Assembly (NCBI GenBank): GCA_012862575.1
Contig: BLSF01000045.1
Coordinates: 49,109-113,108, forward strand
DNA from: Parietichytrium sp. I65-24A
Lineage: Eukaryota > Sar > Bigyra > Thraustochytrida > Thraustochytriidae
Reading direction: 5' to 3'
DNA: 64,000 nt
Positions 1 to 64,000 of this stretch are shown piece after piece; the first letter of the stretch is position 1; the number at the start of each line of letters is the position of its first letter. The translations under genes and the position numbers were made by a program. The notes below the pieces were generated by a model. That model worked only from the letters and a program-made list of their open reading frames with translations. It had not been told where the DNA came from and ran no database searches.

Positions 1-559
1 ATGCGTAGGCCTATTGACTCCTAGCTACATGTGTGTACACCCAAAACTCGCCACCTCCTAACGAAAAGCTTAACCACCACTACCCCCATAGGCAACAACT
101 ACCGTGTACAAAAGCCACCTTACCACAGTCCTACCGTTCCGGCTATCAGCGGAAGGACACATCGACAGAAGAAGAGAAGTCCTCGAGTACGCGTACGGGA
201 CAGTGTCCGCGCAGTGGTACCGACTAGCTTAATCCTTAACAGTCGCCTGGGACGCGCGCGCTTGGTGCTGGGTCGCTCTTCGAGGAGGCGCAGTCAGTCA
301 GTCAGTCACTCACTCAGTCACTCAGTGAATCACTCACTCACAGTCAGTCAAACAACCAATCAAACAACAACATTCACTCACTCTCTCAGTCACTCTCAGT
401 GAATCAATCAATCAAATCAATCAAATCAATCAGTGAATCAGTTGAAAAAGAGCGAGGCGTTGTGAGGGATCGGAGTTTTAGTTGTGTGAGCTTGCAAAGC
501 ATTTGAAGGCGCTTTGAGTATATTGCGAAGGCCAAAGTTTGTGTTGTATAGCTTTGAAG
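1..559. other. Non-coding, low-complexity lead-in upstream of APH-1
   Basis: No convincing coding region. Positions about 290-445 are a degenerate tetranucleotide tract built from CAGT, CACT and CAAT units, ending just before the APH-1 leader. Open frames across it encode only Ser/His/Thr-rich low-complexity peptide and are repeat artefacts. The last 100 bases are presumably the APH-1 promoter and 5' UTR, but no clear TATA box is visible. Confidence 0.6.
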
Positions 560-1285
560 ATGGGCGGCCTGGCGCTGTTCGGCATGGTGGTGTTCGCGTT
601 CGGGCCCTCGGCCGCGGTGCTGTTCAACGTGATTGCGAAACGCGCGCAGCTAGTGATCCTGATGGTGACCAGCGCGTTCTTCTGCCTGATGGGGATGATG
701 GTGACGGGTTTCCTGTGGTGGGCCATCGATGCGTTCCAGCAGAGCACCGTCGGGCCCGTGGTGGTGGGCGTTGTGCTGCTGGAGGCGGCGAGGCTGGCGT
801 TCCTGAAGACGTACGAGAATGGCGACGCCAAGGTGAAGGTGATGACGGACAATGCCACGCCGTTCTCGGACTTCTCGTCCGCCATCGCGTCCGGCCTTGG
901 ATTTGGCGTCATGTACAGTCTACTCATGTACGGCGGCATGCTGCAAGCCAGCCTGCAGGAAGGAGATTTGTTCACGGATTCGTGCCCCGGGGTGTCCGGG
1001 TTTGTGGTCTCGGCGCTGCTCGCGCTGTACTATCAGATGTTCAACATCTTGTGGATGATCCTCATGCTCGATGGGTTCCGCAGGACGGAGAAGAAGAGCA
1101 AGTGGGCTCGCGTCGCTCTCGTGGCGGCGTTGCATCTGGCCGCCTCGCTCTTTGGCGCGATGAACTCGAGCGAATCAATCGGCTGTTCAATCGGGCTCCC
1201 GCTCCAAACCGTGGTACTCGTTGCTTCGCTTCTGGAAACGTTTCGAGTGGTGCGGAGCCCCAGCTACGCCACTCCTCGTAACTGA
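560..1285 (+). CDS. APH1: APH-1-like gamma-secretase subunit
   Basis: This 241-aa protein is a scaffold subunit of gamma-secretase, the intramembrane protease complex that also contains presenilin, nicastrin and PEN-2. About seven hydrophobic segments are visible, as in APH-1, and the length fits the family (about 245-310 aa). The helix-packing motif appears as SGLGFG at residues 111-116, matching the first two glycines of the human GxxxGxxxG motif; the third glycine is Ser120. The second conserved membrane histidine is kept (His192, in AALHLAAS). The first, human His171, aligns to Asn162 by counting back from the following conserved Trp and Asp. The start at 560 is the ATG whose protein begins MGGLALFG; upstream in-frame codons are not ATG. 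There is no intron. Identity is secure from the motif pattern; function in a full complex is inferred. Confidence 0.85.
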   Translation: MGGLALFGMVVFAFGPSAAVLFNVIAKRAQLVILMVTSAFFCLMGMMVTGFLWWAIDAFQQSTVGPVVVGVVLLEAARLAFLKTYENGDAKVKVMTDNATPFSDFSSAIASGLGFGVMYSLLMYGGMLQASLQEGDLFTDSCPGVSGFVVSALLALYYQMFNILWMILMLDGFRRTEKKSKWARVALVAALHLAASLFGAMNSSESIGCSIGLPLQTVVLVASLLETFRVVRSPSYATPRN

Positions 1286-1582
1286 CCAGGATTGCGGTCT
1301 TCGCGAGGGGGTGTATTGTATTGTAGCATGGTGATAAGTGTTAGCAACTAATTTGGCTTCTATTTTTATATATTTCTCTTCGCTTGTTTCTCTTATTTCG
1401 TTTTTTTCATTTCAATAATATTCTTGTCTTCAGTTCAGGACATTTAATTAATGTCAGAAAGCGGAAAGGGAATTAAAACATACCCTCGCTGACAGGCTGT
1501 TGCGGCGCCTCGGGCTATAACCTAAACGGGGCTCTGTGGGATATAACTTGTTGTGATTGTCCTCTCTGTGCCCGTGTCCAAT

Positions 1583-4500
1583 TTAGTCTTCAAATCTTCG
1601 CATGAAAGCGTCTACGCTCCCCTTACCTTGTAGGTGGAAAAACTTTTCCAGCATCATCGCAGTAATGTGTTTGTTATTTTCCAAGCCAAACTCTCGCGAA
1701 ATCTCAGAGGGCTGGAGTCGGACTCTGATCCGTTCGCGAGACTTGAAAGAGCGCTGCTTTTGCACAATCAGCAGGGTCAGGTGATCAACGAGAACTTCGA
1801 TTCGCGTGCATAATTCTGCGCTGTTCTTCGATGGCTGTTGCGAAAAGAAGCTCCACAGGTCCATCTCGGGAGTAAGGCTGTCTGAGCCGTCAATGCATGA
1901 GGTGACAAACCCAATTGTGTCATTGAAATCTGAGAGATTGGACACCTCCAGAAATGACATGTGGCTTGCTGAAGGGATGACAGCCACGGAGCTAGCCAGC
2001 CGACACAAAGCCTCCAAGAAGCGCGGGAAGTGAACGTATCGACGCCTGTCGAGGTTGAAATCATCAGCTTTATGCAGGGTTCCCTTTCCAAGGCCACGCA
2101 TGGGAAGCGCTTGAGAAAAGATATGCGAGACGCGCTCTAAAGTACACATACTGTTAAATAATTTTGCGTCCGCAACTAGTTTGACCCACTCCTCCCTGGT
2201 CATGCCGGCGTCCGGGTTGCTGCAGCACTCCTCAAATATGAGTGTTAGGTCCTTTAATCGTGCTTTCAAGACCAAGTCGACTTGTTGAGAATACAGCTGT
2301 TCCCTCCGAAACTTGTCGGGGTCGACGAGGACAAAGTCCAAAGCGGGTTTTAGAACCTCCTCCACGAATCTCCTCAACGCAAGGCCAAGCCCGAGATCCA
2401 CAGAGTCGTCACAAAGCTCCACCTCTCTTTCATACATTTCTGTGGCGCAACACAGCACAAAGTGGAGAAACGAAGCGTTCTCATCCATCTCGCAACGCTC
2501 CCGAATCTCTTTGCGAATTTTGAAGGAGCGAGACTCCAGTTTGCGGCGGATGGCCCCGAGCTTCACGTCAAGCTGAGACCAAATGGAGGATAACGAGCGG
2601 TAGCATTCTACAAATTCGGTTTTCAAGCTCTCTACGGAATCGTTGCATCCTGGAAACTTAAAGTCTAGTGTCAAGTCTAGGCTGGAGAGCAGAGAGTCTG
2701 CTCGAAGCCTATCGCCAAAATGGGCAACAACGACGGGGTCCCCTAGCAAGAGCGCACAGTCGCCTTGAACGAGGGGTTCCAGGGAGGCCTCCTCTTGCAA
2801 AACACCTTGCTCGACTAGCAGAGCTTCCACAGCCTTGCATTCGATCAAGTCGTCCTCAAAGTCATGGCGAGGCTCGTTCCACAAGCCTTGACAACCCTTT
2901 TGAGCAAAGCAAGAGGATATGATGGACCACTCTGTGTCCTGTGGAGAGCAGACTTGGAGTGCTCCAGTTCGAATCGGCATCCGAACGATATTGTAACCCT
3001 CTTCAACTCGCGGATAGTACCGCGATAAAAGTACCTGACCGTCATGAGCGCGATCATCGGTAGAAAACGAGAAATACGTTATACCCGGAGGAAGCATAAC
3101 TTGCTTTACGAAAGATCCGCCACCTGCTACATCTTGCTGCATCAGAATCGGTTCGGACGGGAACGTGCCGAAATTCAAATAAAGTTTGTCAGTCTCGCCA
3201 GCCATGTGCTGCGTGTTGAAGCGGAACGTGTGCAGATTCCACCCATCACAAACCCAACAAGACGACCCTTCTTTTACGCTCCCGTGCCGATGATGAACGT
3301 TCGCGTGCATGGGCAATGGGCTGTCTAAGAAAGGCTCCGCGGAGTATACCACAATCCCATCGCAAGTTGCAAAGGGTTTCTGAATGCACTCCAAGGATCC
3401 GTCCGCACAGCACCGAACTGCGCACCCGCTGTTGCCCTGCACATGAATCCCGAGAAGAGTGGTCTTCTTGTTGACATAATCGATCAGTATCGTGCAAGCA
3501 GGGAGACCTAAAACGTTGTTTGCCAAATCTAAGTGCCCTAAAGCCGAAGATGCAGCCATCGCGAGAAAGGATTGGCAAGTCTCGAGGCCGTTGTCCTCGT
3601 CACCGCGCCCAATCTGATTCGCGGCTGCTCCGAGAATTCGAAGAGAGGTGTTACCCTTCAGGGCGCGAGCGATTTCCAAGAATCCGGACGATCGAATTAC
3701 ATTCTGTGCCAGCTGAAGGTCGTACAAGGTTTTGTGTGAGCGCAACACATCAGCTATGGCCTTGGCTCCTGAGCAGGATATCCGGTTTCCTGCAAGACTG
3801 AGCCGCTCCAAATGGACATCTGCCTCGAGCCCAGCACAGAGAAGCACAACATGCTCATCTTCCAGACCAGCTTCGGCAAGACAGAGTGCAGTAATCTGCA
3901 TCTCAAATTGGCAGAGCTTTGCGCAAAGGAGGTTGATTCCAGCTTTGAAAAGCTGCGAGCCTTCCAGATCTAGCTGACTAACACTCTCGTCGAGGAGTTC
4001 GATGGCTTCCAAGCCGTCGTGGTGGGTCATGTCGGTCAAGTGAATTCTCCTCGTGGGTTTTGGTTTCAGCCAGAGGCTGGCACTGTCACTTTTGCCCCAG
4101 ACTTTGAGACGTTGGGCGGATTGCAGCCACAACTCAAAGCTAAAGTGGAAGTCGTCGTCCAGACAAGACAAGTACCAGAACTCTGTGCAGTCCAGCTCGG
4201 CATCTGCACCATCAGCCCTCTTAAAAGCTGCATTTGGATTCGCCTCCCCAATGACCGAATAAAGCTCAGCAAGCTCTGCATCCTCCTGTTGAAGTCCAGT
4301 CTGGCGTGGCAGGGTGTTCACTTTTGCCGCGCGCATCCGGCGCAACCACGCAAGGCTTTTTTGCTTCCTGTCTCGATACATCGAAAGTCGCTCGTTGATT
4401 GGAAGGTGTTTGGTGATTTCTTTGTTCATCAGAGGCGGTGGCTCAAGGGAGCGTTGGGCGTCGTATGCATCCTTGGCGACGAGAAAGCTGTCCAGCGTTA

Positions 4501-4951
4501 CAACTGAGCTGCGAAGGCGTTCGATTAGGAAATTAGGCTGAGTCGCGGAAGAAGACCTTCGCCCACGGTTGATCTTGGCAGCTGACTGCTTGATCTTGAC
4601 CTGCTGAACTTCTTCGATGACGCCGGTGCGTTTGAGAACCTTGATGGCTTCTTGGCACGAGTTGTCGTCGTGCATGCTCATGAGCTTTTCAGGCGTTGCC
4701 CACAAAAAGTCGGGATTCTCGAGGAGCTGAACAGAGTTGGACCTCAGCGTGGACACCAGGGAGTTTCTCAGGATCGCGCTGCTCTTCCTGTTCTCGCGCT
4801 GCTTCATGCTGCTGTCCTTCTTGTGCTTGTTGCCAAAGCCCATTTTGTTCAAGAACTCGGTCCGCTTCACGTACTCGTCCTTCGACTCGGATCGAAACTC
4901 GGACAAGTTGGACTTGCGGCGCGCAAGCAGACTCTCCCGATCTGCCTCCAT
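1583..4951 (-). CDS. Large leucine-rich-repeat protein, probably cilium-associated
   Basis: Intronless 1122-aa protein. The frame runs open further upstream to about 5152, but the first ATG is at 4951 (protein starts MEADRES). Residues 1-300 are charged and probably disordered. Residues about 304-504 hold RNase-inhibitor-type leucine-rich repeats, with phrases such as LERLSLAGNRISCSGAK and LGHLDLANNVLGLPA. The central part (500-850) is not recognised. Near residues 890-980 there is an EF-hand-like pair: one half ends in GMTREEW and the other in FPRFLEALCRLA. That FxEALxRLA ending is frequent in LRR/EF-hand proteins of protist flagella, so a ciliary role is plausible; TTC12 nearby shows the organism has cilia. 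It is divergent from the 66-aa coiled-coil gene. Exact function is unknown. Confidence 0.75.
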   Translation of the reverse strand: MEADRESLLARRKSNLSEFRSESKDEYVKRTEFLNKMGFGNKHKKDSSMKQRENRKSSAILRNSLVSTLRSNSVQLLENPDFLWATPEKLMSMHDDNSCQEAIKVLKRTGVIEEVQQVKIKQSAAKINRGRRSSSATQPNFLIERLRSSVVTLDSFLVAKDAYDAQRSLEPPPLMNKEITKHLPINERLSMYRDRKQKSLAWLRRMRAAKVNTLPRQTGLQQEDAELAELYSVIGEANPNAAFKRADGADAELDCTEFWYLSCLDDDFHFSFELWLQSAQRLKVWGKSDSASLWLKPKPTRRIHLTDMTHHDGLEAIELLDESVSQLDLEGSQLFKAGINLLCAKLCQFEMQITALCLAEAGLEDEHVVLLCAGLEADVHLERLSLAGNRISCSGAKAIADVLRSHKTLYDLQLAQNVIRSSGFLEIARALKGNTSLRILGAAANQIGRGDEDNGLETCQSFLAMAASSALGHLDLANNVLGLPACTILIDYVNKKTTLLGIHVQGNSGCAVRCCADGSLECIQKPFATCDGIVVYSAEPFLDSPLPMHANVHHRHGSVKEGSSCWVCDGWNLHTFRFNTQHMAGETDKLYLNFGTFPSEPILMQQDVAGGGSFVKQVMLPPGITYFSFSTDDRAHDGQVLLSRYYPRVEEGYNIVRMPIRTGALQVCSPQDTEWSIISSCFAQKGCQGLWNEPRHDFEDDLIECKAVEALLVEQGVLQEEASLEPLVQGDCALLLGDPVVVAHFGDRLRADSLLSSLDLTLDFKFPGCNDSVESLKTEFVECYRSLSSIWSQLDVKLGAIRRKLESRSFKIRKEIRERCEMDENASFLHFVLCCATEMYEREVELCDDSVDLGLGLALRRFVEEVLKPALDFVLVDPDKFRREQLYSQQVDLVLKARLKDLTLIFEECCSNPDAGMTREEWVKLVADAKLFNSMCTLERVSHIFSQALPMRGLGKGTLHKADDFNLDRRRYVHFPRFLEALCRLASSVAVIPSASHMSFLEVSNLSDFNDTIGFVTSCIDGSDSLTPEMDLWSFFSQQPSKNSAELCTRIEVLVDHLTLLIVQKQRSFKSRERIRVRLQPSEISREFGLENNKHITAMMLEKFFHLQGKGSVDAFMRRFED

Positions 4952-5765
4952 TTTGCGCGTCCTTTCAGAAGTGCCGTCGTCTGCCTCAACGCATCCTCTT
5001 TCCGTTCCACTCACGGTGAGCTTTGGCAGCGGTCCTCGCCGCGTATTGCTTGCCGATGTGGCTAGTCCTGACACTCTGCCTCGTCTCGACTCGCTCGTTA
5101 ATGCCGTACTCGCTCTCGCACAAGAGTCATCTAACCTTATAGCTTTTGCCACTTTTGATTGACAGTAGGTAACTTGCGTCCATGAAATGCACGACTCTCA
5201 ACTTGGTTTCACAGTCAATTCTGCTTTCCGCCATCTACCTCATCAATCTCACACGATTGTTTCTCGCGGAAGGTATCAGGTATGCCCGCTTTCCACCATC
5301 CAAAATTGCTGCTCAATCTCCTTCTTGACTTTTCGACTTTTTCAACTCGGAAGGATTGCACAATTTACATAATCAGATTAGACAATACTTTGGCTCCGTC
5401 CAAGTTCGTGATTCTGATTATTCTGATTTCTGATTCATGTTGGTGTGCTTTCATGACCGTTGGCTAAGCACGAGCTCATGAGTGCAGCGTAAATAAACCC
5501 TACCAGAAGGCTAAGCATGGCTAAGCTTTGCATTGCACTTTGCGGAACGCAAAAAGAGTGCCACTTCGTGTGTCGAGGAAGCTCGTCTCAGACTTGGAAA
5601 AAAAACAACAACTTGTGCGCCTGGTCAAATCTTTGTCGAGTTATGAGATTTATGAGATGTTACGAGGAAAGCGACGTTGCACGCGATCGATTCAAGTTGC
5701 GTCGGTCGGTATAGTGCACATTGCGCGCTCGCGAAAGACTATTGCGTAAGTTGTTCAAGTGCAAG
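4952..5765. other. Divergent intergenic region
   Basis: About 800 bp between the LRR gene (-) and the small coiled-coil gene (+). It should carry both promoters. No conserved element, RNA gene or further coding region is recognisable. Short open frames here have no homologue-like features. Confidence 0.5.
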
Positions 5766-5966
5766 ATGCCAGCGGACGCGGAGGAGTTGTACGGTAGGCT
5801 GAGCGCGGAGATCCAGTCGCTGAACGCGGCGCTGGAGGAGCTCAAGCAAGCTCACGAAGACATTCTCGGGCACAGAGAAGCGGTTGTGGTGCCGTATCTT
5901 GCAGCCATCGAGGGCGTGACGAAGAAAGCTGGCGCCAAGGATGCACAGCTTGCGAAGGAGGGCTGA
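5766..5966 (+). CDS. Small coiled-coil protein of unknown function
   Basis: 66-aa frame starting at the ATG in the context AAGATGCC. Residues 5-35 form a strongly predicted amphipathic helix with heptad-like leucines (LYGRLSAEIQSLNAALEEL). A short segment follows with VVPYLAAIEG and a lysine/alanine-rich tail. It is GC-richer than its flanks and lacks low-complexity sequence, which favours a real gene. Coiled-coil subunits of small complexes look like this, but I do not recognise a family, and it could be one exon of a larger gene. Its neighbours give no further clue. Confidence 0.5.
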   Translation: MPADAEELYGRLSAEIQSLNAALEELKQAHEDILGHREAVVVPYLAAIEGVTKKAGAKDAQLAKEG

Positions 5967-6895
5967 GGGGTTCATGTCCAAGTGATCTTGGGTTTGTGGG
6001 TGTAACAAAAAAAAAGTTCCGGACTGGTGGCAGTTTAGTTGGGAATGAGTGCGATAGGATCTTGGCATCCTTTGGCAAAGACCTGCGATGTGTTGCGCGA
6101 TCCGCTCTTGCTGCTTCCAATACCACTTTCAGGCGCGCGATGTGTCGAGAATCGGGAGTCTGGAGTTGGGAGTTGGAGTTGCCCAATTATGTCCTGGGCA
6201 AGTTCTTCGCTTGTAGGTGGTTAGGTCAGATCAAAAAGACCCGCACACACCCCATAAATTGACATGTTTTTTGCATAGCCGCCCGGACCAGGCTCAAGTT
6301 GAATCCAAGCATCATCTGCTCAGCAAATCTTGTACGCTGGTGAGTCATGACGCGTGGCCTGAATCTGTCGAAAGAAAACCACTGCTTTTCTCCAATATCT
6401 TTGCAAGCTCGTTGCCCAATCCTTTATTTCAATAGTATCTCCATTCCAGTGCGCGAAGAGCGCGAAGGCTGCTCGTGAGTTGCGATTGTCCCGGACGCAG
6501 AGGTCTGTCTGTCTACATATATATGCGCCGCCGTTCAGCAGCATCGTTATAGTTAAAAAAGCAAAACAAAAACAAGCCCCAAAAGCAAGCAGCTCATTTC
6601 ACGACCAAGCAAAGGAGAAAAAACCAATCCAGTTCGCGAGCAACGCAACGCAACGCAACGCAACGCAACGAACGCAACGCAACGCAACGCAACGCAACGC
6701 AACGCAACGCAACGAACGAGCAGGAAGCCCATTCAGCATTTCCAGTCCCGAGTATCCCCTCTCCCACTCAATATATTCCATACATATACTATAACTTGCT
6801 CATTTGCCCGTCTTTTGCTTCTGTAAGTAACCCAGCCACTTTGCTTCCAGTCGCGTACGCCCGCGTACACATTCCAATACATAGAGTCCATTAAG
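5967..6895. other. Intergenic region with CAACG microsatellite
   Basis: No convincing gene. Positions 6641-6714 are a pentanucleotide CAACG tract with one interruption. A short AT run with TATATA-like sequence lies near 6515-6525, and another near 6770-6790. Either could be promoter sequence for the gene starting at 6896, but neither can be assigned. Confidence 0.55.
6641..6714. repeat. CAACG pentanucleotide microsatellite
   Basis: About fifteen copies of CAACG in tandem with one 4-base unit near the middle, roughly 180 bp upstream of the start codon at 6896. Frames through it (Asn-Ala-Thr-Gln repeats) are not treated as coding. Confidence 0.9.
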
Positions 6896-8047
6896 ATGGT
6901 GTGTCCGTACCTTCTGGCGCGTACGCTGCTGTCCTCGCCGGACGCGAGGACCTCTCTCTCTGGTGTCCTCGCTCTCCCCGCGGTGTCCTCGCTCGCCGCG
7001 CACTACGCCGCCGCCAGCGTGGACCTGAGCCTCTGGCCCTCAGGGTCCTCGGGGTCCTCGGGGCCGGCGGCGTACGCGAGCGTGGACCTGGGGGTGCGCG
7101 AGGACCCCCTGCGAGCGGCAGTGTGGTGCGCGGCGCCGGTGTGGGCGCTGGCGGGCGCGCTGTCGCGTTCGGGGTCTGCTGGGCTGGCGCGGCGGCTGGG
7201 GCTGGCGCATGCTACGGCGGTTTTGGCGCGCGCGGGGCGCGAGTACGTGCGCGGAACGTTGCTGGAACTCGGCGGCGACGACGGCGGAACGGCGCGGGAA
7301 CGTTCCGCGGAGCTGGGGTGGGTGCTGGCGAGCTGGGTTCTCGCGTGCTGGCTCGCGGGCGGCGGGTTCCTTCTGTGCGCGCAAGGAGGAGGAACAGGAA
7401 CAGGAACAGGAACAGGAGCAGGAACAGGAGCAGGAACAGGAGCAGGAACCCGGCGGTTCGTGCCCACGGCCACGCTGCAGTTGGCGGTGGCGGCGGTGCT
7501 GCTGGCCGCCACGGCGTTTCTGGCGTCAGCGGGGCGCGCGCCCGGGCTCGGGATTGGGATTGGGTACGCGGACTGGGTGCGCGCCGAGGACACTTTGCAG
7601 GTCGCCGCGTTGGCCACTCTCCTGGTCCTCGCGGACAGACGGCGGCTGGCGCGTGAAGTTGCGGCGGCGGACCTCGGCGCGTATGGGCTCAGACTGGTCG
7701 ACGCCCGAGGACGGACGGTCGTGGACGTCTACGCAGGCGAGTCGCGCGTCTTCGGCAGACGCGAAATGCGTTCCGCGGACCCCAAGGTCGCGCGCAGACA
7801 GGTGTGGGCAGAGGCGGCGGCGGAGGGAACCGGAACCAGCTTGCGGTGCAGGAACCTGGGCAGGAACCGGCTCGTGTGGTGGGTCCCGGGCAGCGAGAAC
7901 CGGCGCGTGGTGCGCACGGGGCACGAGTTCTCGCTCCCAATGGGTTCCATCCTGGCCGTGCATGGCGATGAGACAGCGGCGATGACTCTCGTGGACGCAG
8001 ATGGCGCTGCTTGCTGCGATTCTGACGAGGATGGCGAAGGGGAGTGA
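6896..8047 (+). CDS. Membrane protein with C-terminal FHA-like domain
   Basis: 383-aa intronless frame starting at ATG (MVCPYLLARTLL). It is much richer in G+C than its flanks. Hydrophobic stretches near residues 82-98, 142-163, 193-212 and 230-246 suggest four membrane segments. Between the second and third is a Gly-Thr/Gly-Ala repeat (residues about 165-185) encoded by GGAACA/GGAGCA hexamers. The last 135 residues look like a forkhead-associated fold: VFGRREM near residue 285 matches the strand with the conserved GR, and ARRQVW sits where FHA domains have the SxxH region. A glycine-turn pattern (LGRNRL) and strand ending SILAVHGD follow. FHA domains bind phosphothreonine. The canonical Ser/His are not obvious, so binding is uncertain. 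I recognise no named orthologue. Confidence 0.65.
   Translation: MVCPYLLARTLLSSPDARTSLSGVLALPAVSSLAAHYAAASVDLSLWPSGSSGSSGPAAYASVDLGVREDPLRAAVWCAAPVWALAGALSRSGSAGLARRLGLAHATAVLARAGREYVRGTLLELGGDDGGTARERSAELGWVLASWVLACWLAGGGFLLCAQGGGTGTGTGTGAGTGAGTGAGTRRFVPTATLQLAVAAVLLAATAFLASAGRAPGLGIGIGYADWVRAEDTLQVAALATLLVLADRRRLAREVAAADLGAYGLRLVDARGRTVVDVYAGESRVFGRREMRSADPKVARRQVWAEAAAEGTGTSLRCRNLGRNRLVWWVPGSENRRVVRTGHEFSLPMGSILAVHGDETAAMTLVDADGAACCDSDEDGEGE
7388..7450 (+). repeat. GGAACN hexamer repeat inside a coding region
   Basis: In-frame hexamer repeat (GGAACA, GGAGCA) coding for Gly-Thr and Gly-Ala pairs in the loop of the FHA-tailed membrane protein. Related GGAACN hexamers occur at 9274-9297 and in SF3A2 near 54811-54858. 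Confidence 0.85.
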
Positions 8048-8110
8048 AGACGTCACTCGTCAGGTACTCCACCGCATGCATGCAAGACGTGGTGTGAAGA
8101 GTGTGAATGG

Positions 8111-8320
8111 CAAGATGGGTTAAGTTACACATCGTGATCATGGCTCTCTGAACTCGGTCTTGCAAGATGGGTTAAGACACACATCATAATCATGGCTCTC
8201 TGAACTGGGTCTTGCAAAGATGGGTTAAGTTACACATCGTGATCATGGCTCTCTGAACTCGGTCTTGCAAAGATGGGTTAAGACACACATCATAATCATG
8301 GCTCTCTGAACTCGGTCTCG
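8111..8320. repeat. Two-type 52-bp tandem repeat (A-B-A-B)
   Basis: Four tandem units of 52-53 bp that start CAAGATGGGTTAAG and end GAACTCGGTCTTG. Units 1 and 3 contain TTACACATCGTGATCATGG, while units 2 and 4 contain ACACACATCATAATCATGG. The array is therefore a 105-bp dimer present twice. It begins about 65 bp after the stop codon of the FHA-tailed membrane protein. Confidence 0.9.
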
Positions 8321-9842
8321 CAGAAAGCGCCGCGGGCGAGTGCACGAACGTGCTTGCGAAGCGATGTGTGGTGTGGTGTGAATGAACGTTATTATCTTGT
8401 CTGCACTGGCAATTTGGCACATGTACATGGATGGGTATCTAATGGCCCACAATACCCAGTTCAGCTCTGCTGCCCTAAAGCTTCCATCCACGCCGCCAAG
8501 ATGCTCACAATTCCTACGTGTAAAGCGATCAAAACATTTTGCAAAATTTCTAAAAGTTGTCTTTTGACTTGACTTACGTTGCTGTGGCAAATTTCATTTA
8601 GTAGAAACTCTATTCCTCTCAAATTGTTCACGTCGTTCTCTAAATGGCTACCTTTACTGCTATTCACTTCTCTAATTCCAGCTTACTCTGCATATCCACC
8701 TAGGTCCCTAGCGCCCTGTACTCCTATTTCGTTTATAGCGTATACCGTATTACTAGCCGCTGCATGGATGTGCCAAGACACATCCCACGAATCCTTGACA
8801 CTCACCAACACCTCGCAGGCCTATGTCATTTGATAGACTAAACGATAGAGACGGGAAACGTGTATGAAACGAAGTGTGCGACATTTCCCATGGCTAGCTA
8901 GTACCGCTCTCAGCGAGTACTATAGTGTTGTAGCACCGTGGTATACACTTGGCGGTGATATTTTATGACCAGTCGAGAAAGCATTGCATACTTTGCCTTC
9001 TTCACGTATTCACGTTCATCGATGTTCATCGCCGAGAGTACAAAGCAAGCAAGAAGCCAAACCTTCAAGATCGTCAGCCAACTTTGAACACTGATTTGAA
9101 ATATTATTTCGTGATTCAGTGGATTTAGTGCAAAGAAAAGGAAAAGGACACGGTTGGCTTTGTTTGTCAAGGACATGCAATCGCGTGCATCATCCAGGGC
9201 CACGGTGCGTGAAACGGGTTTCATGCGCGCTTTGCTCCGCGGATCCGCGGGTGCCACACCGTGTGCGTGCGGAACTGGAACTGGAACTGGAACTGGCCGC
9301 GCTGGAATCATCCATCTTCCATCTTCCATCTTCCGTCTTGAATCGTCAATCTTCGTTCTGTTTAGTTTAATTTAAAAGTTTTGTTTAGTCACTTTCAGAG
9401 TCTGATTCGACCATGCATCGCTGCGCATTGCTTATTGCTTAACAGTAAGTTAAAAGTATTTTGCACTGTGCGAGCGAAGAGGGCGACGTCGCGGCATCAC
9501 CGCCAGGATCACGGCGAGGCTACCATAGGCCACAGCAGGACTCACAACTTCGACCTGTGTTTCGATGGTCCCACCAGTTGTGCACTGTACCTTTGCCGGT
9601 ACTCACAGTCAGTACCACTACAGCCTTCGAGTTCGTGAGCTGAGAGTGCTGAGAGCCTCTGGGCACTCGAACTACTAAAGGTAGTACACAATACAACAAA
9701 CGCACACACACACTCACAGAGTCAGTTATTGTATGCGCGACGATGAGCATTCCGAGCCAGCGCCAGGCAAGTTAAAAAAGCTTACCACCGACTTGGCTTT
9801 TGAACTTTGAAATACAGCGCTATACCGGGACGGGTACTAGTA

Positions 9843-9878
9843 CTGAACTCCCTGAACTCCCTGAACTCCCTGAACTCG
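9843..9878. repeat. 9-bp CTGAACTCC tandem repeat
   Basis: Four tandem copies of CTGAACTCC, the last ending in G, about 260 bp upstream of the start codon at 10136. Could be coincidental leader or promoter sequence. Confidence 0.85.
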
Positions 9879-10135
9879 AACGACTTGAGGTTGAGAGGCG
9901 CTGACCAGTGCAGTGCTCGTTCTCGTGAAACCCTCTGCTATACCGCTCCTTCAGTGGCACTTGCCCGCAAGTTGACTTGCCAGCCGCCAAGAATACACGC
10001 AGAGTCTCTTCTTTCCATTCATCCATTCATCCATCCACTGAATCATTTCCTTCGTTCCATCATCGTTCCATCGTCAGTTGCGGCCGGCCAGAGCGAGAAA
10101 GAGAGAGTCAGAGTGAGAGAGAGGAGACGCAGGAG

Positions 10136-11410
10136 ATGGTGTCGGTCCAGGACAAAGTGGACGCGGCTGTAGAGCAGGTTCGCGAGCGCAGCCAGGAGTT
10201 GGTGGAGAAATACAAAGGCTGGAAGGGGAAAAAGCTGGTCGACAGAGCTCTGGCGGCAGCAGAGGCTCTCGGTAAACTCAGCGAGAAGAGGTTTGTCCAA
10301 GGCGCAAAGGAAGCGCGGAAGGCTTTGGCCAAGTCGCGAGACGCTTCCGAGGAGAGCCTCAAAGTGCTCGACGCCGAGCTGGACAAGATGGAGCTCAAGA
10401 CTGGAGTAGCCAAGTCGGACTTGATCTGGGCCGCGGCGCTGCCTTTCATTCTGGTGTTTGTGCTGGTGTTCTCGAGACTTTTCCCGCCTCTGACGGCAGT
10501 TTTCTCGGGAATGCGCCTGTACACGTGGGCGGGATTCAAGTATGAGCCGGATACGAAGTTTGACCGCAGCATTCTCACCTGGGGCACAGACTACTTGCTC
10601 GCGGTGGTGATGGGTGTTCTGACGGTGCTTATCGCAGTCGTGCCCACCACAAGGCACAGTAAGGTGCTCACGATCTTCTCCGTATTGCTCATTGGGTCGT
10701 ATTCGTCCTCCACGCTGGCCGGTGCATTGTGCCACCAGCTCCTCGGCGCTCATCTCAACACGGCAATCTTCCGCTTTCTGTGGCGCATTTGCGTGGGCAG
10801 CGTCGCCGCGGCCGGAGGATTCATGGGTGGCGCAGCTTCCGAACTCGCAAGGCTTCCTCTCGTGGCAGAGACTTTAGCAGACCAGAGCAACGGCGAAGGC
10901 GAGGAGGGAGAGGGAGAGGGGGAGGACGTTGCCGATTCTGCTTCCGAGGCCGAAGAAAGAAAGTCAAAGTCTCGCAAGAGTGGCGCCCAGCTCATCAACT
11001 TTACTCTGCCAATTATACCGAGATTTTGCTGGATTGCTTACAGTGTGTTCTTTCTTGCGGCAAACACATTTGGTTTCTTCAGCATGAAGCAGCCTGCTTG
11101 CGATATCTTTCTGGTGGGCGTTACACAAGCTCCGCCGACACTATACCTCGTTCTCGTGCTGTACGCGCGCAAGTCATGGGCAAACTACAACGTTGGAAAG
11201 CGTGCTCGGCGAGTTCTCCTATTTGGTGCTCTCACCAACATCGTGTTGCTGCCGGGATATGACTTGTTCAACTATCTGCAGCTCCCGCTTGGAGTCATCA
11301 ATGTCATTCTCCACAGCACCCTTCTTGCTGCCTGGGGCTCCCAAGCGTATGGGCTCTTGATCTTTGTTCGAGGGATTCACAAGTCTGAACTGGTCGTGAA
11401 AGAAGAATGA
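10136..11410 (+). CDS. Uncharacterised polytopic membrane protein
   Basis: 424-aa frame starting at the ATG in GGAGATGGTG (protein MVSVQDKV); the frame upstream has no ATG. Residues 1-90 are charged and helical, probably a cytosolic coiled coil. Hydrophobic segments follow near residues 95-115, 150-170, 180-205 and 208-235. Residues about 250-285 form an acidic Glu/Gly then Lys/Ser-rich loop (EGEEGEGEGEDV). Three or four further membrane helices run from about 292 to 415. The tail ends in KSELVVKEE. A helical N-terminus, seven or eight TM helices and a charged central loop are visible, but I do not recognise the family. It could be an ER or plasma-membrane protein; no catalytic motif is visible. 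Confidence 0.7.
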   Translation: MVSVQDKVDAAVEQVRERSQELVEKYKGWKGKKLVDRALAAAEALGKLSEKRFVQGAKEARKALAKSRDASEESLKVLDAELDKMELKTGVAKSDLIWAAALPFILVFVLVFSRLFPPLTAVFSGMRLYTWAGFKYEPDTKFDRSILTWGTDYLLAVVMGVLTVLIAVVPTTRHSKVLTIFSVLLIGSYSSSTLAGALCHQLLGAHLNTAIFRFLWRICVGSVAAAGGFMGGAASELARLPLVAETLADQSNGEGEEGEGEGEDVADSASEAEERKSKSRKSGAQLINFTLPIIPRFCWIAYSVFFLAANTFGFFSMKQPACDIFLVGVTQAPPTLYLVLVLYARKSWANYNVGKRARRVLLFGALTNIVLLPGYDLFNYLQLPLGVINVILHSTLLAAWGSQAYGLLIFVRGIHKSELVVKEE

Positions 11411-12315
11411 GGAGAATTGTACCGAAAGCCCCTTCTCCGGCCTGGTGTAGAACCGGAGCCGGATCCGGAACCCTGACCTGAGCCCGTCCTTGCAGAGATG
11501 AGACGCCAGACTTTGTGCCGTGTACTATGTGCGATAGCTATTATCACTTCAAAGTTTCATGAACATTGTTCGCAAGAGCGGCGACCTATTGAACACTGTT
11601 TTTGCCCTCGGACGAATATACAGAAAAGAGAACCTAACTATAAAAGAACGAATGCAATACACCATAAAAGCAAAGCGAACCCTGTTCATCTCTTTCTCAT
11701 CGTCATCGTATCTTGGCCATGACGAATCCACAGTTCACAGCGTTCACAACGTTCACAGAAGTAGCGATTCCACATCGAAAGTATCGAAAGAATCGAAAGT
11801 TTCCCATTACACACTACTCACTCACCCGTCCAATTAGCGTCACACTGGGTCCCTCTGTGACGCAGTGAACAACGATCTATTCGCGAACACTCGCGAACAA
11901 ACGGCGATACCTATTGGTTTTGCTTAGATTGCAATAGGCCCTGTTCTGGGCCAGATTTCGGAGATGGTCCGGTGAAAACGAGAGGGTTCAACTGAGTGAG
12001 TAACAGAGTTAACAGAGAGTGGAAAGGCGAGTCGGCGGAGTTGTGGAAGCAATTGGAAGCAAAGTGCAAAGCTGTTAGCACGGTCGAAAGCACAAAGACA
12101 GTGGAATTCGAACGCGCTACTCATCGCGCGAAAGTATTGCGAGTTGACTGAGAGGCACAACTTTCAGTGCCCTCAGCTCCAAAAAAGTATAAACTTTTGC
12201 GCGTCGAGCACGCCAATTCGAGCAGTCCGGACACGGCTGGTGCGTCTCGAGAGAAGGCGAGTTGAAATCGGCTCTGGCGGAAAGTTTTGGCTTTGGGTGC
12301 ATTGAGAAAGTCAGG
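11411..12315. other. Intergenic region
   Basis: About 900 bp between same-strand genes. No coding region, RNA gene or notable repeat beyond short GTTCACA and ATCGAAAG duplications near 11735-11800. Presumably 3' UTR of the upstream gene and promoter of TTC12. Confidence 0.5.
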
Positions 12316-14895
12316 ATGGACGGGATTTTGAAACCGGTGATGAGCGACGCCGAGCTCGAAGAGTTTGAAAGCAAAACGGATGAGCTTTCGCGGATTATGA
12401 CGGCGCTGAAAGATGGCAGCTTGGAGGCAGGGTCTGTCAAGGCTTCGTGGGAAAAGTCCGAAGAACAGATCCGCGAAGAGAAGGAGCGCAAGGAGTTTCA
12501 ACGGCTGGAAGCCATTCGCAAGGAAAAGGAGGCAGTGGAGAAGGAAAGGGTAGAGTGGTGGGACCGTGCAGAGTTGCTGGGAAGCAAGAGCAGAGCAGAG
12601 GCTCGAAAGGAGCGGGCGCAGCTTGCCGCGCATCTCTCGAGCGGTAACTCAGGCGTACAGAGAATCAACAAGGTTACGGGGGAGGCTGAACCTGTGACGA
12701 TCACAGACGATGACGGGAACGTCTTGTTTCCGAAGCCCAAGACGAAGGCCGACGCTCTTGATTACTCTGTGTGGGACCGCTGGGTCCCGGATGATCCCGT
12801 TAGCTTGCGAGAGATGCAGGAAGCCAAGGACAAGATCGAGCAAGAGCGAAACGACGCATTTGAGAAGGCCAATCCAGAATTTTGCCAGCAATTTCGCGAA
12901 GACCAAGACGCTCGCGAGCGTGCGCGAGAGAAAAAGGAGAAAGACTCTGAGAAACTTCGTCTGCGCGGAAATCAGTTCTTCAAGCGCAAAAGGTTCGAGG
13001 AGGCTTTAAAGTGCTACAAAGACGCGCTTGTGATTGTGCCTTGGACTGGGTCCGTGTTATGCAATATTGCTCAAGTGTACTTGAAGCTTGAGAATCTGGA
13101 AGAGGCCCTGGAGTTTAGCGAGAGAGCGCTTTTTCTGGACGCTGAAAACGTCAAAGCCCTGTACAGACATGCGAAGGCGTGCAGTCAAGCTGGAGACCTC
13201 CAAACTGCGGTGGATGACCTCTTAATAGCTCGGGCCGTAGAGCCCGAGAACGAGACCATTGAAAAGGACCTCTCGGCCACGATGCAGGACCTCGTGGAGT
13301 CAAAAGCAGAAAATGTGGTCCAGGACAAGCTCTCGCAGAATGTAGACAGCCTGAAAGCCCTCGAAGCCCAGATGGCGAAGGCGACGAAGGCAAAGAAAAA
13401 CCAGGGCGGGGCAATCAAGGAGTTCTCAGAGAAGCTTCAAAAGACGTTAGAAAACCCTGCTGAGAGCATTGGGGTCACGCAGGCAATGTGTAAAGAGCTC
13501 TCCCAGGTTTCACCGGATGGCAAGGATTTTTCGAGTGTGCAGCAGCTCGCTTTGGACGGCGTCCTCCAGTTGTTCCGCGAAGACGAGTCGGATACTCGCC
13601 GTGCTGAGTTAGCCGTATTGATGCGAACCACTGGGGCTTTCGAGTCCCTGTGCAGCATGGCGCTGCGAGGAGCGGCAAGGGAGGATGCTGCAGAATTGCT
13701 CAAGTGTTCGGTTCTTGCAAGTAAAAGAAACGCAGAACATTTCAAGGAGCTTGGGGTGCTTGAGAGATGTCTAGAGACCTGTCTCCAGAACCCCGGGTCT
13801 TTTGATCTCGTGTCTGTATTTTCGGACTCGGCGACTTTCAAAAGCACAATTGCATCCAGCGAGACATTCTGGCAAGCTGCTGCCAGTAAGCTAGGCAATG
13901 CTGGCTCAACGAGTCGTGATGTGTCCCGGGTACTTAACTTGCTAAGCAACCTTTGCGCAGAGGAAGCGGTGAGAGAAGAGGTTGTCAAATTTGTGACCGC
14001 CAACCAGCCTGTAATGAAGCGTGTGCAGCAGGTATTCGTCGGCAAGAGCAAGGACAAACTTGAACAGAATGAGAGAGAGGACGCAGCTGCGTTCATCGCC
14101 AATCTTGCCCAATCTGCACAAGGAAGAGACGCCATCCAGGTCCTCGCGCCTGCCTTGGTTCATCACTCGCTGCTTGTGCCAAAGGAAACAAATAGTCCAG
14201 CTGGTAACGCGTTCATGCTGGCGGCCCTTGTAAATATGAGTTTGAGTGCCGGTTCGTCCTCGCGAACATGCGTCGCGGAGCCACAGGCAATGGACGCATT
14301 GCTAGCACTTATTCTGAGCCCAAGCGAGCCACGGGTTGTGAGGGTTCGCGCGTCTGCGTTGCTGTCCAGAATCCTGACTGATCCGGCATTTGACTCGGAG
14401 GTAAGGCGCTTCGCGAAGGATGAAGCGTGTATTAAGAGACTCGTGCTAGAGTGTTTGCCAGCAGACAAGGAGGCGGTCCTTGACGACTTGTCAGGAAATA
14501 TCATCCGGAGCGCTGCTGCCATACTCAGGTGCTCCAACGATGTCATTGACCTAGAGACGCTGAACGCGTTGTGCAAAGTGCTCGCAGTTCATGCCTCCCT
14601 AGCCGCGGAAGGGTGCAAGCAAATTGTGAAAGGTGGGAACCAAAGCACGGCCAATCTTGTGCAGTGTTTTGTATCCATCCTCGGCAATTCTGTCAAGGCA
14701 AATGAAGACTGTATTAGAAGGAGCGCTATCCCATCCATCATCAAGCTTTTGCAGTTCTGCGAGGACGGACCGATTCGGAAGAATGCCGCGATCAGTATTG
14801 CGAAGGCCGCAAAGTCTGGCCCGGAGAATCTGGAAGTGATTCGGTCTCTGCGGGGTATGGAGATGCTTTTAGAGCTCGGTAACCGACTTGTTTAG
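12316..14895 (+). CDS. TTC12: TTC12-like TPR/armadillo dynein assembly factor
   Basis: 859-aa intronless protein. TTC12 is a cytoplasmic factor needed to assemble ciliary dynein arms. The start at 12316 gives MDGILKPVMSDAELEEF, matching the LEEF-x-DEIS-like N-terminus of animal TTC12. Residues about 60-115 are a charged coiled coil. Three TPRs occupy residues about 213-315 (LRGNQFFKRKRFEEALKCY, then LCNIAQVYLKLENLEEAL, then ALYRHAKACSQAGDLQTA). From about 400 to the end are armadillo-like helical repeats. The C-terminus (RKNAAISIAKAA ... LRGMEMLLELG) aligns with the human ending, which has a similar NAGIALGKL ... LHGLEIL pattern. Human TTC12 is about 705 aa, so this copy is longer, mostly at the N-terminus. 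The same domain order is used by UNC45 and SPAG1-type proteins, but both termini favour TTC12. Confidence 0.8.
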   Translation: MDGILKPVMSDAELEEFESKTDELSRIMTALKDGSLEAGSVKASWEKSEEQIREEKERKEFQRLEAIRKEKEAVEKERVEWWDRAELLGSKSRAEARKERAQLAAHLSSGNSGVQRINKVTGEAEPVTITDDDGNVLFPKPKTKADALDYSVWDRWVPDDPVSLREMQEAKDKIEQERNDAFEKANPEFCQQFREDQDARERAREKKEKDSEKLRLRGNQFFKRKRFEEALKCYKDALVIVPWTGSVLCNIAQVYLKLENLEEALEFSERALFLDAENVKALYRHAKACSQAGDLQTAVDDLLIARAVEPENETIEKDLSATMQDLVESKAENVVQDKLSQNVDSLKALEAQMAKATKAKKNQGGAIKEFSEKLQKTLENPAESIGVTQAMCKELSQVSPDGKDFSSVQQLALDGVLQLFREDESDTRRAELAVLMRTTGAFESLCSMALRGAAREDAAELLKCSVLASKRNAEHFKELGVLERCLETCLQNPGSFDLVSVFSDSATFKSTIASSETFWQAAASKLGNAGSTSRDVSRVLNLLSNLCAEEAVREEVVKFVTANQPVMKRVQQVFVGKSKDKLEQNEREDAAAFIANLAQSAQGRDAIQVLAPALVHHSLLVPKETNSPAGNAFMLAALVNMSLSAGSSSRTCVAEPQAMDALLALILSPSEPRVVRVRASALLSRILTDPAFDSEVRRFAKDEACIKRLVLECLPADKEAVLDDLSGNIIRSAAAILRCSNDVIDLETLNALCKVLAVHASLAAEGCKQIVKGGNQSTANLVQCFVSILGNSVKANEDCIRRSAIPSIIKLLQFCEDGPIRKNAAISIAKAAKSGPENLEVIRSLRGMEMLLELGNRLV

Positions 14896-15250
14896 TTTGA
14901 GTTACGTTAGATTTTTCTCATCCGAGTCAAGGTCAAGCCAATCTTGAGAGACTTTTGTAAGACAGTAAAGGCACGAAATACAAGACTTTCTGACTCGCCA
15001 ACAACTTTTTCCATAGTCATCCATAATCCTTTTTTGATTGAAAATGATTTCAAAAGAGAGAATGTGCATAGATGATGGATGCAGACGCTTTGTTTGATGA
15101 TGATGATGATGATTTTACTCGACAGTACAAAGCGTGAGACGGCATCAAACACAAAGCAAGGAAGACAACAAGCAGTGCATACACATAACAAATGTTCTGA
15201 AAGAAAAGAAAAAAACAAATGCGACAATGCAAAAGAAGAAATTAATACTC
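14896..15250. other. Convergent 3' region of TTC12 and RPL15
   Basis: About 355 bp between convergent genes, AT-rich, with a short GAT trinucleotide run near 15094-15113. Expected to hold both polyadenylation regions. No gene. Confidence 0.5.
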
Positions 15251-15868
15251 TTAACGGTAGCGGGAGAGGCGAAGAGTGTTGTGCTTCTTCCAGTTCTGGC
15301 GGCGGGAAGATCCAATGAGCTTGTTGGCGCGGTGTCCCTTCTTGGCAAGTCCACGTCCGTGTCTTCCAGCGGAGGTAAGTCCGCGGAGCTCGCGGTGTTT
15401 GTGCACAGGGTTGCAGATCCACTGGATGCGAGGATCACGGCGGATGGCGTTGTGCTGTGGGTCGACCAAGATCACCTCAAAGTACTTGAAGGTCGAGTCC
15501 GCGTTCACCCAGTACGAGTTCAACACGCGCAAGTTTCCGCATCGGCGTCCGACCCTCTCCTCGGCCACAGACCTCAAGTTCCTCCTTGCCTTGAGCTGGT
15601 TAATTCCATGATGCTTTGGCTTTCCGTACACAATTCCCTTGGAGTTTGGCCTTTTCCTTCCTCCGCGGCGCACTGCCACGCGGAACACTGCGAATCCCTG
15701 CTTGGCCTTGTACCCGAGCTTGTGGGCCTTCTCAGGGCGGGTTGGGCGGACCAGGCGCCAGATGCGAGGCAGCTGGCGGTACTCCCACGCGCGCACGCGC
15801 AGCAAGAAGCGCATCACATCGCTCTGCTTCTTGCGCCAAAGCTCTTCCATGTACTTGTACGCGCCCAT
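15251..15868 (-). CDS. RPL15: 60S ribosomal protein L15 (eL15)
   Basis: 205-aa protein, the usual length for eL15, a core protein of the large ribosomal subunit. It starts [17 protein letters not shown] and carries the conserved segments [36 protein letters not shown] and [14 protein letters not shown], followed by the [11 protein letters not shown] ending. It is intronless and well conserved along its full length. The leader (15869-16010) is pyrimidine-rich on the plus strand. Convergent with TTC12. Confidence 0.97.
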
Positions 15869-16834
15869 CTTGCCTGCTCTCTCTCGCGACTCGCCACACT
15901 TACACTCACACCTCTCAACTTCTCAAACTCACGACCTTTGTCTGCCTGGTTGCCTGGTTGCTCTTCTCCTTTTTTCACTTTCAAACTTCTAGAGTTCTTA
16001 GCTTGTAGAGTTGTAAGGTTCTAAACTTGCATACTGCGCTCTATCTCGCCGTCTATCGCTCCGACTAGCTGTCTATGGCTGTGCTAGCCTAGTGTCTACT
16101 TGTTTTGGTTAATTGCTTCTCTGTCTCGCTCTGTCTTTCTCTCTCTGTGTCTCCGCCGCCTGTCGTTGCGCTAGTGATTTTGCTTAGCACTGCTACTCGC
16201 CCACGTCCATGCACGGCCAGACGTCCATACGTCGACTCCTATGGCGTGCGCTGGATGGGCTAGGCGGGTGGGGGTGGTAGGGGTTTGGGGTATGTGCCGG
16301 GTAGGTTATGGTAAGGGATGTGATTTGACGTTATGGACCTGGGGGCAGTTTGGGTGGGGAAGGTGGGGAGAGCGGCTGGATTGGGTAATAGAGAGGCCCA
16401 ACGGGATGAATGAGCGGATGGTGGAGGGATTGGTAGATGACTTAAGAGTGGGTAAGGGATTGGGTTGGCTGGTAGCGTGGTGCTGTATGTAGAGCCTAGT
16501 GGTGTGGGTAACTGGTAGCAAAGGATAGGGATAGGTAGTGAGTGTTGGTGGTCAGCCTTTGTATAACTCTCATTGAGACGATGGATAGGGCCTGAATACC
16601 ATTTGCAATAGCCGATAATGAGTGGATGCATTGCTCGCTTTGTAGTAGAAACAGTAGACGAGAACGATAAGTTAAGGCTTGCTATCCACTTTCCTAAAGA
16701 ACGAACAAGGAGTAGTTCTCCGGAGAGAAAACCCTAACTTTAAAACCTAACCCCGGTCAGGGCGCGGTTCACTGAAATTGGTTCTTGCTGTCGGTTCCCA
16801 CAGGGAGAACCGTGATTTTTTATTTTTTTGATAG

Positions 16835-16939
16835 AAAATAGAAATAAAAGCCACACATTGGAAAACAATATCATTTCTATGTCATTCATTCGTCAAGCAA
16901 GTGTAAAGATAGGTCAAAGGCGCGAGGAAGGCGACTCTA
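16835..16939. repeat. Direct repeat, left copy, abutting the junction
   Basis: About 105 bp repeated at 16972-17082. The two copies differ by one 5-bp insertion (TTAAG in the right copy) and a single base change. The left copy ends exactly at the N at 16940, and the right copy continues into the 3' end of the LITAF gene. Confidence 0.9.
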
Positions 16940-16940
16940 N
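16940..16940. other. Single-N contig junction
   Basis: A lone N between the last bases of one contig (GCGACTCTA) and unrelated sequence. The flanking 105-bp direct repeat suggests the two contigs overlap and were abutted rather than merged. Confidence 0.85.
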
Positions 16941-17078
16941 CGGACTATTTCACTGTCAATGAAAAGTTTCTAAAATAGAAATAAAAGCCACACATTGGAA
17001 AACAATATCATTTCTATGTCATTCATTCGTCAAGCAAGTGTAAAGATAGTTAAGGTCAAAGGCACGAGGAAGGCGACT

Positions 17079-17672
17079 CTAGCAGCAGCAGCCGCTCTCG
17101 CGCTGTAAAGTGCGACCGCACGTCACGCACTTGATCGATTTTTCTTTGCAAGAGTCAACCACGAATGGGATCCAACATACTGGCCAAAAGATAAGAAGGA
17201 GTGCGACGAACGTGATGATCTGGCCGAGGCTAATACGGGTTTCGCTTACAAGCTGTGGCCTTCCGCACGGGCATTGCATCCCATCTTGCGGGATCTCCAC
17301 ACGCTGCTGCGCAGGCATCTGTAGCTCATTCTGTACATAGTGCACGGCTTGAGGCTGCTGCTGTGGAGGCGACTGCTTGGGCTGTGCACTTTCACTGGTT
17401 TCCTGAGGAACTGCAGGCTGAGCAGTGTAAATGGAGATCTTCTTTTCCATGGACATTTTCTTCGGTTTGCTACGATTTCGTATCCGATTTGCTGCTCTCT
17501 TTGGTTTTGGTTTTGGCTCTGGTTTTGGTTTTGCTTTGGGGTTTGGTTTTGCTTTGGGGTTTGGTTTTGCTTCTGGTTTTGCTTTTGCTTTTGGTTTTGC
17601 TTTTACTTCTGGTTTTGCTTTTGCTTTTGGTTTTGGTCTGCTTGGAAAACGGTTCGATTCGGAAGTATTCAT
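17079..17672 (-). CDS. LITAF-domain protein A (Lys/Pro-rich N-terminus)
   Basis: 197 aa. The N-terminal third is a repetitive Lys-Pro-Ala-rich tract (KAKPEVKAKPKAKAKPEAK). A second methionine near residue 79 begins MSMEKKISIYTAQPAVPQ, a segment conserved in the two paralogues and possibly the true start. The C-terminal 75 residues are a LITAF-like zinc ribbon interrupted by a membrane-inserting hydrophobic stretch: QCPCGRPQLV, then IITFVALLLIFWPVCWIPFVV, then CVTCGRTLQ. LITAF proteins sit on the cytosolic face of late endosomes or Golgi and recruit trafficking factors. Unusually the first knuckle is C-x-C rather than C-x-x-C, and the protein ends in three cysteines, a possible lipidation site. 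First of three tandem same-strand copies. Confidence 0.8.
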   Translation of the reverse strand: MNTSESNRFPSRPKPKAKAKPEVKAKPKAKAKPEAKPNPKAKPNPKAKPKPEPKPKPKRAANRIRNRSKPKKMSMEKKISIYTAQPAVPQETSESAQPKQSPPQQQPQAVHYVQNELQMPAQQRVEIPQDGMQCPCGRPQLVSETRISLGQIITFVALLLIFWPVCWIPFVVDSCKEKSIKCVTCGRTLQRESGCCC

Positions 17673-18505
17673 TCAGAACGTCAAATGGACTATTAGATAT
17701 ATCTATACGCACGACAGCAAGTAACCCTTGCAAGAGCAAAATCTTTCGTCTTCAATTGGCTGTGAAGCACCTGACTATGAAGTCTGAATGCTTGTTCGGA
17801 TAGCGCAGTCGTGGCCAGTAAAGTCACTAAAAAGGTCTCTGAATCTGACTGTGAATGCCTGTGAGTCCAATCTCTTCTGAATACGAAAATCTCATTCTGA
17901 AACGGTGACTTCTAAAGGCCGCTATGTACCGATAGCAGCATAGTAATCGTGCACACCCAAATTCAATCACTTAGGTGTGCCAGTAATCCTTACTCCTACA
18001 CAACTGTGTACTATAAGGAAAGCTTCTATACCGAGTACAATAGTATTATACCAGTAGAAACTGAACCAAAACGAAACGAATAAAAACGTTGTCGATGCTG
18101 AGCTCAGAGGCTCAGTTTCCTGTGGCATTTTGGCACTTGAATTTAAAAATTGTTCGCCGAATGGGACTCGTGGGACGGTGGGACAATCCGGGGTCGAAAC
18201 GAGCTGGACTAGATAACTTCGAATGGCCTGCGTTGTGGCTTTGGTTCCCGCCTTTGCACTTTCGGAAGAGGAAATGGAATTTGGAACAAAAATGAAGCGC
18301 AGGCAGAGCCACGCCGACCCACGCCGAAAAGGAAAGTCCCGTAAGGCACTGGACCTTCACGGCTGTTGTGAACAGAGCGTCTACATTTCAAATCAAGTTT
18401 GTAATATTCCAAATTCTAGTTTCAGTTTCATGTTGCAAGTCATTTGGCTGTGAGTTCAGGTTACATCATTTACAGGGCGGTTTTCAAAGCTTCACAAGCA
18501 TCGAA
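17673..18505. other. Spacer between LITAF genes A and B
   Basis: About 830 bp, AT-richer than the genes. It should hold the promoter of copy A and the 3' region of copy B. No further gene or repeat recognised. Confidence 0.5.
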
Positions 18506-18799
18506 CTAGCAGCAGCAGCCGCTCTCGCGCTGCAATGTGCGGCCGCACGACACGCACTTGATTGATTTTTCTTTGCATCCGTTTACGACGAATGGGATCC
18601 AGCACACTGGCCAGAAAATGAAGAGGAGCGCGACGAAAGTGATGATCTGGCCGAGGCTGATGCGGGTCTCCCTTACAAGCTGTGGCCTTCCGCATGGGCA
18701 TTGCATCCCATTCGGCGAGATTCCCACAAGCTGCTGCGCAGGCATCTGTATCCCATTCTGCACATAATATACTGCTTGAGCCGGCGGTTGTTGTTGTTG

Positions 18800-18896
<97 letters not shown>

Positions 18897-19186
18897 GGCA
18901 GGGGAACAGGCTCTTGTGGCTGCACGTATTTTGGAATCACCTTTTGCACTGCAGGCTTGGCGGTGTAGACTTCATACTTGTTCTCGATGGACATTCTTTT
19001 GGGTGTAGCAAGTTCGAGTGGCGCTTTGTGACTTGGATTACTGTTAGTTTCCGGATTGCGGGTTTTGGCTTTGGTTTGGGGTTTGCGTTGGCTGCTTAAA
19101 ACGCTGCCTGGATGTCCACGCACAACTGTTTGTTGACCAGGTTCAGTTCGTACGTCCGCCGAAGCTTTGGGAAAGAATTTCGGCAT
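18506..19186 (-). CDS. LITAF-domain protein B with polyglutamine tract
   Basis: 226 aa, starting at ATG (MPKFFPKASADVRTEPG). The segment around residue 65 (KRMSIENKYEVYTAKPAVQ) is shared with copies A and C. A run of 36 consecutive glutamines follows, encoded by 18788-18895 with a pure stretch of 13 CAG codons and CAA/CAG alternation on either side. The LITAF domain is at the C-terminus: QCPCGRPQLV, IITFVALLFIFWPVCWIPFVV and CVSCGRTLQ, with a terminal CCC. Copies A and C share very similar domain DNA, and B is more diverged. Likely a membrane-attached endosomal or Golgi protein with an extended disordered N-terminus. The polyQ length is a candidate for length polymorphism. Confidence 0.8.
18788..18895 (-). 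repeat. CAG/CAA polyglutamine repeat (36 codons)
   Basis: On the coding strand, 16 alternating CAG/CAA codons, then 13 pure CAG codons, then 7 CAA codons, all in frame in LITAF gene B. Copy C has a short glutamine run at the matching place and copy A has only isolated glutamines. Confidence 0.95.
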
Positions 19187-20091
19187 TTACTTGCTGGCAT
19201 TTGGTATCTTCACCGAAAAGAACATAAAAATGACCACTGAATAACCTCGCGTGTGCACTATGTGTCTTGCCTACATGGTAACGGTGGCTATCTACTAGCT
19301 AGAGAAAACCTCGAACATCACAAGTTCCAAGTTGATCTGAATTGCTCGAGCTGATGCATTCTGTTGATTGACTGTGAGTACAACTTCTATTTTGATCACA
19401 TTCTGATCATGGTTATAATCACGATTATGATCATAATCTTGTCCACGAAACGAAACGTTTGACGGAAAGTTTAGGTGCCATTCATCGCTGTTTCTAGGTA
19501 CCCGAACTACCGTGCTCTAAAGGTGCAAGCTTTGTGGAGTTTGAAAGGAAACGGAAACGCTCGCCAGGTGCGGAGAGGAAGCCACTGGATTTTATCGTCA
19601 GACTGCTCGGTCCTTCTCCGCGATTTCAGAAGTGCAAGTGCGTTCATGCGTTGCTCTCGATTACTATGTGCAAAGTAACTCCAAGCTCTGGGCTCGTGTC
19701 TTCGTGAACGCCCGCTCGAGCGTTAGAATGAAGCGCGATCAACGGAGCATGGCTCAGCATGCAACAGAAGGGAGGCTTGCCTCTACATGGTGCCATTTCC
19801 GTCGACCAAGGCTTGACTCTTGGCAGGCACTCAAGTGTCGGATGCATTTTGGCGAGCTTGCGCACGTTAGAGTTCGGGATGGTCTCGTGTGGGGACTTCG
19901 TAATCGCGGTCGATGAAGAGGAGTGCTCCCTCCTGATTGCAAGTTCCCTCGGCCTGAACTGGCTGAACTGCAAAAATGGTACTTATAAATGGTGGGCCTT
20001 GAAGCATCGTTTATCGTTTAAAAGTTGTTTTCAAATAGATCATGCACAGTGGTTTCATTTCTTTTCAGTTCTGGGTAGGCGTTTTCTTCCA
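19187..20091. other. Spacer between LITAF genes B and C
   Basis: About 900 bp with no supported gene. A patch near 19395-19440 is rich in interleaved GATCATAATC-type words. Open frames near 19640-19970 on both strands overlap each other and show no protein-like conservation. Confidence 0.5.
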
Positions 20092-20481
20092 TTAGCAGCA
20101 GCAGCCGCTCTCGCGCTGTAATGTGCGACCGCATGTCACGCACTTGATCGATTTTTCTTTGCAAGAGTCAACCACGAATGGGATCCAACATACTGGCCAA
20201 AAGATAAGAAGGAGCGCGACGAACGTGATGATCTGGCCGAGGCTAATACGGGTTTCGCTTACAAGCTGTGGCCTTCCGCACGGGCATTGCATCCCATCTT
20301 GCGGGATCTCCACACGCTGCTGCGCAGGCATCTGCAGCTCATTCTGTACATAGTACACGGGTTGAGGCTGCTGCTGCTGCTGCTGCTGTGAAATAGGATC
20401 CTGAGACCGCGCCTGTTGAATTTCATCCTGCGGAACTACAGGCTGGGCTGTGTACACTTCGGTCTTCTTGTCGAAAGACAT
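20092..20481 (-). CDS. LITAF-domain protein C
   Basis: 129 aa from the ATG at 20481 (MSFDKKTEVYTAQPVVPQ). The frame stays open upstream to about 20586 without an ATG, so an upstream exon joining there is possible. A short glutamine run (QQQQQQQPQPVYY) precedes the C-terminal LITAF domain QCPCGRPQLV ... CVTCGRTLQRESGCCC, which is identical in protein to copy A. The last 260 bp match copy A at about 97%, whereas the N-terminal halves cannot be aligned beyond the MS-x-x-x-K segment. Same presumed endosomal or Golgi membrane role. Furthest upstream, on the minus strand, of the three tandem copies. Confidence 0.8.
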   Translation of the reverse strand: MSFDKKTEVYTAQPVVPQDEIQQARSQDPISQQQQQQQPQPVYYVQNELQMPAQQRVEIPQDGMQCPCGRPQLVSETRISLGQIITFVALLLIFWPVCWIPFVVDSCKEKSIKCVTCGRTLQRESGCCC

Positions 20482-21158
20482 TTTCCTCGCACTTGTTGTT
20501 AGTTTGCCTTGGCTTGCGCTCTCTGTTTCTACTACTCTTTCACTCGATGATTGGCGTTGGGTGTCTGCTTTTGGTGTCTGCTGCAAGCTTGCGAGCTCCC
20601 TTGGCCGTTCAAACAGAGATCAGGTTGCTGTATCTGGAGTCTGAAATCTGAGCCAACCCTCATCTCTGAATTCTGAATTCTGAATTCAGAATTCAGAATT
20701 CAGAATTCATTTTGACTTCCAAATTTTGTGATTTGTTAACAGTAAATACTGAATCTTACCCCACGCTGCTCACTCTGGCTCTCACGGTTTGACTCAACAC
20801 GAACTGGCATTTCAGTACCGGTACTTGAGTACTACTATCTATCTGAATTGTATGTCTCCATGGTCATTGTCCTCAGAGCTGCTCTGAATTGTGCTATAGT
20901 ACTGAGTTCCGTAGTGACGGCAACCGGCCCTGATCCAGCTAGCTAGAAAAAGTATAGGCATGTATAGGTTGAAGAAGAAGTGCATTATTACATTTGCGTA
21001 TGCAAGGGATCTTAGAAGACGATTCGACGGAAGGCTCTCTCAGGTCGCGGCCGAAGATGTTGAAGCGATCTTGTGACGAAAAATCCAGCGCGATTCTTTT
21101 TTGATTGTGAGGTGAAAGTTGTTTCTTAATAAAGCGACTCTAATTGACTGTGAATTGT
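20482..21158. other. Intergenic region with GAATTC palindrome array
   Basis: About 680 bp between LITAF C and the kinase 3' end. Contains an array of GAATTC units (20666-20709) and the word TAACAGTAAAT near 20738. No gene seen. Confidence 0.55.
20666..20709. repeat. GAATTC heptamer array with inverted symmetry
   Basis: Two or three GAATTCT heptamers are followed by four GAATTCA(G) heptamers, so the tract can fold on itself as a near-perfect hairpin. Similar shorter arrays are at 33723-33769 and 40435-40462. Confidence 0.85.
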
Positions 21159-22909
21159 TTACATCGAAATTCCGGGCTTGGCGACGGCGCGCAGCCTGTC
21201 GTAGCATTCCTGAGGACGAGGGCGTTCTCTTGGATCCGTGGCCAGCATCATTGACACCTCGCGAAAAAGACTCTTCCCAAAGTCGGAGCCAAACGCGCGT
21301 TCAAAAAAGGGTGTCACATCATCACTCCTCTCTTTCACAAATTGCCCGCACTCAAATGTCTTCAAATAGTCTTTTGCAAGTGTGAAATTCAGTTTGGACT
21401 CAAGCTTTTCCTTCACCGCGTCTCTGTCGATATGCGGCATGTCGATACCGAGGGCCTGCATCATGAACAATCGTCAATAAAAAGTGCATCAGAAATGTTA
21501 GGTAGAGGGGGAGGGACTGGCAACTTACCATCGACAAAAAGATGATTCCTACCATGTAAATGTCGTAGCTGCTGATATGGACCTTTTGCGGGTTCTCTGC
21601 AGGGCAGCACAGGACGCGTACAATCAGCGCGGAAAGCCATCATTTTAAGGAAAAGCCATTTTCATGAAAACTTACGGTAGCACATCTCTGGGGGTCTTCG
21701 GTGAACCCACTTTGGTTTCGGAACCAGCTTTTGCGTATCATACCAAAACCCGACCAAGGTGTCTTGCAGTTCTTCATCCGAGCACTTTGACCCCTTTCCG
21801 CTTTGCAAAAGAGCCAAAGGGCTGCGCACACCAGCTGCATCTAATTGCTTGCCCAAATCGACAGAAAGGCCAAAGTCGCTCCAGCGCGCAATATATTTCT
21901 CCTCGCCTGACACAAGCACGGTTTGCTCGATCAAAACGTTGTCGGGCTTCACATCCCGCATGCACACCCCGCATTTAGAAATGTAATCCAACCCTCCAAG
22001 AAGCTGCAACACGATAGATTGCCCAACACCGATGTATTCGTCAGATGCAATTTGAAAGAACTGAGCATCAATGTACTGGCTCAAATCAATACCAAAAGGA
22101 GAGCCATGAATTCTTCGCAAAACCAGCCAAAGGTGCTGCGCGTCCTCGTCAGCACGGTCCAGATATGTAACGCATCGGTTGTTGGTGTCATTTTCTGCCA
22201 GCAAAGAAGCGATACGGTACTCGTTTTCTGCGCTAGATCTCTGGGTAGGCAGGATCCTTTTCAGAGCTAACTGGCGCTTCAGCTGCTGCGAAACGGCGGC
22301 AATGAAACGATTCGACTTTTGGTCCGAATCAGTCAAGCTTCCAACAACTTTTCCAAGTTTTCCGCCTGAAGCGACACGCACAGCCGTGTAGACCGACCCC
22401 GCGGATCCTTTGTTCAAAAACATGACTGGCTTGTAGACTTTGCCTTTCGAGCCATGCAAAGTGATGTCTGGGACGACCTTCGCCTCGGCCTTGGCCTTTG
22501 CTGCGTCGGTTTTGCTCGTTGGCGTCGTCTTCAGATTTCTTGCAAGATAACTCTCTGCAATCTCCTTCATAGATGATGCCAGCACCTCCTCCCGGCTCTC
22601 CAAGAGCTCGCGCACATCCGGGTTCATCGCCTGGGACTCCAAAGCTTCCGCTAGACTCGCCCCGCGCAGCATGTGTCGCGCCATCGTCACATAACACGGG
22701 CCCATGAGAAATAGTTCCTCCCAAACATGTTCGCCAAGCGGCGTCTGATAGTCCAAGCACGCCAGCTGCTCCAAGATCTGCTTGTCGGTAAAGTTTTTGG
22801 ACCTGAAGGTTCTCGTATATTTGAGACCCTTCGCGCTGGAGAATCGAACCCTCACTGCGACGACCACCAGCGCTGCCCCTGCGAGGAAAATAGCTGCGCT
22901 CTGCGACAT
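21159..22909 (-). CDS. Membrane-anchored protein kinase (three exons)
   Basis: Exons 22909-21676, 21596-21529 and 21455-21159 join to 532 aa. Both introns are GT-AG (79 and 73 nt), and the joins keep the frame through RPPEMCYQNPQK and FLSMALGID. An N-terminal hydrophobic anchor (AAIFLAGAALVVVAV) is followed by an unrecognised helical region to about residue 165. The kinase domain then has a glycine loop (NKGSAGSVY), the ATP-binding lysine in LALKRIL, an alpha-C glutamate in AENEYRIA, the catalytic loop MRDVKPDNVL (Met in place of the usual His), SDFG for magnesium binding, PPE in the APE position, subdomain IX DIYMVG and the late arginine in DPRERPRP. All catalytic residues are present, so it is probably active. 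It matches no kinase subfamily I can name. The start ATG follows a TATATATA run on the coding strand. Confidence 0.8.
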
Positions 22910-25862
22910 TCTGTATATATATCCACGCTCACAATTCACCTTCCTCACTTGTCCAAGCGAGCTGTACCGAGTGCTCAATTTGCTCGACGATCTTTTCGCA
23001 AAGAACTCACGCAACAATGCTAACGAACAATACCCAGTGCCCCAACAGGACTTGCTTTCACTCGCAACCTCAATCAAATATGCGCCAGCTTTCCACAGCA
23101 CTTAGCTCAGCCCAGTCTCCTTTGTCAAAAGATGCACGAGTTACAAGTCGCGCAGCACCAATTGTCACTGGCAGCTCGCGCCGTGGCGACAGTATCTGAA
23201 CAGTGTTATAGTAAACACTGTCGGCGATTTGAAAGTGTCCTCGCGCACCCTCCAATCTCACAATACTCACGATGCACACTTGCAAGATACGAGTGCACAT
23301 TGGATCCTGAACTTTCTTGCCGACTTGGTTGGTAATGTTTGCGGTGGTTTAGTCTTATCATTGAGGAGGAAGGGAATTTAAGGTATTGGCCACACCGAGA
23401 GGTTCCAGGCGCGAATCTTTTGCTTGATGAAGACCTTTTATTCTTTTTTCGAAGTCTATACTGTCGACTAAGTACCGGTAAGACATCACTGTCATAGTAA
23501 TTCTATTTCTCATCATCATCATCATCATCATCCTCTTCTTCTTCTCCGCGAAAGAAGAAGCTGGAATGCTTGCAAAGCACCAGGCGCAGCGAAAATTGTT
23601 TCGTTGGAAGGTTTTGGCATGTGGTAGCTCACGGCCAAGTGAAGTTCGGGTCTCCACGTGTGTTTAAAAAAAAGTCTTTTACGAACGAGATGAGTTGGTG
23701 CAAACACACTCAAGTTCCGGAATTCCCTCGCATGCCAGAAGCAAGCCGTTTGGTAGCTCGTCTCTATGCTAGCCTGGAGCGCCTATCTTCACAAGCTTCA
23801 AGTGCGCGTTATTGAATTGCGGTTTCGTCATGAAAGAAAGCAGAGACCGGACTACGAAATACTCGAGATTATTATTCCAGAGAGAAAAGCGTTGGTTTTG
23901 ATCAAATGTGCTCGATTTCAAGCCGGAAACGGTATCGGAACTGCTCAAATGACTCTGAATGAAACATAAGAGAAAGTGACTGCAGCCCTGATTCTAAAAA
24001 CTGTTTTACTGCGTTGCGACGATATTAGTTGCAAGTCTCCCACGATGCCAGCGAGATAGTTGCAAGCTGCTGAAAAGCTTTCTTTTCTTCCACGCTGCCG
24101 AAAAAAAAAACATTTATGAGCAAATTTGCCAATATTCGTAGTGCAATCAACCTCGGCGGCTTGCCGGCGACAAGGCACAGCCATTCACAAAAAGTTGCTT
24201 TGCTTAAAGTAGAATGCATCGACGAAAAGTCACCGCATTAGTTTGGACTGACATCTGAGTCCACGAGAACTCCAGTTGTAATTCTTAATATTCACATGGA
24301 GTACATCTCAAGAACCATGACAAAACGACTCTGAGACATGGAGGTGCAACAATTTTTTTTGAATCTGTGGTATACCCTCCGTCTTTAACTTTTGCACGGC
24401 AGGAGCACGTCGGGATGGCTGGTAGTTCAAATTGCGCGTTCGCTGTGACCCGAAGAAGAGCTAACTGGAGCTGATGTTGGAAAGAACAAGTTGAGTTGAT
24501 TGTGAGGTTCCCGGTCTTACCTGGCAGTGCTGAGTACCAGTAACATAGCTCAGAATTCAAGAATGTTATGCCAAATCTTTAGACTCCTTCTTCGTCCTTC
24601 TCGACGTCAATTTTGAAATCGACACTAACTTCTTGAATACTGGTACAAGCTCAAAACAGCAACTCCACGCATGAGTCAACCCCTGAACACTGCGCCTGAC
24701 AAACAAATGAGTGAATCGCAGTAAGCCGAACAGCAGAGGCAGCAGCGACGCTTTCATCAGAGAATTGTCTGCAACCAATCTATTCAACGTCCACATAACT
24801 ACGGCGTGTCCTAACAAGATTTGCCACTGAGGAGTCATGACCGCTAGCTACTAGAGAGGTAAAGATGATACAGTTTTAGTACTGTAGGTAGTGCAACAGG
24901 GTCCAAAAGGGTCACTAGGTAACCGTTGCAATACGCCGCTTTTTAGAGAGTCGGGTAGTGGTCTCCAAGGGAGACCGTTGATAGGCGTAGGGAATGAACT
25001 ATTTCGTTTGCCTTGAGCCCTGGCAAATGAAAATGAAACCCAGAGAGATACTTGAAAAAACGTTGCAAGCGGCCGCCTCCAAGACGGCCCATCACATTTT
25101 TTATAGTGAAGTGGTCACACCACGGTGAGAGGAAAGGGCAAGAAAGTTGTTGAGACTGTGCCAAAAGCGCAGCGGTCCCGGCCACAACGAGGAGAGAAAT
25201 GAGAGAGCGAGAGAATTCCAATCGGCGCATTGTGATGCAATGCGTTGGCTATCACTGCACTCTGACTATGAGCGCCGCTGTTCGGTTGGCACTGGTGCTA
25301 CAATGCAGTTGGGAAGGGAATTAACAAAAGTCATGCTGGTTTCAGAGCGCTCCTAAAAACTCTCCATCAACTCCCTTTCTCTCCACCTGGCACTTGCGAA
25401 CACTGGCGATTATGCTAAGCATGGCTACATACGTTGTGCGCTCGGCAACGGCATTGAGCTTTCCCATAGAGAGTGGCAGCACTGATCTTGCCGCGTGCTT
25501 TCGCCATGCAAACAGAGAGGAATGAAAACAAAGAAACAGACGCCACGAGTAGGATCACTAGAACGCGGCGTAGAGGCGAAAACGGAAAATGAAAGTCTCT
25601 CCGCTTGCAATTGGTAGAAAACACTAGTTTGCCCGTTTGGACCCCTGCGAGCGAGCGTTAGTGGCCCAACACAGAATAAATACTCCTTTGGTGTAATTGA
25701 AAACGGAAGGAAGCGAAAGTAGCTTGAGCAATCAAGCAATCACCAGTCAGGCAATACAGCTGTCGTGCCAAACGTTCGGAGAGCAGGCCAGCCAAACGCA
25801 AGGACAGTGCGAGAAGGTTGTGACAGGGGTGCGGGCCGCGAGTTCGTTGGAGTTGTGGAGAA
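22910..25862. other. Gene-poor divergent region
   Basis: About 2.95 kb between the kinase (-) and EGF-repeat gene (+). Short frames exist, including one at 24943-25230 (-) whose first 25 residues look like a signal peptide, but none is long or conserved-looking enough to call. A short ATC/ATG run lies near 23512-23534. I see no RNA gene or mobile element. Confidence 0.5.
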
Positions 25863-26876
25863 ATGATTGTACCAAAGTCAGCACTTGCTGTGCTTGTCCT
25901 TGCCTTGGGCGTATCGCAGTCTGACGCGGCGTGCCACAACAACTGTAATGGACACGGAACTTGTAATGCATTCGACAGGTGCACTTGCCATCACGCATGG
26001 AACCATCCACTGGCAGAAGACTGCTCAATGCGCGTATGCCCTTATGGAGAGACAAGTGGTGTGTACGGGTCAGACACCCATGCTTACAAGGAGTGCAGCA
26101 ACCACGGAACCTGCAACCGTGGAACTGGCGAGTGCGAGTGCTACGACGGATACACTGGACATGCCTGCCAGCGCGCTTCATGCCCAAATGACTGCAATGG
26201 CAACGGACAGTGCCAGCTGCTGAAGACGCTCAACACTGCTTACAGCTCCTCGAACTGGGACTACGACCAGAAGATGGTTTGCAAGTGTGACCCTGGATAC
26301 GAGGGCCCTGGCTGCGAGCTGAGATCTTGCCCAGAAGGCGATGATCCTCTCAGCAAGTACATGTCTGCAAGTTCTGAGCAGGGCGACGCAGTTCAGACTT
26401 GCACAATCGTGGATGGTACCGCCGCAGCGACTACCGGCAGCTTCGCAATCAAGTTCACTGACTGGACTGGACAAGTACACACGACTCCACAGATCAACTT
26501 TGCTGGTCTCTCCAGTCTTCGAATCAAGGAAGCATTGCAGGGTCTTCCAAATAACGTCATCCCATCCGTAACGGTTGGACTCGCCACGAGTGGTACTACC
26601 CACACAATCACAGTTACTTTCACCGCTGCAGAGAACGCTGGTGAGCAGGAGCTGCTTGAAATCGTGACTGATGCTAGTATACTCGCTGGTGTGCAGCCAT
26701 ACATCACAGGTGCAACCGGTCAGACTTCATCTTGCTCGTCAGCCAGTGCTAAAACTTCTTATGAAGAGAGCAAGGTCTGTGCTGGCCGTGGAACTTGTGA
26801 TCATGAAACTGGTCTTTGCTCTTGCAACACCGGCTTCCACGGGCACTCTTGTGACAAGCAAACCGCTCTTCAGTAA
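25863..26876 (+). CDS. Secreted EGF-repeat (tenascin-like) protein
   Basis: 337 aa, intronless. Residues 1-22 are a signal peptide ending SQSDA. Three EGF-like modules follow at about 24-165, with cysteine patterns such as CNGHGTCNAFDRCTC, CSNHGTCNRGTGECEC and CNGNGQC ... CKCDPGYEG. A beta-rich Ser/Thr/Val domain spans about 170-295 (including GSFAIKFTDWTGQ and PNNVIPSVTV). A fourth EGF module closes the protein (CAGRGTCDHETGLCSCNTGFHGHSC). Such proteins, with this EGF and beta-domain mixture, are frequent at the surface of stramenopile and haptophyte cells. Likely an extracellular adhesive or scale/matrix protein; no membrane anchor is visible. Convergent with RPC82, only 262 bp away. Confidence 0.85.
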   Translation: MIVPKSALAVLVLALGVSQSDAACHNNCNGHGTCNAFDRCTCHHAWNHPLAEDCSMRVCPYGETSGVYGSDTHAYKECSNHGTCNRGTGECECYDGYTGHACQRASCPNDCNGNGQCQLLKTLNTAYSSSNWDYDQKMVCKCDPGYEGPGCELRSCPEGDDPLSKYMSASSEQGDAVQTCTIVDGTAAATTGSFAIKFTDWTGQVHTTPQINFAGLSSLRIKEALQGLPNNVIPSVTVGLATSGTTHTITVTFTAAENAGEQELLEIVTDASILAGVQPYITGATGQTSSCSSASAKTSYEESKVCAGRGTCDHETGLCSCNTGFHGHSCDKQTALQ

Positions 26877-27138
26877 GGCGTGTTGGAGAAGAAGTTAGAG
26901 TGTTTGTAAGAAATCATCAAGCCCATCCTTTTCATTTCTTCTGGCACAAGCCAATCAAGTTCGGGAACTCGGACCAAGCGCAGCAGTTTTGATAAGGAGC
27001 GCGGTGTTCTCACCCACAAGTGGCTTTACTACTTTTAAAAAATTGCAACAAAAGCGAAAATTTTCATGATGGGGAAGCATTCAAGTTTGATCCTTACCAA
27101 GATGAAGAGCATGAAAGGAGCTCCAAAATGAAGGTGTT

Positions 27139-30057
27139 TCATCTCAACGCCTCAAAGTCCGAAAGAGAGGCGATGAGGAGGCATGTTCGGTCCAGATTCA
27201 AGAGTGCTCGCTCCAAGTTGTCCACGTTGAAGCGTATCCGCGTGAAATGCTCGAATCCTTGGACCTTGCGCAAATCTTCTTTGGTGATGAGCCCTTCTTT
27301 GAAACGCTCAACTTGTATTGCAACTTCTTCGTATCGCTTGCAAGTGAGATTTTGAACACGAAGACGAATACGTAGATTTAAAAGCGCCTTCAAAGCGTTT
27401 CCAGCAACGAGCTGTTCTATATGGGTGTCTACAGCGCGGTAGACGTAGTAAGTGTATGCAGGATTCAGGTCTGGTTTTTTAGAAAGCTCTTCAAGATGCA
27501 GATATCCCTCTTTCAAGAGTTCCTGCAGGATTGTGCGCGCCTTTGCGGGGGCAATTAGAGCGAGATCACCGACTTGGCTCTCCTCGAGGCCCTTTTTGTC
27601 CAAAAGTAAATTCACAATCCGCATTCCCTCTATACCATGCTCGCTCTCGATCTGCTTGAGGCAGCACCGCCTCTTGAGCACCCTTACAGCAAGATCAAAA
27701 TTGACTTGGACAGTGCGATACGCTCCAAAATTATCAACTGTGACAATTCCATTGGAAATAGATTCCAAAATGTCCAGGACGTGATTGAGAGCCTCGCGCC
27801 GATCAATTTCATTTCCATGATCCGCCAAGGCAGCAAGTCCGTCGTTGTTGTACAGCTCCTTGAGTAGGGACTCTGAGGAAACGGCGACGTCTGTGTTGCT
27901 TGGCAGATCAAAGATGTCCTGGTCTGGCCGCTGAGTTGCCTGCACGATTCGAAGTTTGTCAGTAATTGTATTGAATAAATCTTGCGACAAGCCCCGGCAT
28001 GGGCTGTACACCGTCCAGTCAGCTCAAATGAACACAAACAGAGAAAAACTTACCACGCTCTTGTTGATATTGGATTGCATCACAACTGATAACACCTCCC
28101 CGAAGAAGGGCTCTTCGGCGCGGTCTGCAAAGTGCTCCGCAATGAGTTCGGCCCGAAAGCACTGTAGGAAGTAATTCAGATTGAATCTGTACCAGAGCGC
28201 TCCACGCGGGTCCCCGGCAGGAAACTCGGCAAGATCGAAGTCGGTGTTTGTCCGCAAAGATAACGGGACAGCTTCCTTACCTTTTGAGGCTCGAGGGGTT
28301 TGTTCTTTTTCGGTCGCTGTCTTCGGGACAGGTTTCAAGTTGGCCGCGTCCGAAGGTCCGTCTGAGCTCTTCTTGAGCTTCAATTTACGCGCCAGCTCGA
28401 TTGGGCCGCCTCTTGCGCGTTTAGCGGGTGGCTCGTTAGACACTAATGCAGAAGAGGATCCTTCGACCCCGTCAGTGGCTTTCCGTTTTGAAGATGTATC
28501 GGCAGCAGCCTTCTTCGCTGCTTCTCCTTTAGGCGTAGTCTTCTTGGCCTTCTTGGCGTCTTGGGCGGCAGACTTTGCTTTGGCCTTCTTGCTGTCCCCA
28601 AGGGTTTTCTCCTCTTCCTCTGTTTTAACTGAGAACTTCTTCTGCGGAATCAAGATTCGCCTATCAACAAGCTCGTCAAAAGCCTTCTCGGCGACTTGGA
28701 GGGCCGCTAATGCTTCTGGCCGACGAAGGATCTCTTTCAAGCTACTATTACCATCAGTGACGTCGTCGAGCCAGTGTGACGGGACATCCGCCCGGTTGGC
28801 AAACTCCGCTGCGAAAGCTGCCACTGCAAATGTGTCTTTAGCACTAGCTACACGAACTGCAACGCTGTTTAGTACATCGCGCTTTGAGGTGGCACCAGAG
28901 ATAAGCACTTCTTCTACAACTATGGAATGCACTGCTCCGGCCCGTTTCTCAACGACCGAGCAAATTTTAGGGTGTCGCAGAAGCATTAGCGCGCGTTGGG
29001 GACAAAACCTGTAGGTAGCTTTCTGCGGCCGCATTTGACCTTCTTGCTTTGCTTTAGCATCTGTTTCGCTGATGATTTCGGTCGTCTGTGCAACACGTAC
29101 AAATTAGTTGCTCGTCCGCTCAAGCTACAGTTTAAACGTTTGTTCTCGCTCTCTTAATGGTCACGACTCTCACTTACATCCATTAACACGACATTGTGTC
29201 TGACCAGATTTACTAACGCACTCTTGATACTCGCTCTGTTGAGCTGTTGAAATGCTCTGGCAGCTCGCCCGCAGTCTTTCTCTGGTTCAATAGTATCCCT
29301 CGTCGCCGCCATCTTCTTCAAATTCATCTCGAGCCTGCGCAGGTCCAGCTCGCCGTGAATCGCCAGCGCTTCAGCCACTGCCGCTACCACCTAAGTCACC
29401 GCCGCACCGTCAGCAAACCGCTATCCACCGCAGACCACAAAACTGACCCACATCCACACCCCATCTACCCCAAGACCAAACTTTTCCAACACTCGTGACC
29501 AAGCAAACCAAATGGTGAATGGACGGGTGACGGATCACTTCAGAGCCGAGCGCGTGGACGACCCAAACAACGATGAGTGGCTCCATCGATCACTTCGGAA
29601 CGGCGCATGAGCATATGAGCATGAGCATATGAGCATGAGCATATGAGCATGAGCATGAGCGACCGTATCGTGACAGACAATCCACCACTGCTTCCCGACC
29701 CGGAAACGAACCCATCAACGAGTCCATAAACAGAATCCTCCATCCCATTTCCGCAGCACACAAAGTCACATGCATCCCACAGTCCCCAACACCCACAACC
29801 ACAACAATAATAACAATAACAACAACAACAACAACACCTGCGAGAACATATGCGTTCATCGATCAACCCATCAAGACACAACTTACCGGGCCAAGGTACT
29901 CATCCACTACATCCAGCGCTGCCTCTCTCAGCATTGCCGCGCCCACGCCTCTGTTCTGCACCAGCGTAGCCGCTTCATTCCCATACAACCCGGACAGCAT
30001 GCCCCTCTCTTCCTGCCTCACGTCCACTCCCGCCGCGTCGGGATCTTCCTCCGACAT
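27139..30057 (-). CDS. RPC82: RNA polymerase III subunit RPC82/POLR3C (four exons)
   Basis: Exons 30057-29887, 29390-29178, 29085-28054 and 27939-27139 join in frame to 738 aa. RPC82 is part of the Pol III trimer that melts promoter DNA and starts transcription of tRNA and 5S genes. N-terminal winged-helix pieces (LDVVDEYLGPVVAAVAEALAIHGEL and LVRHNVVLM) precede RFCPQRALMLLRHPKICSVV, typical of the family. The C-terminus (LLLDKKGLEESQVGDLALI, then LLKEGYLHLEEL) matches the human protein well. A Lys/Ala/Glu-rich insert of about 120 residues makes it longer than yeast (654) or human (534). The third intron has a clear TACTGAC branch point before GTGCAG. The first intron is 496 nt, unusually long here, and contains repeats. 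Confidence 0.9.
29606..29660. repeat. CATATGAGCATGAG repeat in RPC82 intron 1
   Basis: About four overlapping copies of a 14-bp CATATGAGCATGAG unit, the last ones losing CATATG. It lies in the first intron of RPC82. A short AAC/AAT run follows near 29795-29836 in the same intron. Confidence 0.85.
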
Positions 30058-31168
30058 CTTCCCTTCTCCGTCTCTCTGTCCCTCTGTCTCTCCAGATTCA
30101 CACCGCGACGTCCGCGCCGGTCTCTCGCGCTACTCGTCGGCGTAGTGTGGCCGTAGCGAGCGGGTGTCTGCGCGCGCGGGAATTCGTACCAAGACGTGCC
30201 GCCCGCGGTTCCTCGTCAGTTCCTCGTCAGTTCCTCTCGCGTTCCGCGTGTTCCGCGTGTTCCCTGAGGTCAGTCCGTTCTTTGGCCAGCCAGCCAGGTG
30301 GGGGGGTATTGAGGGGGGGTACGCGGGAGAGTCCTCGCCCGCGGTTGGAGTCGCGTACCCTTCGCTGTTGCACCACCACTCTCACTCCGCTGCACAGGCC
30401 AGTCTGTCCTGTCTGCCTCTCGTAATAACGCCGGGGGTACTCGCCGCGTACCCTTAAAACTACTAGCGCTGTTACTAGCTGCGCGTACCCTTCGCGTACG
30501 CCGGAGGAGGAAGGTGGAGGGGAGCAGCGCACGGACTGTGTGGCTGGGAGCCTAGGACGGACGGGTAGGTAGTCCTAGTCAGCGGTGGAACGCGAGTGGA
30601 ACGTGAATGGAAGACAAAGTTGCAATGTATGCAATGTGTGTATGTAAACATATGTAAACATTGGAAACATATGGAAACAATGTGGGCGGAAACGGCGAAA
30701 GATGGTGGAATGGAAATGGAAATTGAGCATGAAGATGAGCATGAAGATGAAAATGAGGATGAGGATGAGGATGAGCGCAGCGACAAGGTTGGCGATTGTG
30801 GACATGGGGTCTGGACGGAGGTTGCTTGTCTGGAACTGAACTTGCAAGTCACGGTGCAATGTGATTGTGGATGCGGGTAACTCATGACTGCTTGCGGAGT
30901 TGGCAATTAGCTCGGGAAACTTGCCGCGTTGGAGCGCTCGGTGGTGGCTGGCCAAGAACCTCTTTTATCTATATATATACAAGCATGGCTTTCTGCTCGA
31001 TTGGGGCTTTCGACGCAAAGAATTGGATGGCAAATATATGTAGATGTATCTTTTCAGGGCTTTTGATTACAGTTGCCAACAACTTTGGTCCCTTTCGGGA
31101 CGGAGCCGGGAGCGGTGAATCGCGGCGGCAATAGAGCACATGTGGTTGGTGGTTGGCGAAGGCTGGTT
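30058..31168. other. Intergenic region between two minus-strand genes
   Basis: About 1.1 kb. A GATGAG/GAAGAT purine tract lies at 30720-30778; an open plus-strand frame across it (acidic Glu/Asp repeats) is judged spurious. A TATATATATA run sits near 30970. No gene supported. Confidence 0.5.
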
Positions 31169-32621
31169 CTAGCATGCTTCAATTGGTTCCTCGTTCTGGC
31201 TGATGGGCGTTGGCGAGGCGGGAGCTTGCCTGCGAGCGGAGCTTTCCTCCTCGCCATCAACATTCTCCTTGCCGTCAATACTCTCGTCCCCATCACCGTC
31301 TTCGTCGGAGGATGCAAACTCGATTTTTCGGGATTTATTCGATAATGCGGCCGCCTGCTGGTCCTCCGCTTTGTTGTCGCAGAAGCGGAAGAGAGAGCTG
31401 AATTTACGCTTCAAAATATTGGTTCGGCTCTGCTCCTCCTCGCTCTCGCCTTTGCGCTGGGACAATACACCGGCCAGGTCTTCAAGCTCTTGATTTTCGC
31501 CAGCATCGTCCCGAATTTCGCTGCAATCTTCCTCGCTATCCGAAGAGTTCCGATGCGCTTCTTCATCCGAGTCTTCCGCAGGGTTTTCCTCCGCGTCGGA
31601 TGCCTTTGGCCGCGCTGCGCGAGTTGCAACATCTTTCTGCGGGCTTTCGGCTGGATTCTCACTTTGTGAAGGAGCCTTGGTTTCGCAGTCCTGGCCTGTC
31701 TCCATAACTGTGTCTTGCTGAGCTAACCCTGCTAACGCTGCCGCGGCTTGCTCCGCTGGTTCCCTATCATTCACTTCTTCTTCTTCTTCTCCAGAACTAA
31801 TCTGTTCGTCATCGTCGCTGTCTGAGATGCTTACCTCGTCTCGAGGCTTGGTTTCATAGTTTGGTGTTGTTGTGCGACGATGAGACCCTTGAGTTGAAGG
31901 AGAGCTGTGAGGGCCACGGCCTTTGCTCGCTTCACTCTCCTTGTGCTCCTCTTCAGGGACGAGGCTGCATCCATTCTGCTCTTGAGTCAAAGCCAGATTC
32001 TTCTGCAAGGACTCGAAGAGGCTTTTCAGCTGTATGTCGCAGTACTTTCCGACAATACTGGATATTTTGACCGCCAGTATGCTAATTTCGGTCTGGCGAT
32101 CAATAAGTGTTTGTGGCTGCGGAACCGGCGTCACCAGTGTAGTGGGGGGCGGTGACACTTCCTTTGCAGCTTCTTCCCTGACACAAAAGATAAAGGAAGC
32201 AGCGCTCATTCCGGATGCTGGATCCCCAAAGTCAACGCGGTCACCGTGCTGGAGTCTGCACCTCGTGCCAGACTTGACGCGAGAAAAGTTGATGTACTGC
32301 ATGTCCACAAATGTCGTCAGCCTTTGCGTTCGCTCAACTCAACCAGGCATTTCCGAGACAACTTACCACACCATTGTTCGACTTTAGGTCGGTGATGTAC
32401 CACTCCGACTTGAAGCTTCCGATGCGAGCGTGCCTTCTGGAAATGGACTTCCACCGTTCACACCGAATTCCCACAGCCCTCAGCTTTTCATTCTCCTCCA
32501 GCATTGGCATCACGGGAAATCCTCTGCACAGCAAGACGTCATACTTGGCGCTCAGCGGCACTCTCTCCGGCGTCGCTTTGCCTTGTCCGGTCACAAACGA
32601 AAGTAGCTCCGCAGTCGACAT
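31169..32621 (-). CDS. FHA-domain protein with acidic tail (two exons)
   Basis: Exons 32621-32367 and 32296-31169 join to 460 aa; the 70-nt intron is GT-AG and the join gives the diagnostic FHA strand SNNGVYINFSRV. The N-terminal 125 residues are a complete forkhead-associated domain: YDVLLCRGF, the phosphothreonine-contacting SISRRHARI, SNNG and LQHGDRVDFG. The rest is disordered, with Ser/Glu/Asp-rich stretches (SDSDDDEQISSGEEEEE) and a short basic/aromatic patch KRKFSSLFRFC near residue 370. FHA plus an acidic tail is seen in DNA-damage adaptors and other nuclear scaffold proteins, and a nuclear phosphopeptide-binding role is likely. No BRCT, kinase or RING domain is visible, so the exact orthologue is open. 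Confidence 0.85.
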
Positions 32622-34823
32622 TGTTCCCTTTCGTGCTTATTTCTTCCCGCAGAAACCTCACCTAATCAAGAATGCAAACAGTTCTCCAAGAACCTTCACA
32701 CCAGCTTTGCGAACTAAACCAAAGAAAAGAAAGAACGTTCAAGCTACTCAAGTCCCAAAATGGCATTCAAATACTTTGACAGCTTGGATCTGATTTCGCT
32801 TCTCCCTCTTCGCATTAGGGGACTGCCGCCTTCCAATTGACAGACTTCGTTCGCTGCCGATTTGCTAGTGCACTCTCACATATTGTCACACATTGTTACA
32901 CATAGTGATTGTGAGAGAAACCGCGGATCGCGCGCATTTTTCAACAACATTTTGTAGTCTCGAGACAATCATCATTCAATCTTCGTCGTCGTTTTGCAAC
33001 AAAGAACTGCGTTCGCTACTAACTGTCAGTCCCAGTTCTTCTAAATTCTAAATTCTAAATTCTAAAATCAAAGAAGCATACTTTTTTTTCCTTTTTAAAA
33101 AAAAGAAATTAGAGTGCAAACCAGACGTTTTCATGACGAGACAGCGTTGCTAGTGTGAGGCTTCTTTTACATCATGCGCTGTTTGTTGCTGTTGTTATTT
33201 GCTTTTCTTCTGTGCAACTGTCGGCGAAAGTTGGGGTTCGTTGTGCGCAGACGAGCTATGCGTGGTTAGCTTTTACCGGTAGTCGGTTGCGCAGAACCGT
33301 GGAACCCATTTCAAACTGAATGCGTTCCTCTGTTCGAAAAATATTCCTGGCGAATACGAGGATACGCGAATATTCGGATGTAGTAGTCGTGTTCTCTTGT
33401 TCAGTGTGCACAGTTTGAGTGCTTTGCTGCCTGAAACATAGCAGTCGGTTAACGAAAGATAGGAAACACTTTGGCATCGTCAAGATAGATGGACCAATGA
33501 GCGCACACTGATTTGTGCGGCTCTCATAGCGCTCATAACTTACACAACTTAGTGAAACGAACAGCACAAGCTCGAGAGAGTTGGTCTGTTTCTCGACGTT
33601 TTTTTTTGAGCTGTTCTGGTTTTTCTGAACTCTGAATGAAGGAGAGAAGCAAGTTAGGCACTTACGCTTCCCACTTTTTCACTTTGTCACTTCGCACTTT
33701 CTATTCTTTCGCATTCCAACAACTGAATTCTGAATTCTGATTTCACTGTTGATCATAAACTGAATTCAGAAACAGATTTTCGTTTGTGTCCGGGAGTGTC
33801 CAATCTCCTTCCAGTAGCCACATTAATACTGCTAGAGCATATGCTATGTATTTTCTATAGCTTGCATAGTGTAAGTATACAGATTGCCAGGCTTGAGCAG
33901 GTTCTAGTATAAAACTTGATTGGTGCTATACCCCTTCACTCTTTGAGTCTCACTCCTCTTCTACAGCACCTCCTACGCTTCCTCCTTACCGCTCACTCAC
34001 TCGCACACATAACAGTCCAGTGTAACACACCTCTCAGCTAACACATTCTATAGAAGTGGGATTAACATTCCGTATCTCCTTCCTTACGTTGTGCACTACC
34101 CTTTACATAGGTGGACTACACTTCACTAACCGCACATCGGTACGACCATCCTACTCCGCCACTACGCAAGACTAGCCTTTAGAAAGTAGCCACCAGTATC
34201 ATAAAACTCGGCTAGAATGCGATACACCACACCGCGAACTGTGCGCGACGTCTATGCACAAATCGCGCTTGGCTTAGGGGCAACTATGTGGAAGCTGTGG
34301 AAATGATGTGCACTCTCTCTCTCTCTCTCTTCTGACTCTCTCTCTCTCTCTCTCTCAATCAGTCACCCACCCACCTATTCACTCGCAGACACAAGTACTT
34401 AGCGAGGACAGCGAGAGAGCACAGTTAGTGTACTCGAGTACACTACAGTGGACAGTGGACAGTGGTCAGTGGTCAGTGGTCGACATTGCTGCTGTGGTGT
34501 AGTTTTGTGTGGTTGTGTGGTTTGTGTACGAACGCACAGTTGGTGCATCGCGAGGAACGTCGAGCGTCGGAGTGCCATTTCTTGTTTGCTGTATGCTGAG
34601 GAATTGAAATTGCGGAGGCGCAAAGCTCCAAGGCGTGCGTAGCGAAATTGACGAGCGGATTTTGATTGGTGAGGACAGTGAAAAAGTTGCCAAAAAGTTG
34701 ATCGGGTTGATTTGGTTGACCGGACTAGTGGTGGAGACCATCGGCATTCTCGACTTTGTGTGTGTGTTGCTGAGCGAGGCTTTGCGAAGAGGACGGGTTG
34801 TGGTGAGCTCGAGCCACTGAAAC
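32622..34823. other. Gene-poor divergent region
   Basis: About 2.2 kb between the FHA gene (-) and the REEP gene (+). It includes TAAATTC repeats (33038-33066), a GAATTC array (33723-33769), CT-rich runs near 34312-34358 and a GTGGACA-type direct repeat (34449-34480). No coding region or RNA gene is supported. Confidence 0.55.
33723..33769. repeat. GAATTC heptamer array (short)
   Basis: Two CTGAATT units, a short spacer and a further CTGAATTCAG. Related to the arrays at 20666 and 40435. Confidence 0.7.
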
Positions 34824-35444
34824 ATGGGAAGAAGATCGTCGGTAGAAAGCTACGATACAGACGATGGTGACGCGTCGTCGCGCAGCGGAGGCATCATGTC
34901 GATGGAAGAGGTGCAGTACAAGGTGGCCCGCTTCCAGAAAGCGCTGAAGCGGTCTTTGCCGAGCGCAAAGGAGATCAAGTCCCAGCGCAAGGTGATGAAG
35001 CGTTCTTACAAGACTTTTCTCAAGGCTCTTAATCAAGCCGAGTGGTTGGATGACGTGGAGGACCGCGCCAACGTGCCTCGACTTTGGCTGTTTTACATGT
35101 TTGTCGCCTTCTTGGGGGCCATTTCCATCGTGTCATTTTTTGTCAAGTTTATGGGGATATTTATGACCCGCTTCCTCGGCTTCTTGTACCCGACATATGC
35201 ATCCATCAAGGCAATCATTTCAGAGAGAAAGGACGACGACACGCAGTGGCTCATGTACTGGGTAGTTTATGCAGCGTTTGCCTTGTTTGAGCAGATTGCA
35301 CTGGAGCAAAGCAAAATTCTGCCGATCTACTTTTCCGTTAAAATGACGGTGCTCTTGTGGTGCCAGTTCGCTTATGGAGCGGAGTTCCTGTACAAAATCC
35401 TCATCAAGCCTTTTGCCCTTGCTTTCAAAGCCATCTCCGGCTAA
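34824..35444 (+). CDS. REEP/Yop1/HVA22 family ER-shaping protein
   Basis: 206 aa, intronless, starting ATGGGAAG. TB2/DP1/HVA22 proteins insert hydrophobic hairpins in ER tubules to bend the membrane. Residues 1-80 are charged and helical (KRSLPSAKEIKSQRK). Membrane-inserted stretches run at about 83-125, 136-156 and 165-195. The family signature is clear: LGFLYPTYASIKAI, then DDTQWLMYWVVYAAFALFEQI, then YFSVKMTVLLWCQFAYGAEFLY. The longer N-terminal region, compared with yeast Yop1 (180 aa), starts with a Ser/Asp-rich tail that may be phosphorylated. Downstream DNA is a separate region with an ACAATG repeat. Confidence 0.9.
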   Translation: MGRRSSVESYDTDDGDASSRSGGIMSMEEVQYKVARFQKALKRSLPSAKEIKSQRKVMKRSYKTFLKALNQAEWLDDVEDRANVPRLWLFYMFVAFLGAISIVSFFVKFMGIFMTRFLGFLYPTYASIKAIISERKDDDTQWLMYWVVYAAFALFEQIALEQSKILPIYFSVKMTVLLWCQFAYGAEFLYKILIKPFALAFKAISG

Positions 35445-35803
35445 CGTCGACGCTGCATTTCCGCATTTTACCACGGTTTTTTTCGCAAGCGTTGCTGCTG
35501 CGAACGGCTCAATCTAGATCATAATGCGGCGAGCTGGTGACCACTCAAAGAACGGCAAGCTTTGAGGACCTGCTCGCCCATCTCGTGTTTATGACAAATA
35601 CATATTGTTTCTTTCCAAGGAATCACTTCATTCTGTTTACTCGTTATTTCTAATTGCTTTCGCAAGAGAAAAAAAACCGAGCGAAACATAAATCCACGTT
35701 CACGTATTTCATACCTCGTTGGAGTGGCTCTGGATTTCTTGGCGACGTAACTCGAGGGGTCTGTGCTTTTGAAGTCGCCGATGGCCGACTTCCACAACAA
35801 GCA

Positions 35804-35850
35804 ACAATGACAATGACAATGACAATGACAATGACAATGACAATGACAAT
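35804..35850. repeat. ACAATG hexamer microsatellite
   Basis: About eight tandem ACAATG hexamers. The same unit forms a longer tract at 36737-36825, right of the contig junction. Confidence 0.9.
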
Positions 35851-36062
35851 GTCCCTTCTTTGTCACATTCACAGAACTTGCATGCGCAGAATCTGTATGA
35901 ATCTTCAGCCAGCTCGGGGGGTGCACAGTACTAGCTAGTATGTACTAGTACCAAGTTTCCAGTTCCTACACCAGATTAAGCAAGTCTGCGTGCTTCGGCT
36001 CTAAGTGAACTTCAAGCCACTAAACTAACATGTAAACAAACCCTATCGGGAAGTGCGGGAAG

Positions 36063-36735
36063 TTGGGTAAAAGTTCGACATGCGTCAACAGTGGAGACGG
36101 ACTCTGGCTGAGAAGCGCGGTCGGCGAGGGCGATTTGGTTCAAAGAAAGCGTGACGAGGAAGGGAAAAGCGAGAGTGTCAAGGTCATTCAAGGTCATTGC
36201 CACACGTGGACGCGCGAGAGCGATGGGGAAAGGAAGTTTCGCCCGCGGAGAAAAGGGTGGAAGAGTTGCCCCAAAGGGTGCTTCGGGCCATTGCAAGATG
36301 AAATGAAGGCAGAGGAAGTCTTGGCCGGAGCGAAGTCTTCAGTAGAAGACGAAAGCAGGGATGGCCTTCCGGCTCGGCCGCTTTCACTAAAGCTCGAGGA
36401 GTCATCATCGGATCTCAGTGGTGCAGGAGGCCAAGCATCATCTTCTGCTTCAAGTTCCAACGAAAAAAGAGACTCTCTCAAAAGCGAAATCCAATCTCCT
36501 GAAGTTGAGCTGCAGAATTTCGCCGTAATGTTCTCGATGACCCCACCTCGCACTCCCGTGTTGACTGGTCGGTCGCCGGTGCAATTGGCGAAGTTCGTTG
36601 CTGACCACGAACATTATCAGGAGCTATGTCGGTCAATTTCGGAGGGGGGGGTTTCCGGGCGTTCCATGTATGATTGCTTGAATCGTGATGATCGAGAATA
36701 CATCAGGAGTCAGGTCTCAATGCGGAAGTGGCTAA
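36063..36735 (+). pseudogene. Truncated copy of the unrecognised gene at 37044
   Basis: Aligns to 36873-37545 at roughly 90-95% identity and stops at the N at 36736. Relative to the right copy it has a net 10-bp insertion near 36185-36205, a 1-bp deletion near 36290 and an in-frame 15-bp insertion near 36470. Reading from the ATG that aligns with 37044, the copy runs into TGA after about 28 codons, although a parallel frame is restored after the second indel. Amino-acid changes also occur later (for example HEHYQE versus HEFYQE). It is either an allele on the other haplotype, a diverged paralogue, or a fragment cut by assembly. Confidence 0.5.
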
Positions 36736-36736
36736 N
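36736..36736. other. Single-N contig junction
   Basis: Lone N between GTGGCTAA (the left copy of the unrecognised gene) and an ACAATG microsatellite. The sequence on both sides is a near-duplicate, so the contigs probably overlap. Confidence 0.85.
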
Positions 36737-36825
36737 CAATGACAATGACAATGACAATGACAATGACAATGACAATGACAATGACAATGACAATGACAAT
36801 GATAATGACAATAATGACAATAACA
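36737..36825. repeat. ACAATG/ACAATA microsatellite at contig start
   Basis: About fourteen tandem units starting right after the junction, decaying to ACAATA at the right end. The Asp-Asn repeat it would encode is not treated as a gene. Confidence 0.9.
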
Positions 36826-37043
36826 ATGCGTAAACAAATCCTATCGGGGAGCACGTCGAGCACGTCGGGGAGTTGGGGAATTTTGCGCTGGAAAAGTTCG
36901 TAGTACCTGGTACTCTACTTGCGTATGTGTCGACAGTGGAGACGGACTCGGTCGGCGAGGGCGATTTGAGTCAAAGAAAGCGTGACGAGGAAGGGAAAAG
37001 CGAGAGTGTCAAGGTCGTTTCCACACGTGGACGCGCGAGAGCG

Positions 37044-38198
37044 ATGGGGAAAGGAAGTTTCGCCCGCGGAGAAAAGGGGGGAAGAGTTGCCCGAAAGGGT
37101 GCTTCCGGCCTTTGCAAGAGTGAAATAAAGGCAGAGGAAGTCTTGGCCGGAGCGAAGTCTTCAGTAGAAGACGAAAGCAGGGATGGCCTTCCGGCTCGGC
37201 CGCTTTCACTAAAGCTCGAGGAGTCATCATCGGATCTCAGTGGTGCAGGAGGCCAAGCATCTTCTTCTGCTTCAAGTTCCAACGAAAAAAGAGAAATCCA
37301 ATCTCCTGAAGTTGAGGTGCAGAATTTCGCCATAATGTTCTCGATGACCCCACCTCGCACTCCCGTGTTGACTGGTCGGTCGCCGGTGCAGTTGGCGAAG
37401 TTCGTTGCTGACCACGAATTTTATCAGGAGCTATGTCGGTCGATTTCGAAGGGGGGGGTTTCCGGGCGTTCCATGTATTCTTGCTTGAATGGTGATGATC
37501 AATGCTACATCAGGACACAGGTCTCAATGCGGAAGTGGCTAACAAGTGTGGAGGACGGAAGCAAACCCTTTTGCGTGAAAGACATAGTCTTTTTAAACCG
37601 CATCTCTGATGAAGACATTCGAGAGATGGCGAAAAGTGACTATGACACCCTTCGAATGAATGAGGCAGTGTGGGAAGAAGCGAGCGAGGAGTTGGTACCG
37701 TTGTTGCGATGCGTTTTGATCAATTCCTCCCAAGAAGACACTGGGGTGGGAATTGCTGCGGATGTAATAGGTGATGTGGTCAATTACTTGTTTAACAAAG
37801 GCATTGGCACCGTCAGCGATTTTGTCGAAGGTCTGCTGGACACCTATCCTGATGATATCTTGGAGGAAAAAATGAAAACCCTTGTGGCAGAACTGGGCCT
37901 AGAATACAAGCTGGGTGCATTCCAGAAGAAATTCAGGAAGCTTGAGAAGGAGAACCTTCCGAAATTTGTCAAAAGATGGCTTCTACTTGCATTTTGGCTC
38001 AAATCACAGAAGCCAACCGACAGCGGCTTCCAGATATTTGACAAAGCAAGGAAGGCTCTTAGGCCAACTTCGAGAACTGACGACAGCATTCGCAGTGAAG
38101 GGGAGTCGCGAAGGTCGTCTGGCCGTCGGAGAAAGAATGGCAGCAAGAAACGCGCGGCAGCTTCGTTGACTTCACCAATGAAGCGGATAAAATACTAG
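37044..38198 (+). CDS. Unrecognised nuclear-looking protein
   Basis: 384 aa from the first ATG in frame; the frame is open upstream to about 36873 without an ATG, so a 5' exon is possible. The N-terminal third is basic then Ser/Glu-rich (LKLEESSSDLSGAGGQ) and probably disordered. A conserved block reads FSMTPPRTPVLTGRSPVQL, with two Ser/Thr-Pro sites. Residues about 155-335 are helical without recognised motifs (for example FCVKDIVFLNRISDEDI and FNKGIGTVSDFVEGLL). The tail is strongly basic (RRSSGRRRKNGSKKR), resembling a nuclear localisation signal. The helical part has a faint death-domain or PCI-like look, but I cannot assign a fold. The left, junction-truncated copy shows many amino-acid differences, consistent with fast evolution. 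Confidence 0.6.
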   Translation: MGKGSFARGEKGGRVARKGASGLCKSEIKAEEVLAGAKSSVEDESRDGLPARPLSLKLEESSSDLSGAGGQASSSASSSNEKREIQSPEVEVQNFAIMFSMTPPRTPVLTGRSPVQLAKFVADHEFYQELCRSISKGGVSGRSMYSCLNGDDQCYIRTQVSMRKWLTSVEDGSKPFCVKDIVFLNRISDEDIREMAKSDYDTLRMNEAVWEEASEELVPLLRCVLINSSQEDTGVGIAADVIGDVVNYLFNKGIGTVSDFVEGLLDTYPDDILEEKMKTLVAELGLEYKLGAFQKKFRKLEKENLPKFVKRWLLLAFWLKSQKPTDSGFQIFDKARKALRPTSRTDDSIRSEGESRRSSGRRRKNGSKKRAAASLTSPMKRIKY

Positions 38199-39542
38199 AT
38201 CAAATCATCTGGATGCCAGCAACCTGGTCCTTTTGCAAGGAGAGATCTGCATGGGATAAAGACAATTATTACTACGGAAGAACGAACCGGAGTTGACTGT
38301 AAGTGACTTCGCGTTCGCCCTCTATCCTTTGCGATTAGCAGTCATCTCGTCCAATCACCTTGTCTCGAGCTTCATTGAATGAACAAAGCATCTACTCAAT
38401 CTTGTAATTTTCTCCAATTTCAAAGCATCTGCATGGTCAGCTTATCCATTGCTGGGGCCAGCAGTCCGAGAAGACTTTAGAGCTGGCCTCGAACCAGGTG
38501 GACTTTGGTATGAGCCATAGAAGCGGGAGCTAAACAACATTTTCGACGATTTACAACAGTGAATGCTCTCCGCGCGGCCCAGATACCGCTATTTGCCTCT
38601 GTTGGCCTCTGTAGACCAAGCTTCAGAAACCTCAGTGATCTCGAGGAGCATCGCGTTGCGTTGGGTGCGTTGGGATCCTTTGCACCCCTTTGAAACGTCC
38701 ATATGGAAGGCTTCGAATTTGGCCTTCGCTTTTCAAATTTAGATTTCTTCACAAATGCATTTTTTCACAATGCTCCGAAGTGCTTTCGCAGTTTTTGCCG
38801 TGCTTGAGGCGTTTCCTCGATCAGTTTGGCGTACTTTTGCAGCTTGGCGTTTGACACATCCATTCTCCAAAGGTCAGGTCACACCCTTTCACTGTATGCA
38901 TATCTGCTGTGCACTGTCTATCGCTTAGCTCTTGTTTGGAGATGCCGAGCCTTGAGCGTTTCCTTTTGAAAGGTGCCCAAGTAGCATGGCAGAGGTAGAG
39001 AGGTTGAAAGAAAGCAAGATCGAGCTCGCTCGTCCCGGCGTTCCCGGCAGCCGACACAACTTGCATTAACGGTAAGATTAGAACCAACAGCACTCATTTC
39101 TTTCGTTTTCGAAGCAGTAAGGAAGCGGAAGAGGCGTACGGGTGTGAAATGAAACAAGTTGAAGTCATAGCTAGACTCTCAGGCCATCATCAATCCTTAA
39201 TCCTTCACCCTTCATCTCTCAAACCTCTTATATCCACACGTCCCAACTCTTGAGCGCCACTTTCCACCATCCATCTATCCAGCCACTTTCGAGTCCTTTC
39301 CTGAAGCACAAAGCTGCAAGAGATCTTCGCATCCCGCCTCCGCGAGGCATCTGACGACGCATCCCTGCCAGTGACTTCTTTCCTTCCATTTCTTCTTCTT
39401 CTTCTTCTTCTTCTTCTCTATTATCACATTGAGTCATAATCTGCATGGGTAATCTACTTTTACATTGAGTTGGATAATCTGTAGAGCGGACCCGATGTCT
39501 CGCGAAAGTGTAGATAACCAACCGCCTCATGCCGCTTCTTCC

Positions 39543-39582
<40 letters not shown>

Positions 39583-42031
39583 CTCTTTCTCTCTATCTCC
39601 CAAGTCGCCGCACTCCTACCAGGTCACATGGTCACTCCTAAGCGCTTCCAAAACCCCGACGTTAAGAGCTATCCACTCGTTTCTATAGTCTTCACCGGCG
39701 ACCGGTACACACCTCTTCTATGGACGACTAGTAATCTGCGATCCAGTGGAGCGGGGCTACTGAGTTCTATAGATTGCGGTGGGAAAGTCGGTGTGAGGGG
39801 CGGGGGGGAAGTTGACCAATCAGGAGCGGAGATTGCTCGGAGGAGAAGGAAGGGTGAGGGAGAGAGAGGGATAGAGAGGGAGAGAGATGTGAGAAAAGAA
39901 CAGAGAAACAGAGAGAAACAAACAAAGGAAGGACTGAAAGCTTTACTAGAAGGAAGACACTCTTGACGATAAACACTATCAATGACCGCTAAATTTACCG
40001 AGCGATGACTACTACCCCGTTCGTCTAATCCCTCATAAGCCTTTTATAGAAGCTAAACCTGTGCACTAGCACTACTAATGATTACGAGAGCACTCCTAGG
40101 ATGTGCACTACTCTTATCCCTCTTGACTAAGTAAATCTACTGGAGCCTTTGGAGAAGTGGTGTTTTCACACCTCCACTGCCTAGTGTAATCGTTAGCGGC
40201 ACTTTAACCCAAAACTGAGATCTGATACTAAAATTGACTGTTCCAAAACGTATTATTCCAGTCAATTCGATTTTCCTTTGACTGATTGAATCTGATTGAT
40301 CCATCCACATCTCAACGAAAGAAGAAAACAATTGTTGTTCATCGACGGTCGTTTCAAATCCAACTTGCCCTTGTATATGTTCTGTAAAACATAATTTCAA
40401 TGAAACAGTCACGTCATTTCTTGCTCCTTCATCCGAATTCAGAATTCAGAATTCAGAATTCTGTATACTCAAAGATACACGTTCCGGCCAAGCCACGTGA
40501 CCGTGGACCTAAACCAGGGTGCCAGCTCGCAGCGTTTCTAACAGTAAATAAATTACGTCCATCTTAATTATAAAGAACTTGAACGCCGTCGCCGTCATCA
40601 CCGTGGACTCCGTGGACCTCGTGCAGCTCGTGCAGATCTCGGTCGATCGAACTTGTTCACATTCAGCTATCAACAAACAACAATCAACAATCGACAAAGA
40701 ACAACAACAAACGACAAACGACAATCACACCCTCGCGCCAAGCGAGCCCAGCGACTCGAACGCAGTGTCGCTCAGTCGATTGTGGAAAGAAGGTCGAGAG
40801 TGTCGAGAGCATCGAGAGCATCGTGCATAGAGCTCCAACATCGCCAACGCTTTCGCCTTTCATCCCATCGGCAGAGCCATTCCAAGGAGCGAGGGATTGA
40901 GCGAGGGAAGGAGGGCAAGGGGGGGCGCAATTATACTCTCTGTGTGCTGAGTACTCACAACCACTACACTGTCGACCAACTTGAACACTCATTTCATAAA
41001 AACATTTGATTCGATCAAGAACATAGCAAGTGACCAACGTTCACCAAAGCGTCTGCAGTAGTGACAACGTGCACACGCCCAGTCTGAGACTTGGGAGCAC
41101 CTGTAGACTCGGCATAGGCGCTGCATAGGAGGGGGATCCATCGCCGCAATAGCGAGATAGCCAAGTAGCAGGCCGGCTAGGTTTCGCATAGCACACACAC
41201 GAAGAGCTTGGCACAGGCCCAGTTTCTGAGCATTTGGTGAATTTGGTGGAGGCAAAGCAAGGAAGGAAAACCAGCAGAAGTGTATGGACGTTGGACCTGT
41301 CTGGGTCAGTGAATCAAAGAATCAAAGAATCAGTAAATCAGACCGAATCAGTGCGCCCTGGATCCACCACCGGCAGTCAGGCAGGTTTGGTGGGCTGGCG
41401 AAGCAAAGAAAACAAGAGCAAAGCGAATTGCCAAGCAAAACGCAGAGGCTTTGGCGACTTGCAACATCAGCGTTGAGAGTAGAATTCACTGCCAGAAGGC
41501 CACATTGGTTGCACACGTAAATAGGGTACTGAGTACGGAGTAGGCAGGTGGTAGCCGCCGTTCGGGGTTTCCGATTGTGTGCGCACTCCAAGTCTGCGCC
41601 TTTCGCATCGGGAGTGCTTGTGAAGGGGAGAGTGTTGTGACGCTGGTAACTCTCGAGTCCACGAGCCCAAATTCGCCATTTTAGCGAAGTGGATACCATA
41701 GGCGAGCTGCTTTTGGAAGTCGCGGACCAAGAAATCAGGCCTTTCACTGCAACGGAGAGCGCCGAGCAGAGCCCGCTTCCTGATAATCAAGGTGGCAAAA
41801 CCGCACGAGCTCACAAGTACGACCGAATAAATTAAGCGAGCTGTGCTCTCGCTTGTTCGTTCCTTTGGGGTGCACATACACAGATCAGTCTTTGAAGCGG
41901 TTTGTGCCATACACCGCATTCGTTCTCCCCCTCTCTGTCCGCTTTCAACCTGGTTGGCGTCATAAGTCTGCAAGAGCTCGAAGAGGAGCAGATCGGCAAA
42001 AGGCTGGTTGCCCACCTTATTTCGAAGCGAG
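38199..42031. other. Gene-poor region
   Basis: About 3.8 kb without a supported gene. It includes TTC (39392-39418) and TTTC (39548-39590) microsatellites, a purine-rich stretch (39785-39930), a GAATTC array (40435-40462) and the word TAACAGTAAAT near 40541. Open frames on both strands overlap without protein-like features. Confidence 0.5.
40435..40462. repeat. GAATTCA heptamer array
   Basis: Four GAATTCA(G) heptamers, the last ending GAATTCTG, in intergenic DNA. TAACAGTAAAT lies about 80 bp to the right, as it does near the array at 20666. Confidence 0.8.
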
Positions 42032-44431
42032 ATGAAAGCGTCCAGCGGTCTGCTGCTCGCGGCAGGCGCGGTGCTAACTCGCAGATCATCAGGAGCAAAC
42101 ACGACGGCGCTGTATGACAGCGGAGACGGGTTCACCTTGGACTGGACAGTAGACACAGCCACAAATGTGATCAAGTTCACCGCGATATCAGCAACCACAG
42201 GGTACGTCTCGGTCGGGTTTGCCTCTGGCAGCCGCTTTCACGTAGGTGGTGACTGCTTTACAGCATGGGTCGTCGACGGCGCGCCTGGATCGATTGATGC
42301 ATACTTTACTGACACGGGGTCTCCAAAGACGGACTCCTCACAAGATTACACTCTGGTGTCCGCAACCGAAGCGAACGGGGTCACCACGGTGGTGTTCACG
42401 AGACCAGTGACCCTAACGGATGCTGATGACTTCAACATCCTGAACCAGGCCCAATATATTTACTGGGCCGTTGGCCCGGACCCGCCCACTGGCACCTCCG
42501 ATTTCGATTATCACGACACCTACTCGAGTTTCCAAGCGAACATGCTTGATTCATCCGCAGCAGTGGACACCTCACAACCGCTCTTCGTGCTGGACCCTGG
42601 CTACGGTTTGCTGGGCTCGATTGTCGGCCCTTTCATCTTGTTCACGCTGTACAAACTGTACAGAGACTACGAGAAAGGAAGCATTCGGGAGTACAAAATT
42701 GTTTCCAACGAATACCAAAACCCTGTAGGCAGGTTCGCCAATCGCATGTCGATGGCCCTTGGCTTCAAAGGACGTGGTAACAGCGGGGGCATTCTTCCCA
42801 TGAACGGCAGTCAATACGGCGGCGGCGGAAGTCAGTATGGCGGCGGCGGCGGCAACCAGTATGGTGGCGGCAGTCAGTACGGAGGAGGGGACGGGCGCCC
42901 TGGCGGCTTTGGGCAGAGAATCAGTATGGCATTCAACTCTGTGCGCGAAAAGATTGTGCGGACAAATCTTGCCCCTAAACCAACAAACCCATCCGGGCCA
43001 GTCTACTCGTTCAAGAAATGGGGCAGAATTCGCCTCACGTCAGAAATGACGTACCTGCAGGCCTTCTTAATGATGCTCTTTGTGATCATCGCTGTCGCAT
43101 GGGTGTACCTTCCAGAAGACTATTCCGCAGCTGACGCCTGGGGGTACGTGTGCTGCGCGTGCGCCCTGCTCGTCGTTCTCCCAGCAACTCGCAACTCGCT
43201 TCTCACCTGGTTTCTTTTCGCTCCTTTCGAGCGGACCATCTTGTATCATAGGTATTTGGGACGCTTTACATTCTTGGCCGGTGCGCTGCACACCGGCTAC
43301 TACGTGGTGCAGTGGATTCAGAACGGGACCTTTTCTACGCAAATCGCTCGGCCAAAGATTCAGTACGGGCTGATCTCCATGGGAGCTCTGACGCTGGTGT
43401 TCCTCACCAGCTTCGACAAACTAAGGAGAAAGCATTACAACTTTTTCCGCATCATGCACTACTCTTTCTTTGGGTTTTACGTGCTTGGGACGTACCACAC
43501 GAGCTCGTTCCTCATCTACAGCGTGGTCGCCGGAGTCCTTTACGGCACGGACATCATCATGAGGTATGCCCTTGACCTTCGGCCAAAACAAGCCTACGCT
43601 GTGGACATTCTACCCGGCGAGGTTGTTCGCATCAGGTTCCCGAAGAACAACCTCAAGTCATACTCAAGCGGCCAGTACGTGTTCCTCAACTTTCCGAGCA
43701 TCTCCATGACGGAGTGGCATCCGTTCACGTTGTCTTCTGGGCCACACCAGGACTACCTTGAGGTGCATATTAAGGCTTTGGGAGACTTTACTCGGCAGCT
43801 ACTTGTGGAAGGTGGAAAGCTGGCAAGCGGACAAACGCGCAGCTTCCCGAAGGTTCGCGTTGATGGGCCATACGGCCGAATTTCCTTTTCGGTGAACCGC
43901 TATCAGAACCTTGTCCTCGTGGGCGGAGGTGTTGGAGTCACCCCGATGATTGCCGTGTTAAAGGAGCTGTTTCAGATCGATGTGAGCGACGAACAGAGAC
44001 GCCGGCACCCGATCAGCCCGCACGTTCGCAACGTGTATTTTCTCTGGGTCGTTCGCGACCCAGCGCCGTGGTCTTGGTTCTTTGACACCTTGCGCCAGGC
44101 CATGGAGGCATCCATGAGCGGAAGCACCAAAGGCTTTCCCAAGCTTCGAATCAAGGGATACATCACCCGCCCTGACGACAGCACCTATAACCTCCAGCAG
44201 GCCGTGTCCAACATTCCATTCTACTCCATCTCTGCCGGAAGACCAGATGTGGCCCAGATCCTCGATGGTGTGGAGAAGTCCATTGACGCCAGCGAGGGAG
44301 CCGGTCCGAAGCGCATCGGGTTGCTCACTTGCGGCCCGTCAAAGTTGGTGAACCAAGCCTGGGACGAGTCTCAGCGAAGAACACGCAAAGGCGTCATATG
44401 GGATGTTCACCGCGAGGAGTTTGACTTTTAA
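42032..44431 (+). CDS. DOMON plus NOX/ferric-reductase fusion protein
   Basis: 799 aa, intronless, starting MKASSGLLLAAGA, a signal peptide. Residues about 25-165 are a DOMON domain (heme or sugar binding, extracellular). A membrane helix at about 190-212 and a Gly/Gln/Tyr-rich linker (258-290, SQYGGGG repeats) follow. From 338 to 510 is a ferric-reductase/NADPH-oxidase membrane core with both heme-ligand pairs: His406/His420 and His476/His489. The cytosolic C-terminal half has the FAD motif HPFTLSS (about 563), DGPYGR, the NAD(P)H loop GGGVGVTP (about 631) and a CGP motif (about 767). It should move electrons from cytosolic NAD(P)H across the membrane to oxygen, metal or the DOMON heme. No EF-hands are visible, so calcium control is not indicated. 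Strong family call; substrate unknown. Confidence 0.88.
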   Translation: MKASSGLLLAAGAVLTRRSSGANTTALYDSGDGFTLDWTVDTATNVIKFTAISATTGYVSVGFASGSRFHVGGDCFTAWVVDGAPGSIDAYFTDTGSPKTDSSQDYTLVSATEANGVTTVVFTRPVTLTDADDFNILNQAQYIYWAVGPDPPTGTSDFDYHDTYSSFQANMLDSSAAVDTSQPLFVLDPGYGLLGSIVGPFILFTLYKLYRDYEKGSIREYKIVSNEYQNPVGRFANRMSMALGFKGRGNSGGILPMNGSQYGGGGSQYGGGGGNQYGGGSQYGGGDGRPGGFGQRISMAFNSVREKIVRTNLAPKPTNPSGPVYSFKKWGRIRLTSEMTYLQAFLMMLFVIIAVAWVYLPEDYSAADAWGYVCCACALLVVLPATRNSLLTWFLFAPFERTILYHRYLGRFTFLAGALHTGYYVVQWIQNGTFSTQIARPKIQYGLISMGALTLVFLTSFDKLRRKHYNFFRIMHYSFFGFYVLGTYHTSSFLIYSVVAGVLYGTDIIMRYALDLRPKQAYAVDILPGEVVRIRFPKNNLKSYSSGQYVFLNFPSISMTEWHPFTLSSGPHQDYLEVHIKALGDFTRQLLVEGGKLASGQTRSFPKVRVDGPYGRISFSVNRYQNLVLVGGGVGVTPMIAVLKELFQIDVSDEQRRRHPISPHVRNVYFLWVVRDPAPWSWFFDTLRQAMEASMSGSTKGFPKLRIKGYITRPDDSTYNLQQAVSNIPFYSISAGRPDVAQILDGVEKSIDASEGAGPKRIGLLTCGPSKLVNQAWDESQRRTRKGVIWDVHREEFDF

Positions 44432-44912
44432 AATTTTGTTCTTGTTGATTGGTTCATTTGATTGATTGAAACGTGTTATTAAAGTAAAAATGAGAGAGTG
44501 AGCGAACGCCTTTTACCATAGCTATAATGGAAGATGCGCCGGTTGGCGTCTAACAGTAAATTAATTCTAAGTGAACTGACCAGACTTTGATTTCCTTCTT
44601 TTTCTTCTGTATGTACCACAACCACTCTCCGCTAAAGAGAATGTTCTTTTTCTTGTTTTGTTTGTTTGCTGACTCTCCTTCACAGCCTCAGAATCAGAAT
44701 TTTGGACGAAGCCGTCGAGCGACTCCATAACGACTGCGATATATGAATCCAAGCTTAGTGGTCTTGTTCAGAGGAGTACAGAGGGTGGCACAAGTATGGC
44801 AGAAATGTTATTTGCCACAGCTTCTCGATTGAAAGATATAAATTTTTTTTTGGCTTGTGAAACACACTTTGTTTTATGTACGGAAATGGAATTTGAAATG
44901 GAGAGGAAGAGC
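44432..44912. other. Convergent 3' region of the oxidase and G-alpha 1
   Basis: About 480 bp, AT-rich, with TAACAGTAAATTAATT near 44551. Should hold both 3' UTRs. No gene supported. Confidence 0.5.
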
Positions 44913-46273
44913 TCAAGCGGCCTCCTCCTTGCTATCAAAGAAGCCTCCCAGAACCAAATTCTCCTTGAGAATAATGTCCTTGCACGCGTCAAAGACTGTG
45001 CTGACGTTGTTGGTGTCCGTGGCACAGGTCTGCGAGACGCATTAAACATTCACGAAAAGCTCGAGTGTTAGGTTTGTCCAGTCTGCAACTCAAAATCAGT
45101 CAAACATCAAACGTGGGGAAGCAAAACTTACAATGTGGTGGTAGATTTTCTTGCTGGCTGTCTTCTTTCGCGACAGAAAAAGCTGCAGGCAGTAGCTTGC
45201 GGCTGCCTCGTAACAGGATTCGTACTCGTCGGAGCCGATCACCGCAGTCTGGGTGCCTGGGACGACGTGTGGGCCCTCAAAGTCAGTAAAGCGAGCGTCT
45301 GGTCCTTCGTCAACGCGGAAAGGACTGGTCACAAGCTTTTCACGGAAAAGGTCCCTCTTGTTGAGGAAGAGAATCATGCTGGTCTTGACAAACCACTTAG
45401 AGTTGCAAATCTCCTCGAAGAGGATCACTGCCTCATCCATGCGGTTCACCTTGTTATCCTCGTAGAGGACTTGATCGTATTCGTTGATGGCAGCCACGAA
45501 GATGACAGCAGTGACACCCTCAAAGCAATGGATCCACTTGCGGCGCTCATTGCGCTGACCGCCAACATCAAACATAACAAAGTCGACACCGTCAATTTTA
45601 TAGTGTTCTTCCACGATACCAGATGTACGGACGCGAGTGAGCAAAACATCCTTCGTGGTTGGAATATAGTCTTCCTTTGCGATGCGGTCAATAGACTCGC
45701 AGTAGTGTTGAAGAGCATCCTGACTGTAAAGTGTCGCGAGCACAGAGTAAAGGTAAGCACCGGCAAGGAACAAACAACCAAGAAATGAGCCGAAAGGAAA
45801 AACGAGCAACAAGCAACTTACACCTGAAAGTTGGAACGAGCCTTCCATGTGGCTTGGATGCCAGCGTCTGCCCAGATGGCTTTGATCATCTTACCAACAT
45901 TTTCGTCGATCATTGCAGTAGGGGCCTCGTAAGGGAGGCGCAACAGGCCCTCTGCAGCATCCTTGAGGCTGTCGTCATAAGGCCCAAACTCTGCGCTCTT
46001 CTGAATGACAGTTTGTATGTCGGAAATGACGTTCGAGTAGATGGTGAGGGCGGCCTTCTTCATCTCGGCGTCGGAAAACTTCTTCTCCTTGCCGTACAAC
46101 AACCTCATTTGCTTGAAGATGGTGCTTTTCCCAGACTCTCCCGCTCCGAGCAGGAGGAGCTTGATCCGCTTGTTCTCCACGTCATTGTCCTTTTTCGCGC
46201 GCCTCGCGATTTCCTTATCCTTCCTCTGCTCGTCGATCTCCGACTGCGACAGCTTGGATCCACAGACTCCCAT
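44913..46273 (-). CDS. Heterotrimeric G-protein alpha subunit 1 (three exons)
   Basis: Exons 46273-45822, 45723-45132 and 45029-44913 join to 386 aa; introns are GT-AG of 98 and 102 nt. A GTP-binding switch that relays receptor signals at the plasma membrane. It begins MGVCGSK, a myristoylation and palmitoylation signal. Visible motifs are the P-loop GAGESGKS (43-50), the switch I arginine in RVRTSG, switch [10 protein letters not shown], the base-binding NKRD, and TCATDT after the last intron. All catalytic residues are intact. The C-terminus, normally the receptor-contacting five residues, reads ENLVLGGFFDSKEEAA, longer than usual and without the Cys four residues from the end found in Gi/Go types. 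The first exon-plus-promoter stretch is partly repeated at 47115-48127, probably another haplotype. Confidence 0.93.
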
Positions 46274-46544
46274 TTTCCCTCGTCTCTGCGCGCACGCGTC
46301 AGCATCGATCAAAAGAACAACAATTAACGATTCCATTCCCAGGTACACAACCCAAAAGATCCATCCGCATCGCCACCGCAGATACACACACATGAGAAAC
46401 ATCACATCGACGGTCAGCAACCAAATTTCCACCTCATCAGCCACATCAAAAGCCTTATCCAAACAACAAATCCAAACAACAATGACAACATTCCCACAGC
46501 CTGCCGCCAGTCTCCACTCTTCTACAATACGCGCAAAGCAAATC

Positions 46545-46620
46545 AAATGAAATCAAATCAAATGAAATCAAATAAAATCAAATGAAATCAAACGAAATCA
46601 AATGAAATCAAATGAAATCA
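46545..46620. repeat. GAAATCAAAT repeat upstream of G-alpha 1
   Basis: About seven copies of a 10-bp GAAATCAAAT unit with small variations. The other-haplotype copy at 47660-47702 has only about four, a length polymorphism. Confidence 0.85.
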
Positions 46621-47033
46621 AAGCAGCACACATCTCCTCCAATACTAAATTACTCACTCACTCACTCACCTCTTCTTCTTTTGATCACGTCACCTCACTC
46701 TCACTCTCACTGTCACTCTCAGTCTCGCCCTGGCTGGTCCTCTTCCTCTTCCTGCGTGGCGTACGCGCGTACCCCTAGGTGTACGCGGCGGGAGAGGGAA
46801 GGGGCGGTCGGTTCCGGTCCTCTCTCCGTGTGCAAACGTGGGCTGCCTCTGCGGAGGTGCAGCGTCCGCCGTGGCTGGGGTGCGCGGGGAGGGAGGGCGT
46901 ACGCGGGAATGTTCCGCGCGGACGGGGAACGTTCTTTCTCTCTTCTGCCTGGCGACGCACCTGGTGGGGGCGGGGGTCCTCGCTCGGTGTGAGGGGAGAA
47001 AAGAGAGGAGAAGACTATCTCTGGCGATGTGAG

Positions 47034-47064
<31 letters not shown>

Positions 47065-47113
47065 AAGAAAGAAGAAGAAGAAAGAAAGAAAGAAGAAGAA
47101 AGAAGAGAGAGAA

Positions 47114-47114
47114 N
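47114..47114. other. Single-N contig junction
   Basis: Lone N. The left contig ends in GA-rich simple sequence. The right contig starts inside the G-alpha 1 first exon (AACTCTGCGCTC, equal to 45987 onward). The overlap of about 1.1 kb is 98-99% identical. Confidence 0.9.
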
Positions 47115-47401
47115 AACTCTGCGCTCTTCTGAATGACAGTTTGTATGTCGGAAATGACGTTCGAGTAGATGGTGAGGGCGGCCTTCTTCATCTCGGCGTC
47201 GGAAAACTTCTTCTCCTTGCCGTACAACAATCTCATTTGCTTGAAGATGGTGCTTTTCCCAGACTCTCCCGCTCCGAGCAGGAGGAGCTTGATCCGCTTG
47301 TTCTCCACGTCATTGTCCTTTTTCGCGCGCCTCGCGATTTCCTTATCCTTCCTCTGCTCGTCGATCTCCGACTGGGACAGCTTGGATCCACAGACTCCCA
47401 T
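47115..47401 (-). pseudogene. Partial second copy of G-alpha 1 exon 1
   Basis: First 95 codons of the G-alpha 1 gene (MGVCGSK start, P-loop intact), cut at the contig junction. Base differences from the left copy that I checked are synonymous (for example in KLSQSEI and MRLLY). The upstream 700 bp are also repeated. Most simply an unmerged allele of the gene at 44913-46273 rather than a separate pseudogene. Confidence 0.7.
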
Positions 47402-50400
47402 TTTCCCTCGTCTCTGCGCGCACGCGTCAGCATCGATCAAAAGAACAACAATTAACGATTCCATTCCCAGGTACGCAACCCAAAAGATCAATCCGCATCG
47501 CCACCGCAGATACACACATGAGAAACATCACATCGACGGTCAGCAACCAAATTTCCACCTCATCAGCCTTATCCAAACAACAAATCCAAACAACAATGAC
47601 AACATTCCCACAGCCTGCCGCCAGTCTCCACTCTTCTACAAAACGCGCAAAGCAAAGCAAATGAAATCAAATAAAATCAAATGAAATCAAATGAAATCAA
47701 AGCAGCACACATTTCCTCCAATACTAAATTACTCACTCACTCACCTCTTCTTCTTTTGATCACGTCACCTCACTCTCACTCTCACTGTCACTCTCAGTCT
47801 CGCCCTGGCTGGTCCTCTTCCTCTTCCTGCGTGGCGTACGCGCGTACCCCTAGGTGTACGCGGCGGGAGAGGGAAGGGGCGGTCGGTTCCGGTCCTCTCT
47901 CCGTGTGCAAACGTGGGCTGCCTCTGCAGAGGTGCAGCGTCCGCCGTGGCTGGAGTGCGCGGGGAGGGAGGGCGTACGCGGGAATGCTCCGCGCGGACGG
48001 GGAATGTTCTTTCTCTCTTCTGCCTGGCGACGCACCTGGTGGGGGCGGGGGTCCTCGCTCGGTGTGAGGGGAGAAAAGAGAGGAGAAGACTATCTCTGGC
48101 GATGTGAGGAGAGAAGAGAGAGAGAGAGAGAGAGGAAAAAGAGAAAAGAGAAAAGAAATAAAAAGAGAGAAACTAAGAGAGAGAGAAATTAAGAAACTAA
48201 GAAACTGACTGTGTTTGTGTGAGAGAGAGAGAGAGTTTGAGAGATACAATTCTTCGACCCCATTGACTACCCCTACCTCTATGGATATCTATAACAGTCC
48301 GCTTCTGCTATCCCAGGTGACTAGTATTCCTTAATACCGCGGGACTGTAGAAGCGAGTAGTCCCGGTTAGGCGATCGTAAGAATTCGCGTAGGAGTGGGA
48401 GAGAGCGAATGAGTGGGGAAAGTGACGGTCTCCCAGGCTCCCTCGTAAGAGCTCTTCACACAAGGGCGTACAGTACAGTTAGGTCGGTGGATAGCAGTGG
48501 ACGAGTTGAAAAAAGGAGAAATTGATGAGCGGGTTTGTGAGGAGAACTGGACCTTGTGAGGGAGCGAGTGAGTGAGTTGACTGTGAAATGAGGCACAGAC
48601 TAGCAGTTCACCTTAAATACCCTCTACCGTACTGAGTACAAGTGCTGCGTCAAGGCTGTACGTTTGCCACATTAGGCGGTACCACTGCAGTTCTAATGTT
48701 ATCGATAGGTATCCTGGCTGTCCAAGACGTGAGACGGCTTCTCAAGTTTCGCGTGGTCCCTCACAACCTTGTCAAGAGGGAGGTGGGTTTTTGGACCTTC
48801 ACTCTTATCCAAACAGCTATTACAGTCCAATAGTGGTCCAGACATTTGGCCACTCTCTCCGCCCTCCTCACAGCTCGGCGTAAGTGTGTGCTCCGAGTAA
48901 CCGAAGGTCCTGAGAGGGCGAGCGATTGCTACGCCATCGCATTAACCGTCGGCTATGCCAATGCAAAGGTGGACTCCACGCCTACGGTCACATAGCTCTA
49001 TGATCTAGCCGCCCCAATCATCCTCTCTCTCCTGTTCTTCCTCCGTTAGTGAGAAGGAGAGGAGCGAAGAAGGAAAGATGGACTAACAGTAAGCTGATTG
49101 AGAGGAGAGTGATCTCTCGTGAGGCGGAAGGTGGCTGAAAAGTTTGCAAAGTTTGCTAAATTTCATCGGTTTCTAGTCAACCATTACTGACCTGACTGAG
49201 AGTGAAAAGTCTATCACTAGTAGTATCTTCTCAACTCTGTGGTTTGTGCTAGGCGTCTCCACTCTAGAGCACACATAGGAATTGCATAGGGATACCAATA
49301 GGAGTTTGTGCCCCTGAGACTCGTTCGGAGGCGAATTGCTAAGACAAATTCTGGAATTTTATGAGGGAAGTGACCAAGTTTGTTATGATTAAGGTGTTAA
49401 AGTGCGGTACAGTGGCTTCTATTCCTTTTCCCTTTTTCTTTCTACTGATCCTTTGCTTGGAGATCTGGGGGGCGTCGATTTAAGGATGCCTAATTGCTCC
49501 TATACATTACTCGAAAATCTGGGGGTCTATCTTTTTGTACTCTTTTTATGTGTGTGCGCTCACACTTTTACATAAGCATTTTCGCTAAAGATGCGCTGGC
49601 GAGTTCACACGGTAACCTTCACTATGCCGGCTGAATGGTGTGTTACTTCGTACAACTAGCAATAATACTTAGTACTGCACTCAGCAATGAGATTGGAGAG
49701 AACAAAATGTTTTGTCTTTCAGTCTTGAACTAAAAAATCAAACAACTTTTTTCAGTTCAGAGTGTTCAGCACCCCACCTTCCGATAGGGTTTGTTTACGC
49801 TCTCACTTCGTGGCTTCACTTTGAGTGTTCAGAGATCAGAGTAGCTCACCGTCTACCCACAAACAAGTGCCAACCAAGCCTGCAAAATACAAATTATAGT
49901 ACACTCAGTCCTGACAGTGAGTACCGCCAGCGACCAGTAGATAGCTACTCTAGTCTAGAAGAAGGTCGGCTTGATTTTCTGGGGGTTCAGTGTGAGCATC
50001 TCGGTTCTCCAGTGAAGAACCGAACCTACGGAACCCGAAAGATGGCAATTTCTCATGATTGATTGTCTTGATTGATTGGTTAATTGATTGATTTCAATTT
50101 GATTGATTGCGTCGACCAAGGTTCGTGTTGTTTGTTTCGCTTGCCGAGTCTTCGCGAAGCGATGGGTAATCGAGTTCATGGGTTCACGAGGCCTCGGAGT
50201 TGCGAGATGTTGCGAGTGCGGAACAGACTAAATTTGACAAACTAACTGCAAGTGCTTGTGGTTGATGAACCCACACACCCACCCTCAATCAGGGCTCTGT
50301 GCAGACTCGGACGACGAAGCGACAGCGAATCATCGCGAGACGTGACAGGCGTGGCGAGCCACAGCGATCACTGACATCACTGACCCATTTGCGCTTTTGG

Positions 50401-52688
50401 GACAACGCTCCTCACGCACTGGTTCCTCGTACATCCAGGCACATGTGGAGCAGTAGGTCCGCGGTCTGGAAAATTCATAGCAATTTGCCGACGTGACCAA
50501 TGCAAGCCAATGCGGAAACGGAGAAAAGGAATGCCATTGTTGTCGCCGGAGTGGCAGTTCTCGGCGACGATGAAAGAACAGACGCCAAAGCCAGTGCTTG
50601 CGCAATTCGCCGTTCCATTTTCAGAAAGAAAAGGGGAAGATGCGAAGATGCGAAGATGCGGAGACGCGGGCCATACCTCGAGATGACTGCAAAGGTTTGC
50701 ACACCCTGGTCCCACTGTAGCGCTGTAGCGAGATTGTTTCTAGCTGGGCGGCCACGCAGCAGCAGTCGCTCGAAGCGTTGGTTGTACAGAACAGAAGAAC
50801 AACAAGGTGGCTTGTCCAGAGACATCCGCCAGAAACAAAAGGGTCGTGCAATGAATTATGAATCATGAGCCATGAACTATGTCTTGGACAGTGAGTGCTG
50901 CGTGGGTCGGAGCAAAATCTCGCGAAGAAAGGGGTGACGAAATCGCTTCCAGGCGAAAGAGCAGTGGTGAGCAATCGATTACTTCACTGTAGCAATGCAC
51001 ACCTGCAGCAAAGCGAATGAATTCTCTGAAAAGCTTTCGCGGTCGCTGTGCAAACGACGACTGGCAAGTCGCAGCCTCCCAGGTAAAAGGAACAGGAATC
51101 GGAAGCGCTTGGCGCTGGCGTGTTAGCTCATGGCAGCTCGCGTCCATCCTGCTTGAGATAGAAAGCATCGAGAGCGAGAATCCCTTTCGTCATGCATTCA
51201 TGCGTTATGCATTCATACGTTCATTGTCGATCAGCGTCGGAAGATTCGACGGCTCAATGCGAACAGACGGGAGAAGACTTTGGTGAAATCAACGAAGAAA
51301 CGTAAGCTGCATTGACTCGCCGTGTCAAAAGAACGAATTATTTACTCCTGTGACTCCTCTATACACTTTAGATTCATTCAAATGAAGTAATGTCAGCAGC
51401 AATTCACGATTCAGAATTTCAGACTTTCAGAAGTTCAGAATTCAGAATGATCAAAAAGTTTAGAACTTGAATTTTGGAGTTTCAGAAGACTTTTCAGACA
51501 CAGTTTAGCTCTAGGAGAATAGAACACACTCATGATGACCATTTGCGACGAACGATCGCAACTACGCTGGACTAGTACCCACCCCTCTCTCTCGGTAAGC
51601 TTCCTCTCCATTGTCCTTACTCTAACCCCAGCCTTACTACCCACCCACGCCTTTCGCTAGCACTTGCCACTTCGTTGTCCAGTCTGCACACTCCCGAACG
51701 TTACAGACAGTCTTATTGAAGGCTACCTCAGTGCCGTAACCCCTCCGCCGGCCCCCCTACCACGGAGTGCTATACCACACATAGCTTTATCCCTAAACAC
51801 TCCGAGTTTCCCCTTTCCCGGTAATCCCGGTACTCTCCCTCTCCCCTCATAGAAGTCTATTATTCACCTTAGTCCCTCTGGACTGCACATTGGTCATTGC
51901 ACAGCTCTCCCTCTCTCACTTGTCTCCTACCCATCACTTACCCTTTCCGCTAACACACACCTTGCTGCCAGTGAGGCTCTTACCCAGTCCCATCTAGTCC
52001 TATACTTTTCCATAAATCTCCCAGGGGATTACACACTTGGATGGGTTGCGCCTTAGGGAGAAAGGGCGTTTCTCTATAGTATCGCGTAGCCGCGGGGGAG
52101 GGTGGAGAAAGAAAAAAAAGTGGTGAGAAATAGAAGAAATAGCCATAAAAAGGGGGTAAAATAGGAGAGGGAAAACGGGAAAGGCAGGGTACGCGGGGAC
52201 CGAATTTCAGTGCGCGGACGTAAGTTAAAGTGTCCTCGCGAAACGTGGGACGGAAGCGGAGGATAAGGGGAGAGGCGTGTCGCGTGGTGCGTGGTGGTCG
52301 CGTTAAGCGTGGATGGACAGCGGAAGGAAGAGGGGATCAAGTGAAGTGAAAAGACACAGAAATAGAGAGAGAGAGAGAGAGAGGGAAATGAAAAGGAAGA
52401 GATGCGCGGCGGCTGACATTTTTTCTCTCTCTGTTGAATGAATGTAGATCTTAGGTTCGTGTTTGCTTTGACTTGTTTGTTTGCCTGGGCTTTGTGGAGG
52501 TGAAAGAAAGCTTGTGTGGAAACTAGTACTTTTGCATTGTAGAGGGTGCTCGACAGCTTTGGTCGTTCTGTTTGTTTTGTCGGCGTATCGGCTGGAGTCC
52601 TTTGAAAAGGAGAGAGAGAGGAGGTCAGAATTTGGAGTTTGGAGTTTGGAATCGAGGGTTCGGGAAAGAGGATTGAAGATCAGGCAAA

Positions 52689-54024
52689 ATGGGCTGCGGA
52701 TCGTCGAGTCTCACGGCCGAAGAGAAGCAGCTGGCGTCTGCTTCGCGAGCTATCGACAAGAAGAATAAGCTTGCGTACCAGGAGGAGCAAGCAAAGGTGA
52801 AACTGCTCTTGCTCGGAGCTGGAGAATCTGGCAAGTCAACCATCTTCAAGCAGATGCGCATCCTGTATGGAGCGCACCATGGTTACACCAAGGAGGAGCG
52901 GCTCCGATTCGCGCCTACCATCTATGGCAACATTCTGACCAACGTGAAAACCGTCCTGGAAAACACGGAGCGATTCTCTGACCTCTCGGACTCGAGCCTC
53001 AAGTCGAAAGTAGACAAGTTTGTCGATCTCCCAGACGGCAAGGACGCCAAAATCGACAGTAAAGTTGGCGAGCTTATCAAGGCGTTCTGGAATGACAGCG
53101 GATTTCAGGAGACATGGCACTACCGCAGCCACTATCAGGTGCAGGACGCACTGGCGTACTATTGCAGTGAGATCGATCGTATCATGGCTAGCGACTACAT
53201 CCCAACTCCACAGGACATTCTTCGCGCGCGCGTGAGGACCTCTGGGATCGTGGAGGAGGTCTACAAGATCGACGGCGTCACCTTTGTAATGTTTGACGTC
53301 GGCGGCCAGCGCAACGAGCGCAAAAAGTGGATTCATTGCTTTGACGAGTGAGTTTTGGATGAATTGGATCTAATTTGTGATTGAATTTTCGTCGCGCGCG
53401 CGCTGGTGTTCTGACAATCTTTACTCGATGGTCGTATTTGCGTCACAGGGTCACTGCTGTCATTTTCGTTGCTGCAATCAACGAGTATGACCAAGTGTTG
53501 TATGAGGACCAGACTATGAACCGCCTGGATGAGGCTGTGATTCTCTTCGACGAGATCTGCAACTCGCCATACTTCAAATCCACATCGATGATCCTCTTTT
53601 TGAACGTAAGTGTTTTCGGCCATCTTGTGCCTCCCCATCGACGCGCATACTAATTTTTTTTGTTTGATGTGACCTGGCTGATGAAAAACTACAGAAAAGG
53701 GACTTGTTCCGGGAGAAGCTTGCCGAGATCCCATTCCGCGTGGAGAACGGCGAGGACCAGCGCTACACGGACTACACTGGCCCGGTCGTTGTTCCTGGTA
53801 CCGCAAGCGCGCAGATGGGTTCGCAGGATTACGAACGCGTGTACGACGCAACCCGGCGCTACATCCTCCAGCTGTTCTTGAACCGCAACAAGAACAAACA
53901 GAAGGAGATTTACCACCACATCACCTGTGCAACGGACACCCAGAACGTTGAAGTGGTCTTCAACGCCTGTAAAGACATCATTCTTCAGAACAACTTGCGC
54001 GGGTCCGGCTTTGTCGGAATGTAG
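52689..54024 (+). CDS. Heterotrimeric G-protein alpha subunit 2 (three exons)
   Basis: Exons 52689-53347, 53449-53605 and 53695-54024 join to 381 aa; introns of 101 and 89 nt are GT-AG and the joins give CFDEVTAV and FLNKRDLF. Motifs: N-terminal MGCGSSS (acylation), P-loop GAGESGKS (43-50), switch I RVRTSG, switch [14 protein letters not shown] and TCATDT. A membrane GTPase like G-alpha 1, from which it differs at about half of positions, so the pair is not recent. The C-terminus [11 protein letters not shown] lacks the usual Cys and is longer than the canonical end. An AATAAA-type signal follows the stop at about 54119. SF3A2 begins 500 bp downstream on the same strand. Confidence 0.95.
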
Positions 54025-54532
54025 TTAAGAAATACCCACCATGCCTGCTAGCTCCAGTTCTGTTTTCCAAATTCACATTTCACACTTCACACCCACATTG
54101 GTCCAACGACCAACTAAGAAAATAAAGCCACGTGTTCCTTTGCAATAATTTGCTCTTCCTCTTTCTCTCTCTCCAGTAGACTTGCTTGTATCCTCATGAA
54201 CCGAGTCAGCAAATCACCTTATTTTTTATAGAACATCGCTTCCAAGAAGGGAACAACAACAAGGTATGGCATCCCAAATCATCATCCCACAGCATCACAT
54301 TCTCCTTCCGACTACCACTACCTCTAACCCCTCCACTACCGAATCCGCTAGGCCTCAGAGTACAGCTCTCTGTTCGCGAGCCTTCCCCCACGTTCCTCCA
54401 TTCCCCTCACCCACCAACTTGAACAAACATCAAACTCTCTGCCCACACATACATACACACACATACGCGGAAAGTGTCCCCGCGCACTCCCTACGAGACC
54501 CCTATCCTTTAGCTACCGGAGAGCGAGGCGCG
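54025..54532. other. Spacer between G-alpha 2 and SF3A2
   Basis: About 510 bp. G-alpha 2 3' UTR with AATAAA near 54119, then a pyrimidine-rich stretch before SF3A2. A frame open from an ATG at 54266 joins SF3A2 but encodes low-complexity Pro/Thr/His and lies outside the known protein, so it is not included. Confidence 0.55.
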
Positions 54533-55273
54533 ATGGACCGTCAGAACCGCGCGGGTTCGCGCCCTGGCGCGGGCGGCGTGCTGCCCGGGCACGAGCAGCG
54601 GCTGCACGATCGGGATCGTCAGCGGCGGCTGGCGATGGAGCTTACGGATCTGAGTAAGGACCCTTACTTGATGCGCAACCACGTGGGACAGCTCGAGTGC
54701 AAGCTGTGCCAGACCGTGCACGCCACGGAGGGCGGGTACCTGTCGCACTCTCAAGGGGCGCGCCACCAGCGCAATCTCGGCCGTCGCGCGGCTCGGGAAC
54801 GGCGCGAAGAAGGAACCGGTTCCGGTTCTGGTTCCGGTTCTGGTTCCGGGAACCGGGTGCAGGTGCGGCGCACGGCCAAGGTGGGCCGCCCCGGGTTCCG
54901 GGTTCTCCGGCTGGGAACCGGTGACGGCGAGCAGCGAGGGCTGCAGTTCCAGCTGGAGTACCCGGATGAGCTGGCGCAAGGGGAAAGGCCTAAGGTACGC
55001 ATAATGAGCGCGTTTGAGCAGAGAGTAGGACCGAAGGACCCTAAGTATCAGTATGTGCTGGTGGCTGCGGAACCGTATGAGACGGTGGGGTTTCGAGTGC
55101 CGAATCTGGCGGTGGACAAGAGGGAGAATAAGTTCTTGACAGAATGGGACGAGGGAAAGAGGAAATTTGTGTTGACCATGTTTTTTCTCTCCGAGGAAGA
55201 AACGGCAAAGTTGCAGGCGCAGAGACAGAAGGCTGCCGTGAATCGCCCGCAGATACAGTTCAAGGTGTATTGA
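54533..55273 (+). CDS. SF3A2: Splicing factor 3A subunit 2 (SF3A2/Prp11/SAP62)
   Basis: 246 aa, intronless, starting MDRQNRAGSRPG where animal SF3A2 starts MDFQHRPG. It belongs to the SF3a complex of U2 snRNP, which helps U2 bind the intron branch point. The zinc finger (residues about 55-80: LECKLCQTVHATEGGYLSHSQGARH) has the C2H2 spacing of the family. Conserved segments follow: RRTAKVGRPGFRV, FQLEYPDELAQG, PKVRIMSAFEQRV, QYVLVAAEPYETVGFRVPN and a final FxLTMFFLSEEE. A Gly-Ser repeat is inserted at about residues 94-106. The long proline-rich tail of animals is absent, as in yeast and many protists. The organism's spliceosomal introns explain its presence. Confidence 0.93.
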   Translation: MDRQNRAGSRPGAGGVLPGHEQRLHDRDRQRRLAMELTDLSKDPYLMRNHVGQLECKLCQTVHATEGGYLSHSQGARHQRNLGRRAARERREEGTGSGSGSGSGSGNRVQVRRTAKVGRPGFRVLRLGTGDGEQRGLQFQLEYPDELAQGERPKVRIMSAFEQRVGPKDPKYQYVLVAAEPYETVGFRVPNLAVDKRENKFLTEWDEGKRKFVLTMFFLSEEETAKLQAQRQKAAVNRPQIQFKVY

Positions 55274-55673
55274 GAGACTAGATGTTGTTAGGCTGGGCTG
55301 GGCTGGGCTGGGAGACTCGCGAATTGCGAATTGCGAATTGCGATTGCGAATTGAATTGCGAGGCACATAGAATCAGATCTGGGTTCCTCGGATGCGACCG
55401 CTGGGTCAGGTGGGGTAAACGGCTGTTGGCGTTCATGATGAAAACATACAAACCTCGCTTGCAAGTGAGGAATTGACAATGCTATCTGACCTTTGTGCGG
55501 CAAAAGAACAAATATAAAAAGTTCAGTATCATTTCACTGTGTCTGGAGGAGCTTTCGTTTCCCGACGAACACAAATGTAAAAGTACACTAAAAATTGACA
55601 ACGTTTCTACTAGCCAACCGAAGATTTCCTTCTCAGCCGTGTCACCAGAAATAGGATCGAATGAGTAAGAACT
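55274..55673. other. Convergent 3' region of SF3A2 and membrane-family gene 1
   Basis: 400 bp between convergent genes, with a CTGGG pentamer repeat (55290-55312) and a GCGAATT repeat (55318-55356). No gene. Confidence 0.55.
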
Positions 55674-57209
55674 TCACGCCAAACTTGTGTTCGAAATACC
55701 GGCAAGCTCGACGCAATACATCTGCAGCAAACCGCCCTCCACCAATGAGGTATTCATACAGTCGCACACGTCCTGCCCTTCGCAAGGTGACAAGTCTTCC
55801 CGAAACCAGATTGTGGCCCCGATGCTCATCATGAACACAAATTGCACCACCGCGGCTAGCATTAGAACGAACCTTGGCGTGAACATGTGCAAGCGCCACG
55901 CCCTTCGCAAAGGCACACCAGCCCTCGACTCTAGCGCCATGCCTATCGAATCTGACAACAGTTCGGCGCCAATTTGAGCAGCAGCCCATCTTGCAAAGAC
56001 CCCGAACTCCAGCACGTTGTCGAAAGGATTTCCGTAGCTAGCATACATTGGGAAGCGAGCGTACAACACGTTGTTGCGAAACATGAAGAGCATCAGTGTG
56101 GAGCAAACAATGGCAGCAAACTCAAACGACATCTCGCATAGAATCTGCACCCCGTAAAAGCGCAGTCGCAATGTTTCAGTGGTCATGGCCTTCGACCCTG
56201 CACTGTGGAAGGTTAGAATGTCGGGCGCGATTTGTGCCTTCGAAGATCGGCGGAAGATGATCATCATCACAGATCGCGCGATTCGGTCTCTAGCAATCAT
56301 CGTGCTTCGGAGAGCCACTTCACTTACACTCTGGAAAATCACCAGAAATGCCAACATTTTAGAGTCACTGATGTTCGTCATTTCGAGCCGCACAAGCATC
56401 GCTCCCATAAACTGCACCCACGACACGAACACCCACGCCACCTCTTGCCGAGGCTGAAGCCCCTTCCCTGCTGCGTTTGGGTACACATAGATGTCCCAGG
56501 CGGTCTGGGTGCACAAGAACCGGCACCCCTCGCGGACGGCAGGGAGAAAGATACAGAACCTGAGGAATGTAAGACCTGCATTGTCTTCTGGGAAAAGCGG
56601 CCGCAAGTAGATGATTCCAGTCACACCAATCAACACAACCGCAACTTGAATCAGCAAGTGAAAGTGCACGCGGCTGTCGCGCGGAAGAGAAAATTTCAGG
56701 ACTACGGCAACTAAAATTGGCGGAAGAGCAGCATAGATCTGGTGGAACCACCTCAAGTTCTTGTAAATCGAGAAGATGAGCGTCGCGTACAGTAAAGTCA
56801 GCGTTACGATGACCCTTCGTATGGGAAAGTGCTTGCCAAGGTACTGCCCGAACAAAATTGAGAAAAAGAACAGCCCGCACAACCCAAATGTCGGAAAGCT
56901 AGCGAGTTCATTGGCCACACGATCTACAGAGGAGAAGTTGGCAATGATGACGCGTTCGCGAGCTCTGTAGTCAGCAAAGTACAAATCCCCGTCAACTACA
57001 TTGATTTTCGAACTCATAAAATCGAACTGAACATGTTTCACGTAGAGCAAAGACAGCCCCACGGGTATCGCGGTGATGAACGAATACAGCGACACCTTCA
57101 GTGCCATTCCCGGAATCTCCGGGACGCTTAAAATGTCCTTGCTGTCTGGTGAGCCATCGCCCTCGCTGTCAACGGATTTGTAGCTCCTGGCGCGCGTTGC
57201 CGCCACCAT
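55674..57209 (-). CDS. Uncharacterised polytopic membrane protein, family member 1
   Basis: 511 aa from the ATG at 57209 (MVAATRARSYKSVDSEG), chosen because it makes the N-terminus match the two paralogues. The frame is open upstream to an ATG at 57440; that extension is Cys-rich and contains a TTTTCTCTTTAG acceptor-like site, so an upstream exon or a longer N-terminus is possible. About nine or ten membrane helices are visible, beginning VSLYSFITAIPVGLSLLYVKH. Family-wide phrases include YARFPMYAS, PFDNVLEFG, RQEVAWVFVSWVQ and VSEVALRSTMI. Near the C-terminus a loop has the motif C-x5-C-x-C-x14-C ending GGLLQMYC. No family name is recognised. This is the most diverged of three tandem copies; a transporter, channel or enzyme role is equally open. 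Confidence 0.75.
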   Translation of the reverse strand: MVAATRARSYKSVDSEGDGSPDSKDILSVPEIPGMALKVSLYSFITAIPVGLSLLYVKHVQFDFMSSKINVVDGDLYFADYRARERVIIANFSSVDRVANELASFPTFGLCGLFFFSILFGQYLGKHFPIRRVIVTLTLLYATLIFSIYKNLRWFHQIYAALPPILVAVVLKFSLPRDSRVHFHLLIQVAVVLIGVTGIIYLRPLFPEDNAGLTFLRFCIFLPAVREGCRFLCTQTAWDIYVYPNAAGKGLQPRQEVAWVFVSWVQFMGAMLVRLEMTNISDSKMLAFLVIFQSVSEVALRSTMIARDRIARSVMMIIFRRSSKAQIAPDILTFHSAGSKAMTTETLRLRFYGVQILCEMSFEFAAIVCSTLMLFMFRNNVLYARFPMYASYGNPFDNVLEFGVFARWAAAQIGAELLSDSIGMALESRAGVPLRRAWRLHMFTPRFVLMLAAVVQFVFMMSIGATIWFREDLSPCEGQDVCDCMNTSLVEGGLLQMYCVELAGISNTSLA

Positions 57210-58388
57210 CGAGCACTTCGTCCTCGTGTGCGCCGTCTTCACTTGTCCGCACAACGTCACTGCATGCTTGTCCGCTTTCACGGATTGCAGGAATGTGGGA
57301 ATGCAGTCGTGACGCTTCCTGTCGCTTAGTGATAAATTGCAGCAACAGTCTAGATCAACTTTCGGTACATTGCTTTGACAGTCGAGATTTATGACTGGGT
57401 CAACTGGGCCTAAAGAGAAAATCGCAAAGCACCCAGACATCCAAGCAATACTCTCAAGATTCCATTCAGTTAGTTCGCTCTGGCTTTAAATAACTCTCAA
57501 CCCTCAAGCGAAACCTGGCTAGGAACGCCTACCACCACATTCAAGAATGCACTCTGATAGGTGCATTCCAACAGTATCGCGGTCTACTTTGTACTATCGC
57601 TATAATTCCGTTCCAAATTCACAGCGAATGACGAGCTCCTCACCGCGACAGCAGTCACAGCTTTCATCGATGAGAATTGCAATCTCAGTCAAGAAACCCA
57701 AGTCACCTACAGGCTCAACTCTGCGAATGTCAATCACTGTCAATCATCGAATGTTCTGAGTGTCAAATTGACTGCGAACTAGTGAAATTTGAACTGAAAT
57801 TGAACTTGAACTTGAAGAATGGTTTCTCAACGGACACTATTAGAGTATTTATTAATAGAAAAAGAATGGTGGCTAGCTCTCTGTGATCCAACTCATGAAC
57901 AATAAATCAATCAATAGTTTCCGAAAGCTGGAGTAGACAAGCATATCAACTTGTGCATCGCTTGTGATCAAGTTCCCCTGTCCTGTCGACTCATTTGTGG
58001 TTTATATTAACAGTGAATAGAGAATGACTCGCCCTCTGCGATCAAATTCTCATTGCGCCGGTAGTGATCAGACCTCACTGTCAATACCGTGAAATAAATA
58101 ATGATATGCCCATAGAAAGAATTGCTTGTGTTCACCAAGCAAAAAGATACGACATGCTCTTCGTCTGTCGCTCTTCTTCAAAAGCCAACACGTTGAGCAA
58201 CGCTAGACTCATTCATGCGAATATCCGCTTGTTCCTATTTGGCCAAAAGGCAAATCGCTCTTTCCAAGATATTCAAGCGAGGCACTAATCGCTCCACGCG
58301 AGTGCCTGAGTGAAGTTTGAACAATAGTTAGCTGAGGTACCAACAGCCCGACGACCCTCACAGGGACGCCAGCGCTACCACTTGGCAA
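57210..58388. other. Spacer between membrane-family genes 1 and 2
   Basis: About 1.2 kb. Holds the alternative N-terminal extension of gene 1 (57210-57440) and otherwise AT-rich DNA with TAACAGTGAAT near 58010. No separate gene supported. Confidence 0.5.
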
Positions 58389-59957
58389 CTAATTCTGCAC
58401 GTCGACACTCGCGACCTCTGACAGCTCCATGCAGTACATGTGTAACAATCCACCGGGTAGAATCCCACGCTCTAAACAGTTGCAAACATCTTCACCGTTA
58501 CAGGCATATACGTCATCGCGCAAGAGCGCTGCTCCTCCAAACGTCAAGACAACACCGAAAGTAACAGTGTAGGTCATTAACTTCCAGAACTTGGGCTTGA
58601 GAACGTAGGTCTTCAGCGCGTACTCTATTGGAACACCATCCCTTGCCTCAAGCACCATGCTAACTGTATCCACAGCGACTTCCGTGAAAACCTGTGCCAG
58701 CCCCCAATTGGTCAAACTCTTGAAATCCGGAGGGTTGTCGAATGGTTTGTCCTGCGTCGCATACCAGGGAAACCGAGCATACAAGATCCTGTCTCTGAAG
58801 ATGTACAACGTTATTACAGCTGCGACGATTGCTGCATACTCGACCAACATGTCCGAAAATATTTGGACTGCGTAGAAGCGCTGGCGCAAGATGTTCAGCT
58901 CCCTCTTCCTTTGGCCCGCACCCTTGCCATCAGTTTCCAATTTAGCTGGCGTCACTTTGGAAATTCTCACACGCTTACAAAGCGACGCAAAGCCTCTCTG
59001 CAGTAGCCTTTCCCTGCGAATAAGAGTCACCCGAAGTATGAACTCGCTTACGCCCTGGTAAATGACCACTGCCACGGCAGCTTTTGTGTCCCCTAGGTTT
59101 GCCAACTCAAGTCGCGTCAGGATTGCGCAGATTCCTTGAAGCCAAGCGACGAATACCCATGCAGTCTCGGGATTCGTCTCAACTCCCGAGCCGGCGATGC
59201 TTTTGTTAGAAGCAAGTTCCCATGCCGTCTTCGAGCACATCATTCTGCACAGCTCTCGGATGCAGGGATACAAAACGCAAAACCGAAACATGGTTGGAAG
59301 TATCTCGTTTTCCGGGAAATAAGGTCGAAGGAATACCACTGTGGAGACCCCGAAGATGATCACCAGAGACTGTAGAAGCATGTGAATATGCAATTTGGAG
59401 TCCTTGGGAAAGTATAATTTGAGCAGGATGGAAAATGTTATCCCTGGGACAAGCATGAAAAACCTTTGCAGCCGATCCCAGCTGTACGTGGACCCATAAA
59501 CGAAATAAAAGATGGTGAGAAGCGCTATCTTAAGGAACGCAACCTTTGCGGGAAACTGTTTCCCGACAAAGTTCCAGAACAGCACGGGGAAGTACATCAA
59601 CGCGGGCACATTCCAAAACGGGAACCCTACCAACTCATGCCAGATCCTATCATTCTCGCTCACGTCGTGAATGACGATGTGCTCTCGAGCAGAGTAGTTG
59701 ACCATGAACAGCTCTTCCTCCGGAACGTGGATGAGGTCCCTCATCATGCCATACTGGAAGTGTTTGATGTAAAGCAGCGTTGCCGACGCTGGGGCAGCCA
59801 CCAGCGCTCCGCACAGCGCCAATAGGACGGTCGTCAGCAAGCTCTTGACCAACGGCAGTCTCCCGATCACAGCAGCGCTGTTCATCGAGCCGCCTGACTC
59901 AATTATCAGGTCATGATCGCCGGTGTCGCGAGGTCCATCCGCCGCGTCCTGGTCCAT
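58389..59957 (-). CDS. Uncharacterised polytopic membrane protein, family member 2
   Basis: 522 aa from the ATG at 59957 (MDQDAADGPRDTG); upstream in-frame codons are not ATG. Hydrophobic helices begin with LLTTVLLALCGALVAAPASATLL-type sequence and number about nine or ten. A charged intracellular loop of about 50 residues lies near 320-370. Phrases shared with member 3 are nearly identical: HIHMLLQSLVIIFGVSTVV, FLRPYFPE, NPETAWVFVAWLQ, YQGVSEFILRVTLIRR, RFYAVQIFSDMLVEYAA, YARFPWY and KPFDNPPDFKSL. The C-terminal loop carries C-x5-C-x-C-x14-C with GGLLHMYC. Same strand as, and 1.1-1.2 kb from, members 1 and 3: a tandem gene family. Function not known. Confidence 0.8.
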   Translation of the reverse strand: MDQDAADGPRDTGDHDLIIESGGSMNSAAVIGRLPLVKSLLTTVLLALCGALVAAPASATLLYIKHFQYGMMRDLIHVPEEELFMVNYSAREHIVIHDVSENDRIWHELVGFPFWNVPALMYFPVLFWNFVGKQFPAKVAFLKIALLTIFYFVYGSTYSWDRLQRFFMLVPGITFSILLKLYFPKDSKLHIHMLLQSLVIIFGVSTVVFLRPYFPENEILPTMFRFCVLYPCIRELCRMMCSKTAWELASNKSIAGSGVETNPETAWVFVAWLQGICAILTRLELANLGDTKAAVAVVIYQGVSEFILRVTLIRRERLLQRGFASLCKRVRISKVTPAKLETDGKGAGQRKRELNILRQRFYAVQIFSDMLVEYAAIVAAVITLYIFRDRILYARFPWYATQDKPFDNPPDFKSLTNWGLAQVFTEVAVDTVSMVLEARDGVPIEYALKTYVLKPKFWKLMTYTVTFGVVLTFGGAALLRDDVYACNGEDVCNCLERGILPGGLLHMYCMELSEVASVDVQN

Positions 59958-61073
59958 GCTTTGGAGAGGCGCCAGCCACTCTTCCGCCCAACAAGCACAG
60001 CTCGCGGCCAGCTTCGACGCCGGCACTCGGTTTTATGACGATCTCCAACCTCAACTCAAACTAATGTGACCATGGAAGAATGTAAAGCACTTTCCCATCA
60101 AACTTGCAACACAAGTAGTTACCCCTCTCTCCTCAAGTCCATTTCCAACCTCGCTGCCAATTCTCTCATTAGGACTGCAAACTTTTCACATCCACACAAC
60201 AAACAACCCACCCAGCTCTCTCTCTCTCTTTCTTTCTCTCTTTCTCTCTCTCTCAACTCCTTGCATCTCATTCATGCGCTCCACTCTCTGTCTCTCACCG
60301 AGACAACTATTTACTCAACGGACACTTGTGTGGAGCAAACGGTGGACAGGTTTGCGAGCCTTCAGGTCGGACGAGGAGTTAGCGGCGCGTTAGCGGAGTT
60401 AGCGGCGCGTAAGGAGGGTTTGCTGTGACTGATGCAGAGATAGATTGATAGATTGATAGTTTAGATGGATAGATTTAGAAAATGGGTACACGATGGGTGA
60501 TGTGGTGTGGGTTGTTTATGGAGTTCCGAGCCAAGTCTGGAACCCATCCGTTCTCAGTGGGCAGTTCCTGGGTCTGCTGATGTCTGATAATGGTTGACAT
60601 GAGATGTTGCCGAGATAACTTTAGAGGCAGATCGAAGATTTAGAGTCCGTTCAGCGCTGTACTTTCAATCCGCTTCTCGTTCAACACCGATTTCTTATAA
60701 TGGACGGCCTGCTTGAGCGTCAAGGCTTTTTGAATTTGAAGAATTCCATTTGGGTTTCGCTGCAAATCGCCTTCACTGGTACGAAAGGTGGGATAGCGCT
60801 CAACTCAGGAAAAGGCGAGGGAAAAAACAAAAAACAGGCAGAGCCCGTACCAAATGATTGCCACCAAAATCTGAGGAAGATGTGGGCATCGAGGTCCAGG
60901 TCCAGGCCCAGGCCCAGAGGAGGAAGAATCCCTTGACCACAGCTGGGTGAGAAGAGTGTTTGCTTAAAGATAGGATGTTGAGATTGGAGTTTATGCGGCT
61001 TGCAAAAGCTAGAAAAAAAATCCGGAGGTCAACGGAGACCAAGTATTTAATAATGTTCGTAAATGCCAACTTT
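59958..61073. other. Spacer between membrane-family genes 2 and 3
   Basis: About 1.1 kb. A CT-rich microsatellite lies at 60214-60253, a GGTCCA/GGCCCA hexamer run near 60893-60917 and a short GATAGATT repeat near 60440-60470. No gene. Confidence 0.5.
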
Positions 61074-62606
61074 CTAAAGGGCCGAGGAGGTGCCGTTGAG
61101 CTCCTTGCAGTACATCTCCAACAATCCGCCCTGCGAGATACCATTGCCAACGCATTCGCAGATGTCCACCCCGAGACAGGTGAAGATGTCGTCTCGAAGA
61201 AGAGCGGTGCCGCCAAAAGTTAGCACAAGAGCAAGATGGACTGTAATAGTCAAAAGCTTCCAGAACTGTGGCTTCATTACATACGTCCTCAGTGCATAGT
61301 CTATTGGAACGCCTTCTTTCGACTCAAGCATCATGCTCAGCGAATCCACGACAATCTCTGCGAAAAACTGTGCCAGGCCCCAACTGGTTAAACTCTTAAA
61401 ATCCGGTGGGTTGTCAAATGGTTTGTCTCGCGTCTGATACCAAGGAAACCGAGCGTATAGGATCCTATCTCGAAACATGTACAACGTAACAACCGCTGCG
61501 ATGATCGCTGCGTACTCAATTAGCATGTCCGAGAAGATCTGCACTGCGTAGAAACGCAGTTGCAAAGCTTTTAGATCCTTTTCACTGCGTTCAAGCCTTT
61601 GACTTCCTTCGGCGGGTATCACTTTCGCGATCGTCACGCGCCTCGTTAGCGAGTCGAAAGCCCTTCGCATCAGCCGATCTCTCCGGATAAGAGTAACCCG
61701 AAGCAAAAACTCGCTCACGCCCTGGTAAATGACCACTACAGCGGCGGCACTCGAGTCCCCCAGGTTTGCCAATTCTAGCCGTGTCAGCATTGCGCAGATC
61801 GCTTGAAGCCAAGCGACGAATGTCCACGCTGTCTCGGGGTTCGTCTCAATTCCCGAGCCAGCAACGTTTTCGTCGGAAGCAAATTCCCACGCCGACTTTG
61901 TGCAGATGAATCTGCACAGCTCTCGAATACCAGGATACAGAACGCAAAACCGGAACATTGTGGGGAAGAACTCGTCCTCTGGAAAGTAAGGGCGGAGGAA
62001 TACTACTGTTGAGACCCCGAAGATAATCACAAGAGACTGGAGCAGCATGTGGAGCCACAGCCTTGAGTCTTTCGGAAAGAGGACTTTAAGAAACAGTGCA
62101 AACACGAGGCCAGGAAAGATTACAAAGAACCTTTGTAACCACAGCCAACCAAGATAGGCGCCACAAAAGGTAAAAACAAATGACACAAACACAACTTTCA
62201 GAACCGCGAGTTGGATGGGAAACCGCTTCCCAACGAAGCACCAGAACAGATAGGGAAAATACATCAACACAGGGACGTTCCAGAAAGGAATACCGGCCAC
62301 CTCATGCCAAACTCGATCCATTCCAGTTACCCTTTGGACCACGATTTGCTCTCGGGCAGTATAGTTCACTACAAAAACCTCCTGCCCTGGCACATGAATG
62401 AAGCTCCTCATCACTCCAAATTGGAAGTGTTTGACATATGCTAAAGTGCCAGCGGCTGGCAATGCTACCAGTATTGAGCAGAGGCCCAGGAGAACGGAGG
62501 TTGAAAGACTTTTTAGCAGCGTCAGCCTCCCGCGAGCCAGAGAACTCCTCAGCGAGCTGTTCAACGCAGTCGAGCCTGTCGGCGTGCGTTTAGCCCCATC
62601 GGCCAT
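61074..62606 (-). CDS. Uncharacterised polytopic membrane protein, family member 3
   Basis: 510 aa, starting at ATG (MADGAKRTPTGSTALN). About nine or ten membrane helices, beginning LSTSVLLGLCSILVALPAAG. It matches member 2 closely, so the two come from a recent duplication; member 1 is older. Shared phrases include VKHFQFGVMR, LFWCFVGKRFP, MLLQSLVIIFGVSTVV, NPETAWTFVAWLQ, YQGVSEFLLRVTLIRR, IFSDMLIEYAAIIAAVV, RILYARFPWY and KPFDNPPDF. The Cys loop reads CLGVDICEC ... GGLLEMYC. Strong conservation in the helices and the loop suggests a shared biochemical role, which I cannot name. Confidence 0.8.
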   Translation of the reverse strand: MADGAKRTPTGSTALNSSLRSSLARGRLTLLKSLSTSVLLGLCSILVALPAAGTLAYVKHFQFGVMRSFIHVPGQEVFVVNYTAREQIVVQRVTGMDRVWHEVAGIPFWNVPVLMYFPYLFWCFVGKRFPIQLAVLKVVFVSFVFTFCGAYLGWLWLQRFFVIFPGLVFALFLKVLFPKDSRLWLHMLLQSLVIIFGVSTVVFLRPYFPEDEFFPTMFRFCVLYPGIRELCRFICTKSAWEFASDENVAGSGIETNPETAWTFVAWLQAICAMLTRLELANLGDSSAAAVVVIYQGVSEFLLRVTLIRRDRLMRRAFDSLTRRVTIAKVIPAEGSQRLERSEKDLKALQLRFYAVQIFSDMLIEYAAIIAAVVTLYMFRDRILYARFPWYQTRDKPFDNPPDFKSLTSWGLAQFFAEIVVDSLSMMLESKEGVPIDYALRTYVMKPQFWKLLTITVHLALVLTFGGTALLRDDIFTCLGVDICECVGNGISQGGLLEMYCKELNGTSSAL

Positions 62607-63188
62607 GCTTCAAGGAAGAAAAGACCGCAGCTGGCACCCATGCATTCGTTGCGAGTTGCTTATCGCCACGCAGAATTCGCAACCAACCCGCCTCCCTTCG
62701 GCCGAGATGCTTAGCTGGATACCCTTCAGCTCGACCGCGCCTGAGTTTTCATCTCCGCAGCTCAAACTTGGAGCCCCACGAGATGGGCGAGCCGAGGGTC
62801 TCACTTACTTTAACGCCTATGGGTAGGCTTTAACAGAACGGAAAAAGAAAGGCGTTCAAGTTCTCGGCATAGGACATGGACTGCACATGCAGGCCGGCCG
62901 ACTATCTCGGGCTCTGTGACACCCTACCTTCCAACTTCCCAACCAGTCTCCAAGCCTTTGTTGGATTGGAACATCGCCATTGCGAGAGTGGCCGGCTGTA
63001 CTTTTTCAATGTCGCAGAGCTCGCGCAACTTTTCCCCAAATTCGGTAGTTCGGTCATTTCTCAGTGAAATTTGCACGGTAGTTTCATGCATGCGTCATGT
63101 ACTAGTCTGCTGTACCGGTATCTGCACTTTCAGTGCCATGCTGTAGCGGAGCATGTACGGCGGCAGATAGGGTCGTAACGGTACTCAG
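62607..63188. other. Region upstream of the Cys-rich membrane ORF
   Basis: About 580 bp between divergent genes. It may hold an upstream exon of the ORF at 63189 but no clear acceptor or donor pair was found. A plus-strand frame here is not supported. Confidence 0.45.
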
Positions 63189-63518
63189 TTGCAATACTTT
63201 GCTCGCTCACGTGTGAAGAAATGCGACGCTAAGAATCCGGATGTGCCGAATGAGTATCACGGCAAGTACTGCCTTTCAGACATGGACTGCTCCGACCGGA
63301 GACATGCTCCCAAGCATGCGTGTATACGAAAACGGATCGGGTCGCTGGAGCGCAACGTCTGCAAGGCAGTCATTCCACTCTCCGTCATCGCAAGCGTCAT
63401 CATGATGGTCATTGGATTCGCCGTGCAACAAGAGGTCTACATCACCTCTGCGGACACGGTGTACCTCGTGTCCACTGGCATGGGCTCCGGGGCATTCTTC
63501 CTGGTGATGATCTCATAG
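63189..63518 (+). CDS. Possible Cys-rich two-TM protein (5' end unclear)
   Basis: Open frame of about 109 codons to a TAG at 63516-63518, beginning without an ATG; the first in-frame ATG is at 63282. The first 35 residues contain several cysteines (KKCDAKNPDVPNEYHGKYC, then DMDCSD), then basic residues, then two hydrophobic helices (CKAVIPLSVIASVIMMVIGFAV and VYLVSTGMGSGAFFLVMI). This looks like the end of a lumenal Cys-rich domain plus membrane hairpin, most likely the last exon of a gene starting upstream, but no convincing splice site was found. It could also be a degraded gene. Confidence 0.4.
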   Translation: MQYFARSRVKKCDAKNPDVPNEYHGKYCLSDMDCSDRRHAPKHACIRKRIGSLERNVCKAVIPLSVIASVIMMVIGFAVQQEVYITSADTVYLVSTGMGSGAFFLVMIS

Positions 63519-63568
63519 TGGGACTCACATATTTTGCTTAACTGTAAATTAAAGTAAATTTCTTTCTT

Positions 63569-64000
63569 TTAGTTTCGTAAAAAGCTTGCGAGTTCGGGCG
63601 GCAGAAACTCGAAATCAATCGAGTCACGAAACCCGACGAGAATAGACTTTAGACCATTCTCCACTCCCTTTCTCGCCCGGCCAGAGATCTCCGTATACCA
63701 GAAATCTCCAAGTCTCTTGGCGCGAAGTCGCTTCATCTCCTTGTCGCGCTCAGCATGGTCACCAAAGTACACATCCTTGTCCCTCGAGCGATTGGACGGA
63801 CAGCTCGCTACATGATTGTGCGCGGCTTGACTGTTTGGCCCACAGTTTGCAAGACACCATGCGCAAAAGTAGGTCTTGCAACCATTCCCAAGTTGATCGA
63901 TGCACTGTACGGCAAAGCACGCGTCAAAGTCCACGAATGCCTTCGCACACGATGGACACTGCAGCGTGAGAATCTCGTTGACGATTCGATTTCGGTAAAG
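63569..64000 (-). CDS. Zinc-finger (RBR/IBR-like) protein, cut by window edge
   Basis: The reading frame enters from the right edge of the window and ends at 63569; the N-terminal part is missing. The visible 5' stretch includes LTLQCPSCAKAF and DFDACFAVQC, then YFCAWCLANCG and AHNHVASC, a Cys/His pattern like the IBR or RING-between-RING zinc fingers of ubiquitin ligases. The remainder is a helical domain (KEMKRLRAKRLGDFW, then GLKSILVGF). The gene probably encodes a ubiquitin-ligase-type protein, but only the tail is seen here. Confidence 0.7.
   Translation of the reverse strand, partial: LYRNRIVNEILTLQCPSCAKAFVDFDACFAVQCIDQLGNGCKTYFCAWCLANCGPNSQAAHNHVASCPSNRSRDKDVYFGDHAERDKEMKRLRAKRLGDFWYTEISGRARKGVENGLKSILVGFRDSIDFEFLPPELASFLRN

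Follow-up and report, generated by a model that had tools for sequence, protein, structure and literature searches.

A large, unnamed family of polytopic membrane proteins with invariant intramembrane charges in the genome of a thraustochytrid

The stretch of DNA considered here (the window: 64,000 nucleotides of one contig from the thraustochytrid Parietichytrium sp. I65-24A) contains three minus-strand open reading frames at the place, and with the lengths of 511, 522 and 510 aa, that a preliminary description had given them. Member 3 supplies the residue numbering used throughout (as P0003), and member 1 was taken from the ATG that gives MVAAT. The positions of the core and of the cysteine loops were counted by hand, in members 1 and 2 from the translations.

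55674..57209, minus strand: family member 1 (511 aa, intronless), its ORF open upstream to 57485
55713..55784, minus strand: Cys loop of member 1, C-x5-C-x-C-x14-C
58389..59957, minus strand: family member 2, an ORF of 522 aa from the ATG, intronless
58431..58502, minus strand: Cys loop of member 2, C-x5-C-x-C-x14-C
61074..62606, minus strand: family member 3, an ORF of 510 aa, intronless
61323..61967, minus strand: conserved core of member 3, TM6-TM10, residues 214-428
61107..61178, minus strand: Cys loop of member 3, C477-x5-C483-x-C485-x14-C500, predicted outside

These three genes are homologous, well above chance level: in a search of the genome, P0003 matched member 2 with an E value of 2.5e-228 (65%) and member 1 with one of 1.8e-113 (38%), and the identities are 64-65% between members 2 and 3 and 37-38% between members 1 and 3. 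When the sequences are compared, the cysteine spacing C-x5-C-x-C-x14-C, ending GGLLxMYC, is the same in all three, as had been claimed. The other phrases that had been quoted as common to the trio (YARFPWY, KPFDNPPDF, NPETAWxFVAWLQ and GVSEFxLRxT) occur letter for letter in members 2 and 3, whereas in member 1 the counterparts read YARFPMY, NPFDNVLEF, RQEVAWVFVSWVQ and SVSEVALRST. Because members 2 and 3 differ at 69% of synonymous sites vs 22% of nonsynonymous sites (pS 0.69, pN 0.22), we take them to be constrained genes; selection was measured in tandem pairs, of which the two least diverged give dN/dS values of 0.22 and 0.14, that is, purifying selection (synonymous sites had reached saturation in the rest of the pairs examined).

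The trio does form part of one family, as had been proposed, but it is three genes among at least 39, whose products are membrane proteins of about 500 residues. The assembly searched comprises 42.5 Mb in 172 contigs; P0003 alone matched at least 45 stretches of it, and five family queries (P0003 and members of the loci L020, L022, L027 and L025) returned overlapping sets whose union, collected and rescored, amounts to at least 40 loci on 21 contigs, namely 39 genes and one fragment, a 58-residue piece on contig C32 in which the end of the C45:118044 gene recurs. The 40 loci are a lower bound; the L020 and L022 queries added loci, and the last two, the L027 and L025 members, added none. Every match listed from the five queries was a family locus, so the searches offered no bridge to any other family. 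At least seven of the genes lie on the window's own contig, C45, in the interval from 104.8 to 146.3 kb (minus strand for six of them, plus strand for one), and in a tree the window trio falls inside a group of seven C45 genes; the same tree, rooted only for display, splits the genes into sets of 10 and 29 at a fully supported branch. Among 22 members aligned, identity to P0003 falls as low as 17%.

Most of the genes (30/39) are single ORFs, and the remaining nine come in two pieces, between which the genomic sequence contains GTAAGT in 9/9 cases, which we read as putative introns. One inferred intron position is common to the C24 and C101 genes and to two on C40, a second is common to C13 and C34, and C14, C28 and C94 each have a position of their own. 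Gains within sub-clades fit this distribution better than a single ancestral intron does; losses or sliding of introns are also possible.

Has such a family been seen before? Membrane families restricted to one lineage are frequent among protists. The present one had been described as unrecognized, a view that our searches bear out: no named family was consistently matched in Pfam (39 genes), in NCBIfam (22/39 genes) or among PDB sequences. The Pfam scan of all 39 genes, with thresholds of E up to 0.1 for 22 rows and up to 1 for 19 rows (two rows being shared, and the nine split genes being represented by their first piece in eight cases and by the second piece for C94), found no plausible family that recurs. 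What it did find was scattered. DUF6007 (6e-4) appeared in a single row among 19 and Cadherin_C_2 in 2/19 rows (best 0.019), further weak matches fell in one row each of the 19, and Cytomega_TRL10 (0.034) and Colicin_im (0.065) fell in one row each of the 22; all were rejected, as were an NCBIfam dehydratase (0.0029) and PsiE (0.092), again one row each among the 22 genes scanned, where nothing matched consistently. Family profiles set against PDB sequences reached a best E value of only 0.33. Pattern-based scans of viral contigs and prokaryote genomes found no relatives, tblastn of P0003 against phages gave none either, and the titles or abstract openings of the best literature matches describe no such family. 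In other words, the family is real, sizeable, and unnamed in Pfam, NCBIfam and PDB sequences.

How do these proteins sit in the membrane? The preliminary description had counted nine or ten helices; hydropathy and charge averaged over the family instead predict about 11 hydrophobic segments (their limits drawn by eye). Lysine plus arginine per residue comes to 0.14, 0.29, 0.20, 0.16, 0.20 and 0.18 in the loops predicted inside and to 0.10, 0.09, 0.03, 0.06, 0.08 and 0.08 in those predicted outside, and because this alternation, loop by loop, is what one expects of 11 transmembrane helices with the N terminus in and the C terminus out, we predict an N terminus in the cytosol and a Cys loop on the outside. 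Sequons for N-glycosylation reach their highest density in outer loop 1 (1.87 per 100 aa) and are sparse in outer loop 9 (0.18), but the predicted inner loops 6 and 8 have them too (0.89 and 0.60), so that the two sides are not cleanly told apart by them. An AlphaFold model built from the three window sequences, with a mean pLDDT of 36.9 and a pTM of 0.31, was unusable.

The four-Cys loop itself is a signature of the family. Counted over the fragment and all genes but that of C28, whose piece ends before the loop (39 rows, 38 of them genes), Cys 2 and Cys 3 are kept in 39/39 rows, Cys 1 likewise when its position is let vary by a few residues, and Cys 4 in 38/39, the exception being the C71 row, which ends before it. 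Disulfides or metal binding had been suggested for these cysteines. With the loop predicted on the outer side of the membrane, disulfides are now favored over metal, and four outside cysteines suggest two disulfides, with a pairing that we infer.

A plan of 11 helices, N-in and C-out, is also that of the amino-acid/auxin permeases, which are about 450-550 aa long, and the present proteins resemble them in length and in predicted helix number and orientation (the last, in our family, by charge bias, and unrelated families share this plan). One might then imagine a very divergent branch of a described superfamily, these permeases or TMEM16/OSCA/TMC for example, that lies beyond the reach of sequence profiles, and profiles that draw on a single genome are indeed weak. 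We think this quite improbable. The Aa_trans model for the permeases matched none of the 39 genes, the TMEM16/OSCA/TMC families matched none of them in Pfam and gave no match among PDB sequences, and this at the thresholds and with the best PDB-sequence value given above. The likeness to the permeases ends, moreover, at the residues that our family keeps: Glu, Arg, Gln and Asp in TM6-TM10, together with the four outside cysteines.

The residues of TM6-TM10, which the preliminary description had not mentioned, are among the strongest invariants of the family, and they include charges within the membrane. The core of member 3 (214-428) includes E229, R276, E299, R303, R309, E364, Q413, E417, D421 and E428, and the last nine of these are identical in 39/39 rows covering each site. 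At position 424 in TM10, 32 rows have Cys, 6 have Ser and 1 has Gly. The five TM10 sites (Q413, E417, D421, 424 and E428) lie within an 80 degree arc that spans the length of the helix, an arrangement that 0.4% of random 5-of-21 position choices equal in tightness, to be read knowing that the sites were picked after seeing their conservation. In TM7 and in TM8, too, the majority-polar columns keep within 80 degrees; in TM9 and TM6 they are not on one face, with arcs of 200 and 220 degrees. Conservation is higher in the inner than in the outer halves of the helices (0.409 vs 0.346, P 0.0017), with TM7 reversed. Strict intramembrane charges and one full-length polar stripe together lead us to argue for a common mechanism that depends on charge.

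Such a cluster could, of course, be an active site. A membrane-embedded enzyme, for instance a lipid- or glycan-modifying transferase, might use the acidic and arginine residues of TM6-TM10 as a catalytic center that opens to the cytosolic leaflet, and E299, R303, E364, D421 and E428, all in inner halves and all kept in 39/39 rows, speak for it. We nevertheless hold this unlikely, if ahead of the divergent branch just discussed. To our knowledge, 39 catalytically intact enzyme paralogues would be unusual. Membrane enzymes of the MBOAT/CREST type have an invariant catalytic His, whereas no His is invariant or nearly invariant among the aligned columns of this family. No enzyme family was matched consistently, and the one match of that kind, to PMT_2 (GT-C glycosyltransferases) at E 0.0036, was isolated, in 1/19 rows and 0/22 in the other scan, and is taken as chance.

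The reading that we favor, tentatively and short of conviction, is a diversified family of transporters or channels, with a charged pathway through TM7-TM10 and an outer cap locked by disulfides. A polar pathway or cavity would be lined by TM7-TM10, and of these TM10 (Q413, E417, D421, C/S424 and E428) would serve as the pathway helix, partnered by E299/R303 of TM8, E364 of TM9 and R276 of TM7; the disulfide-pinned outer loop would close or shape the extracellular mouth. The divergent half, TM1-TM5, and the outer loops may carry the differences in substrate between paralogues, which would thus have a single charge-driven mechanism in common and different cargo. Several things speak against a transporter or channel. 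No transporter family was matched; many transporters have an internal repeat, and comparison of the family profile, first half vs second and whole vs itself, found none; the polar columns of TM9 and TM6 are spread as described; the sequons lie partly in predicted inner loops; and the more conserved inner helix halves would also suit a receptor whose cytosolic face is conserved.

A receptor repertoire of chemosensory type ranks next after the transporter or channel, and we consider it possible, on balance unlikely. Its conserved cytosolic face (P225-x2-R228-E229, E299-x3-R303-x-T305-x3-R309-D310 and D421-x6-E428) would engage a shared effector, and its variable outer half would bind different ligands. 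A set of at least 39 divergent genes, 30 of them single ORFs and partly in tandem, with helix inner halves more conserved than outer, would fit such a repertoire, and the genome has 13 G-alpha loci above the cut-off and a partial duplicate, so that the expanded paralogues, the more conserved cytosolic side and the many G-alpha genes all recall the GPCRs. Against this, about 11 predicted helices with the N terminus inside are not the 7-TM GPCR plan but an opposite predicted orientation, no 7TM Pfam model matched any of the 39 genes, and the invariant charges cross the bilayer, well beyond a cytosolic face. Two G-alpha loci and the partial duplicate do adjoin the family cluster in the window; among the 12 contigs with G-alpha above the cut-off, however, the family is found only on C45, and the linkage, not being general, is set aside as evidence for receptors.

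Inverted receptors do exist. Insect odorant and gustatory receptors and the GR-like proteins of protists are N-in/C-out and form tandem, divergent families, in which they resemble the proteins described here; they differ in that they have 7 helices and are shorter, and our family has no Pfam match. One could go further and imagine that the family founds a superfamily whose fold is new: a set of about 40 labyrinthulomycete receptors or ligand-gated channels, each of eleven helices in inverted topology, in which TM10 would be a polar pathway helix over its full length and disulfides would cap the outer mouth. This is the most speculative of our suggestions and a long shot; if true, the family would play in a protist a role like that of the odorant receptor families in animals.

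Whichever of these holds, a family of about 40 genes without a library name is a sizeable unannotated set among this protist's membrane proteins, and the strict pattern of intramembrane charges makes the family easy to spot elsewhere and names exact residues to test. Should it be a repertoire of transporters or of receptors, it would throw light on the feeding of a heterotrophic protist or on the way in which such a cell perceives its environment.

Some observations on the genome as a whole may be added. The gene content of the assembly is eukaryotic (SF3A2 and G-alpha, for example), and a chlorophyll a/b-binding protein was not found in it. Of the 18S gene the 3' part was found, and its end has a form known from stramenopiles; the exact LABY-A primer site, which belongs to another part of the gene, has no match in the assembly and says nothing either way. 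A passage in PMC11951076 gives Type I thraustochytrids, including Schizochytrium aggregatum, the elongase/desaturase route only. Among 11 carrier-domain matches in the present assembly there was no closely spaced array of the PUFA-synthase type; carrier domains about 3-5 kb apart lie in two very long ORFs, of 4460 and 5583 aa. Another ORF, of 4180 residues, has a SAT domain and in this is similar to the large single-chain fatty acid synthase of thraustochytrids.

Short introns, each beginning GTAAGT, can be inferred in nine genes of the family (at loci L026, L019, L016, L018, L028, L032, L033 and L015), and because they occupy several different positions, with those of eight of the nine genes falling inside the stretch that encodes the ninth predicted helix (TM9), we suggest that intron gain in the family was repeated. 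The family has also left a partial copy on contig C32:

L034 2764-2937 (G000:C32:163263-163436), 58-residue family fragment, a copy of the C-terminus encoded by the gene at C45:118044

Fragment and gene are identical across the tail compared, and the fragment is apparently a recent partial duplication of that gene.

In the window, the trio is immediately adjoined by genes of another kind, and two further ORFs were read:

45096-46552 (-), 47015-47527 (-), 52677-54024 (+), two G-alpha genes and a partial duplicate of the first
41966-44431 (+), single ORF fusing a DOMON domain with a ferric-reductase/FAD/NAD module
25824-26876 (+), ORF with teneurin-like EGF repeats

The partial G-alpha duplicate, which contains at least one unread base, is additional to the 13 G-alpha loci that exceed the cut-off across the whole genome.

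Elsewhere in the genome lie several giant ORFs and, near one contig end, a possible reverse transcriptase:

G000:C7 ~19811-27643 and G000:C66 ~7956-22997, carrier-domain ORFs of 4460 and 5583 aa
G000:C40:230771-231592, 4180-aa ORF with SAT domain
L041 ~1-1440, copia-like reverse transcriptase reading, judged only by eye

With their carrier domains spaced ~3-5 kb apart, the 4460- and 5583-aa ORFs are, we infer, polyketide-synthase-like. The copia-like reading precedes an 18S rRNA 3' end at the terminus of contig C16.
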